The notes beneath the pieces are model-generated. The model had not been told where the DNA came from. It did not search any database and saw only the letters and a program-made list of their open reading frames with translations. This document shows positions 1 to 46,538 of a stretch of 46,538 bases of DNA, piece by piece. Within the stretch, counting starts at the first letter, position 1; each line of letters starts with the position of its first letter. Origin of the DNA: Chromatiales bacterium (GTDB lineage Bacteria; Pseudomonadota; Gammaproteobacteria; Steroidobacterales; BM003); the NCBI GenBank assembly GCA_002868855.1, contig PKUM01000041.1, forward strand, positions 1 through 46,538, written 5' to 3'. A program made the translations under genes and the position numbers.

Positions 1-6
1 ACATTC

Positions 7-735
7 TTACAGCATTTCATCGAGGTAGATTGGCAGCATCGCGCGCCAGGCCGGCCAGTCATGGTCATACTCGCTGCCCCAGCCCACGACGCGGTTCGGT
101 ACTTGTTTACTGCCCAGTACCCCCGCCATGCGCCACGTTTCTTCCGGATCCTCCCAGCGTCCGCCGACATAAGTCAACAGTGCGAAGCGTTGGCGCAGCA
201 GATGCAGTTGTTCTCCATCTCCCAGTCCTGGCAGGTAATGCAGCGGAGAACTGTAGAAAAGGTCCATGGTAAATCCGTCATGGCAAAACCGGCTGTAGTC
301 ATAGGTTCCGCTCATACCGATTGCCGCCGCGAATACGTCCGGGTGCCGACACATGCTTGATACGGCATTGAATGCGCCTAGCGAGGCACCCGCCGTGACT
401 ATTTCGACGGTCTCGCTGCGACAGTCGCGGCGGATATGCGGTACGACCTCGCGATACATACACTCGTCGAACCGGTTCTGCAGCAGGCAGCAGTACTCCG
501 TACTGTGTCCGCCTTCGATCCATGCCCGTCCCGCCACACTGTCGACGGAATACAGTTTGACTCGTCCGGCCTCGATCAGGGGCCATACGGCCGCGATAAT
601 GCCCATGCGCTCGACTTCGTCCGCATCGCCGCCGGCGGTCGGAAACAGCAGTACCGGCGTACCCCAGTGGCCCCAGCGGCTCACTCGCAGGTCGCGCTCG
701 AGACGCTCGGAAAACCACACGACCGAATCTTTCAT
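7..735 (-). CDS. Alpha/beta-hydrolase esterase (COG4947-like)
   Basis: This 242-residue protein is probably a cytoplasmic serine esterase: no signal peptide is visible. It has a nucleophile elbow G-A-S-L-G with Ser118 (GASLGAF), and a C-terminal DHDWPAW segment that supplies a plausible catalytic His. The fold and length match the small esterase/lipase-superfamily proteins that flank ATP-grasp genes. It is the last gene of a minus-strand operon, five bases after the ATP-grasp gene, so it probably acts on the ligase product or substrate. The substrate is unknown. The stop codon lies seven bases from the window edge and the gene is complete. Confidence 0.75.
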   Translation of the reverse strand: MKDSVVWFSERLERDLRVSRWGHWGTPVLLFPTAGGDADEVERMGIIAAVWPLIEAGRVKLYSVDSVAGRAWIEGGHSTEYCCLLQNRFDECMYREVVPHIRRDCRSETVEIVTAGASLGAFNAVSSMCRHPDVFAAAIGMSGTYDYSRFCHDGFTMDLFYSSPLHYLPGLGDGEQLHLLRQRFALLTYVGGRWEDPEETWRMAGVLGSKQVPNRVVGWGSEYDHDWPAWRAMLPIYLDEML

Positions 736-740
736 CGCCC

Positions 741-2006
741 CTAGCTCACGAGAAAACTGTCGCTGTTGTCATGCTGGCCCTCCGCGTCGCGCCAGCCCTG
801 GATGCGGTCCCAGAACATGTCCAGGAACTGATCCACCTCATGCCGCGGATATAGTGACACGACTTTTTGCCGGATAGCGTCGCGCGCCGCGTCACTACCG
901 AAAAATTCCCAGGCAATAGCGTCGAGATCGCGAAGGAATGTCATGCAGAACTCTGCGAATCGTTCGGCGTCGAAACCGGCGCGGGCAAGCGCCGCGAATT
1001 GCGCGAGTTTTTCCCGGTCGGGGAGATCGGAGTCGGCGATATCGTAGAACGGCTGCCAATGCAGGTTGCGGCGCATCGGCCGATCCGTCGCCGCGCAGAA
1101 AAGTGCCCAGCGTATCTTGGACTTGATCAGCCATGGAAAGTGGTAGTGCAACGATGTTACCTGGCTGTCGGGGCATGCATTGGCGAAATCGATCGGATGC
1201 CAGGTGCCGTTGCGTTTGAGCGACTCGCAGGAGTTGAAATCCCAGCCGAAAAAGCTGTTTATCGTCAATGTGGTATCCACAATCTCTGCCACGTCGGCAC
1301 TATCCAGGAAACCTCGATCCAGGCCGTAGCGGTCGTGAAGAGGCGCGTCAGGCTGGTATTTCACCAGCCTGACTTGAGGGCCAACCCCGACCGCACGAAC
1401 AAAGTGTTCGAACGGCCAAACCCCTTTCTGCAGGATCATCACCTGTTTTCCGCTCGACTCGTAGGCTTCGCGGAGATCGTGTTCGTTGTCGATCTTGCTG
1501 ACGCCGGCCCAGGCACCGCCGTTGTAAGGTTTCATGAATAACGGGTACCCGATCTTTTCGCCGACTGCCGCCAGATCGAAAAGTTTTGCGTAACGCTGCA
1601 GAGTAGGCTCGAGGTCGTCAACGGGATCGTATTCCTTGGGCGGCAGCAGCCAGGTGTCGGGGATCGGCAGGCCCAGCCGCATCATTGCGCTGTAAGAGGT
1701 CTGCTTTTCCATCGACTGCAACGACCATGGGTTATTGAAGACGTACAAACCATCGAGAAGGATCGATTTTTTTAGCCATTCCCGAGTCGGGTAGTACCAG
1801 TGACTCAGGCGGTCGATAACGACGTCATAGCGACAGGACTGGCGCAGATTGAAGGGTTCGATAGTGACGCGCTCGCAGGTAATGCGTACACGATTACCGG
1901 CGATACGTATGTCGGGGCGAAGGCGCTCGAGAATGGACTCGAAGCAAATTGGCCAGCAAACGTCGGCGCCCAGGGACAATCCTATCCGGCGTGTCTCTTC
2001 GCTCAT
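741..2006 (-). CDS. ATP-grasp ligase, substrate unknown
   Basis: A 421-residue protein with an ATP-grasp core. The nucleotide-binding strand/loop is recognisable at about residues 157-176 (GYPLFMKPYNGGAWAG), and an acidic, Mg-binding-type segment (PIDFANACPDSQ) follows downstream. ATP-grasp enzymes form amide or ester bonds between a carboxylate and an amine or thiol through an acyl phosphate. The N-terminal ~120 residues resemble the pre-ATP-grasp domain of RimK-like ligases. It lies 27 bases after a Fes-type esterase and 5 before another esterase, so bond formation and hydrolysis are encoded together. I do not recognise a characterised orthologue. Confidence 0.75.
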   Translation of the reverse strand: MSEETRRIGLSLGADVCWPICFESILERLRPDIRIAGNRVRITCERVTIEPFNLRQSCRYDVVIDRLSHWYYPTREWLKKSILLDGLYVFNNPWSLQSMEKQTSYSAMMRLGLPIPDTWLLPPKEYDPVDDLEPTLQRYAKLFDLAAVGEKIGYPLFMKPYNGGAWAGVSKIDNEHDLREAYESSGKQVMILQKGVWPFEHFVRAVGVGPQVRLVKYQPDAPLHDRYGLDRGFLDSADVAEIVDTTLTINSFFGWDFNSCESLKRNGTWHPIDFANACPDSQVTSLHYHFPWLIKSKIRWALFCAATDRPMRRNLHWQPFYDIADSDLPDREKLAQFAALARAGFDAERFAEFCMTFLRDLDAIAWEFFGSDAARDAIRQKVVSLYPRHEVDQFLDMFWDRIQGWRDAEGQHDNSDSFLVS

Positions 2007-2033
2007 TACTGTTGCGCCCTCCGGGCTCGTTTT

Positions 2034-3170
2034 TTATTCGTAGACCATCCAAAGTGGACCGGGAAAAAGCCAGCTCAGCCCCGCGCGCAACCGGTCCCTC
2101 CAGTTTTCCCAGTTGTGGCCGTCACGCGCCTCTTCAAACCGCACTTCTGTTCCTGCTGATTGCAGCAAGGGCACCAGTGAGCGGTTTTCATAGATAAGAG
2201 ATTCGTAGATTCCGCAGCTTACAAACATCTTGCTGGCGGGGCGGCCAGGTTGTTGCCGCAACCGGTTGACGAAGTCTACCACTGGATCGAATATCTGGCC
2301 GCGATTGTGAGTGCCGATATCGGTGAACGCAAAAGAGCCCGATTGCAACAGCAGCCGATTGAAGAACCCCGGGTAACGCCATGCCGTATGCAGCGCCGCG
2401 ACAGCACCGAAACTCGCCCCGAGCAGGCCGCGGCTCGCGGGTTCGTCACGTAGCGGAAATGCCTGTCGCAGAGCAGGGTAGAGTTCCTTGACGATGTAAC
2501 GCGCATGGTTGTTGTTGGCGGCGTATTCCACGAGGCGCTCGCCGGGGTCTGACAACGCAACGATCATGGGCGGAATTTCCAATCGGTGGATCAGGTTATC
2601 GAGGACCTGCTGTAGTCCGGAAAACCTCAGATAGTCGCTGCCATCGTGTGCGACGAGCAGCGCATAGCGTCGCTGGCGGCGGAATCGCGCAGGCAGATAG
2701 ACATGGACCTCCTTGCTTGCGCCGAGTGACTCGCTGTCAATTGAGATCTGTTCGATGGTGCCGCGGCGTGCATGCGGATTCTCGAGCGTCCATTCCGGGC
2801 GCGTGTAACCGTGCGCACGGCAAACCGAGTTGGCGCCGAACGGATCCTCCGCGACGCTGTCGTTGAGCGGGTCGACGATCCAGTGGCTGTTGGTGCCGCT
2901 GACTACCTCGAATTTGTACTCGATTCTCGAGCCGCGCGGCAGATCGAGCCGGAAAAACCATAGATCGTGCCGGCCGAGTGCCTCGAGTGACTCGGCGGTG
3001 GGCAAGCCGTAAATCCAGTGCCGGAGCCTGACCGCGTCCGCCGCACCGCGATAGACGAAAGTAACGCCGGCATTGTCGATTAGCGGAAATTCGGCGGCCG
3101 CAATCAGCGCGTCCACCGCATCGGCCGGGGCAGCACTGGCCGCGGCCAGGAACGGGTGCAGTTGGCTCAT
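2034..3170 (-). CDS. Fes-type esterase with N-terminal E-set domain
   Basis: This 378-residue protein has the architecture of enterochelin-esterase-like (COG2382, esterase D) enzymes. An N-terminal beta-sandwich-like region (about residues 30-125, including HDLWFFRLDLPRGSRIEYKF) precedes a C-terminal alpha/beta hydrolase. The nucleophile is Ser253 in GASFG and the likely catalytic His is His352 in DGHNWENW. No signal peptide is present, as in cytoplasmic Fes. The start overlaps the stop of the upstream S51-like gene by four bases, indicating translational coupling. There are no siderophore genes nearby, so ferric-enterobactin hydrolysis is not supported. An ester or amide made by the adjacent ATP-grasp enzyme is a likelier substrate. 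Confidence 0.75.
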   Translation of the reverse strand: MSQLHPFLAAASAAPADAVDALIAAAEFPLIDNAGVTFVYRGAADAVRLRHWIYGLPTAESLEALGRHDLWFFRLDLPRGSRIEYKFEVVSGTNSHWIVDPLNDSVAEDPFGANSVCRAHGYTRPEWTLENPHARRGTIEQISIDSESLGASKEVHVYLPARFRRQRRYALLVAHDGSDYLRFSGLQQVLDNLIHRLEIPPMIVALSDPGERLVEYAANNNHARYIVKELYPALRQAFPLRDEPASRGLLGASFGAVAALHTAWRYPGFFNRLLLQSGSFAFTDIGTHNRGQIFDPVVDFVNRLRQQPGRPASKMFVSCGIYESLIYENRSLVPLLQSAGTEVRFEEARDGHNWENWRDRLRAGLSWLFPGPLWMVYE

Positions 3171-4096
3171 GCCAGTGGGGCTCCGGCAAGGTTGCCCCGA
3201 GCGGTCAGTCGTGCCGTTCCCTGAGCCATGACCGGCTTGTGCCCGGTCACTCGGATTAGCGATCCGGCGTCCAGCGTTACCGGCTGCAACGGATTGAATC
3301 GACGCGCCATCAACGCGACCCGGCGGGGGTCATGCAGGCGCAATCGTTCGCGAGCATGAGGAAGTGGCAGCAGGCGCGGCAACAAGCCGAGCCCGGAGTC
3401 CAGAATCTCCGCATGTCCGGGACCCTGGGGCGGACTGTCGTGGAACAGCACGACGCGCTCCGATAGGGCCATGGCGCCGGCCGACCAGGCGATCAGCCTT
3501 TTCTCCCGCAACTCCGATTCCAGCCCGAACAGTCGCAGCCGGCTGAGTAATGCGGCAACGTGTCCACCCGCCACAAGCACGGCAGCCGCAGCATCCAGCC
3601 GCCGCACGATGGCATCGCGTTGCTCCGCCATGGCGGGCCGATGCGCGGGCCGCCAGCGGGCGTTGAATACCGCATGAACTGCATCGATCTGGCGCACATG
3701 ATGGCGATCGAGGGCACGGATGGCGTTCAACGCAGAGCGCTGTTCCGCAAGCAGTGCCGCGCTGGATCCGGTCTCGGCGGCCAGGCCCAGGTAGGCTTCC
3801 ATCGCATGATGCAGGCGGCGGCGATACCAGCGCTGGCGTTGTCGCAGCCCGGCCTGGCGGGTTCTGTGTGCGTCTGCCAGTTCCGGATCGAGACCCAGAG
3901 CATGATCCAGCCGCTGATAGAGATGCAGATCCTCGACTTCTCTGTCGAGGTGATGCTGCAGTTCCTGTACCTCTCCCTCGCGCTGCTGCCATCCGGCGGT
4001 AATTGAGCATAACGCCCCATCAGTCACGATCTGGCGCGTGGCATCCATCAGGTTTGGGTGATCGGCCTGTGGACCGAGAATGATGATATCCGGCAT
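3167..4096 (-). CDS. S51/cyanophycinase-like class-I GATase-fold protein
   Basis: A 309-residue protein. The first ~160 residues are mostly helical and charged. The second half carries VLVAGGHVAALLSRL and then AWSAGAMAL with Ser205, which matches the nucleophile turn of peptidase S51 enzymes (dipeptidase E, cyanophycinase; consensus G-x-SAGA). His219 in LFHDSPP is a possible catalytic His. Family S51 cleaves Asp-linked peptides, and cyanophycinase works opposite an ATP-grasp synthetase. That parallel fits this operon, where it is the first gene. The order of motifs is family-like, but the helical N-terminus is unusual. Assignment rests on motif reading only. Confidence 0.55.
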   Translation of the reverse strand: MPDIIILGPQADHPNLMDATRQIVTDGALCSITAGWQQREGEVQELQHHLDREVEDLHLYQRLDHALGLDPELADAHRTRQAGLRQRQRWYRRRLHHAMEAYLGLAAETGSSAALLAEQRSALNAIRALDRHHVRQIDAVHAVFNARWRPAHRPAMAEQRDAIVRRLDAAAAVLVAGGHVAALLSRLRLFGLESELREKRLIAWSAGAMALSERVVLFHDSPPQGPGHAEILDSGLGLLPRLLPLPHARERLRLHDPRRVALMARRFNPLQPVTLDAGSLIRVTGHKPVMAQGTARLTARGNLAGAPLA

Positions 4097-4327
4097 GGCG
4101 GGATTCTGGCAGATGCCGGACGGTTAGAGTGAGTGTGCGGTCCCGGTCTGGCACCCGAAATGGCGCGTAATGTCGTCGGGATCTTTTACACCAGGCTGAA
4201 CTGGTTTTGCTTTCCTGTTTCTAAGCTTATGAAAAATATAGAATTTAAGAAAAGGTCCGAATCTTGCAGAAATCACTGGCAAGCAGTGCGTTTTACGCGA
4301 ACGATTCAGAGCAGCAGGGGAGTATCG

Positions 4328-4831
4328 ATGCGTCCATCAGCCAGAAACGCGAACGCAAATCCGGATTCTGCGGGGGCTATAGCCTGCCAGCGATCCGGGG
4401 AGGACAGGCGCAAGCGCGTGATCTGGAGCTTGATTTACGGCAGTGTGCAGCGCCGCCGGCGCAGCGCGAGGCGCACGGAGGACAGCGCGACCTTTATTGC
4501 CGACTGGCACTCCCCGTCGCTGATGTACGTGGTCGTGGCCATTTTGTTGCTGAGCGCCACCGATGCGATCCTCACGCTGCAACTGCTGCAGATTGGCGCT
4601 CACGAAGCCAATATTTTTATGGTCGGGCTGATTCATGGCGATTTGCAGACCTTCGCAGCGGTCAAGATGGGTCTCACCGGTCTCGGGGTCACCTATCTCG
4701 TCATTCGCAACGAGGCGCTTTTGTTCGGACGCCTGCAGGTCCGCTACGTGCTTCATTTCGTTCTGGTTTGCTATATCGCGCTGATCGGCTACGAGCTGAC
4801 GCTGCTGTCCGCCGTGAAACGCATGATGTAA
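4328..4831 (+). CDS. DUF5658 family small membrane protein
   Basis: A 167-residue protein with an Arg-rich cytoplasmic N-terminus (RRSGEDRRKR, then QRRRRSARR) followed by three hydrophobic segments: YVVVAILLLSATDAILTLQ, a middle segment around TFAAVKMGLTGLGVTYLVI, and YVLHFVLVCYIALIGYELTLL. The T-D-A-x-L-T motif in the first segment and this three-helix layout match DUF5658. I chose the ATG at 4328 because AGGGGAG lies just upstream; a longer frame from 4133 would add 65 residues with no membrane or domain character. The gene stands alone between the divergent minus-strand operon and sucA. Function is unknown. Confidence 0.65.
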   Translation: MRPSARNANANPDSAGAIACQRSGEDRRKRVIWSLIYGSVQRRRRSARRTEDSATFIADWHSPSLMYVVVAILLLSATDAILTLQLLQIGAHEANIFMVGLIHGDLQTFAAVKMGLTGLGVTYLVIRNEALLFGRLQVRYVLHFVLVCYIALIGYELTLLSAVKRMM

Positions 4832-4863
4832 ATATTTATCCAGCATCCAACTGGATAAATATT
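4831..4863. repeat. Perfect 13-bp inverted repeat after DUF5658
   Basis: Arms AATATTTATCCAG (4831-4843) and CTGGATAAATATT (4851-4863) are perfectly complementary around a 7-base loop. The left arm starts on the last base of the DUF5658 stop codon. It would form a strong RNA hairpin and probably ends that transcript. No T-run follows it, so it is not a textbook intrinsic terminator. The 3' arm does end in AAATATT. Confidence 0.6.
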
Positions 4864-5035
4864 CAGTAATAAAGACTGGCGATGAACTGCGATTCGGCCG
4901 CCTGCGCCCGCAATCGACGAAAAACCAGCATTTTTCCGGTTTTTCTGGGGCTTGCGCGTGAACTGAGCGCGCTGCTTGGGCTAGAATACGGCGCCTTGTC
5001 CAAAGGTTTTTCCACACTCGGAATTTTGCCGCCGC

Positions 5036-7906
5036 ATGAGCCATTCGCTGAAGGACCGTTTTGCGTCGAGTTATCTCTCCGGCGGTAACGCTGCGTATGT
5101 CGAGGAACAGTACGAACTCTTCCTGCGCGATCCGGATCGGGTTTCCCCTGACTGGCGCGACTATTTTTCCAGCCTTACCCAGGATCGTGGCGGCGAGGTT
5201 GCGAGGGGCCCGATAGAGGAGGCGTTTGCGGCTCAGGCACGCAGCGGTCGTCCGGGTCGTACCGCCGCATCGGGTGCGGCCGACGAGAAACAGGCGGCGG
5301 TGGCCAGGCTGATTCAGGTCTACCGGCAGCGAGGTCACCAGATTGCCGATCTCGATCCGCTCGGATTGTGGCAGCGTCCGGTTCCGTCGGTACTGAAACT
5401 GGAGTATTTCGGGCTGTCAGAGGCGGATATGGACTCCAGCTTTGCCACGGGCGGTTTCGCAGGGTCGTCGCGGTTGCGTCTGCGCGAATTACTCGAATTG
5501 TTGCAGCGAACCTATACCGGCAAGATCGGTGCCGACTTTGCCCATGTGTCGCGTGCCCGTGAGCGGCATTGGTTGCAAGAGAGATTCGAAGACCTGGATG
5601 GCTGTTATCCGCTTGCCGGGCAGGACAAGCTGGAGCTGTTGCGTTCCCTTACCGCGGCGGAGGGTATCGAGCGTTATCTGCACACCCGTTACGTTGGGCA
5701 GAAAAGATTCTCACTGGAAGGCGGTGACGCGCTGATTCCGTTACTCGAGGATCTGATCCAGCGCGGCGGCAGTGCGAATCTCGAGGAAGTCGTCATTGGT
5801 ATGGCTCATCGCGGCCGGATCAATGTGCTGGTCAACGTGGTTGGCAAGGCGCCGTCGGAGTTATTTTCCGAGTTTGAAGGCAATTATGACCCGGAGTCGC
5901 TGACCGGTTCGGGCGACGTCAAATATCACCTCGGATTCTCCACCGACATAAAGACCAGTGGCAGCAATGTGCATGTCGCGCTTGCGTTTAACCCGTCGCA
6001 TCTCGAGATCGTCAACCCGGTGGTGGAAGGTTCGGTGCGAGCGCGCCAGGAGCGCCGCGGCGATGCTCATGGCGCCAGCGTGTTGCCGGTGCTGGTGCAT
6101 GGCGATGCCGCGTTTGCCGGGCAGGGCGTCGTGATGGAAACCCTGCAGTTGTCTCTGGCGCGGGGTTTCAGTACGGGTGGAACCGTGCACGTTATCTGTA
6201 ACAACCAGATCGGCTTTACCACCAGCGATCCGCGCGACGCCCGGTCGACTCCTTACAGCAGCGATGTGGCCAAGATGATCGAGGCACCGGTGCTGCATGT
6301 GAATGCGGATGACCCCGAGGCGGTAATCAAGGCCACTCGGCTGGCGTTGGACTATCGCACCGAGTACCGCAAGGACGTGGTGATCGACCTCGTCTGCTAC
6401 CGTCGCCACGGTCACAATGAGGCCGACGAGCCGGCCGCCACCCAGCCGAAGATGTACAAGGCGATTCGCAAGCACAAGACGGTCAGGCAGATCTACGCCG
6501 AAAGACTGGTTGACGAGGGCCTGCTCGACGCCGCGCGCGCGGACGGACTGGTTGAGGAATACCGCAGCCATGTTGACACCGGGGAGCGGGTATCTCCGGT
6601 TTCGCTGGGCCTGATCGGTAACCAGTTCACGGTAGACTGGAGCCGCTATCTCGATGGCCACCTTTACCAGGATGTCGAGTCGGCGCTGGACCCCGAAACC
6701 GTTGCGGAGCTGTCCGCCGCGTTGACCACTTTGCCGGACGAACTGAAACTGCACCCGCGCGTCGATCGGATCATCGGCGATCGGCGCAAGATGGCGAGCG
6801 GTGATCTGCCGATCGACTGGGGCTTTGCCGAATCGCTGGCCTATGCGAGTCTGCTGCGCGACGGATATGCGATAAGGCTGACTGGCCAGGACAGTGGTCG
6901 CGGCACATTTTTTCACCGTCATGCGGTGCTTCACGACCAGGCAAGCGGCAACGACCACATTCCGTTGCAACACGTGGCGAGCGAGCCGAATCGTTTCCGC
7001 GTTACCGATTCCCTGCTCTCTGAGGAGGCGGTACTTGGATTCGAATACGGCTACAGCACCACCGATCCGGAAACACTGGTTATTTGGGAAGGCCAGTTTG
7101 GCGATTTTGTCAACGGCGCCCAGGTAGTAATCGATCAGTTCATTAGTTCGGGCGAAGCCAAGTGGGGACGCCTGTGCGGACTGACGCTGCTGTTGCCGCA
7201 CGGCTACGAGGGGCAGGGGCCAGAGCATTCTTCCGCCCGACTCGAGCGCTTTTTGCAATTGTGCGCCGAACACAATATGCAAGTGTGCGTGCCTTCCAAT
7301 CCCGCGCAGATGTTTCACATGCTTCGCCGGCAAATGCTGCGTGACGCGCGCAAGCCGCTTATCGTAATGACGCCTAAGAGTCTTTTGCGTCACCGCCTTT
7401 CGGTTTCGGCGCTGACCGACCTTTCGCAGGGTCAGTTTCTGAACGTGATTCCGGAGAGCGAGACGCTCGATGCGGACAAAGTTCGCCGGGTCGTTTTTTG
7501 CAGCGGCAAGGTGTTCTACGATCTGCTCGAGTCGCGTTCGACGCACTCGATCGACGATGTTGCGATCATTCGAATCGAACAACTCTACCCGTTTCCAAGT
7601 GACGAATACGCTTTGGAGATCGGGCGCTACGGCAATGCCAGTGAGATTGTGTGGTGTCAGGAAGAGCCTGAAAACCAGGGAGCCTGGTACCAGATACGGC
7701 ACCGCTTGCATGAGGCGCTGCTGCCCAGGCACAAACTTCTGTACGCTGGGAGAGCAGGTGCGGCGGCGCCGGCTTCCGGCATATACCGTATGCACGTTCA
7801 ACAACAACAGACGCTGGTCAAGGAGGCGCTCGGTATCGCGGCGACCGTCGAGGCCGGCGATGACACAGATGCCAGTAGCAGCGTCAGTCTTAGGAAGAAA
7901 GCATGA
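5036..7906 (+). CDS. sucA: 2-oxoglutarate dehydrogenase E1 (thiamine-diphosphate)
   Basis: SucA decarboxylates 2-oxoglutarate and transfers the succinyl group to the lipoyl arm of SucB in the cytoplasmic TCA-cycle complex. The 956 residues are close to the family norm (E. coli about 933). The N-terminus has [16 protein letters not shown], typical of the E2-binding region. The thiamine-diphosphate core includes [25 protein letters not shown] and, later, [11 protein letters not shown] and [17 protein letters not shown]. The start ATG lies 204 bases after the DUF5658 gene. A weak sigma-70-like promoter (TGAACT, 17-base spacer, TAGAAT at 4982-4987) lies upstream. The stop overlaps the sucB start by four bases. 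Confidence 0.97.
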
Positions 7907-9117
7907 CAATTGAAGTCAAAGTCCCGCAATTACCGGAATCGGTAGCCGACGCCACGCTGGTTGCGTGGCACAAGTCAGCTGGTGATGCCGTCGCCCGTGA
8001 CGAGAACCTCGTCGATCTCGAAACCGACAAGGTCGTTCTCGAGGTGCCGGCGCCGGCCAACGGCGTTCTCAAGGAAATCCGTATCGCGGACGGCACCACG
8101 GTCACCAGTGGCGAAGTCCTGGCGATTCTGGAGGAGGGCGAGGCCCCGGCTTCTGCGCCGGCGGCGGCTGTCGCGGAGCCCGCCGCGAAAGAGTCTGGGG
8201 AGCGGGAGGCCGCACCGGCCGAGCCGGTCGCCGAAGCAGGCGGCAAGGCTGCCGCAAAACTCAGCCCTTCGGTACGACGGCTTCTTGACGAACACGGTCT
8301 CGATGCGGAATCGATCCCCGGGAGCGCGCGCGATGGCCGCCTGACCAAAGCCGATGTAAACAAGTACATCGCTGATCGCGGCAAGGCGTCACCGGGGGTA
8401 GCCCTTCCCGACGGTGGGCGGGGAGAGAAACGTGTGCCGATGACGCGCCTCCGGGCACGCATTGCGGAGCGCCTGGTCGAAGTGCAGCAGTCCGCGGCGA
8501 TGTTGACTACGTTCAACGAAGTCGATCTGACCAAGGTCATGGCGTTGCGCAAACGCTACCGTGATCGATTCGAAAAGGACCATGGCGTGCGGCTCGGCTT
8601 CATGTCGTTCTTCGTCAAAGCTGCGGTTCAGGCGCTTGGCCGGTTCCCGGCCGTAAACGCATATGTAGACGGCAGCGAAATCGTTTATCACGACTACTTC
8701 GATATTGGCATCGCGGTTTCGACCGAGCGCGGCCTGGTGGTGCCGGTTTTGCGCGATGCGGATTCGCTCGGATTTGCGGAAATCGAGCAGGGCATCGGCG
8801 ACTTTGCCGGACGCGCCCGTGATGGCGCCCTGACTATCGAAGAGATGACCGGCGGCACTTTCACGATTACCAATGGCGGCGTGTTTGGCTCGCTGCTTTC
8901 GACGCCGATCATTAATCCGCCGCAGAGTGCGATTCTCGGCATGCACAAGATTCAGGAGCGGCCGATGGTGGTCGACGGGCAGATCCTGGTGCGGCCGATG
9001 ATGTACCTGGCACTGACTTATGACCACCGTATCATTGATGGCCGCGAGTCGGTGCAGTTCCTGGTGGCGATCAAGGAGGCGCTGGAAGACCCGGCGCGCC
9101 TGTTACTTCAGATCTGA
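7903..9117 (+). CDS. sucB: Dihydrolipoyl succinyltransferase E2
   Basis: This is the E2 core of the 2-oxoglutarate dehydrogenase complex, moving the succinyl group from lipoamide to CoA. The 404 residues comprise one lipoyl domain (lipoylated Lys in [12 protein letters not shown], about residue 43), an Ala/Pro/Glu-rich linker, a peripheral-subunit-binding domain (about 115-150, [19 protein letters not shown]) and the catalytic domain. The latter has the acyltransferase motif [14 protein letters not shown] near the C-terminus. Start ATGA overlaps the sucA stop, so the two are translationally coupled. Confidence 0.97.
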
Positions 9118-9189
9118 TTCGATACGCGTTTCCGGTCGCGCCTCTGCCGGTTTCCTGCTGTGGCGTGCCTTGTGTGGCGCTCTTATTAA

Positions 9190-10629
<1,440 letters not shown>

Positions 10630-10663
10630 ACGCTCCGAATGGAACGTTCGCGGCGGGCGCGGT

Positions 10664-12850
10664 TCACAGCTTGCGTTCGGCGCTGATCACGTTTGGTAGT
10701 GTCGTCAGGCGATTGAGGATTCGGCTGAGTTCGTCGAGGCCGCGCACGTTGATCGTCAGGTGAATGTCGGCCGTATTGTGTGACGGAAATGTCTCCAGCT
10801 TCATTTCCTGGATCGAAATCCTGGCGTCGGCGAAGACACCTGTTACGTCACGAGTCAGCCCTTGCCGGTCATAGGCCTCGACCCGGATTTCAACCTGATG
10901 GCCGTCGTCGTCGCCGTTTTCGTTCCAATCGACCTGCAATACCCGCTCGCGGTGACGTTCGCGCAGCCGCAGGAGGTTGCGGCATTGTTTGCGGTGAATC
11001 GTCACGCCGCGGCCCTGGGTAATGTACCCGGCAATCGGCTCGGGTGGCACCGGATGACAGCAGCGTGCGAAATTCGACATCAGATCGCCGATGCCGTCTA
11101 CCGAAACGGCGCTGCGATTGCGCTGGGCGGGGCGTTGTCCGCGAACAGGGGATCGGCGTGAACGTTCGCTACCGCCGGGTTGTTGCTGGGCGGCCGCCTG
11201 TGTCACGGCGGCAAGGCTGATGTCGCCACACCCAAGGCTGACATGGAGTTCGTCGATGTTGCCGATTTTGAGTGCCTTTAGAAGCACCGGTATTTTCAGG
11301 TCGCGCAGACCCAGCCGTCCCAGTTCGCGGTCGAGCATCAGCCGGCCATGGCGGCGGTTCTGATCCTGATCCTCGCGGCGGAACCATGCCCGCACTTTGG
11401 CCCGACTCCGCGGCGAGGAGAGATACCCGCGTTGCGGGATGAGCCAGTCGCGGCTCGGATGCGCGTTCTTGGCAGTAATGATCTCGACCTGTTCTCCGGT
11501 GTGCAGAACATAGGTCAGCGGGACCATCCTGCCGTTGACCTTGGCGCCGCGACAATGGTGACCGACTTCGGTGTGTACGTGATAGGCGAAATCCAGGGGC
11601 GTCGCACCTTGCGGCAGGTCGACAACATCGCCACGCGGACTGATGACATACACCCGATCCTCGAAAATTTCGGCGCGCACCCGGTCAATGAAATCTTCGG
11701 CAGTATCGTCCTGCGAATCCGGCACGAGTAATTGCCGCAGCCAGTTGATTTTTTCATCGAACGCGCTGTGCCCGCGCCCGCCTTCCTTGTAACGCCAGTG
11801 GGCCGCTACGCCCAGCTCGGCATGTTCATGCATTTCGCGGCTACGGATCTGTACTTCGAGTGCCTGGCCGCCCGGCCCGATCACCGCGGTATGGATAGAC
11901 CGGTACCCATTCTCCTTGGGCGTGGCGACGTAGTCGTCGAATTCTCCCGGAATGTAATGCCAGAGACTATGGACGACACCCAGGGCCGCATAGCAGTCGG
12001 CTACTGAATTCACCAATACCCGCACGGCCCTGATGTCGAAGAGCTCGTCAAAATCCACCTGTTTGCGCTGCATTTTGCGCCAGATGCTGAATATGTGCTT
12101 CGGGCGGCCGCTGATCTCCGCTTCGATGCCCTCGGCGGCGAGCTTTTCAGTCAGCGTTTGTTTGATCGTGAGGATGAAACGCTCACGATCGCTGCGTCGT
12201 TGGCGCAGAGCACCAGCGATGCGCCGGTACGTCGCTGGCTCGAGATAACGAAAGGCGAGGTCTTCAAGCTCCCATTTCAGTTGCCAGATGCCCAGCCGGT
12301 TGGCCAACGGCGCAAATACCTCCTGGGTCTCGCGCGCCGCAGCGCGCTTGTCCGTTGCACGGCCATTTTTCAGGCGCCGCATGGTGTCCAGTTGCTCGGC
12401 AAGGCGCACCAGAACCAGGCGAACGTCGCTCGCGATGGCAAGCAGCATCTGGCGCACGCTTTCCGCCTGGTCGCGCGATAGCGTCGAATCGGGATTCCAG
12501 TTTTCGGGAAGCTGAAAATCGCCCAGCGCGACCAGGCCGTCGACCAGTACTTGTATTTCCGTGCCGAAAGCATCGCCGATACTGGCGCTGTCCAGTGCGT
12601 CGGCGTGAACCAACGGAAACAAAAGCGTGGCGCAGACGAGGTCGGGATCGCCATGCAAGCCGCGAACCAGTTCGGCGATCGATTCGCCGCGTTCGCGGGC
12701 CGCCACGCTGCGGTCGCTGCCGTCTGCGCCAATCGCGTCGTCGAGCCATTCCCGGACCCGCTCGAGCGACAGCCCGGGCCGGGCCGGGCCGGAACTTTGG
12801 TTTGTTTCAACTGCTGTTGCCAAGAGATAGCCTGAGGATGTGCTGGCCAC
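10664..12850 (-). CDS. relA: GTP pyrophosphokinase RelA, (p)ppGpp synthetase I
   Basis: RelA makes (p)ppGpp from GTP/GDP and ATP on ribosomes stalled by uncharged tRNA. The 728 residues contain an N-terminal pseudo-hydrolase region; where bifunctional SpoT enzymes have the catalytic HD motif, this protein reads ATLLFPLVHADAL, like RelA. The synthetase domain has FSIWRKMQRKQVDFDELFD and ENGYRSIHTAVIGPGGQALEVQIRS. A TGS domain follows (VYVISPRGDVVDLPQGATPLDFAYH), then a Cys-containing zinc-finger-like region (SNFARCCHPVPPEPIAGY) and a C-terminal ACT domain (VEAYDRQGLTRDVTGVFADA). It is convergent with lpdA and divergent from the YfaZ-like gene. Hydrolase activity is not expected. Confidence 0.92.
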   Translation of the reverse strand: MASTSSGYLLATAVETNQSSGPARPGLSLERVREWLDDAIGADGSDRSVAARERGESIAELVRGLHGDPDLVCATLLFPLVHADALDSASIGDAFGTEIQVLVDGLVALGDFQLPENWNPDSTLSRDQAESVRQMLLAIASDVRLVLVRLAEQLDTMRRLKNGRATDKRAAARETQEVFAPLANRLGIWQLKWELEDLAFRYLEPATYRRIAGALRQRRSDRERFILTIKQTLTEKLAAEGIEAEISGRPKHIFSIWRKMQRKQVDFDELFDIRAVRVLVNSVADCYAALGVVHSLWHYIPGEFDDYVATPKENGYRSIHTAVIGPGGQALEVQIRSREMHEHAELGVAAHWRYKEGGRGHSAFDEKINWLRQLLVPDSQDDTAEDFIDRVRAEIFEDRVYVISPRGDVVDLPQGATPLDFAYHVHTEVGHHCRGAKVNGRMVPLTYVLHTGEQVEIITAKNAHPSRDWLIPQRGYLSSPRSRAKVRAWFRREDQDQNRRHGRLMLDRELGRLGLRDLKIPVLLKALKIGNIDELHVSLGCGDISLAAVTQAAAQQQPGGSERSRRSPVRGQRPAQRNRSAVSVDGIGDLMSNFARCCHPVPPEPIAGYITQGRGVTIHRKQCRNLLRLRERHRERVLQVDWNENGDDDGHQVEIRVEAYDRQGLTRDVTGVFADARISIQEMKLETFPSHNTADIHLTINVRGLDELSRILNRLTTLPNVISAERKL

Positions 12851-12924
12851 CGATAGCCGTTATCATACGCCGATTCAGGGGGCCATGGGTCTGGTCTTCT
12901 GCGAAGTTCTTCGAGGAGCAATAA

Positions 12925-13491
12925 ATGTTACGGATCTGCAGTGTGTTGGCACTGTTGTTGCTGTCGTTCGTGCGCCCGGCCGTGGCAGAGAGCCCGGCGC
13001 TCGATGTCAGCTTCAATGCGGATGTTTTCAAAGTCGCTTTCGCATTTCCGGTTTTTGACAGGGCCGCGCTGGAAGCGAGCTGGTTGCATAGCGACGAGGA
13101 TGGTGAACTAGTCGGTCTTGGTATTTTTCGTACCGGAATAGCGTCCCCGGGCGCGAGCCCGGTGAAAGCGGGTCTCGGCGCCAAGATCGTGTACGGCGAT
13201 CCCGACAAAGGCGGCAGCAGCGGCGGTTCGATCGCGCTGGGTGGTTATTTCCGCTGGGTCTTTCCGAATTACGACCGGATCGGAATCGGCGGCGAGTTGT
13301 ATTACGCCCCTGGCGTGCTGTCGTTCAATGACACCGATACCTACGACGAGGAGAGTCTCTACGTCAGCTACGACATCATGCAAGACGCGTGGGTATACCT
13401 CGGAGTCCGGCATGTGCAAATGAAATTCGAGGGCGATCCGGACGTGACTTTCGACACCGGTGTGCACCTGGGAGTGCGGCTGAGTTTTTGA
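12925..13491 (+). CDS. YfaZ-family outer-membrane beta-barrel protein
   Basis: A 188-residue exported protein. Residues 1-21 form a signal peptide (LALLLLSFVRPAVA, then ES). The remainder alternates short amphipathic strands rich in Gly and Tyr (LGLGIFRTGIA, IALGGYFRWVF, GIGGELYYAPG, LYVSYDIMQDAWVYLGVR) and ends in VRLSF, with the C-terminal Phe typical of Bam-inserted barrels. The pattern and length fit YfaZ (PF07437). Its biochemical role is unknown even in characterised genomes. It precedes yebC by 37 bases and is divergent from relA. Confidence 0.7.
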   Translation: MLRICSVLALLLLSFVRPAVAESPALDVSFNADVFKVAFAFPVFDRAALEASWLHSDEDGELVGLGIFRTGIASPGASPVKAGLGAKIVYGDPDKGGSSGGSIALGGYFRWVFPNYDRIGIGGELYYAPGVLSFNDTDTYDEESLYVSYDIMQDAWVYLGVRHVQMKFEGDPDVTFDTGVHLGVRLSF

Positions 13492-13528
13492 TTTTCTCAA
13501 AACGAATTAAGGAATACGGATTCTAGGT

Positions 13529-14272
13529 ATGGCAGGTCATAGCAAGTGGGCCAATATTCAGCACCGCAAGGGTGCGCAGGACAAGAAGCGCGGCAAACTT
13601 TTCACCAAACTGGCGCGTGAAATCACCGTTGCGGCGCGAATGGGAGGGGGCGATCCGGGTTTCAATCCGCGCTTGCGTCTCGCGGTGGACAAGGCCAAAG
13701 GGCAAAGCATGCCCAAGGACAATATCGAGCGTGCGATACAGCGCGGAACCGGGGAGCTGGAAGGCGCCGAGTACGTGGAAATTCGCTACGAGGGTTACGG
13801 TCCGGGCGGCGCCGCCGTCATGGTCGATTGCGTAACCGACAATCGTAACCGCACAGTGGCCGAGGTCCGGCACGCATTCTCGAAGTTCGGCGGAAATCTG
13901 GGGGCGGACGGGTCGGTCAGTTACCTGTTCAGCCACGTTGGCCTGCTCGAATTCGGTGCCGGTGTCGACGAGGACGCGTTAATGGAAGTTGCGCTTGAGG
14001 CGGGGGCGGAGGACATCATCACCGGCGCCGACGGTTCGGTCGAGGTGATCACCGATCCGCAGGAATTCGAAGAAGTTCGTGACAGGCTGCATGCGGCTGG
14101 CTGGCAGACAGAGGTTGAGGAAGTTACCCAAAGGGCATCGACGTCCGCTGTTCTTGGTGAGGGCGAAGCGCAATCGATGATAAAACTTCTCGAGATGCTC
14201 GAGGATCTCGACGATGTGCAGAATGTCTATTCCAATGCCGATATTCCCGACGATATTCTGGCGGCGCTTTGA
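13529..14272 (+). CDS. yebC: YebC/TACO1-family protein
   Basis: The 247-residue protein begins [18 protein letters not shown], the signature of the YebC family, and keeps the usual three-domain layout: a helical N-terminus, a central segment with [19 protein letters not shown] and an acidic C-terminus. Family members are linked to translation of difficult (proline-rich) stretches and some are described as transcriptional regulators; the sequence alone does not decide. It stands directly upstream of ruvC, a conserved gammaproteobacterial arrangement, and is probably co-transcribed with ruvCAB. Confidence 0.93.
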
Positions 14273-14320
14273 ACCAGGCCGCCCATGGTCCTTGTCACGG
14301 CGAGACCAGCCGTACAGCCA

Positions 14321-14830
14321 ATGAGCGCTAGTATCAGAATTCTGGGCATCGACCCGGGTTCGAGAATTACGGGTTGGGGAATCATCGACGTATCCGGGCA
14401 ACGGATTACCCACATCGCCAACGGTCAGATTCGTACTGATGGTTCGGATTTCCCGGCGCGGTTGGAGCAGATTTTTGACGGGACTCGGGAGATCGTGGAG
14501 GATTATCAACCGGAGGAAGTCGCGATTGAGCGGGTATTCATGCATCGCAACGCCGACAGCGCGCTGAAACTCGGGCAAGCGAGGGCTGCCGCAATATGCG
14601 CGACATTTGCGAAGCGGGCGGGCATTCACGAATATGCCGCGCGCGAGGTAAAGCTGGCTGTCGTCGGTACAGGTGCTGCCGACAAAACACAGGTGCAGCA
14701 CATGGTAGGTGCATTGTTGTCGCTACGCCGGACGCTTCAGGCCGACAGCGCAGACGCTTTGGCCGTGGCGATCTGCCACGCCAACCAGCGCCGCACCCGG
14801 GCACTGCTTTCGCGGAGTCTGGGTAAATGA
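14321..14830 (+). CDS. ruvC: Holliday junction resolvase RuvC
   Basis: RuvC cuts Holliday junctions symmetrically during recombinational repair, working with RuvAB. The chosen 169-residue product starts MSASIRILGIDPGSRITGWG, where the Asp in GIDPGS is the first metal ligand. The second acidic site is AIERVFMHRNADSALKLGQA and the C-terminal pair is in DSADALAVAICHA. An earlier in-frame ATG at 14285 would add 12 residues before the conserved beta strand, so 14321 fits the family better. The stop overlaps the ruvA start by four bases. Confidence 0.95.
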   Translation: MSASIRILGIDPGSRITGWGIIDVSGQRITHIANGQIRTDGSDFPARLEQIFDGTREIVEDYQPEEVAIERVFMHRNADSALKLGQARAAAICATFAKRAGIHEYAAREVKLAVVGTGAADKTQVQHMVGALLSLRRTLQADSADALAVAICHANQRRTRALLSRSLGK

Positions 14831-15426
14831 TCGGTTTTGTGAGGGGTTTGCTCACAAGCAAGCAACCGCCGTTGCTGGTTGTGGACGTTAATGGCATCGG
14901 CTACGAGATCGAAGCCCCGATGTCGACTTTCTACGTGCTGCCAGCGGTGGGCGCGGAAATCACGTTGGTAACCCATCTGCTAGTCCGGGAGGACGCCCAG
15001 ATCCTGTTCGGTTTTTCGACCGAGTCCGAGCGGCGTCTCTTTCGTGACCTGATTCGGATCTCGGGGGTCGGCGCCAAAATGGCGCTGGCAATCCTGTCGG
15101 GAATCAGTGTCGAGGGTTTTGTGCAGTGCGTGCAGAACGAAGATACTGCCTCGCTAATCAAGGTCCCGGGGGTCGGCAAGAAAACCGCGGAGCGGCTGAT
15201 TGTCGAAATGCGCGATCGCATCGAAAAAGGCGCGGTTGCAGTGCCGGCGGGGATGCCCGCCGGACCCGAAACCGGATCGACGCCCGCAACCGAGGCGCAA
15301 AACGCGCTTGTTGCACTGGGCTATCGCCCGGCCGAGGCGTTGCGGTTGCTGGCTTCGATTGATACCAGGCAACTGGAAACCGAGGAAATAATTCGTCGTG
15401 CTTTGCAGAATATCGCGCCGCGATGA
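14827..15426 (+). CDS. ruvA: Holliday junction branch-migration subunit RuvA
   Basis: RuvA binds four-way junctions as a tetramer and loads the RuvB motor. The 199 residues contain the N-terminal OB-fold (MIGFVRGLLTSKQPPLLVVD), two helix-hairpin-helix motifs (LIRISGVGAKMALAIL and LIKVPGVGKKTAERLI), a flexible Pro/Ala linker and the small C-terminal RuvB-contacting domain (AQNALVALGYRPAEALRLL). ATGA overlap with ruvC suggests coupled translation. The 100-base gap to ruvB is larger than the other junctions. Confidence 0.96.
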   Translation: MIGFVRGLLTSKQPPLLVVDVNGIGYEIEAPMSTFYVLPAVGAEITLVTHLLVREDAQILFGFSTESERRLFRDLIRISGVGAKMALAILSGISVEGFVQCVQNEDTASLIKVPGVGKKTAERLIVEMRDRIEKGAVAVPAGMPAGPETGSTPATEAQNALVALGYRPAEALRLLASIDTRQLETEEIIRRALQNIAPR

Positions 15427-15526
15427 GCGCCGGAATCCGACCGAATTCGTCCTTTGGCGAACATGTTTCGGCTTGTTACGCATATTTTTTTGCCGTTGAC
15501 TGAACGCGGCAGGGACCGTTTACGAG

Positions 15527-16582
15527 ATGCTTGATCAGGATCGAATCATTTCCGCTGACGGCTCGGGCGACGAGGCCGATTTCGATCGAGCCATTCGGCC
15601 GCGTACGCTTGCCGAGTACATCGGCCAGGCTTCGGTAAAGGAACAGCTCGAGATATTTATTGAGGCTGCGCGGCAGCGAGAGGATTCGCTTGACCATGTG
15701 CTGATATTCGGACCGCCCGGGCTTGGCAAGACCACACTGGCGCACATTATTGCCAACGAAATGGGGGTCAATCTCAGGCATACGTCGGGGCCGGTTCTGG
15801 AACGGGCAGGTGATCTCGCAGCCCTGCTGACCAATCTGGAGCCGCACGATGTGCTGTTTGTGGACGAGATCCATCGCCTTAGCCCGGTGGTGGAAGAAGT
15901 TCTCTACCCGGCGATGGAGGACTATCAGCTCGACATCATGATCGGTGAAGGGCCGGCAGCGAGGTCGATCAAACTCGACTTGCCGCCGTTTACGTTGGTC
16001 GGGGCAACCACAAGGGCCGGGCTGCTCACATCGCCGTTGCGTGATCGCTTTGGCATCGTGCAACGACTCGAGTTTTACAGCGACCGGGAACTCGGCGGTA
16101 TTGTGCGCCGCTCCGCGGATATTCTCGCGCTCGAGGTCGATCCCGACGGTGCCGCGCAGATTGCTGCGCGCTCGCGCGGAACCCCGCGGATCGCCAATCG
16201 CCTGTTGCGACGGGTTCGCGATTACGCCCAGGTTCGGGCGGCCGGCAAAGTGACGGCAGCCGTGGCGCAGAAAGCGCTCGATATGCTCGATGTCGACGCC
16301 CAGGGATTCGATGTGCTCGACCGCAAGCTGTTGCTCACAATCATCGAGAAATTCGACGGCGGGCCCGTAGGAGTGGATAGCCTGGCGGCCGCGATCGGAG
16401 AGGAACGGGATACGATCGAGGATGTCATCGAGCCGTTTCTTATCCAGCAGGGTTTTTTAATGCGCACCGCACGCGGGCGGGTCGCCACTCGCAACGCTTT
16501 CCTGCACTTCGGACTTGCCGCTCCGCAGCCCGACAACCGGGCAAGCTCGCTCGAATTGTTCGAAGCGGACGATGAGTCCTGA
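15527..16582 (+). CDS. ruvB: Holliday junction branch-migration ATPase RuvB
   Basis: RuvB is the AAA+ motor of branch migration. The 351 residues show Walker A at about residues 62-70 ([13 protein letters not shown]), Walker B ([12 protein letters not shown]), the sensor region [19 protein letters not shown] with the arginine finger, and a C-terminal winged helix ([20 protein letters not shown], then [13 protein letters not shown]). The N-terminal [11 protein letters not shown] matches the family. It closes the ruvCAB group and lies 94 bases before ybgC. Confidence 0.97.
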
Positions 16583-16676
16583 GTGGGGACGGCCGGGCAG
16601 TACCGGCGGACCGCGATTGCAGCATCGTGCTCGTTTTGCGGTGCGTTATTGCCGGCTCGTGAAGCGGGGCAGATGA

Positions 16677-17084
16677 GTGAACGATTCCTTCCGTTTTTCG
16701 GTCAGAGTTTACTGGGAAGATACCGATGGAGGCGGTGTCGTCTACTACGCCAACTATCTCAAGTATCTGGAAAGAGCACGCACCGAATTTCTGCGCAGTT
16801 GCGGGTTTGAACAATCCGCATTGCAGCGCGAGCAGAACCTGGTGTTTGCAGTTGTGTCGGCGCAAATCGATTATCTGCAACCGGCACGTCTTGACGATGC
16901 ACTGAGGATATCGGCGCGGCTCCTCTACGCGAGCCGGGCTAGTCTGACGTTTGCGCAGGCAATTTGCCGCGCCGACCGCGACGAAACGAAGATATGCCGG
17001 GCGGAAGTAAAAGTTGCCTGCCTGGATGCAAGTACTTTCCGGCCGCGCCGCATTCCCGTGGCCATCCTCGAGGAGCTGCACTAG
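16677..17084 (+). CDS. ybgC: YbgC acyl-CoA thioesterase of the Tol-Pal cluster
   Basis: A 135-residue hot-dog-fold thioesterase. The catalytic motif VYWEDTDGGGVVYYANYLKY contains the conserved Asp and Tyr/Asn residues of the 4-hydroxybenzoyl-CoA thioesterase family. YbgC is the usual first gene of tol-pal operons and is thought to act on acyl-CoA or acyl-ACP at the inner membrane. It starts with GTG at 16677; an ATG four bases earlier is in another frame and leads to no family match. Its stop abuts the tolQ start without a gap. Confidence 0.92.
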   Translation: MNDSFRFSVRVYWEDTDGGGVVYYANYLKYLERARTEFLRSCGFEQSALQREQNLVFAVVSAQIDYLQPARLDDALRISARLLYASRASLTFAQAICRADRDETKICRAEVKVACLDASTFRPRRIPVAILEELH

Positions 17085-17771
17085 ATGCAAGGTGATATTT
17101 CGATTCTGGGTCTGATTCTGCAAGCCGGCGTGGTTGTGCAGTTCGTGATGTTTCTGTTGTTGCTGGCCTCGATTGCGTCATGGGCCATTATCTTCCGCAA
17201 GCGTTCTCTTATCAGCAACGCGAGGTCAACGGCAAACGATTTTGAGCGTGGTTTTTGGTCTGGCGGCGATCTGGGTGACATGTACCAGCGTGTCGCATCT
17301 TCTCCGGGTGAAGCTCAGGGCATGGCCGGGATCTTCGAGGCCGGATTCCGCGAGTTTGGTCGTCTGCGCCAGCAGGCCGGCTTGCCGTCCGACCAGGTGC
17401 TGGAAGGTTCGCGGCGGGCGATGATGGTATCGCAACGACGTGAGATGGACCGGCTCGAGGACAACCTGGCCTGGCTGGCGACGATTGGTTCCACCAGTCC
17501 CTATGTCGGTTTGTTCGGCACCGTGTGGGGAATCATGAATTCCTTTACCGCGCTCGGAAATGTCCAGTACGCCACGTTATCGCAGGTTGCGCCCGGTATC
17601 GCGGAGGCTCTGATTGCGACGGCGATGGGACTGTTTGCGGCTATTCCCGCGGTGATTGCATACAACCGCTATGCCGATCAGGTCGGCCGCCTCGAAAGCC
17701 GCTACGACACGTTCATGGAGGAGTTCTCCAGCATACTGCAACGCTATGCGCCGGCCGGCGCCGGGGACTGA
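17085..17771 (+). CDS. tolQ: Tol-Pal motor subunit TolQ
   Basis: TolQ forms with TolR the proton-driven inner-membrane motor that energises TolA. The 228 residues have one N-terminal transmembrane helix (VVVQFVMFLLLLASIASWAIIF), a cytoplasmic loop, and two C-terminal helices. The MotA/ExbB signature is TSPYVGLFGTVWGIMNSF, followed by VAPGIAEALIATAMGLFAAIPAVIAYN. It is immediately after ybgC and six bases before tolR. Confidence 0.96.
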   Translation: MQGDISILGLILQAGVVVQFVMFLLLLASIASWAIIFRKRSLISNARSTANDFERGFWSGGDLGDMYQRVASSPGEAQGMAGIFEAGFREFGRLRQQAGLPSDQVLEGSRRAMMVSQRREMDRLEDNLAWLATIGSTSPYVGLFGTVWGIMNSFTALGNVQYATLSQVAPGIAEALIATAMGLFAAIPAVIAYNRYADQVGRLESRYDTFMEEFSSILQRYAPAGAGD

Positions 17772-17777
17772 GCGACT

Positions 17778-18221
17778 ATGGCCACGCCTTACAACAAGAG
17801 ACGATTGATGGGTGAGATCAACGTCGTTCCGTATATCGACGTCATGCTGGTTCTGCTGATTATTTTCATGGTGACCGCGCCATTGCTGACCCAGGGTATC
17901 GACGTCGATTTGCCAAAAGTCGGCGCGGACCCGCTCGATACCCCCGACCGAGAGCCGCTCGTGCTGACTGTCGATGCGGCCGGCTCCCTCTATCTGAACG
18001 TGGGCAGCGATGAGGACGAGGCTGTCGACGCGGCAACGGTAGTGGCGCGGACGGCAGCAGTATTGCAGCGGGCAGCCGACACTCCGGTTCTGGTCAAAGC
18101 GGACCAGGCTGTCGCCCACGGTATCGTGGTAGGGGCCATGCGACTGCTGCAACAGGCCGGTGCGCCTTCGGTTGGAATTATGACCGACCCGGAACAGCAG
18201 ACCGAGGTCGTTCGCGAGTAG
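17778..18221 (+). CDS. tolR: Tol-Pal motor subunit TolR
   Basis: TolR is the ExbD/MotB-like partner of TolQ. The 147 residues have a short cytoplasmic tail, a single transmembrane helix containing the conserved Asp needed for proton passage (NVVPYIDVMLVLLIIFMVTA), and a periplasmic domain that binds peptidoglycan. Downstream features such as GIDVDLPKV and the late VLVKADQAVAHGIV stretch match ExbD/TolR. It lies between tolQ and tolA with short spacings. Confidence 0.95.
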   Translation: MATPYNKRRLMGEINVVPYIDVMLVLLIIFMVTAPLLTQGIDVDLPKVGADPLDTPDREPLVLTVDAAGSLYLNVGSDEDEAVDAATVVARTAAVLQRAADTPVLVKADQAVAHGIVVGAMRLLQQAGAPSVGIMTDPEQQTEVVRE

Positions 18222-18228
18222 CCGCGCC

Positions 18229-19194
18229 GTGATCGAATACCTGCGAAGTAATGCCGTTCCGCTGGGCCTGTCCGTTGCGTTGCACAGTGTTCTGGTGGCG
18301 CTGCTGATTTCCGGTATCGGTCTGCCGAGCCACATTCAGCCGGTTGCTGCGCCACCGGTGGTCCAGGCAACGGTGGTGGATCAGGAACGAGTGGAGGAAG
18401 AACTGCGTCAGATCGAACTGGCGGAACAGCGCGAGCGCGAGCGTCGCGAAGAAGAGCTGCGGCAGCAGCAGGAGCAGGCGGAAGATGTCAGACGCAAGCG
18501 CGAGCAGGAAGAGCAGCAACTCGCCGCCGCGAAGCAGGAACGCGAAAAGGCGGAAAAGGAGTTGGCCCGGAAACGCGAGGCAGATGCCGAGGCTGAGCGA
18601 AAACGGGTGGCCGACCTGGCGGCCAAACGCGAAGCCGACGAACGTGCGGAGCGCAAGCGCGAGGCCGACCTGAAAGCACGCCGCGAAGCGGAAGCGGAGG
18701 AGCGCAAACGCAAGGAAGAAGCCGAGCGTCAGCGTCTCGCGGAGCTGGAACAAAAACGCAAGCAGGAAGAGGAGCGGCTGGCGAAAATCGAGCAGCAACG
18801 GAAACAGGAAGAGGAGCGCCGTCAGCGGGAGCTGGAAGCGCAGCGTCAGCGCGAAAGCGAGAGTCTGCTGGCGCAGCAACTGGCGGAAGAGGAAAAGCGG
18901 GTAGCGGCGCAGCGCTCGGGACTGCTTGGCCAGTATATGGCGTTGATCAGGCAAAAAGTGGAACGATCCTGGATCAAGCCGCCATCGGCACAGCCTGGCC
19001 TGAAATGCACGGTACAGGTCAGCCAGATTCCGGGCGGAGAAGTGGTATCGGTGCGCGTGGCGAGGTGCAACGGCGACGATGCGGTGGTGCGTTCGGTGGA
19101 GGCGGCTGTCTGGGCGGCTTCGCCATTGCCGTTACCGGCCGATCCGTCGCTGTTCGAGCGCAGCTTGTCACTGGAGTTTGCGCCGACCGAATGA
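18229..19194 (+). CDS. tolA: TolA, periplasm-spanning Tol-Pal linker
   Basis: TolA links the TolQR motor to TolB-Pal at the outer membrane during division. The 321 residues start with GTG. An N-terminal transmembrane helix carries the S-x-x-x-H motif (LSVALHSVLVALLISGIGL), whose His contacts TolQ. Residues about 45-235 form a very long Glu/Arg/Lys/Ala-rich helix (domain II). The globular domain III follows (LGQYMALIRQKVERSWIKPP, with one Cys pair from LKCTVQV and VARCNGDD). The charged domain II is richer in Arg and Glu than the Ala/Lys-rich E. coli version. Confidence 0.94.
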   Translation: MIEYLRSNAVPLGLSVALHSVLVALLISGIGLPSHIQPVAAPPVVQATVVDQERVEEELRQIELAEQRERERREEELRQQQEQAEDVRRKREQEEQQLAAAKQEREKAEKELARKREADAEAERKRVADLAAKREADERAERKREADLKARREAEAEERKRKEEAERQRLAELEQKRKQEEERLAKIEQQRKQEEERRQRELEAQRQRESESLLAQQLAEEEKRVAAQRSGLLGQYMALIRQKVERSWIKPPSAQPGLKCTVQVSQIPGGEVVSVRVARCNGDDAVVRSVEAAVWAASPLPLPADPSLFERSLSLEFAPTE

Positions 19195-19232
19195 GGAATT
19201 GGGATTGAGCAATAAAAGAGGCATTAGCTGAG

Positions 19233-20552
19233 ATGAGGAAAAGACGGTCAGCCGCGGGCGCAATATTTGCGCTGTTCGGCTTCGCGTTGCTTGCGGCCGG
19301 CCCGGCCCGGGCCGAACTGCGAATCGAGATTACCAAAGGCGTCAGCGGGGCGGTGCCGATAGCGGTGGTCCCATTCGGCTGGCGGGTCGACGGTGTCAGT
19401 CCCGCAGACGATGTCGCGGCAATTGTAGCCGCCGATCTGGCACGCAGCGGTCGGTTCGAACCGATGCCGAGGTCGCAGATGCTGGAGACGCCGACCACGG
19501 GTGCGGAAGTCGATTTTCAGGACTGGCGCCTGCTGAATGCGCAGATTCTGGTGATCGGTCAGATTACCCCTGCAGGCCCTGATTCGGTGTCGATACAATT
19601 TCAGGTTTTCGACATCTTTCGCGGCGACCAGATTCTCGGATATCGAATGAACGCTCCGGTTGAGCGCCTGCGCGGAGCGTCGCACAGAATCGCTGACATG
19701 ATTTTCGAGAAGCTGACGGGCATCTCCGGCGCCTTTGCGACCCGGATTGCCTACATTACCGTCGATCGGGAGGGCGATGGGCAACGTTATCGGCTGATAG
19801 TCGCCGACTCGGACGGTGACAACCCCAATGTAATCGCCGATTCCGCCGATCCGATTATGTCCCCGGCATGGTCACCGGATGGACGCAAGCTTGCCTATGT
19901 GTCGTTCGAAGGAGGGCGCTCGCAGGTCTATGTGCAGGTGTTGCGCACCGGATTTCGTGAAAGTGTCTCGAACCGATTGGGAGTTAATGGCGCTCCTGCA
20001 TGGCATCCGTCTGGGAAATCGCTGGCGCTGACGTTGTCGGAGCGCGATGGCAATCTGGATATTTACACGCTGGACCTTGGCAGCGGCCGGTTGCAGAGAG
20101 TAACCCGGCATTCAGCGATCGATACCGAGCCCGAATGGACGCCCGATGGGCAGGATATTCTGTTCACCTCGGATCGTGCCGGCGGGCCGCAGATTTATCG
20201 GGTTCCAGCCAGCGGGGGCGATGTCGAGAGGATCACTTTCGAAGGCAACTACAATGCCCGGGCGCGGATTTCTCCGGACGGCAAGCGGGTCGCGGTAGTT
20301 CATAACGACCGTGGCAATTACCGTATTGCCGTGGTCGACCTCAACCGTCGTAGCGCTCAGGTGCTGTCCGAGGGGCGCCTCGATGAGGCCCCCAGTTTCG
20401 CCCCGAACGGTGCTGCCCTGATTTATGCCAGCCGCAGAGATGGCAGTGGCCTGCTCGAGACGGTTTCGGTTGATGGCCTGGTGCGTGGCCGGATCAGTTC
20501 GCCCGGTTCGGATGTTCGCGAACCGGTCTGGTCGCCGTATCCGCCAAACTGA
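19233..20552 (+). CDS. tolB: Periplasmic Tol-Pal protein TolB
   Basis: TolB is the periplasmic beta-propeller that binds Pal and is released by TolA. The 439-residue precursor has a Sec signal peptide (FALFGFALLAAGPARA, cleavage near residue 27). The N-terminal alpha/beta domain follows, then a six-bladed propeller with repeated W-S/H-P-D/S-G-K motifs (SPAWSPDGRKLAYVS, APAWHPSGKSLALTLS, EPEWTPDGQDILFTSDR). The start just after the signal peptide leaves an EL residue pair typical of the TolA-binding end. It lies 38 bases after tolA. Confidence 0.96.
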   Translation: MRKRRSAAGAIFALFGFALLAAGPARAELRIEITKGVSGAVPIAVVPFGWRVDGVSPADDVAAIVAADLARSGRFEPMPRSQMLETPTTGAEVDFQDWRLLNAQILVIGQITPAGPDSVSIQFQVFDIFRGDQILGYRMNAPVERLRGASHRIADMIFEKLTGISGAFATRIAYITVDREGDGQRYRLIVADSDGDNPNVIADSADPIMSPAWSPDGRKLAYVSFEGGRSQVYVQVLRTGFRESVSNRLGVNGAPAWHPSGKSLALTLSERDGNLDIYTLDLGSGRLQRVTRHSAIDTEPEWTPDGQDILFTSDRAGGPQIYRVPASGGDVERITFEGNYNARARISPDGKRVAVVHNDRGNYRIAVVDLNRRSAQVLSEGRLDEAPSFAPNGAALIYASRRDGSGLLETVSVDGLVRGRISSPGSDVREPVWSPYPPN

Positions 20553-20622
20553 CGGCTGCGATAGAATTGACGCACGCGCTTGCTGGTTACTTTTCGGTTT
20601 ATCTTTTGAGAGAAACTTATTC

Positions 20623-21177
20623 ATGAAAATTCGATTGATGATTATCCTCGCGGCCTGTGCATGGCTGACAGCCGGCTGTCAGACCACGCCTGTCGACGAA
20701 CCAACGACCGGGCCGGGTACGGCGACGTCCGGAACGGCCACCGATGATGGTGCCCAGACCAGCGGCATCGACGATGACGGGGGTTTCTCGGGCATGGATC
20801 TCGATGGCTCCCAGGCGGACGGAATCGGCATGCAGGGCGATCCGCTGCTCGAAACCCGGGTGATCCTGTTCGATTACGACAGCAGCGAAGTGCGCTCTGA
20901 CTTCAACGATGTTCTGGCCGCCCACGCCGCTTACCTTGCGGCCAATCCCTCTGTCGCGGTCCGCCTGGAAGGACATGCCGATGAGCGCGGTTCGCGTGAA
21001 TACAATATCGGCCTTGGCGAGAGTCGTGCCCAAGCCGTGCGCCGCATACTCGTGTTGCAGGCCGTCGAGGCATCGCAGATCAGGACGGTCAGTTTCGGCG
21101 AGGAGCGCCCGGCCATGTTCGGCACCTCGGAGGAAGCCTGGGAGCGTAATCGCCGTGTCGAGATTGTTTATCCATGA
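20623..21177 (+). CDS. pal: Peptidoglycan-associated lipoprotein Pal
   Basis: Pal anchors the outer membrane to peptidoglycan. I chose the ATG at 20623 because it opens a classic lipoprotein signal with lipobox LTAGC (Cys19, next residue Gln, favouring outer-membrane sorting). An upstream in-frame start at 20425 would run inside tolB. The 184-residue product has a Gly/Asp/Thr-rich tether, then the OmpA-like domain with FDYDSSEVR, LEGHADERGSREYNIGLGE and RAQAVRRIL, covering the diaminopimelate-binding residues. The stop overlaps the cpoB start by four bases. Confidence 0.96.
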   Translation: MKIRLMIILAACAWLTAGCQTTPVDEPTTGPGTATSGTATDDGAQTSGIDDDGGFSGMDLDGSQADGIGMQGDPLLETRVILFDYDSSEVRSDFNDVLAAHAAYLAANPSVAVRLEGHADERGSREYNIGLGESRAQAVRRILVLQAVEASQIRTVSFGEERPAMFGTSEEAWERNRRVEIVYP

Positions 21178-21953
21178 AGCGGCATAATCGAATTCTCTCC
21201 GCGGCGGCCGTGACTGCGCTCGTCAGTCTTGCGTTGTCGGCCTGCACAACGATGTCGAGCACCCAGCCCGATCCCACCGAAGTGAAAGTCTCGGAGCTGG
21301 AGCAACGAGTCGATATGGTCGAGCGCAGGGTAGACAACGAATCGCTGGTCCAGATGAACAGCCAGATCGCAAGTCTCGAGGAACAAGTGCGCGGATTGCG
21401 CGGACAAGTGGAGCAATTGCAGTTCGAACTGGACTCGGCGCGGAAGCAGCAACGTGATCTCTATCTGGATCTCGACGGGCGAATCCAGGCGCTCCAGGGC
21501 GGAGGCGGGTCCGCTTCGGCAGCCGTTTCTTCAGCTCCCGCAGCGGGCGTAGCGGTAGCGGCCACGGCGTCGGAGCAGGAAGCCTACCAGGCCGCGTTCG
21601 AGTTGCTTAAGCAGGGCCGGTACGACGAGGCGGCAGCAGGGTTCCAGCGGTTTCTCGGTGCATATCCCGAAAGCAACCTGGCCGACAACGCACATTACTG
21701 GTTTGCCGAGACGTTCTATGTCACGCGAAAATTCGCGGAGGCGCGTGATGCATTTCAGGTCGTCGTGGACAAGTTTCCGATGTCGCGCAAGATGGCCGAT
21801 GCTTTGCTGAAAATCGGGTTCTGTAGCTACGAGTTGCAGCAATGGCAGGATGCTCGTGCCGCGCTGAACCGCGTCGGCAGTGAATATCCCGACAGTACCG
21901 CGGCACGTCTGGCGAATCAGAGACTTCAACGCATGGACAGCGAGGGTCATTGA
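21174..21953 (+). CDS. cpoB: CpoB/YbgF cell-division coordinator
   Basis: CpoB couples outer-membrane constriction (Tol-Pal) with peptidoglycan synthesis. The 259 residues contain an export signal, a coiled-coil trimerisation segment (about 35-105, heptads such as VSELEQRVDMVERRVDN), an Ala/Ser linker and C-terminal TPR repeats (EAYQAAFELLKQGRYDEAAAGF and HYWFAETFYVTRKFAEA). The signal ends in LSAC (Cys24), which reads as a lipobox; E. coli CpoB is soluble periplasmic, so this one may be membrane-anchored. ATGA overlap with pal indicates coupling. Confidence 0.92.
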   Translation: MKRHNRILSAAAVTALVSLALSACTTMSSTQPDPTEVKVSELEQRVDMVERRVDNESLVQMNSQIASLEEQVRGLRGQVEQLQFELDSARKQQRDLYLDLDGRIQALQGGGGSASAAVSSAPAAGVAVAATASEQEAYQAAFELLKQGRYDEAAAGFQRFLGAYPESNLADNAHYWFAETFYVTRKFAEARDAFQVVVDKFPMSRKMADALLKIGFCSYELQQWQDARAALNRVGSEYPDSTAARLANQRLQRMDSEGH

Positions 21954-22005
21954 TCTCTGCGAATAGCCGGACGGTGATAGTGCCGGGTCCGGTGCGGCGA
22001 CCTAA

Positions 22006-22680
22006 ATGAACGTATCCGGCAAAACCCAGTTGCCCGCCGCCGAGCGCCTCAAGATCAGCGAGATTTTCTATTCGTTGCAGGGCGAGGCGGCCAGCACCGG
22101 AAAGCCCACGGTATTCGTGCGTCTGACCGGCTGTCCCTTACGCTGCACTTATTGCGATACCGAGTATGCGTTTTTTGGCGGCGAATGGATGGGTTTCGAC
22201 GCAATCATCGAGCGTGTCAGGCAGCATGGTGTCGATCGCGTATGCGTTACCGGCGGCGAGCCACTGGCACAGAAAAACTGTATCGGGTTTTTGCGGTTGC
22301 TGTGCGATAGCGGATTCGACGTCTCGCTCGAAACCGCCGGCGCGCACGATATTTCAGCGGTCGATTCGAGGGTGGTTCGGGTTGTGGATGTAAAAACTCC
22401 GGGCTCCGGCGAGCACCATCGCAATCGGGTCGAGAATTTTGCGGATATCGGCGATCGGGATTTGCTCAAATTCGTAATCTGCGACCGCGGTGATTATGAG
22501 TGGTCGCGGCAGCAGGTGGTCGACCGGCAACTCGATCGTATTTGCGAGGTTTTGTTTTCACCGTCTTTCGGGCAGCAGGATCCGGCGGCACTGGCCGAGT
22601 GGATACTGGAAGACCGACTGCCGGTACGGTTGCAGTTGCAACTGCACAAGCAACTCTGGGGCGAGGAAAAGGGCCGATGA
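22006..22680 (+). CDS. queE: 7-carboxy-7-deazaguanine synthase QueE
   Basis: QueE is a radical-SAM enzyme converting carboxytetrahydropterin to 7-carboxy-7-deazaguanine in queuosine synthesis. The 224 residues contain the iron-sulfur motif [14 protein letters not shown] (CxxxCxxC), the substrate-region [21 protein letters not shown] and the SAM-binding CVTGGEPL. Family members of this size have the shortened barrel. The gene lies between cpoB and queC, as in Pseudomonas-type genomes, and overlaps queC by four bases. Confidence 0.94.
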
Positions 22681-23360
22681 ACGAGCCGCGAAATCCCCGC
22701 GCCGTGGTGCTTTTGTCTGGTGGTCTGGATTCGGCAACGGTTCTGGCGCTCGCGATCGAGCGCGGCTTCGAGTGCTTCGCCCTGAGTTGTTTTTACGGGC
22801 AAAGGCATGAATCTGAACTGCGTGCTGCGGCGAGAGTGGCGCAGCGACTCGGCGCAAGTTCGCACAAGGAAATGGGCATCGATCTGGCCGGGATTGGCGG
22901 TTCGGCATTGACCGATCCGCAAATCGCGGTGCCGCAAACTGCGACCAGCGGAATCCCGGTTACCTACGTTCCGGCGCGCAATACGATTTTCCTCTCTCTC
23001 GCTCTGGGTTGGGCCGAAGTCCTCGGGGCCGACGACATTTTTGTCGGCGTCAATGCGGTTGACTATTCCGGTTACCCGGATTGCCGGCCGGAGTTCATTG
23101 CGGCGTTTCAGGCATTGGCGGCGGTGGCGACCCGGGCCGGTGTCGAGGGTGGCGGGCCAGTTATTCACGCGCCCTTGATCGACCTCGGCAAGGCGGAAAT
23201 TATCGAGCTGGGGCTCGCCCTGGGGGTGGACTATTCGGTGACCGTCTCCTGCTACTGCGCGGATGACGATGGCCGCGCGTGTGGCACCTGCGATTCCTGC
23301 AGAATTCGGCGCGAGGGGTTCGCGGCGGCGGGGATCGCGGACCCGACCCGATATCGCTAG
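22677..23360 (+). CDS. queC: 7-cyano-7-deazaguanine synthase QueC
   Basis: QueC converts 7-carboxy-7-deazaguanine to preQ0 with ATP and ammonia. The 227 residues show the PP-loop [16 protein letters not shown], the [10 protein letters not shown] and [17 protein letters not shown] segments, and a C-terminal zinc site made by [18 protein letters not shown] set the start at the ATG overlapping the queE stop (ATGA); a longer frame from 22500 would run through queE. The downstream TIR gene is tail-to-tail with a one-base gap. Confidence 0.95.
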
Positions 23361-23361
23361 G

Positions 23362-24474
23362 TCAGGACAGCAGACCGTTGTGCTGGTCCTGCGACCAGAT
23401 GCTCCAGGTGATCGCGCCAGTAAGCGCGCCAACCGGCCCGAGAAGAATGCCAAAGTGGAGCAGGCCCTGGAGAAGGTCGCCCCGATCGAACAACACGAAG
23501 ATTACCGTGACAAGGAGTAGTTGCGCTGCCCAGCCTGCGGCGGCGCTGTGCAGCGTTCCCCGGCTGGGCCCCGCCAGCGTACTGATAATGGCGCCGATCA
23601 GTCCCCAGCATAATGCGATTACCAGCGCCACCAGGCTGGTCGCCAGCGCTTCGTAGGGCTGAAGTCCGCGGATCGCCGCGAACGCATAGGTGGTGGCATG
23701 GGTCGCCACGAACCCCGCCGCTGCCGAAGTTGCCGCGACTTTCATCGCGACCGGAAGCAGGTGGCGAACCGGCGCCACCCAGTCATCGATTTCCTCGCGG
23801 GTTTCATTTGGCGCTGGAGGCGCCACCGCGCCCGGTTGCGGCGTCGTTTCGACTCCGCCCACGCTCTCGCCACGGTTTTTCGCCTGTCCCGGCGCGGTCG
23901 CATCATCGAGGAAGTTCTCGCGAACGGATTTGTCCGGTTCGGCGCCAACATGCGCTAGCAACTCGTCGCGGCGTTTATCGAGTTCTCGCGCAAGCCGTGC
24001 CCGATTGATAGCGTTCAGCTGCGCCTCGATTCCACGGACGAGCTTCTCGGTATCGGCCGTGAAGCCGGCATGACTGATCCGGGCACCATTGCGTCGCGCA
24101 AGCGCTCTCAGGTCGTCGGGTAATTCGACTTCACGCGGTGACTGCGCTTGTTCCACGAACACCGGGATTATCGGAATATCGCGCTTCAGCGCTGCAAGTA
24201 TTTCAAGCCTCACGTAGTCTTGCGGATCGTCGAGTCGGCGCTTGCCTTCCGCGTCCTTTGCGTCGAGCCAGTCCGGACCGATGACGACCAGCATCAGGTC
24301 GCATGCGCTGACCGATTCCTCGATCTTCTCCACGAAGTCAGTACCGAGCGGAATAGCATCGATATCGAAAAAGATGTCTTTCTCATTGAATTTATCGCAC
24401 AGGCGATCATAGATACGGCCGGTCGCGTGCGAGGCGTCGGCGCGCCGGTAACTCAGAAAAATTCGTCCGCTCAC
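23362..24474 (-). CDS. TIR-domain membrane protein
   Basis: A 370-residue protein with an N-terminal TIR domain (about 1-140): RIFLSYRRADAS is box 1, DIFFDIDAIPLG the BB-loop region, and Glu91 in DYVRLEILAAL sits where catalytic TIR NADases carry their Glu. A Lys/Glu-rich linker with a Pro/Ala segment follows (about 150-225), then roughly four hydrophobic segments (AMKVAATSAAAGFVATHA, SLVALVIALCWGLIGAIIS, AAQLLLVTVIFVLF, LLHFGILLGPVGALTGAITW). TIR domains in bacteria hydrolyse NAD or mediate assembly; here membrane-anchored signalling or defence is an inference. No obvious partner gene adjoins it. Confidence 0.8.
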   Translation of the reverse strand: MSGRIFLSYRRADASHATGRIYDRLCDKFNEKDIFFDIDAIPLGTDFVEKIEESVSACDLMLVVIGPDWLDAKDAEGKRRLDDPQDYVRLEILAALKRDIPIIPVFVEQAQSPREVELPDDLRALARRNGARISHAGFTADTEKLVRGIEAQLNAINRARLARELDKRRDELLAHVGAEPDKSVRENFLDDATAPGQAKNRGESVGGVETTPQPGAVAPPAPNETREEIDDWVAPVRHLLPVAMKVAATSAAAGFVATHATTYAFAAIRGLQPYEALATSLVALVIALCWGLIGAIISTLAGPSRGTLHSAAAGWAAQLLLVTVIFVLFDRGDLLQGLLHFGILLGPVGALTGAITWSIWSQDQHNGLLS

Positions 24475-25014
24475 TGCCGGGTCCGACGCGCAGGGCGTTG
24501 CCGGGCAGGGGGCACGGTGACGATGACGAAACGCGGATCGCTGTTTGCCGATCGACGGACGTCGCGTACTTTCCTGCGGTTGCGATCACGCATGGAATTC
24601 CGATTTCCTGTGCGAGTCATTCCTGCTTTCGGGTTTGAAAGTAATCCCTAAGTGTGTGTTCCGTAAAGTCCCAAGCGGTAAAAATGTGCGGATTTGTATC
24701 ACTTGCCGATGCGATTGACGATGGTTTCTGCGGGCGCGGCGACGTGCATGTGGCCGGTTTGCCGAGTCTGAATGAAGTACGTGGGGTATGTATTTCCCAT
24801 GCTGACGCTGACCGATATTGGCTGCACCGGTAGCGGTTGCTGCATCTCTGGAGGCAATCCTCGAACGTGGTTTTTGCAGGCATAGCGCAACGCCCGACAA
24901 TTCCGTAAAATGCCGCCCTCGTCCCGTGGAGACGGCAGCCGTTGATCATTTCGGCGGGCCGGCCAGCATGGCTTTGAGTGGCCACTTTCCGGGTACGGCA
25001 AGACTTCCCCAAGG
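24475..25014. other. Intergenic stretch upstream of TIR gene and tRNA-Lys
   Basis: About 540 bases with no convincing gene. Short open frames on both strands lack family character and ribosome sites. The stretch must hold the promoters of the leftward TIR gene and of the rightward tRNA-Lys. A TAAAAT sequence near 24906 could be a -10 box for the tRNA, but I see no good -35 at normal spacing. Confidence 0.5.
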
Positions 25015-25090
25015 GGGCCGTTAGCTCAGTTGGTAGAGCAGCTGGCTTTTAACCAGTTGGTCGTAGGTTCGAATCCTACACGGCCCACCA
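25015..25090 (+). tRNA. tRNA-Lys (UUU)
   Basis: A complete 76-base cloverleaf with encoded CCA. The acceptor arms are GGGCCGT and ACGGCCC, the D-arm includes AGCTCAGTTGGTAGAGC, the anticodon stem-loop is GCTGG-CTTTTAA-CCAGT with anticodon TTT at 25048-25050, and the T-arm has GTAGGTTCGAATCCTAC. The encoded CCA is at 25088-25090. In Pseudomonas-type genomes tRNA-Lys follows queC directly; here the TIR gene has been placed between them. Confidence 0.97.
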
Positions 25091-25553
25091 TTAATTCATT
25101 TAAAACAAAAAGATAAATAGATTTCATTAAGTTAATTATCGATTGGTTTCGGTTGCGGCTGCGGGCGCTTCCGGGCACCCTCTTGCAGCCGGTTGCAGCT
25201 GCCGGGACGAAGAATGCGGTGCGCACGCCATGCTGTGTGCGGGGTGGGGAGAGACACGAGTCCGTTCCGTCACAGCCGGCCATTCAAGTCCTGCACCCGC
25301 TTGAGGCCGGGTTCGGGGTGGCATGTTGGCAGACGCAGTCTGGCCTTTTCGGGTATGGGAAGAAACGCGCCAGGCTCGTGCAGGATCGACCCGGGCCCGA
25401 CGGCCAGACACCCGACTGCGAACGATTGAGCAACGCGGCGGGCAATGAGCAGTGGGGGCGCTGCAACGAAGGGGCGGGGGTTGCGACAGGGTGGACTGGG
25501 ATGTGCGCAAGCACGCGACAAATGCGCACCCGGCCGCAACGCGAGCGCAGCGA
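25091..25553. other. Gene-poor stretch downstream of tRNA-Lys
   Basis: The first ~50 bases are strongly AT-rich, then the composition turns GC-rich. Overlapping open frames of 80-157 codons exist on both strands but have Pro/Arg/Ser-rich, non-domain sequence and poor starts, so I do not call them. One minus-strand frame reads CHPEPGLKRVQDLNG, which looks like translated repeat DNA rather than a protein. No structured RNA was recognised. Confidence 0.4.
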
Positions 25554-26068
25554 TCAGGTCGTGAGTGAGATCTCGAAGAGCATTGGCCGCTCGTCCTCGT
25601 AATCCACATAGGATCGGAATTTCATGCCGAGTTTTCTGGTGACGTTGGCCGAGGCCTCGTTGCCGTCGAGCACCAGAGCGATGATTTTTTCAGTGCGAGG
25701 TCGTCGCGTGCGTGGGCGAGCGTCGCCGCGCCCGCCTCGGTTGCGTAGCCGTTGCCCCAATGCCTGGTCTTATAGCGATAGCCGAGTTCGTCCATGCCGA
25801 GCTGGGGCAGGTGCTTTATGCCGCAGAATCCGATCAACTCATCGGTCTGCTTCAAAATTACCGCGAGTCGACCGTAACCGTATTTTTCGTAATCGGTTAA
25901 CGGCGCTTGCTGCATGAATCGGCGCGCTTCATCGAGATCGGCAAAAGGTTGCGGTTGCGCATAACGGATGACATCCGGATCGCTGCCAAGCTCGAAGAAA
26001 TCCTCAATATCGGCGAGCGAAAAACGCCGCAATAGCAGACGCTCGGTTTCGAATTCCAAAGTAGTCAT
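25554..26068 (-). pseudogene. GNAT N-acetyltransferase (RimJ/RimL type), frameshifted
   Basis: The frame from 26068 encodes MTTLEFETERLLLRRFSLAD, YGRLAVILKQTDELIGFCGI and HWGNGYATEAGAATL, a typical RimJ/RimL-like acetyltransferase N-terminus with the acetyl-CoA-binding Q/R-x-x-G-x-G/A analogue. After LALKK the reading frame turns to nonsense. The neighbouring frame continues perfectly with IIALVLDGNEASANVTRKLGMKF and ends at 25554. The switch falls in a run of six T (25685-25690; six A in the gene). One more A would restore a 171-residue protein. It is either a recent loss-of-function deletion, a sequencing error, or slippage. The reaction would be acetylation of an amine substrate. Confidence 0.8.
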
Positions 26069-26198
26069 GTCACTCGCCTCTCGCGCTCTGTTTGCGCAGT
26101 TCGTTGTATGCGCATGACTCGTCTTTACTGGGGTCTCGGATCCTGAACGCGTTGCAGGGGTATTGGCCAGGTCCGTCCTGAGACCGCGCCAATGCCTG

Positions 26199-27359
26199 TC
26201 AGCTGCAAAAATCCTGATAGTCGCTGTAACCGGGAAATTCGCCTTCGCCTGAGCAATACTCGCAATTCGGATCGGGTTGAATCCGGTGCGTTGTAAACCG
26301 CGCCTGCAATGCATCGTAATGGAGCAGTCTCGATGTAAGAAGGTCGCCAAGCCCGAGCAGGAGTTTTAGCGTTTCGGTCGCCTGCAAAAGTCCGATCACT
26401 CCCGGAAGCACTCCCAGAACGCCGGCTTCGCCGCAGCCAGGCGCAAGTTCCGGTGGGGGCGGTTGCGGATAAAGACATCGGTAACAGGGGGTCGGTTCAT
26501 CCGGTTGCGCGGGCCAGAAAACAGATGTCTGGCCTTCGAACCGGAACACGGATCCGTAGACGTTTGGCAGTCCGAGACGCACGCAGGCGTCATTGATCAG
26601 GTACCTGGTCGGGAAATTATCCGTTCCATCGATGATCACCTGGTGGTCGGCGAAGAGTTCCTCTACATTCGTGCGGTCGAGTTTTTGGTCGACGGCGTTG
26701 ATTTTGACATCCGGATTGAGCGCCTTGAGCCGCGTCCTGGCTGCCTCCGTTTTCGGCAAGCCGGTATTGGTGTCGGAATAAAGGACCTGGCGTTGCAGAT
26801 TGCTCCGATCAACCACATCGTGGTCGACCAGGGTCAATGTCCCAACTCCGGCCGCAGCGAGATACAACGCAGCGGGAGAACCCAGCCCACCGGCACCGAC
26901 AAGCAGGACCCGGCTTTGCAACAGGGTGTGTTGTCCTTCCAGGCCGACCTCGGGCAGCAACAGATGGCGGGAGTAGCGTTGCCGTTGATTTGCGCCCAGA
27001 CTCACCGGGACTTCGAGCGGAAGTCGTTCCGACTTCCAGCGAACGAAGCCGCCGGCTACGGAACGAACATCGCTGTATCCGACCGCGAGCAGATTGTCAG
27101 CGGCCAACAGGGAGCGTACGCCGCTGTTACAAAGCAGCAGAACTGTCGCACCCGGATCCGGCGCGTGATCCTCGATATTGAGCTCGAGCCGGTCCCGGTT
27201 TAGCAGTGCGGCCCCGGCAGGAATGCCGAGGGAGGTTTCTTCGGGTGTGCGGATATCGATCAGGACCGAGCCGTTTTCCTGGAGGGCCTTGGCTTCCGCG
27301 GGCGAGACTTCGGCAATCTTCTTTCTAAGGCGTGCGAGCGTTGCGTCTTTCAGGCTCAT
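26199..27359 (-). CDS. Rhodanese-E1 fusion (MoeB/ThiF-type adenylyltransferase)
   Basis: This 386-residue protein activates a ubiquitin-like sulfur carrier. Residues ~10-115 form a rhodanese domain with active-site Cys77 (LLLCNSGVRS). Residues ~125-386 form an E1/MoeB domain with nucleotide motif LLVGAGGLGSPAALYLA (Gly155-Gly160), Arg-containing RSNLQRQVLY, the zinc pairs Cys292/Cys295 (CYRC) and Cys366/Cys369 (CEYC), and Cys309 in GCGEAGVLGVLPG near the E1 crossover loop. The rhodanese is N-terminal, unlike eukaryotic MOCS3/Uba4 where it is C-terminal. It starts two bases after the Ubl gene, whose product is its likely substrate for adenylation and thiocarboxylation. It could be the cell's MoeB or a dedicated E1. 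Confidence 0.85.
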   Translation of the reverse strand: MSLKDATLARLRKKIAEVSPAEAKALQENGSVLIDIRTPEETSLGIPAGAALLNRDRLELNIEDHAPDPGATVLLLCNSGVRSLLAADNLLAVGYSDVRSVAGGFVRWKSERLPLEVPVSLGANQRQRYSRHLLLPEVGLEGQHTLLQSRVLLVGAGGLGSPAALYLAAAGVGTLTLVDHDVVDRSNLQRQVLYSDTNTGLPKTEAARTRLKALNPDVKINAVDQKLDRTNVEELFADHQVIIDGTDNFPTRYLINDACVRLGLPNVYGSVFRFEGQTSVFWPAQPDEPTPCYRCLYPQPPPPELAPGCGEAGVLGVLPGVIGLLQATETLKLLLGLGDLLTSRLLHYDALQARFTTHRIQPDPNCEYCSGEGEFPGYSDYQDFCS

Positions 27360-27361
27360 TG

Positions 27362-27640
27362 CTATCCCCCCGCCACGGCCGGAATGATAGTCACGATGTC
27401 CCCATCCGCCAGCCTGGTTTCGAGACCGCTCGAGTCGCGGATATTTGTTTCTCCGACGAAGATATTGACGTAGGCTCGTACCGCGCCGTCCTGGTCGACG
27501 ATGCGTTGGGACAGTAGCGGAAATCGTTCCGCGAGCTTCTCGAGTGCGGTCCCTGCGGTGACGGCCTGCAACTCGAGCTCGGCCATGCCGCCGGCAAATT
27601 CGCGCAGAGCCGCCGGTATACGGATTGTTACGTTCTTCAT
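27362..27640 (-). CDS. MoaD/ThiS ubiquitin-like sulfur-carrier protein
   Basis: A 92-residue beta-grasp protein: MKNVTIRIPAALREFAGG at the start, LEKLAERFPLL in the helix, VNIFVGETNIRDSSGLETRLADGDIVTIIPAVAGG at the end (residues 58-92). The free C-terminal Gly91-Gly92 is the mark of MoaD, ThiS and CysO, activated as adenylate and thiocarboxylate by E1 enzymes. The gene overlaps the JAMM gene by four bases and lies two bases from the E1 gene. No MoaE partner is adjacent, so a role other than molybdopterin synthase is possible. No extension follows the Gly-Gly, so no processing is needed for activation. Confidence 0.88.
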   Translation of the reverse strand: MKNVTIRIPAALREFAGGMAELELQAVTAGTALEKLAERFPLLSQRIVDQDGAVRAYVNIFVGETNIRDSSGLETRLADGDIVTIIPAVAGG

Positions 27641-28071
27641 TGGCTCAGTTGGTCCTCGATCATTCGGTTATCCACGAACCGCCAGGCGCCCAGCTGCATC
27701 GTTCCGTCGTCGCGAAAACCCGCGATCACATAGCACCAGTCGGGCCATGCAAGATCGCGATCCGTCGCGGAGGGCAGTATCGGGCCATGCGGGTGCGAAT
27801 GCCAGGCACCGATAACGTCGCGATTGCGCGCATGCGCTTCGTTCTCGACCCGCAGGAAATCGACGGGAGCAATTTCATAATAGCTGTGACGGTCGCGACG
27901 GGTGTAATTTGCGAGAACTGTAACGGATTCGATTTCGGCCTGCCCCGTGCGCCGCGTGCCGACCAGCAGGCCACATGCTTCGATCGGCTTCGCCGCGGCT
28001 GCCGCTCGCCCGATCGAACGCCGATGCGATGCGGAAAGCATGACTTGAATCGATTCGTATCGTTTCGCCAA
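27637..28071 (-). CDS. JAMM/Mov34 zinc metallopeptidase
   Basis: A 144-residue JAB/MPN domain with a complete JAMM site: Glu31 in KPIEACGLLVG, His91 and His93 in AWHSHPHGP, and Ser101/Asp104 in PSATDRD. Bacterial JAMM proteins beside ThiS/MoaD-like genes cleave at the carrier's Gly-Gly, as Mec+ does for CysO-cysteine. Here it probably hydrolyses bonds formed at Gly92 of the neighbouring Ubl. Its start is 22 bases after yqeC and its stop overlaps the Ubl start, so the two are co-translated. Confidence 0.87.
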   Translation of the reverse strand: MAKRYESIQVMLSASHRRSIGRAAAAAKPIEACGLLVGTRRTGQAEIESVTVLANYTRRDRHSYYEIAPVDFLRVENEAHARNRDVIGAWHSHPHGPILPSATDRDLAWPDWCYVIAGFRDDGTMQLGAWRFVDNRMIEDQLSQ

Positions 28072-28093
28072 CGTTCGACTCCGCCCGTGCCCG

Positions 28094-28846
28094 TTATCGG
28101 GTTATTACGGCAACGACCTGTGATTCTCGGCGGCGCATGCACGCGAGCACGACGTGGTCGAATCGCGTGGTCTGGTCGAGAGCTATCTCGGCGGTTTCTC
28201 TGGCCAGTTGCGCCGTTTTTTCGTCATCGACCATATTTATCAACGGAACAACGCGCATGCCAGCCGCGCCTTTCATCAACCCGTCCGGGCTCGACAGCAG
28301 GCGTGCCACGTGAGCCGGCGCAATAAGCTCACCGTTCTTCAGGCCGGTTATCGCCGCGGCCTGATCCGGGCGGTGCACGACCGACGCGTCGAAGCCGCGT
28401 CCGATAGCGGCGGCCGAAACTACAGTCACCAGCGTAGTGGTGGACCGCGGCAGTACCGGTTCGTGCTCCGCGGGTGCCTTGAGCAGGCGCATCCGGGCAC
28501 CATCGGCTTTTACCAGTGTCACGTCGAAGCCGCCGAATTCGTGCAGATGCTCGATCATCTCAATGGGCACACCGGCGTGGCGGCCCGGACGACTGCTCGG
28601 CGTTGCATAACCGATTTTTTGCGCGCCGCATGCGGCGACTGCCGCGGCGAGCTTTGCCGGTTCTTCGATGATCTCGTGGAGTCCGAGCGTGGCCGGGAAA
28701 AAGGTCGTATGCGCGCTTGCCGTCAACGCGACCCGGCCGGGGTGTCCTTGCGCAAGACGGTACAGGGTACTCTTTTTTCCACCGGCCCCGACCGTGCAGA
28801 TGATGCCGCGGCGTGCCTCCAGCGCGTCCAGGAGTTCTTCGTTCAA
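28094..28846 (-). CDS. yqeC: YqeC-family hydroxylase accessory protein
   Basis: A 250-residue protein with a P-loop near the N-terminus (ICTVGAGGKKSTLYRLA) followed by VALTASAHTTFFPATLG, and a later DVTLVKADGARMRLLKAPAEHEPV. These match YqeC, named for its co-occurrence with selenium-dependent molybdenum hydroxylases. Its role is thought to be cofactor maturation. I chose a TTG start at 28846: it overlaps the BNR gene stop (TTGA) and has GGGAGA seven bases upstream. An ATG at 28921 would add 25 residues overlapping that gene. No selenium genes are visible, so the selenium label may not apply here. Confidence 0.75.
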   Translation of the reverse strand: MNEELLDALEARRGIICTVGAGGKKSTLYRLAQGHPGRVALTASAHTTFFPATLGLHEIIEEPAKLAAAVAACGAQKIGYATPSSRPGRHAGVPIEMIEHLHEFGGFDVTLVKADGARMRLLKAPAEHEPVLPRSTTTLVTVVSAAAIGRGFDASVVHRPDQAAAITGLKNGELIAPAHVARLLSSPDGLMKGAAGMRVVPLINMVDDEKTAQLARETAEIALDQTTRFDHVVLACMRRRESQVVAVITR

Positions 28847-29958
28847 ATGAGGTCTCCCGGGCGTGCGAGGTGTGCTTTTACACTCAAAATGCGGGGCAGA
28901 TAACTGGCTGCAAGTTGCCACCGGTCACCCTCGTCGCAACTGGCGAAAACGTGCCCGCTGGAGGTCCCGAAATAGACGCCGCAAGGATCATTGGCGTCGC
29001 TGTCCAGTGCCTCTCGAAGTACCGTTACATAGGCGTGCTTTTGCGGCAGCCCGGTTTCGAGCGCGGTCCAGTGGGCGCCGCCATCGCGGCTGCGATAGAC
29101 ACGCAGCCTGCCATCCACGGTGGTGCGCATGTGCGAACTCGATTCGGGAATCTGGAATACAGTGTCGGGATCCGCGCGCGATACGCAGATCGCATAGCCG
29201 AAATCGCTCGGCAGGCCGGCGCTGATTTCGGTCCAGTTGCGGCCACCGTCGTCACTGCGATAAGCGCCGTTGTAGCATTGCCGATACAGCCGGTCCGTCT
29301 GCAATGGATGCATGACGAGCCGATGGATGTTGTGCCCCGATTCAGGGAATCGCTGCGGCAGGTTCTCGGCTCTCACGCCCTTGTTGGCCGGCTCCCATGT
29401 GGCACCGAAATCGTCGCTGCGATAAGCGCCGCCGGCTGATACAGCAGCATAAATTCTGCCGGGCCGGTCGTCCGCGAGATATACCGAGTGAACCGAAAAT
29501 CCGCCGCGCGCGGGTTCCCATGTTGCGCGGCTGGGGTGCTCGTTGAGCCCGTTCAGCGGTTCCCATGTCCCGCCGTGGTCGGTGCTCTGAAACAGCCCCG
29601 GGGGATCGATTCCGGCATAGAGTTTGGTTTCGCGGCAGTGTGTGAGATACCAGATCCGTTTTAGCGGCGTGTCAAAGTCGCTCCCGGTATGGTGTGGTGC
29701 CGCCGCCAGCGGTGACCATGTGACGCCGCGGTCGCTGCTGCGATAGATGTGTGCTCCCCAGATCGCATGACTCGCGGCAGCATAGAAGGTATCGGGATCG
29801 TCAGCATCGGCGCAGGTATGCAGAATTTCATAGCCGGCGATGTGGGGACCGTCTATTCGCCAGGCGGTACCGGTCGATGGTGCATGGAGCCGAAACAGGC
29901 CTTTCCGGGTGCCAACCAGCAGCATGACCGCGGTGGATGCGGTTAACGGGGTACTCAT
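28843..29958 (-). CDS. BNR/Asp-box repeat beta-propeller protein
   Basis: The 371 residues contain at least six Asp-box motifs (S/T-x-D-x-G-x-T-W): SSDRGVTW, STDHGGTW, SDDFGATW, SDDGGRNW, SRDGGAHW and SCDEGDRW. They imply a six- or seven-bladed propeller of the sialidase/BNR superfamily. There is no signal peptide, so it is cytoplasmic, and none of the sialidase catalytic Arg triad is obvious. From memory, BNR proteins of this type are often encoded next to MoaD/ThiS-like genes; here it overlaps yqeC and sits in the same operon as the Ubl. A scaffold or a thiocarboxylate-handling role is conceivable but unproved. Confidence 0.8.
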   Translation of the reverse strand: MSTPLTASTAVMLLVGTRKGLFRLHAPSTGTAWRIDGPHIAGYEILHTCADADDPDTFYAAASHAIWGAHIYRSSDRGVTWSPLAAAPHHTGSDFDTPLKRIWYLTHCRETKLYAGIDPPGLFQSTDHGGTWEPLNGLNEHPSRATWEPARGGFSVHSVYLADDRPGRIYAAVSAGGAYRSDDFGATWEPANKGVRAENLPQRFPESGHNIHRLVMHPLQTDRLYRQCYNGAYRSDDGGRNWTEISAGLPSDFGYAICVSRADPDTVFQIPESSSHMRTTVDGRLRVYRSRDGGAHWTALETGLPQKHAYVTVLREALDSDANDPCGVYFGTSSGHVFASCDEGDRWQLAASYLPRILSVKAHLARPGDLI

Positions 29959-29995
29959 TGGGTGGCCGACCGGGTCACGTCCGTTTACTTGCCGC

Positions 29996-30511
29996 TCAGG
30001 TTTCGAGCAGCCGCGGCATCAGTTCGACCAGGTTGCAGGGGCGCGTGCGGTAGTCGAGCTGGGCATTGATGATGTCGTCCCAGGCGGTAGCGCAGGCGCC
30101 GGCGGAACCGGGCACGCAGAATACGTAGGTGCCGTTTGCCACACCGGCGAGTGCACGTGACTGAATTGTCGAGGTGCGGATTTGCTGCAGCGATACCGCG
30201 CGGAACACTTCGCCGAAGCCGTCAATGATTTTGTCGAGCAGCGGGGAGACCGCTTCCGGTGTGCCATCGCGGCCGGTAACCCCGGTGCCACCCGTGGTAA
30301 TCACGACCTGGATGCCAGGGTCCGCGATCCACTGCGACAATGCCGCGCGAACCTGGTAGATGTCGTCTGCGACGATGCGTTTGTCGCCGCATTCGTGTCC
30401 TGCGGCGACGAGTTTATCAACGAGCAGCTTGCCGGACTTGTCGGTTTCCTCGGTGCGCGAATCGGACACGGTCAGAACGGCGATTTTCAGGGCAATGAAT
30501 TCTCTGTTCAT
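29996..30511 (-). CDS. moaB: MoaB-type molybdopterin adenylyltransferase-like protein
   Basis: A 171-residue MoCF-fold protein closely following E. coli MoaB in motif order: KIAVLTVSDSRTEETDKSG, VVITTGGTGVTGRDGTPEAV with the molybdopterin-binding Gly-rich loop, STIQSRALAGVANGTYVFCVPGS, and LDYRTRPCNLVELMP at the end. MoaB/Mog proteins adenylylate molybdopterin before metal insertion; E. coli MoaB is thought inactive while Mog works, so activity here is unsure. It lies 68 bases after moeA and 37 before the BNR gene, within the cofactor operon. Confidence 0.9.
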   Translation of the reverse strand: MNREFIALKIAVLTVSDSRTEETDKSGKLLVDKLVAAGHECGDKRIVADDIYQVRAALSQWIADPGIQVVITTGGTGVTGRDGTPEAVSPLLDKIIDGFGEVFRAVSLQQIRTSTIQSRALAGVANGTYVFCVPGSAGACATAWDDIINAQLDYRTRPCNLVELMPRLLET

Positions 30512-30579
30512 GAGTTACCGGTTAGCTGAATTGCGGGCGATGGCGGAAGGGCTGAACGGACCTGTGGCGGCAGTCACCC

Positions 30580-31854
30580 TTATACCAGCCCGGCAAATGG
30601 TTGCACGGTTACCGTCGATCCGGCTGGTACTTTCTCCTGATCGATCGGCAAAACGATAAAGCAATTCGCTTCGGCCATCGAACGCAATACACCTGCGCCC
30701 TGGTGGTCGGTACCTCTTACGACGTAGTGGCCGTCAGCGCCGCGCGACAGGATGCCGCGCTGAAACTCGAGCCGCCCGGCTTTCTTGCGCAGACCGGTCT
30801 CGCAGATTGCCCTGATCAATATCGGAGGGTCAGTACGGTCAAGGCCCATCAACGAATGAAGCGCTGGCTGCACGACCTGATAAAAGGTCGCCATCACCGA
30901 GACGGGATTCCCGGGCAACCCGAAGAACAAAGCGTCCCCGACGTGGCCAAATGCGACGGGTCGGCCGGGTTTCATCGCGATTTTCCAGAAATCGACGGAA
31001 CCGACACGGGCCAGTGTATCGGTGACGAAGTCAGCTTCGCCGACGGAGACACCGCCGGAAGTGATGATGGCATCGGCAACTTGCGAAGCATCGAGAAAAG
31101 CCTGTTCGACGTCTTCGCGCCGATCCCTGATCACACCCATGTCCAGAACCGGTAATCCCATGCGCCTGAGCATGCCAAACAGCGAATACCGGTTGCTGTC
31201 GTAAATCTGACCATCCGCCAGTGTTTCGCCGATCCCGCGCAACTCGTCGCCGGTCGAGAAAAATGCAATAACGGGAAGCCGTCGTACGCGGACTTCGCCG
31301 ATTCCCAGCGACGCGATCAGGCCGAGGTGGGCCGACCGCAGCAGCGTCCCGCCGGCAAGGGCGATGTCGCCTGCGCTGATGTCCTCGCCCGCGGGGCGAA
31401 CATGCTGACCGGCCTTGTTGTCAGGTCCCAGTGTGGCGCTGTCGCCCTCTCTTGTTACATGCTCCTGGATAACCACCGTATCGCAGCCGGGCGGCAACGG
31501 CGCTCCGGTCATGATGCGAACGCACTGCCCCGGGTCAACGGTGCCGGTGAACGGCCGTCCCGCCCACGCGGTGCCGATCACTGCATAACTGCGCGGGCGG
31601 TCCTGCGGCAGGTCGGCACCGGAGAGGGCGTATCCGTCCATCGCGGAGTTGGTATGTGGCGGTACGTCGACGGCCGACACGACATTCTGCGCCAGCACTC
31701 GTCCCAGCGCGCTGCGCAGGTCCAGTGTTTCGGTTCCCGGGACCGGTGTTATCGATGAGCGAATACGTGCGACGGCCTCGTCCAGCGACAACGCCTCGCT
31801 GTCGTGAGGGTCCATGCAACTCGGAGCATGTGCCTCGGTTTCAGGGCGGTTCAT
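30580..31854 (-). CDS. moeA: Molybdopterin molybdenumtransferase MoeA
   Basis: MoeA inserts molybdate into adenylylated molybdopterin. The 424-residue product has all expected parts: NSAMDGYALSGADL, GAPLPPGCDTVVIQEHV, FSTGDELRGIG, SGGVSVGEADFV, and KIAMKPGRPVAFGHVGDALFFGLPGNPVSV, then a C-terminal domain. The start ATG at 31854 overlaps the mobA stop (ATGA), which is better than a longer in-frame start at 31962 inside mobA. It is translationally coupled to mobA in the cofactor operon. Confidence 0.94.
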   Translation of the reverse strand: MNRPETEAHAPSCMDPHDSEALSLDEAVARIRSSITPVPGTETLDLRSALGRVLAQNVVSAVDVPPHTNSAMDGYALSGADLPQDRPRSYAVIGTAWAGRPFTGTVDPGQCVRIMTGAPLPPGCDTVVIQEHVTREGDSATLGPDNKAGQHVRPAGEDISAGDIALAGGTLLRSAHLGLIASLGIGEVRVRRLPVIAFFSTGDELRGIGETLADGQIYDSNRYSLFGMLRRMGLPVLDMGVIRDRREDVEQAFLDASQVADAIITSGGVSVGEADFVTDTLARVGSVDFWKIAMKPGRPVAFGHVGDALFFGLPGNPVSVMATFYQVVQPALHSLMGLDRTDPPILIRAICETGLRKKAGRLEFQRGILSRGADGHYVVRGTDHQGAGVLRSMAEANCFIVLPIDQEKVPAGSTVTVQPFAGLV

Positions 31855-32480
31855 TTGCCGGTCTCCGCTGTTCGTTGAGGGGCCGGGTCCGTCTGGCTCA
31901 GTTTTACTTCGAGCGCGGCGACGTCGGCCGGTTCGTTTACATTGAGGAAATTGTCCCGGCAATCGCTGAAGTCAGCAAGCTCCATTGAGTGACTGGCGTA
32001 CCAGCGATCTATTTTTCGCCCACCACCGCCGAGATACGTCTCCAGGCTGTCAAGCAACGTTGTCTTGAGCAGCGAGAAAACCGGCTGCAGACGTTCTCCG
32101 TCATGAGCGACGCACACCTCGGCCCCATTGCTCAGATAGCATTGCCATAAGCGTTCGGCGAGGTCGGGGACGATCAAGGGAGAGTCGCACGGCACCGTTA
32201 GTATGTGAGTGGTCCGGGCCGCCCGCATCCCGCTTGCCATGCCGGCGAGCGGACCAAGAAATCCACTGTCGCTGTCTGCTACGACGGCGTAGCCGAAGCC
32301 GGCATAAAGATCGCTATTCCGGTTCGCATTGATCGCGATAGTTTCTACCTGGGGGCGCAACGCCCTTATCGTCCACTCGACCATCGGTCTGCCGCACAGA
32401 GAAATAAGACCCTTGTCGACGCCCCCCATGCGGCGGGCCTGGCCACCTGCCAGGACGATACCGGTAATCTGATTTTGCAT
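31851..32480 (-). CDS. mobA: Molybdenum cofactor guanylyltransferase MobA
   Basis: MobA attaches GMP to Mo-molybdopterin to give the bis-MGD cofactor used by formate dehydrogenase. The 209 residues begin MQNQITGIVLAGGQARRMGG, the nucleotide-binding signature, and contain PCDSPLIVPDLAERLW and FLNVNEPADVAAL at conserved places. The start at 32480 directly precedes the signature; an extended frame from 32582 would overlap a candidate sigma-54 promoter. It opens the eight-gene minus-strand operon mobA, moeA, moaB, BNR, yqeC, JAMM, Ubl, E1. Confidence 0.92.
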   Translation of the reverse strand: MQNQITGIVLAGGQARRMGGVDKGLISLCGRPMVEWTIRALRPQVETIAINANRNSDLYAGFGYAVVADSDSGFLGPLAGMASGMRAARTTHILTVPCDSPLIVPDLAERLWQCYLSNGAEVCVAHDGERLQPVFSLLKTTLLDSLETYLGGGGRKIDRWYASHSMELADFSDCRDNFLNVNEPADVAALEVKLSQTDPAPQRTAETGK

Positions 32481-32545
32481 ACGTGCGTTCCGTTTTCTCG
32501 TGTCGTCGCCGCGGGTGAGTGATTGTGGCGCGCGGGCGCTCTTTG

Positions 32546-32562
32546 TGCACCTCCTCAGCCAA
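32546..32562 (-). promoter_or_regulatory. Candidate sigma-54 promoter for mobA operon
   Basis: On the minus strand the 17-mer TTGGCTGAGGAGGTGCA fits the -24/-12 consensus: GG and GC are separated by exactly 10 bases, with TTGGC and TGCA matched. Transcription would start near 32535, giving a leader of about 55 bases before mobA. A copy of the 15-bp operator lies about 116 bases upstream of that start. Supported by motif only. Confidence 0.6.
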
Positions 32563-32643
32563 CCGAAAACCTCCCGCTGCACGATCGTCCGGCTACTGGT
32601 GCTGAGTCGGATCCCTGAGGCGGCCGTCAGCGACTCAGGTGGC

Positions 32644-32658
32644 GGGACATTTTGACAT
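32644..32658 (-). promoter_or_regulatory. Operator copy (FDH/Moco regulon motif)
   Basis: GGGACATTTTGACAT on the plus strand is, in reverse complement, 12/15 identical to the palindrome GGGACAAAATGTCCC at 35733. The identical core CGGGACATTTTG spans 12 bases. It sits about 116 bases upstream of the predicted mobA start of transcription, a normal enhancer distance for sigma-54 activators. Confidence 0.55.
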
Positions 32659-32893
32659 ACATTGCGAGTCTATTTGCGCCATACTGACCCATCCCGTACT
32701 CTTTTTGCAGAGCATTTATCCATTTGTTCATAAATTTCGGGCTGTTCATCTGTTGTGCTGCAGCGCATTCGCTGTGAGCTGGGCCGGGGATCCGCGTTGA
32801 CCATACCGGATCACGACCGGAGAACCCGGATGTTCGGATTCGCAGAAATGGGTCAACTGCGTAAACAGTACCCGGCAGCAAAGAGGAAAGCCC

Positions 32894-34276
32894 GTGGGCG
32901 ATGTGTCCCAGCAACCTGACAAGACGGACGAACTGCGGTTGATGCAGGAGTCGATGCTGGTTCTGGGAGCCACTTTGCCGCAACGACGCAGGCTGGTTGG
33001 CGCACTGTCACGGCGGCTCGGCCTGGTTGAATGCGCCGACGATTCCGACGAAGCCGTGCCGTTGATGGCGCGGTGCCGCTTCGATTTTCTACTCGTTTTT
33101 GAAAACGGCCGACCCGGTCGCTGGTTGGACTGGATTGAATCTCTGCGCCGGCAGGGCGATTTCCGCCCGGTGATTTTGTGCAGCGATGACCTCGATCAGC
33201 ATGCAGCCGCGGCCGCAATACGGTGCGGGATCATTGACCTTCTCTCCGGTGACTGCGTTGATGCGGACGTGATCGAAGCGATTGGGCGGTTGCGCGAGAG
33301 GCAGTCGGCCGGCGCGGCGGCAGCGCCCCTGCAGCGAATAGTCAGCAGCGATCGCCGGCCCGATTCGCTTATCGGCGAAAGTGATGCGATGCGCGAGGTG
33401 AAACGCCTGGTCGCGAGAATTGCACCGTTGCCCGCGACCGTGCTGATCGAGGGCGAGACCGGAACCGGCAAAGAGCTCGCGGCGCGCCTGCTGCACAGTC
33501 TGAGCGGCCGCAAGGGCGCATTCGTTCCGGTTAACTGCGGTGCAATTTCGCCGGAGCTGCTGGAAAGCGAACTGTTCGGTCACAAGAAAGGCGCTTTCAC
33601 CAGTGCGCACCAGGTGCGCGAAGGCTTGTTTGTCGCGGCCCGCCAGGGAACCCTGTTTCTGGACGAAGTCAGCGAGATGCCGCTGGCGCTCGAGGTCAAG
33701 CTGCTTCGCGCGCTTGAGGAAGGCGCCGTGCGTCCGGTGGGCGCGGATGCGGAAACCGCGGTCGATGTGCGGATCGTCGCATCCACCCAACACGATCTTT
33801 TGGAGCGGGTCAGGCAAGGCCGTTTTCGCGAGGATCTTTTTTACCGTCTCAATGTCGTCAACCTCAAGTTGCCTCCGCTGCGTGAGCGAGCGGCCGATAT
33901 CGTAATACTGGCTGATTTTTTCATGCAGTCTATTGCGGTCGAACTCGGACTGCCCGCCGTCGCTTTAGACAGGCCAACCTACGAATTGCTGGAGTCGCAT
34001 GACTGGCCCGGCAATGTTCGGGAGCTGAAAAATATTGTAGAACGAACCCTGATGCTGGGCGAGGTTCCGCGCGGGTCTCTGGGGACGCGCCGACCGGCAG
34101 AGCGGATCGCGGTTCCGGAGTATCCGATCGACTGGACGCTGGAACAGGTCAAGTGTCATCACATGCGCCGGGTACTCGAGGCGGCAGGCGGAAACAAGTC
34201 GGCTGCGGCACGCCGGCTGGGGATCTCCCGCAAGACGCTCGAGCGCAAACTCGGTGTCGCGGAATTTCCGGATTAG
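32894..34276 (+). CDS. Sigma-54-dependent Fis-family activator
   Basis: A 460-residue bacterial enhancer-binding protein. Residues ~20-130 look like a receiver fold but lack the phospho-acceptor Asp: the expected strand end reads [10 protein letters not shown]. The AAA+ domain has Walker A GETGTGKE (187-194), Walker B TLFLDEV (253-259), and the sigma-54 contact loop as GAFTSA (233-238) instead of GAFTGA. The C-terminus is a Fis helix-turn-helix ([20 protein letters not shown]). GTG start at 32894 follows AAGAGGAAAG. No histidine kinase is nearby, so activation is probably not by phosphorylation. Its location among Moco and FDH genes that carry -24/-12 promoters makes it their likely activator. 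Confidence 0.88.
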
Positions 34277-34331
34277 CAGGGCTACGGCACTGATTGGTGG
34301 GTTTCACGATTTCGAAAACTGAGGAGTGGCA

Positions 34332-34565
34332 ATGAACGCTAAAGGCGACGACAGGCAAGGCGCAGCTCTGAATACCGATCTGCGAAAATTTTTGAAGGCG
34401 GTCGGAATTTCGTCGCAGCGCAAGATTGAAGAGGCGGTCGAAGCCGCGTTGAAATCGGGAGCGCTAAATGCTGACAGCCCGGTCCGCGCACGGATGACGC
34501 TGGAGTTGCCCGATCTCGGTGTGACCCATGTCGTCGAACAGGATCTCTCGTCCGGCGCAGACTGA
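34332..34565 (+). CDS. DUF6494 family small protein
   Basis: A 77-residue soluble protein with the DUF6494 pattern: TDLRKFLKAVGISSQRKIEEAVEAALKSG, then TLELPDLGVTHVVEQDL. The ATG at 34332 has GAGGAG at 34321-34326; a GTG six bases upstream is possible but overlaps that site. It is 55 bases after the sigma-54 activator and probably on its transcript. Function unknown; a co-regulator or partner of the activator is speculation from position. Confidence 0.75.
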   Translation: MNAKGDDRQGAALNTDLRKFLKAVGISSQRKIEEAVEAALKSGALNADSPVRARMTLELPDLGVTHVVEQDLSSGAD

Positions 34566-34621
34566 TTGGCGTTCCAAAACCGCCGCGGATTACCGTGTCG
34601 CGAAAATGGTGGGCTCGCCGA

Positions 34622-35569
34622 TCAGGCGGGCCATATCAGTTTGCCGGCCTCGCTCAGATCGTAGCCTCCAAGCATTCGGGCATGCGACTGGCAGTCTTTA
34701 CTGCGGATATGTTCGAGCAGCGATTGAAATAAAGTGCGGAAGAAAATCCCGCGGTGCATCGCCAGATCAAATGCCTCCCAGCCGATCGGCAGGAAGTCCA
34801 GTCCGTACTCCGTGGCTGATGCGCGCACCCCGATGGTTACATCGGCATAACCCATCGCGATCAGCGACGCTGCGTCGCGCTCGGAAAAGGCGTGACTGGC
34901 AATTCTGCGTGACGCTAGATCGAGATCGTATTGCGATACCAGCTCGAGCAGAAATCTCTGCGATCCCGTCCCTTGTTCGTGGGCTACCCAGCGGGTCTCG
35001 CTGGAGAAAAGTCTCTCCAGCGATGCGCCGCTGGTCCACGCGCCGGGGGTCATGATCAGTCCCTGCTCGCGCCGGAAAAGGCGCACCAGCAGCCAGTCAT
35101 TGTGTTGAGGGTACTGGCGGATCAGTGCCGGATGACGCTGATGGCTTTCCTCCGCTGGTCCCCAGCTCATGCCACACAGATCGGCCCGACGCCGGGCCAG
35201 CAATGTCAGGCCCAGCTGGGTGACCGTTGGGGTAAAACTGATCAGTGCGCTTGCCTGAAATTCGTTCGCTATCCGGATAATTGCGCGATAGAGCAGCGGA
35301 TCGTCCGAGCCCGCGATCAGCATCCGGTCGGTTAACAGGCCACCATGACATGATTCCAGCAGCCACTGATCGACCAGGTCTTTCGGAAACAGCCATTTGC
35401 CCGTTATTTTGCTCGCCGGGATCATCCCGTCGCCGACCAGGGCATAGACCTTTTTCTCATTTATCTGCAGGTAACCGGCTACCTGTTTGACGCTCATGAA
35501 CCTCGGAAGTTGTTCGGGTGCGGCATTGCCGGCATTCGCTTCGGAAATATCGGTCGCCAGGTTGTCCAC
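34622..35569 (-). CDS. HTH/molybdate-binding-like transcriptional regulator
   Basis: A 315-residue regulator. Residues ~27-75 (MSVKQVAGYLQINEKKVYAL, then KITGKWLFPKDLVDQWL) form an excisionase-type helix-turn-helix. Residues ~90-310 are a PBP-like domain (COG1910 type, TRWVAHEQGTGSQRFLLEL, ADVTIGVRASATEYGLDFLPIGWEAFDLA), which in this family is thought to sense molybdate or tungstate. I chose the GTG at 35569 because GGAGG lies 8 bases upstream; an ATG at 35497 also remains possible, and a frame from 36070 would overlap DUF3305. Its position suggests metal-dependent control of FDH or cofactor genes. Confidence 0.8.
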   Translation of the reverse strand: MDNLATDISEANAGNAAPEQLPRFMSVKQVAGYLQINEKKVYALVGDGMIPASKITGKWLFPKDLVDQWLLESCHGGLLTDRMLIAGSDDPLLYRAIIRIANEFQASALISFTPTVTQLGLTLLARRRADLCGMSWGPAEESHQRHPALIRQYPQHNDWLLVRLFRREQGLIMTPGAWTSGASLERLFSSETRWVAHEQGTGSQRFLLELVSQYDLDLASRRIASHAFSERDAASLIAMGYADVTIGVRASATEYGLDFLPIGWEAFDLAMHRGIFFRTLFQSLLEHIRSKDCQSHARMLGGYDLSEAGKLIWPA

Positions 35570-35621
35570 TGTGTGCCCCTCCGTGGTGGCGTTTGATGCC
35601 CGCCTGCATGGCGCAGAAACT

Positions 35622-35638
35622 TGCAGTGCCCGGGCCCC
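35622..35638 (-). promoter_or_regulatory. Possible sigma-54 promoter for HTH/PBP regulator
   Basis: The minus-strand 17-mer GGGGCCCGGGCACTGCA has GG and GC 10 bases apart and a good -12 element (CTGCA), but a poor -24 flank. Transcription would begin near 35611, 42 bases before the GTG. The operators at 35733 and 35763 would lie about 129 and 159 bases upstream. GC-rich context makes a chance match quite possible. Confidence 0.35.
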
Positions 35639-35732
35639 TGGCGATAGCCAATGCAATATCCGTTCCGCGCGCATAACAGCTTGAAAGCTGGCAAATCGCT
35701 TACACTGATCGCGTCTGAATGCTATTTGGACT

Positions 35733-35747
35733 GGGACAAAATGTCCC
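35733..35747. promoter_or_regulatory. Palindromic operator GGGACAAAATGTCCC
   Basis: A perfect palindrome with 6-bp arms (GGGACA/TGTCCC) around AAA. It is the best copy of the recurrent motif in the island and is placed between the divergent HTH/PBP regulator and DUF3305 genes. The likely binder is the Fis-type sigma-54 activator, or alternatively the HTH/PBP regulator. Confidence 0.65.
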
Positions 35748-35762
35748 GACAGATTCTCGGTT

Positions 35763-35777
35763 GGGTGTTTTTGTCCC
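35763..35777. promoter_or_regulatory. Second operator copy GGGTGTTTTTGTCCC
   Basis: In reverse complement (GGGACAAAAACACCC) it matches the palindrome at 35733 in 12/15 positions. Centres are 30 bp apart, three helical turns, as expected for cooperative tandem sites. A further half-site (TTTTGTCC) occurs at 35831-35838. Confidence 0.55.
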
Positions 35778-35885
35778 GGCGCAAACTGAATCACAGCGAC
35801 AATTCGGTCCGTTCGCGTCAGTCCACTGAATTTTGTCCAAATGACCGGCTTACTTGCGGTAAAGTACGGGGCTTGCGGTTCACAG

Positions 35886-35902
35886 TTGGCGGAGATGTGG
35901 CT
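35886..35902 (+). promoter_or_regulatory. Candidate sigma-54 promoter for DUF3305 operon
   Basis: TTGGCGGAGATGTGGCT has TTGGC at -24 and GGCT at -12 with the required 10-base GG-GC spacing. The start of transcription would be near 35913, giving a 17-base leader without a clear ribosome site. Two overlapping GG-N10-GC alternatives exist (35899 and 35903), so the exact promoter is uncertain. Confidence 0.45.
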
Positions 35903-35929
35903 GGCGACTCGCTCGCCGGTGCCAATTAA

Positions 35930-36415
35930 ATGAAAGAAGATTTGACCATACCTGTGTCTGTAGTCATGCGGAGGCGCGTGGTCAGCGGCCAGGGATGGTG
36001 CGTGCCGAGCTGGGATGCGCTTGCTGTCGTTGTCGGGGAAGGCCTCGGATCGGGTCAGGTATCGCGGCAATTACTGCGGGATGGTGCCGACGAGCAACAG
36101 TATTTGTGGAGCGGTTATCGTCTGCGTCTGTTCCGCGATGCGTGTGAGAGCTACTGGTGCAACCTCACGGTTGAAAAGCCGAGGATCTTCGTGGTTTGCA
36201 GACTGTCCGAGGAGGACGGCGAACTCGAGCCTTTTGTGATTACCGCAGATCAGGACGAGGCCGGTTCCGCAGTGGAAACGGATGATCAGGTTTTTGCGGT
36301 AGATATGCCGCCACAGATCTATCAGCATCTCGAACGCTACGTCGTCGAGAACTACGAGCCGCAGCAACGGAAAAAGCGGAAACGAAAAAACTGGTCGGAA
36401 CGGCCCCCATCATGA
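35930..36415 (+). CDS. DUF3305 protein, FDH-associated
   Basis: A 161-residue protein matching DUF3305: IPVSVVMRRRVVSGQGWCVPSWDALAVVVG at the start, a central YLWSGYRLRLFRDACESYWCNLTVEKPRIFVVCR, and a C-terminal MPPQIYQHLERYVVENYEP followed by a strongly basic tail (QQRKKRKRKNW). DUF3305 and DUF3306 genes nearly always accompany Mo/W formate dehydrogenases in proteobacteria and are presumed maturation factors. It overlaps the DUF3306 gene by four bases. Confidence 0.85.
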   Translation: MKEDLTIPVSVVMRRRVVSGQGWCVPSWDALAVVVGEGLGSGQVSRQLLRDGADEQQYLWSGYRLRLFRDACESYWCNLTVEKPRIFVVCRLSEEDGELEPFVITADQDEAGSAVETDDQVFAVDMPPQIYQHLERYVVENYEPQQRKKRKRKNWSERPPS

Positions 36416-37026
36416 GTGACAAGGATTCGGTTCGGACCGCGCCGGCAGCGCCGCCGAGCGATGACGAGGAAGGTTTTCTGAGTCGCTGGTCGCGGCTAAA
36501 AAACGCGGAACGCAGCGGTGTCGCGGAGGGACCCGAACAGGACATTGCGGCCCCCGCGGCGCTGCCCGGTGATGATGGCGCCACAGAAGAGACCGAATCC
36601 GCTCCGTTGACCGATGCCGATATGCCGCCCCTGGAATCGTTGAGCGGCAATTCCGATGTAAGTGGATTCCTGTCGAAGGGTGTCAGCGAGGGATTGCGCC
36701 GCGCCGCGCTGCGCAAATTATTTCACAGTCCCAAGTTCAACGTTTGCGACGGGCTCGATGATTATTGCGAGGATTTCACGAACTTTCCCGCTCTCGGTTC
36801 CACGATCACGGCGGATATGCGTCACCACATGGAGCGACTTTTGAAAGAGCGTATGGCGCAAGCCGGCGAAGCGGTCGAATCGAGCGACGCGCAGGACAGC
36901 GTGGCGCGATCCGGGGCCGCAGCGGCGGACACCGATGGTGGCGAGAATATGGACGAGAATCTGGATGTCCCTGCGGACGGAGATGAGTCTCGAGCAAAGG
37001 TGAACAATGACCGAAAAGATGTCTGA
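36412..37026 (+). CDS. DUF3306 protein, FDH-associated
   Basis: A 204-residue acidic protein. EEGFLSRWSRLKNAER near residue 20 and the central GFLSKGVSEGLRRAALRKLFHSPKFNVCDGLDDYCEDFTNF match DUF3306. Long Ala/Asp/Glu-rich stretches flank the conserved core, suggesting disorder. It is translationally coupled to DUF3305 and overlaps the downstream ferredoxin gene by 20 bases. Role presumed in FDH assembly; unproved. Confidence 0.85.
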   Translation: MSDKDSVRTAPAAPPSDDEEGFLSRWSRLKNAERSGVAEGPEQDIAAPAALPGDDGATEETESAPLTDADMPPLESLSGNSDVSGFLSKGVSEGLRRAALRKLFHSPKFNVCDGLDDYCEDFTNFPALGSTITADMRHHMERLLKERMAQAGEAVESSDAQDSVARSGAAAADTDGGENMDENLDVPADGDESRAKVNNDRKDV

Positions 37027-38671
37027 GTACCCGGCTGCGACAGCGCACGGTGCGGCGCGCGCGATTGCGCTGACCGAACGCCGCCGGGCCGAGGTCACGC
37101 CGACATCGATAGTTACTTATCTTTCGCGCGGCCGGCTGTTGATTGTGGGCGCCGAGGAAGTTGCGGTGCCGATTGCCATGGGCCTGCCCGAAAGCCTCCA
37201 TTGTGTGGTTCTGGCGCCGCCGGGCGACGGCAAGCCGGCGGTTAGTGAGGACGGCGCAATTCAGATTGCACGATTCGGATCGCCGCAAATCAGCGGCAGT
37301 CTCGGGCAGTTCGACGTCGGTGTCGAGATAGGCGGTGAATTCAGGTCGCTGGTGTCCCTGTTGCCACGCGCTGGCGATTGTTTCGATCTCGTGCTCGATC
37401 TCGGCGTGCCGGCGCTCCTTTCGCAGGAGGTGCTTCCGGTCGGGTATTACGCGCCCGGTGGCGATGCGCAAGCACTGGACGCGGCCTTGGCTGAATTGCC
37501 GGAGATGCGCGGCGAATTTGAAAAGCCGAAATTTTTCGCCTACGACGCCGAGATTTGTGCGCACGGCGGCAGTGGTATCAGCGGATGCACGCGCTGTATC
37601 GATGCTTGCCCGACGCTGGCTATCACATCGCTTGGCAATACCGTGGAAGTCAACCCCAATCTTTGTCAGGGCGGCGGTAGTTGCGTCACCGCTTGTCCCA
37701 GTGGTGCCATGCGGTACGCCTATCCCAGCGTTAGCGATTTGCTGGGGTACGTCAGGACCCTGATCAGGGCTTATCGTGACGCCGGCGGCGAGAATCCCTG
37801 TATCGTTTTTCATGACGAGGCTTCAGAGGCAGCGGTCTCCGCGTGTCTGCGAAATGGCGGCTGCGAAAACCTCCTGCCGGTTGGTTTGGAGGAGATCGGT
37901 TCGGTCGGGATGGATACCTGGCTTGCCTGCCTGGCCTATGGCGCGGGATCGGTCGTACTCGCCGTCGACGCCGGGACGCCGAAGCGCGTGCAGCGCGAAT
38001 TGAGTGCGCAGGAAGGATTTGTCCGGCCAATACTCGAGGCATTGGGACTACAGCAGGACTGTCTGCTGCTGGTCCGTGCGGACGCTTCCGGTCTCGCGGT
38101 TCTGGAGTCCGGTCTGCCAGTGTCGCCATTGTCGCGGCCGGCGACGTTTGCGGCGCCGGACGAAAAACGCACGGTGATTCGTCTGGCCGTCGATCATCTG
38201 TTCGCCCAGGCCAGCCCACAGCGCAAGCAGGCGAAGCTGCCGGCAGGTGCGCCTTTTGGCGATATACGGGTTGACCGGGACGCCTGTACCTTGTGTATGG
38301 GGTGCGTCGACATCTGTCCGGTCAATGCGCTGCGGGATGGTGCCGGGCTGCCGCAGTTGAATTTTGCCGAGGCGAGTTGCGTGCAGTGCGGTCTGTGCGA
38401 AAAAGCCTGTCCCGAGGACGCTATTCAAAGGGCGCCGAGATACCTGTTCGACAGCGAGGCACGAAACAAGCCGCGCACGCTTAACGAGGAGCAGCCATTC
38501 TGTTGTATTACCTGCGGCAAGCCTTTCGCGACCCGATCGATGCTGGACGTGATGCAGAAGAAGCTCGAAGGGCATTGGATGTTTCAAACGGACGAATCGC
38601 GGCGACGCCTGCACATGTGCGAGAACTGCCGGGTGAAGGACATGTTTTCGGGCGAGGCAGGGAACGCATGA
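37007..38671 (+). CDS. Multi-cluster 4Fe-4S ferredoxin of the FDH locus
   Basis: A 554-residue cytoplasmic iron-sulfur protein. Cys motifs for four [4Fe-4S] clusters appear in two pairs: CTRCIDACPTLAI with CQGGGSCVTACPSGAM (about 190-235), and CTLCMGCVDICPVNAL with CVQCGLCEKACPEDAI (about 425-475). Between them is a ~170-residue domain without Cys pairs typical of clusters. The C-terminus has CCITCGKPFATRS and CENCRVKDMF, a possible zinc ribbon. This protein type recurs with DUF3305/3306 and FDH and may deliver electrons or reductant during maturation. AAGGTG precedes the ATG at 37007. Confidence 0.85.
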   Translation: MTEKMSEYPAATAHGAARAIALTERRRAEVTPTSIVTYLSRGRLLIVGAEEVAVPIAMGLPESLHCVVLAPPGDGKPAVSEDGAIQIARFGSPQISGSLGQFDVGVEIGGEFRSLVSLLPRAGDCFDLVLDLGVPALLSQEVLPVGYYAPGGDAQALDAALAELPEMRGEFEKPKFFAYDAEICAHGGSGISGCTRCIDACPTLAITSLGNTVEVNPNLCQGGGSCVTACPSGAMRYAYPSVSDLLGYVRTLIRAYRDAGGENPCIVFHDEASEAAVSACLRNGGCENLLPVGLEEIGSVGMDTWLACLAYGAGSVVLAVDAGTPKRVQRELSAQEGFVRPILEALGLQQDCLLLVRADASGLAVLESGLPVSPLSRPATFAAPDEKRTVIRLAVDHLFAQASPQRKQAKLPAGAPFGDIRVDRDACTLCMGCVDICPVNALRDGAGLPQLNFAEASCVQCGLCEKACPEDAIQRAPRYLFDSEARNKPRTLNEEQPFCCITCGKPFATRSMLDVMQKKLEGHWMFQTDESRRRLHMCENCRVKDMFSGEAGNA

Positions 38672-38706
38672 ATTCACGGCCAGGATTCGCCATAATGTGC
38701 CAGCGC

Positions 38707-38721
38707 TGGAAAAAATGTCGC
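38707..38721. promoter_or_regulatory. Operator copy upstream of torD-fdh operon
   Basis: TGGAAAAAATGTCGC matches GGGACAAAATGTCCC in 12/15 positions, centred about 103 bases upstream of the predicted transcription start. A weaker copy (10/15) lies at 38687-38701, 20 bp away. A separate perfect palindrome CCAGCGCTGG overlaps at 38699-38708. Confidence 0.5.
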
Positions 38722-38789
38722 ACATGGCGAGAGAATTTCGATTCAAGGCAGATAAATGGTAAGTTTGGCTGTGTTTTTTCCGAATAGAC

Positions 38790-38806
38790 ATGGCCTGCTT
38801 CTTGCT
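38790..38806 (+). promoter_or_regulatory. Sigma-54 promoter of torD-fdh operon
   Basis: ATGGCCTGCTTCTTGCT matches both conserved elements: TGGC at -24, TTGCT at -12, GG-N10-GC spacing exact. This is the strongest -24/-12 promoter in the window. Transcription would start near 38817, 21 bases before the torD ATG, leaving room for the CAGAGG ribosome site. Confidence 0.75.
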
Positions 38807-38837
38807 TTGTTAGGCAACACCGTCCGCAGAGGCATGT

Positions 38838-39509
38838 ATGGCTGAAGTGTCAGTGACAGATTCCGAGCTCTCCGAACCGCTTGCTGCGGTGGTGTCCGGT
38901 GAGGATCAGCTGCGGGCCAATACCTATAGTCTGCTCGGCGCACTTTTGGCGGCTCCACCCGGGCCCGCTCTGGTAGAGAAACTGAGCGAAATCGATGCCG
39001 AAGAAGGCGATGCTTCCAGTCTTCTTGGCGCCGCCTGGGGAATGCTCAAGGGTGCGGCCGGTCGGGCCGAGTGCGGCCTTCTCGATGACGAGTATCACGA
39101 GTTATTCATCGGCGTCGGGCGCGGCGAACTGGTACCTTACGGCTCATGGTATCTGACCGGATTCCTGATGGAGCAGCCACTGGCGCAACTGCGTTCCGAT
39201 CTGGACGCGCTTGGACTCGGGCGCAAGCAGGACGTTGCGGAGCCGGAAGATCATGCGGCGGCATTGTGCGAAGCAATGTCGCTGATCGTCGAAGCCGAGG
39301 CCGGCAGTGACGCCGAGCGCCAGGCAGAATTTTTCACTCGACACATTCAGTCGTGGATGGGTCGGTTTTTCAGAGATTTGCAACAGGCGGATGCAGCGCA
39401 TTTTTATCGTGCGGTCGGCCAGTTGGGCGAGCAGTTTTTGGAGGTGGAGTCGCAGTATCTGGCGATGGCCGCCCCGCGGCTCGATGACAGCCGGAGTCAA
39501 TCGGGCTGA
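38838..39509 (+). CDS. TorD/DmsD-family molybdoenzyme chaperone
   Basis: A 223-residue all-helical cytoplasmic chaperone. LRANTYSLLGALLAAPP, the central EYHELFIGVGRGELVPYGSWYLTGFLMEQPLAQLRSDL and ARTE-like later segments (EAEAGSDAERQAEFFTRHIQSWMGRFFRDL) match the TorD family. Such chaperones bind the Tat signal of a molybdoenzyme and help cofactor insertion before export; here the client is surely the FDH alpha subunit encoded just downstream. It is the first gene of the operon behind the sigma-54 promoter. Confidence 0.9.
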   Translation: MAEVSVTDSELSEPLAAVVSGEDQLRANTYSLLGALLAAPPGPALVEKLSEIDAEEGDASSLLGAAWGMLKGAAGRAECGLLDDEYHELFIGVGRGELVPYGSWYLTGFLMEQPLAQLRSDLDALGLGRKQDVAEPEDHAAALCEAMSLIVEAEAGSDAERQAEFFTRHIQSWMGRFFRDLQQADAAHFYRAVGQLGEQFLEVESQYLAMAAPRLDDSRSQSG

Positions 39510-39554
39510 GTCGAATTGATAATCCAGAGTGTGTAGTTCGGGAGGAAGAGGGAA

Positions 39555-39764
39555 ATGACCGAGGCGAAAAAAACTGAACGGAACGACCGTCGTAAGTTTC
39601 TCAAAGATCTTGCGGTCGCTGGCGGCGCTACTGCGGCCGTAGTCGTGTCTGGCACCGCGCACGGCGACGAGATCGAAGTCCGCGACGACAGCGTGAGGCC
39701 GGCCAGCCCGGGCTACAAGGTCACATCTCACGTTGAGACTTATTACAAGAAAGCGCGGTTCTGA
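39555..39764 (+). CDS. Small Tat-signal protein of FDH operons
   Basis: A 69-residue protein consisting of a twin-arginine signal (DRRKFLKDLAVAGGATAAVVVSG, about residues 14-36) and a short hydrophilic tail ending YKVTSHVETYYKKARF. This matches the 'formate dehydrogenase region TAT target' family (TIGR02811). The strong site GGAGGAAGAGGG precedes the ATG. The protein is exported and probably associates with the periplasmic enzyme, perhaps as a small subunit. It sits between torD and fdhA. Confidence 0.85.
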   Translation: MTEAKKTERNDRRKFLKDLAVAGGATAAVVVSGTAHGDEIEVRDDSVRPASPGYKVTSHVETYYKKARF

Positions 39765-39825
39765 CGGATAGCGGCAGACGCGAAGCCAGAAAAGAGATTA
39801 CCAGCACAATTTCGAGGGAACAGCG

Positions 39826-42708
39826 ATGAAGCTGATCAAAAAAAGAGACCTGACCGGGCCAGAGGCAAAGCATGCGCTTTCAGGTGTGCTCGGCAGCGCG
39901 ATAGACAGAAGGACATTCCTGAGTCGAACCGGCCTGGCGCTGGGCGGCGGAGCCGTGGCGGGCGCATTGCCAACATCGATGATTGGTCGCGCCGAAGCAA
40001 AAGCAGCGGCAGCTACCGGTGAGATATCGACGAAACGGTCGGTGTGTACCCATTGCTCTGTTGGCTGCGGCGTAATCGCCGAGGTGCAGAACGGTGTCTG
40101 GGTCGCACAGGAACCGGACTTCGACTCGCCGTTCAACCTGGGCGGTCATTGCGCCAAGGGCGCGTCCGTGCGCGAGCATGGTCACGGCGAGCGTCGGCTT
40201 AAATACCCAATGAAGAAAGTCGCCGGCAAATGGAAGAAAATTTCCTGGGACGATGCGATCAACGAAATTGGCGATCAGCTTCTCTCCATTCGCGAAAAAT
40301 CAGGCCCCGACTCGGTGTACTGGCTGGGTTCGGCCAAGTTCAACAACGAGCAGGCTTACCTGTATCGCAAATTCGCGGCGATGTGGGGAACGAATAATGT
40401 CGATCACCAGGCGCGTATCTGTCATTCGACGACCGTAGCGGGGGTGGCTAACACCTGGGGCTACGGTGCTATGACCAACTCCTACAATGACATGCACAAC
40501 TGCAAGACGATGTTCTTTATCGGCAGCAACGCGGCGGAAGCTCATCCGGTAGCGATGCAGCACATCCTCCGCGGCAAGGAGAACGGTGCCAAGTTCATCG
40601 TTGCGGATCCGCGATACACCCGCACGGCAGCGCATTCGGACCAGCATCTGCGCCTCCGTCCCGGCACGGACGTACCGCTGATTTATGGCCTGCTCTGGCA
40701 TATTTTCGAAAATGACTGGCAGGACGACGAGTACATCAGGCAGCGTGTCTGGGGCATGGACGAGGTGCGCGCCGAAGTCGCCAAGTGGACGCCCGATGTG
40801 GTCGAGGACGTAACCGGAATACCTGGTGACGAGGTTCGCGAGGCCGCCAAGACGATGGCCGAGAATCGCCCGGGCACGATTGTCTGGTGCATGGGTGGAA
40901 CTCAGCACACGATTGGCAACAACAACACGCGCGCCTACTGCATCCTTCAGCTGGCGCTTGGCAACATCGGCAAGTCGGGTGGCGGCGCCAATATTTTCCG
41001 CGGTCATGACAATGTCCAGGGCGCTACCGATTTCGGTGTGCTGGCGGATACCCTGCCTGGCTACTACGGTCTGTCGGACGGCTCGTGGAAGCACTGGAGC
41101 CGCGTCTGGGACCTCGATTACGAATGGGTCAAGGGCCGCTTCGATCAGGGCAGTTACGAAGAGGGTGGCAAGGAAGTCAAGGCGATGAACCTGCGCGGTA
41201 TCACAGTGTCGCGCTGGATCGATGGCATCCTCGAAGATCCGGCGAACATTGCGCAGAATGACAACCTGCGGGCGATGTTCCTCTGGGGCCATGCGCCGAA
41301 CAGCCAGACTCGCGGTCCGGAGCAGAAGAAAGCGATGGAGAAGGTGGACCTGCTGGTTGTTGTCGACCCGGTGCCGACGGTTACCGCGGTGCTCCCCGAC
41401 AGGGACGACAATTTCTACCTGCTGCCCTGTACGACACAATTCGAAACCTACGGTTCGGTTACCGCTTCGAATCGGTCCCTGCAGTGGCGTGAGAAAGTTA
41501 TCGATCCGTTGTTCGATTCGCTGCCCGATCACATCATCATGTACAAGATGGCCAAGAAGCTCGGGTTCGATCAACAGTTGTTCAAGAACATCAAGGTTAA
41601 CGGCGAAGAGCCATTGATCGAGGACATCACCCGCGAATGGAACAGCGGCATGTGGACAGTCGGTTATACCGGGCAGAGTCCGGAACGCCTGAAGCTGCAC
41701 ATGGAAAACAAACATACCTTCAATACGACTACGTTGAAGGCCGAGGGCGGTCCCGCGGATGGCGACTATTACGGTTTGCCGTGGCCGTGCTGGGGCACCG
41801 CGGATATGAAGCATCCGGGCACGCCCAATCTGTATGACACCAGCAAGAACGTTGCTGACGGTGGGCTGAATTTCCGCGCCCGTTTTGGGGTCGAGCGCGA
41901 CGGCGAAAGCTTGCTCGCGGACGGCTCCTACAGTAAGGGTGCGGAAATCCAGGACGGGTATCCGGAGTTCACCGCGGACATGCTGAAACAACTGGGCTGG
42001 TGGGATGATCTCACTGCCGACGAGAAAGCGGCAGCCGAGGGCAAGAACTGGAAGACCGATTTGTCGGGTGGAATCCAGCGCGTTGCTATCAAGCATGGCT
42101 GTGCACCGTTCGGCAACGCCAAGGCGCGTGCGGTAGTCTGGACTTTCCCCGACCCGGTACCGATTCATCGAGAGCCGCTCTACACGAGCCGCCATGATCT
42201 GGTCGCGAAGTATCCGACGTACGAGGATCGCAAGCGTTTCTGGCGACTGCCGACACGCTACCAGTCAATCCAGGAGAAAGACTATTCCGGTGACTATCCG
42301 TTGGTGCATACCTCGGGACGACTTGTGGAATATGAAGGCGGCGGTGAAGAGTCGCGTTCAAATCCGTGGTTGGCTGAATTGCAGCAGGACATGTTTGCCG
42401 AGATTCATCCGGGTGATGCCAACGACAACGGAATCAAAGACGGGCAGTGGATCTGGCTCGAGGGGCCGGAGGGCGGCAAGATCAAGGTCAAGGCAATGGT
42501 GACGCGTCGCGTCGGACGCGGCGTAGTCTGGACGCCATATCATTTTGGCGGCTGGTTCCAGGGCGAGGATCTGATCGACAAGTATCCGGAAGGAGCAAAC
42601 CCGTACGTACGCGGTGATTCGGCCAACACGGCTTTCACTTATGGCTATGACTCGGTGACTGCGATGCAGGAAACCAAGGCCAGCCTCTGCAAGATTACGC
42701 CGGCCTAG
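39826..42708 (+). CDS. fdhA: Formate dehydrogenase alpha subunit, Cys type, Tat-exported
   Basis: FdhA oxidises formate at a bis-MGD molybdenum (or tungsten) centre in the periplasm. The 960 residues begin with a Tat signal (DRRTFLSRTGLALGGGAVAG, Arg28-Arg29). The proximal [4Fe-4S] site is CTHCSVGC (Cys74, 77, 81) with a later GHCAKGA. The active-site metal ligand is Cys199 in HQARICHSTTVAG, encoded by TGT at 40420-40422, where E. coli FdnG has selenocysteine (TGA). Lys/His neighbours and MGD-binding segments (GSNAAEAHPVAMQHI, FLWGHAPNSQTRGP) are present. It lies 14 bases before fdhB. Confidence 0.95.
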   Translation: MKLIKKRDLTGPEAKHALSGVLGSAIDRRTFLSRTGLALGGGAVAGALPTSMIGRAEAKAAAATGEISTKRSVCTHCSVGCGVIAEVQNGVWVAQEPDFDSPFNLGGHCAKGASVREHGHGERRLKYPMKKVAGKWKKISWDDAINEIGDQLLSIREKSGPDSVYWLGSAKFNNEQAYLYRKFAAMWGTNNVDHQARICHSTTVAGVANTWGYGAMTNSYNDMHNCKTMFFIGSNAAEAHPVAMQHILRGKENGAKFIVADPRYTRTAAHSDQHLRLRPGTDVPLIYGLLWHIFENDWQDDEYIRQRVWGMDEVRAEVAKWTPDVVEDVTGIPGDEVREAAKTMAENRPGTIVWCMGGTQHTIGNNNTRAYCILQLALGNIGKSGGGANIFRGHDNVQGATDFGVLADTLPGYYGLSDGSWKHWSRVWDLDYEWVKGRFDQGSYEEGGKEVKAMNLRGITVSRWIDGILEDPANIAQNDNLRAMFLWGHAPNSQTRGPEQKKAMEKVDLLVVVDPVPTVTAVLPDRDDNFYLLPCTTQFETYGSVTASNRSLQWREKVIDPLFDSLPDHIIMYKMAKKLGFDQQLFKNIKVNGEEPLIEDITREWNSGMWTVGYTGQSPERLKLHMENKHTFNTTTLKAEGGPADGDYYGLPWPCWGTADMKHPGTPNLYDTSKNVADGGLNFRARFGVERDGESLLADGSYSKGAEIQDGYPEFTADMLKQLGWWDDLTADEKAAAEGKNWKTDLSGGIQRVAIKHGCAPFGNAKARAVVWTFPDPVPIHREPLYTSRHDLVAKYPTYEDRKRFWRLPTRYQSIQEKDYSGDYPLVHTSGRLVEYEGGGEESRSNPWLAELQQDMFAEIHPGDANDNGIKDGQWIWLEGPEGGKIKVKAMVTRRVGRGVVWTPYHFGGWFQGEDLIDKYPEGANPYVRGDSANTAFTYGYDSVTAMQETKASLCKITPA

Positions 42709-42722
42709 GAGGGTATCAAACC

Positions 42723-43316
42723 ATGGCAAGAATGAAATTTCTGTGTGATGCCGAGCGCTGCATCGAATGCAACGGCTGCGTAACCGCCTGTAAGAACGAG
42801 AACGAGGTGCCGTGGGGCGTCAACCGCCGTCGGGTGGTCACGCTCGATGACGGTGTGCCCGGCGAAAAGTCGATCTCGGTGGCCTGTATGCACTGTACCG
42901 ATGCGCCGTGTGCCGCGGTCTGTCCGGTGGACTGCTTTGTCACTACCGACGATGGGGTGGTTTTGCATGACAAGGACCTCTGTATTGGTTGTGGCTACTG
43001 CTTCTACGCCTGCCCGTTCGGTGCGCCGCAATTCCCGCAGCAGGAGGCGTTCGGTGTTCGTGGCAAAATGGACAAGTGCACGTTCTGCGCTGGCGGGCCG
43101 GGCGAGGAGGCGAATTCGGAAGCCGAGCGCGGCAAATACGGGCGCAACCGGTTGGCGGAAGGCAAACTGCCTCTGTGTGCCGAGATGTGTGCGACAAAGG
43201 CACTGATCGCGGGCGATGGCGACCAGGTTGCTGACATCTATCGTGAGCGCATTATGAAACGCGGTGGGCGTCCTCAGACCTGGGGCTGGGATACCGCCTA
43301 CAAGAAAGACGTCTGA
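42723..43316 (+). CDS. fdhB: Formate dehydrogenase beta subunit, 4x[4Fe-4S]
   Basis: FdhB carries electrons from FdhA toward the membrane cytochrome. The 197 residues have four Cys motif sets of the FdnH/HybA class: CIECNGCVTACKNENEVPW, CMHCTDAPCAAVCPVDCF, CIGCGYCFYACPFGAPQFP and a split set CTFCAGG with CAEMCATKAL. It has no transmembrane anchor, unlike FdnH. It has no signal peptide and probably travels with FdhA via its Tat signal. AGGAGG precedes the ATG closely. Confidence 0.94.
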   Translation: MARMKFLCDAERCIECNGCVTACKNENEVPWGVNRRRVVTLDDGVPGEKSISVACMHCTDAPCAAVCPVDCFVTTDDGVVLHDKDLCIGCGYCFYACPFGAPQFPQQEAFGVRGKMDKCTFCAGGPGEEANSEAERGKYGRNRLAEGKLPLCAEMCATKALIAGDGDQVADIYRERIMKRGGRPQTWGWDTAYKKDV

Positions 43317-43373
43317 GCACAAGGTGCGAAGCCTATGCCAACGGTCATCTCAGTAATGTCTAAGGGGGGAGCA

Positions 43374-43559
43374 ATGCCGAGCATGACGAAGGCCCTTCCG
43401 CTCGTTGCAATGATTCTGGCTCTCACGGGTTGCTATGACGAACCCGTGAGAGTTTCGCTGCACGAACCGGGAGTTTACAAGGGAGGCGATGTCGCGAGCC
43501 TGAGTGCTGAACAGGAAGGCGAGATCGCAGAACGCTTCGAAAAACAAGGCGACAGATAG
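43374..43559 (+). CDS. Small lipoprotein in the FDH operon
   Basis: A 61-residue protein starting MPSMTKALPLVAMILALTGCYDEPV, with lipobox LTGC (Cys20) and a 41-residue hydrophilic mature part ending EIAERFEKQGDR. I chose ATG 43374 because GGGGGGA lies just upstream; starts at 43335 or 43383 are possible. It lies between the beta and gamma subunit genes. The coding DNA over the lipobox forms a perfect 11-bp hairpin. Its function is unknown; an anchor or assembly part for the FDH complex is an inference from position. Confidence 0.75.
   Translation: MPSMTKALPLVAMILALTGCYDEPVRVSLHEPGVYKGGDVASLSAEQEGEIAERFEKQGDR
43421..43451. repeat. Perfect 11-bp inverted repeat inside lipoprotein gene
   Basis: TCTCACGGGTT (43421-43431) and AACCCGTGAGA (43441-43451) pair perfectly around a 9-base loop. 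The hairpin lies over the lipobox codons and partly encodes them (LTGCYDEPV). Unlike a terminator it has no T-run. It could slow the polymerase, stabilise the upstream fdhAB message or simply reflect coding constraints. Confidence 0.6.
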
Positions 43560-43676
43560 CGAACGATATTATGTCCGGAGCGTTTCGACTGACGTCTCCG
43601 GGCGAATAATCGTTTCGCGGCTGTCGTCCTGCTCAGACGCGGGGCACAACGAGGACTGACAGGAGGACCTGAGTCC

Positions 43677-44765
43677 ATGGTCAAGAATACTGCAGACAGG
43701 CGCAGCTGGCGTCGGCGTATCATGATCCTGAGCGTGATGCTCATGTTCGGGGGGTCGATGGTGCTGCCGCTGACAGGGTATCTGCTGGTCGATAGCACGC
43801 AGGCCCAGGCCACGTCGGCCGAAGAAAAAGACGCGGCAAGCGGTGATGATGTCAATCCGCGCGCGGAATACTGGCGAGCGGTTCGCGAAGGAACGGCGGG
43901 CTATTCCGCGGTGACCGGGCAGGAAGCCAACGTACTGATACAGAATGGCGGTCAGAACTGGCGTGAGCTCCGTAATGGTCCCGTTGCCAATGTGGGTGCG
44001 TGGCTGATTCTGGGGATCATTGCCGCATTGCTGACCTATCACCTGATTACCGGCGGCTACAAAATGCCGACGAGAACAGGTCGCAAGGTACTGCGATGGC
44101 CGCTGAGTGACCGCGTTCTGCACTGGATAATGGCGACGCTGTTTATCATCCTGACCATTACCGGGCTGAGTATTTTGTGGGGCCGTGCGGTAATGATTCC
44201 GCTGATGGGCAAGGAGGCATTCGCTGCCTGGGCCCAGGTGGCGAAACCGATCCACGACTATCTCGCCGTGCCATTCGCGGTGTTTTTCGTGATTGCGCTC
44301 CTCAAATGGATGCATCACAACTGGCCCAAGGCCTATGACCTCAAGTGGATTCTCCAGGGCGGCGGTTATCTGGGGGGCGGACATCCGCCTGCGGGCTTTG
44401 CCAACGCCGGACACAAGATGCTGTACTGGACGCTCGTTTTCGCGGGCGGTGCGATGGTGGTGTCGGGCGTTTTCCTGTTGTTCCCGAATCTCGGAACCGG
44501 TCGCGAGGGCATGCAACTCGCCAACCTGATCCACGGCATAACATCGCTGATTTGTATTGCGTTTATCTGTCTCCATATCTATCTCGCCACGATCGGCAGC
44601 GAGGGTTCCCTGGAAGGGATGCTCACCGGCTATGTCGATGAGCAGTACGCAATAAACCACCATCCGCTTTGGTGGGAAGAAATCAAGGACCAGCAACTCG
44701 GCGGCGCTTCCTCCCCGCATGGAGGAACACCGTCGGCGGCACCCGCGGCGCCACGACCTGACTGA
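43677..44765 (+). CDS. fdhC: Formate dehydrogenase gamma subunit, cytochrome b
   Basis: FdhC is the membrane di-heme cytochrome b that passes electrons to quinone. The 362 residues start with a hydrophobic N-terminus (IMILSVMLMFGGSMVLPLTGYLLV), then a ~100-residue periplasmic stretch, then four transmembrane segments with His at heme positions: VLHWIMATLFIILTITGLSI, KPIHDYLAVPFAVFFVIALLKWMHH, HKMLYWTLVFAGGAMVVSGVFLLF and LIHGITSLICIAFICLHIYLATIG. The C-terminal tail is Pro/Ala-rich and cytoplasmic. The N-terminal signal-plus-insert resembles FdoI/FdnI relatives with a long N-terminal part. AGGAGG lies ten bases before the ATG. Confidence 0.92.
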   Translation: MVKNTADRRSWRRRIMILSVMLMFGGSMVLPLTGYLLVDSTQAQATSAEEKDAASGDDVNPRAEYWRAVREGTAGYSAVTGQEANVLIQNGGQNWRELRNGPVANVGAWLILGIIAALLTYHLITGGYKMPTRTGRKVLRWPLSDRVLHWIMATLFIILTITGLSILWGRAVMIPLMGKEAFAAWAQVAKPIHDYLAVPFAVFFVIALLKWMHHNWPKAYDLKWILQGGGYLGGGHPPAGFANAGHKMLYWTLVFAGGAMVVSGVFLLFPNLGTGREGMQLANLIHGITSLICIAFICLHIYLATIGSEGSLEGMLTGYVDEQYAINHHPLWWEEIKDQQLGGASSPHGGTPSAAPAAPRPD

Positions 44766-44800
44766 CGTCGCAATGCTGATGTCCGGATTGCAAAATGGAG

Positions 44801-44827
44801 CGGGGACGCTAAAGCGTCCCCGTTTCC
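44801..44827 (+). terminator. Intrinsic terminator after the fdh operon
   Basis: CGGGGACGC (44801-44809) and GCGTCCCCG (44814-44822) form a perfect 9-bp GC-rich stem around TAAA, followed by TTTCC. It lies 36 bases after the fdhC stop. Short T-tract, but stem strength and position make it a convincing rho-independent terminator. Confidence 0.8.
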
Positions 44828-44863
44828 GTTGTCCGATCAACTGGCCCGCGATCCCCTAGTCCG

Positions 44864-45670
44864 TTGCCATATCGCGTCAGTTCCCCTAAGTACCTTCTCG
44901 CCACTGTCCTCGCTTTTGGCTGCATTCTGGCGCCTTTGCAATCCGGCCGTGCCGATATCGCGGATGCGGATGCCTGGGTGACGGCGCTCGATACGAGGTC
45001 CACGGCGGGGCTTCGGGAATTGCTCGGCCGCGGCGTGGATCCGAATATTGCGGCTGCCAACGGCAAGACCGGTTTGATGCTGGCATCGCAGCAGGGTGAA
45101 ACCAGATTGGTGGAGGCGCTGATCGAGGCCGGTGCCGATGTAAACGCGGTAAACGATAATGGCGGCACGCCACTTATGTACGCTGCGATGGCGGAAGATC
45201 CGGAAGCCACTGAGTTGTTGATCGGCGCCGGCGCGAATGTCGACGCTACGGCGAAGCTGGGATGGACCGCATTGCTGGTGGCGGCAGTGAAAGGACATGG
45301 CAAGCCGGCGCGTGCGTTGATCGAGGCGGGGGCCGACTTAAATCGCCAGGACGCTTACGGCTGGACGTGTTTGATGCGGGCGGTCCGTGGCGGGCATGCC
45401 GACATCGTCGCGATGCTGCTCGGCGCCGAGGGCATCAGGATCGACGTGGTTCAGGAAACGGGATCGAGCGCGTTGCACATCGCCGCGGCTGGCGGGCATG
45501 CGGAAATAGCCCGGATGCTTGCAAGACATGGCGCCGATATCGACCTGCGTGACATGTCAGGAAGAACACCGTCAGCGGTAGCGCGTGGAGCGGGGTTCAA
45601 CGATCTCGCGGCAGCGCTTGCAGGCACATCCGACGCTTACGCATCGGGAGCGGCGGCCGAGACGAAGTGA
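44864..45670 (+). CDS. Secreted ankyrin-repeat protein
   Basis: A 268-residue protein with an N-terminal export signal (LLATVLAFGCILAPLQSGRA, Sec cleavage likely after ADA/ARA; LAFGC is a poor lipobox). At least six ankyrin repeats fill the rest: TGLMLASQQGETRLVEALIEAGADVN, TPLMYAAMAEDPEATELLIGAGANV, TALLVAAVKGHGKPARALIEAGADL, TCLMRAVRGGHADIVAMLL and SALHIAAAGGHAEIARMLARHGADI (first 20 residues or so of each match the consensus). It is periplasmic and probably binds a protein partner. It starts with TTG at 44864 in the best frame, with no strong ribosome site. It is convergent with the Rieske-like gene. Confidence 0.78.
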   Translation: MPYRVSSPKYLLATVLAFGCILAPLQSGRADIADADAWVTALDTRSTAGLRELLGRGVDPNIAAANGKTGLMLASQQGETRLVEALIEAGADVNAVNDNGGTPLMYAAMAEDPEATELLIGAGANVDATAKLGWTALLVAAVKGHGKPARALIEAGADLNRQDAYGWTCLMRAVRGGHADIVAMLLGAEGIRIDVVQETGSSALHIAAAGGHAEIARMLARHGADIDLRDMSGRTPSAVARGAGFNDLAAALAGTSDAYASGAAAETK

Positions 45671-45674
45671 CCGC

Positions 45675-46412
45675 CTAGCACGGCGCCGGGTTGGTGCAGT
45701 ATTCCTCGATCGGCCAGACCGTGCTGGTAGTCCCGACGAATGCATTGACGTCGCTGCTGCGCGTCTCCAGCGCGAGCTGAAACCCGAACTCGTCGAAGAA
45801 CTGCCGGAACATATCGCCGCCGTATACGCCGGCGGCCTTAATTTGTCCCGTTTCGTTGTCGTAGTCCAATGCAACGGCCGCGAGTGGCTGCGGAGCAGGG
45901 CCGCTTAGCACGCGCGCCCCGTCGGCCGGATCGTAGACACTGCCCTCGGAGCAGCAATAGATCACTGGACGTTGTGACTGCCCGGGACTGGTTCCCGGCA
46001 TACCGTCATGGCGATAGTTAATGAAGCTGACACGCCGGGTGGGGTAACTCATCTTGTGCGCGCATATGGCCGAGAACGCGACGATCGACCCGTCGGGTCC
46101 GACGCCGCCGTTCCAGCTGTAACGATCGCCGCTTTCGGTCTCGAGATCTGCAGTCTTGCCAATCCGGCGACCGAGGTTCAGCAAGAAACACGGCGTTGTG
46201 GCAAAGGGGTAGTGAAAAATATAGGACTTACCCGGTAGCAGGTTTCTGCCATCGAGTGGTGCGCCCGCCGGGTCTGTCAACAGCGCAGCGTCGGCCTGTT
46301 GCAGCGGTTGCCCGCTGGCAGCGAGCAATGATGGATTCAGCACCACGGCACCGCTCATCATGCTGCAGGCCTTGACGAAATTGCGCCGCGAAACCTTGTT
46401 CTTATCATCCAT
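45675..46412 (-). CDS. Tat-exported Rieske-like protein with altered ligand
   Basis: A 245-residue protein starting MDDKNKVSRRNFVKACSMMS with a Tat motif (SRRNFVKA). The Rieske region has Cys117-Ala-His119 (ICAHKMS) and, 33 residues later, YCCSEGSVYDPADGA: by alignment with CPCHGSxFD, Cys153 keeps the ligand position while the usual His is Glu156. Both Cys of the usual structural disulfide are Ser here (Ser122, Ser155). I prefer the 46412 start over one 25 residues upstream because it directly precedes the Tat motif. It may hold an unusual [2Fe-2S] cluster or none. Confidence 0.72.
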   Translation of the reverse strand: MDDKNKVSRRNFVKACSMMSGAVVLNPSLLAASGQPLQQADAALLTDPAGAPLDGRNLLPGKSYIFHYPFATTPCFLLNLGRRIGKTADLETESGDRYSWNGGVGPDGSIVAFSAICAHKMSYPTRRVSFINYRHDGMPGTSPGQSQRPVIYCCSEGSVYDPADGARVLSGPAPQPLAAVALDYDNETGQIKAAGVYGGDMFRQFFDEFGFQLALETRSSDVNAFVGTTSTVWPIEEYCTNPAPC

Positions 46413-46538
46413 GAAAGTGACCTGTCGGCACTGCCCTCGGCAGCGAACTGTCTCGAATTCTAGCTGCGAGTGACCGTATCGTGCCAATAAAAATCGGTTC
46501 CGGTGGGTGGATGTTGTCGCGCAGAAAGCCGGGCTGCC

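Follow-up and report, generated by a model that had tools for sequence, protein, structure and literature searches.

What could a single bond-forming enzyme and three apparent hydrolases, packed into one small gene cluster of a Chromatiales bacterium, be doing together? The cluster lies at the edge of the window, that is, the whole stretch of 46,538 nucleotides that was analysed, which is the entire contig C213 of a genome (G000) of 337 contigs. On the minus strand, four co-directional, nearly touching open reading frames follow one another in the order S51, Est2, grasp1, Est1 (Table 1), which confirms the four coupled genes described in the first-pass annotation of this DNA. The overlap of 4 bp between the first two genes and the gaps of 27 bp (Est2 to grasp1) and 5 bp (grasp1 to Est1) are what an operon would predict; a scan of the operon for promoters and terminators was uninformative. 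Only 6 bases separate the stop codon of Est1, the last gene, from the end of the contig, and the operon may thus extend downstream, past position 1. On the opposite side, beyond S51, come a divergent short gene and then sucA/sucB.

Table 1. Features of the four-gene locus in the window.
Feature	Coordinates	Strand	Basis
S51/GATase-like protein, 309 aa	3167..4096	-	PF03575, AlphaFold, Foldseek, family conservation
Est2, Fes-like alpha/beta-hydrolase, 378 aa	2034..3170	-	PF00756, PDB Fes match, putative triad
grasp1, ATP-grasp ligase (predicted), 421 aa	741..2006	-	Weak Ddl sequence matches, AlphaFold and Foldseek, invariant residues
Est1, alpha/beta-hydrolase, 242 aa	7..735	-	PF00756, conserved triad residues, profile match to Est2
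4-bp overlap, S51 stop/Est2 start	3167..3170	-	ORF coordinates and sequence
Sigma-70-like weak match at the operon 5' end, not above chance	4083..4112	-	1 match, against 2.0 expected from shuffled sequence

The presumed bond-forming member, grasp1, belongs to a divergent family, as its score against the D-Ala-D-Ala ligase model PF07478 (22.1 bits) stays below the cut-off of 24. Its AlphaFold model (pLDDT 88.7) is matched by Foldseek to ArgX (2.4e-10), Ddl, RimK and synapsin, and six residues (Lys101, Lys159, Asp256, Glu261, Asp273 and Asn276) are invariant in 46 of 46 family members, including Chitinophaga homologues that are only 29% identical. The predicted fold, together with these expected ATP/Mg residues, places grasp1 in the ATP-grasp superfamily, and the earlier assignment of one bond-forming ATP-grasp enzyme therefore holds. 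Cyanophycin synthetase models do not appear among the matches listed for it. While grasp1 shares its fold and ATP/Mg ligands with ArgX/LysX, RimK and Ddl, it is only 15-17% identical to them, has an extra C-terminal helical region and forms a family of its own, about 60% identical across phyla.

Est1 and Est2 both exceed the cut-off of 22 bits for the Esterase family PF00756, Est1 with 26.1 and Est2 with 80.4. Their putative triads are Ser118-Glu195-His225, with Ser118 in a GASLG motif, and Ser253-Glu323-His352, with Ser253 in GASFG; the second triad is invariant in all 31 members of its family, and in the first Ser118 and His225 are invariant (29/29) and Glu195 is present in 28 of 29. Profile alignment relates the two esterases with 96% probability and superimposes all three putative triad residues, of which Glu presumably supplies the acid. 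The N-terminus of Est2 is an E-set region of the Enterochelin_N/CBM-like kind (Enterochelin_N in 31/31 members), and the closest solved structure is the enterobactin esterase Fes (PDB 2b20, E 1.5e-12). With Fes/IroD, Est2 has in common the alpha/beta-hydrolase fold, the N-terminal region and a Ser...His spacing with a GH-x-x-W-type motif. A true CBM48 domain was considered and rejected: matches occur in 5 of the 31 members and are weak (best E 0.0066), and a comparison with a GlgB by hhalign did not back them. Glucan binding by the N-terminal domain is thus only suggested.

The fourth protein had been assigned to the S51/GATase group, and its predicted structure does fall into the S51 fold. 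It scores 31.9 bits against Peptidase_S51 (PF03575), above the gathering cut-off of 23.9; the profile matches 39 of the 46 family members. Its AlphaFold model (pLDDT 93.7) finds pseudo-CphB, cyanophycinase and dipeptidase E as best Foldseek matches (E 5e-7 to 3e-6), with a probability of 1.00 to CphB, pseudo-CphB and PepE. With these S51 enzymes the protein shares the GATase-like fold and a nucleophile elbow (Ser205 in WSAGA), and His247 and Asp276 are present; it differs from them in a long two-helix insertion, an identity of 11-15% and scores below every equivalog cut-off (cyanophycinase, 13 vs 126.6 bits; dipeptidase PepE, 12.6 vs 156). Ser205 is conserved in 43 of the 46 members and replaced in three, and the presumed catalytic His247, assigned by alignment with the PHA motif of DR_1070, is a His in 26 and absent in the other 20. 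The window protein has both residues and may be active, as judged from its sequence, but peptidase activity cannot be the role of the whole family. All three nucleophile motifs of the first-pass annotation are therefore present and largely or fully conserved; its three serine hydrolases stand as far as the two esterase-type proteins are concerned, whereas in some genomes the S51 member may have a role other than that of a peptidase. The family as a whole retains the Ser, often lacks the His and keeps two Arg and one Pro invariant, and a shift toward binding or a different mechanism is possible.

Are the four genes a unit beyond this one contig? Scanning the collection with grasp1 as query returned 78 loci, and the order and orientation S51-Est2-grasp1-Est1 recur in at least seven phyla: Planctomycetota, Acidobacteriota, Actinomycetota, Myxococcota, Gemmatimonadota, Eiseniibacteriota and Pseudomonadota. 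In a survey of 90 loci, counted apart from the window and the Chitinophaga loci, the gene immediately before grasp1 is Est2 in 67 of 81 testable cases and the gene immediately after it is Est1 in 72 of 84, an order beyond chance. The gene preceding Est2 is S51 in 47 of 71 cases and a GCS2 ligase in eight. A close grasp1 was found in just two of 369 genomes in an evenly drawn class sample. Among 59 closer relatives, Est2 and grasp1 occur in the identical 16 and in none of the other 43 (Fisher p 9e-15). Co-conservation of the four genes, on which the first-pass annotation had staked its operon, is thus borne out. In the grasp1 tree the phyla are intermixed, the window's own order is split and the window protein sits on a lone long branch; this mixing and splitting suggests horizontal transfer. 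Two Chitinophaga loci (L107 and L108, about 5258-10326) carry a distant core made up of Est1, a grasp1 with 29-30% identity, GCS2, a GATase-like protein of class I and a protein of 397 aa that matches no family; the GATase-like protein may replace the S51 protein there.

Many relatives possess a larger cassette, in which one to three ATP-grasps resembling L-amino-acid ligases, or a GCS2 ligase, are added to the four-gene core. These additional ATP-grasps form a second family, G2, whose three paralogous lines (G2a, G2b and G2g) share about 32% identity with one another, and their resemblance to L-amino-acid ligases and to the dapdiamide synthase DdaF consists of weak matches. Of the 16 relatives with grasp1, 12 also have G2-type ATP-grasps, against 0 of the 43 without it (p 1.6e-9). 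Other recurring partners are a YbdK-type GCS2 ligase and a GCS2-CBS protein. Unlike the clusters of L-amino-acid ligases such as dapdiamide DdaF and bacilysin BacD, which the G2 ligases match weakly, the larger cassettes contain no known genes for non-proteinogenic amino acids but have glycogen genes in their place.

Glycogen genes are the second kind of recurring partner: GlgA, GlgC or a debranching enzyme lies within or next to the cassette in 32 of the 90 loci, and a cassette-linked GlgA reaches 539 bits against TIGR02095. The fullest form, from the window's own order (L122), reads GlgC-G2a-S51-Est2-grasp1-Est1-G2b(antisense)-GlgA-G2g, and in L130 the core is flanked by GlgC on one side and GlgA-MalQ-GlgB on the other. 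We estimate a chance of about 1% for three such genes of a 4-Mb genome to fall within a locus of 13 kb. The GlgA tree requires at least three changes between module-linked and unlinked copies, and the linked copies form separate groups, so that the association seems to have arisen repeatedly and not to go back to a single inheritance. In the family f3, the module-linked GlgA of two genomes (G409 and G419) is far from the second, ordinary GlgA of the same genome. Of the 16 relatives with the core, 15 have GlgA, compared with 24 of the 43 others (p 0.006, uncorrected for relatedness). At the other extreme, 17 of 55 long loci contain no glycogen, G2 or GCS2 gene.

Allowing for the end of the contig, the window most likely has the minimal form, with the core alone. 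No G2-type ligase was found in a search across its genome, and GlgA and GlgC are convergent on another contig (C251) and were rejected as a continuation of the operon; the genomes G383 and G395 likewise have the core alone. The GCS2 genes of the window's genome, on C313, C45 and C48, stand in unrelated settings and were also rejected. On C313 (L110:458-2469) a GCS2 ligase is directly followed by an apparent N-formylglutamate amidohydrolase; a similar GCS2 pair adjoins a C39-like peptidase gene about 3 kb past the module in L125 (16030-17972).

The reading favoured here, to which we give a probability of about 45%, takes the four genes as the central part of a conserved cassette that spreads horizontally, works in the cytoplasm and serves an amino-acid or peptide amide pathway with a functional coupling to the metabolism of glycogen (alpha-glucan). 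From gene order, families, catalytic residues, co-occurrence and the glycogen linkage in relatives, we infer substrates, an order of reactions and a physical tie to glycogen as follows. With ATP, grasp1 would turn a carboxylate into an acyl phosphate and then join it to an amine (or hydroxyl); the product, on an amino acid or peptide, would most likely be an amide and less likely an ester. Est1 and Est2, as Ser-Glu-His alpha/beta-hydrolases, would cleave or transfer an ester of an intermediate or product, Est2 perhaps docking on glucan via its N-terminal E-set domain. The resulting peptide or isopeptide would be hydrolysed or bound by the S51-fold protein. The pathway may be longer in the many relatives that have one to three G2 ATP-grasps or a GCS2 carboxylate-amine ligase, and GlgA and GlgC would supply or consume ADP-glucose or glycogen. 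Against this coupling speak the loci with a lone core and the separate contig of GlgA and GlgC in the window's genome, which also lacks a G2 ligase, and adjacency to glycogen genes does not prove shared chemistry. A more specific version is rather unlikely, namely that glycogen or glycogen synthase carries amino-acid or peptide groups in several phyla, which the ATP-grasps build, the Fes-like esterases attach or remove as a glucan ester, and the S51-fold protein trims or senses. Some selected function must lie behind a gene set whose order holds across at least seven phyla, whose members strictly co-occur and which is found again and again with glycogen operons; if that function couples amino-acid or peptide ligation to glycogen, either bacterial glycogen is chemically modified or carbon and nitrogen are stored in a joint reserve. 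Since cultured carriers exist, Boseongicola aestuarii among them, the coupling is directly testable. The literature searched (ATP-grasp with glycogen, esterase or cyanophycinase) holds no description of the cassette, although an earlier mention is possible in the amidoligase-neighbourhood survey of Iyer et al. (2009). Loci of graspetide RiPPs also pair an ATP-grasp with an alpha/beta-hydrolase neighbour, as the cassette does, and the survey of them (PMC8939145) mentions neither glycogen nor S51 nor cyanophycinase; no precursor gene was noticed beside the ligase in an unsystematic look.

A free-standing small peptide or amide metabolite, such as an osmolyte or secondary metabolite of the kind made by dapdiamide, bacilysin or NAGGN ligases, is possible if doubtful; the glycogen neighbourhood would then reflect shared regulation and not chemistry. 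The resemblance of the extra ATP-grasps to L-amino-acid ligases and DdaF fits such a product, as do the two loci in which the core stands without partner genes (L128 and L131) and the apparently cytoplasmic nature of all the proteins, judged by their N-termini. It accounts less well for a linkage to GlgA, GlgC, MalQ, GlgB and debranching enzyme that is repeated in several phyla, and the core lacks a dedicated exporter. The small ester or peptide metabolite originally suggested for this operon thus keeps its amino-acid or peptide chemistry, as an inferred feature, but probably not its independence: the amino-acid ligases and glycogen genes added in relatives move the likely biology from free-standing to glycogen-coupled.

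That grasp1 instead tags a protein with amino acids, for instance glycogen synthase or a carrier, and that the S51-fold protein strips them off again, seems quite unlikely. Such tagging is in keeping with the best fold matches of grasp1, ArgX (which works with LysW) and RimK, and with GlgA as a frequent neighbour, but it leaves the two esterases unexplained, the core in the window has no adjacent GlgA, and no gene for a LysW-type carrier protein was noticed in an unsystematic look at the clusters.

Synthesis of cyanophycin or a similar polymer by the ATP-grasp and its degradation by the S51 protein is very improbable and mostly refuted. CphA combines an ATP-grasp with a Mur ligase in about 860 aa, and no CphA-like gene is found in the module, where grasp1 is the sole ATP-grasp of the window operon. 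The S51 fold is indeed nearest to cyanophycinase and pseudo-CphB, but the shortfall against the cyanophycinase model and the variable His reduce the parallel with cyanophycin, drawn when the operon was first described, to a resemblance. That Est2 hydrolyses an enterobactin-type siderophore, assisted by the other three genes, is hardly credible, for although Fes is its nearest solved structure, Est2 scores 100.7 bits against the NCBIfam enterochelin esterase, below the equivalog cut-off of 222, and the neighbours of the module show no recurring genes for making or taking up siderophores; the partners that do recur are amide ligases and glycogen enzymes. The favoured glycogen-coupled cassette probably works like other amide-ligase pathways, yet the tests made place it outside both the cyanophycin and the enterobactin systems.

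Elsewhere in the window, translations point to a formate dehydrogenase-like region at 37007-44765 (ferredoxin-like protein, large molybdopterin subunit and cytochrome b subunit); upstream of it, at 30580-31962, lies a gene of molybdopterin type. A further gene on the minus strand (23362-24474) appears from its translation to encode a TIR-like N-terminal domain together with predicted membrane segments, and a tRNA-Lys is found shortly after it, at 25015.
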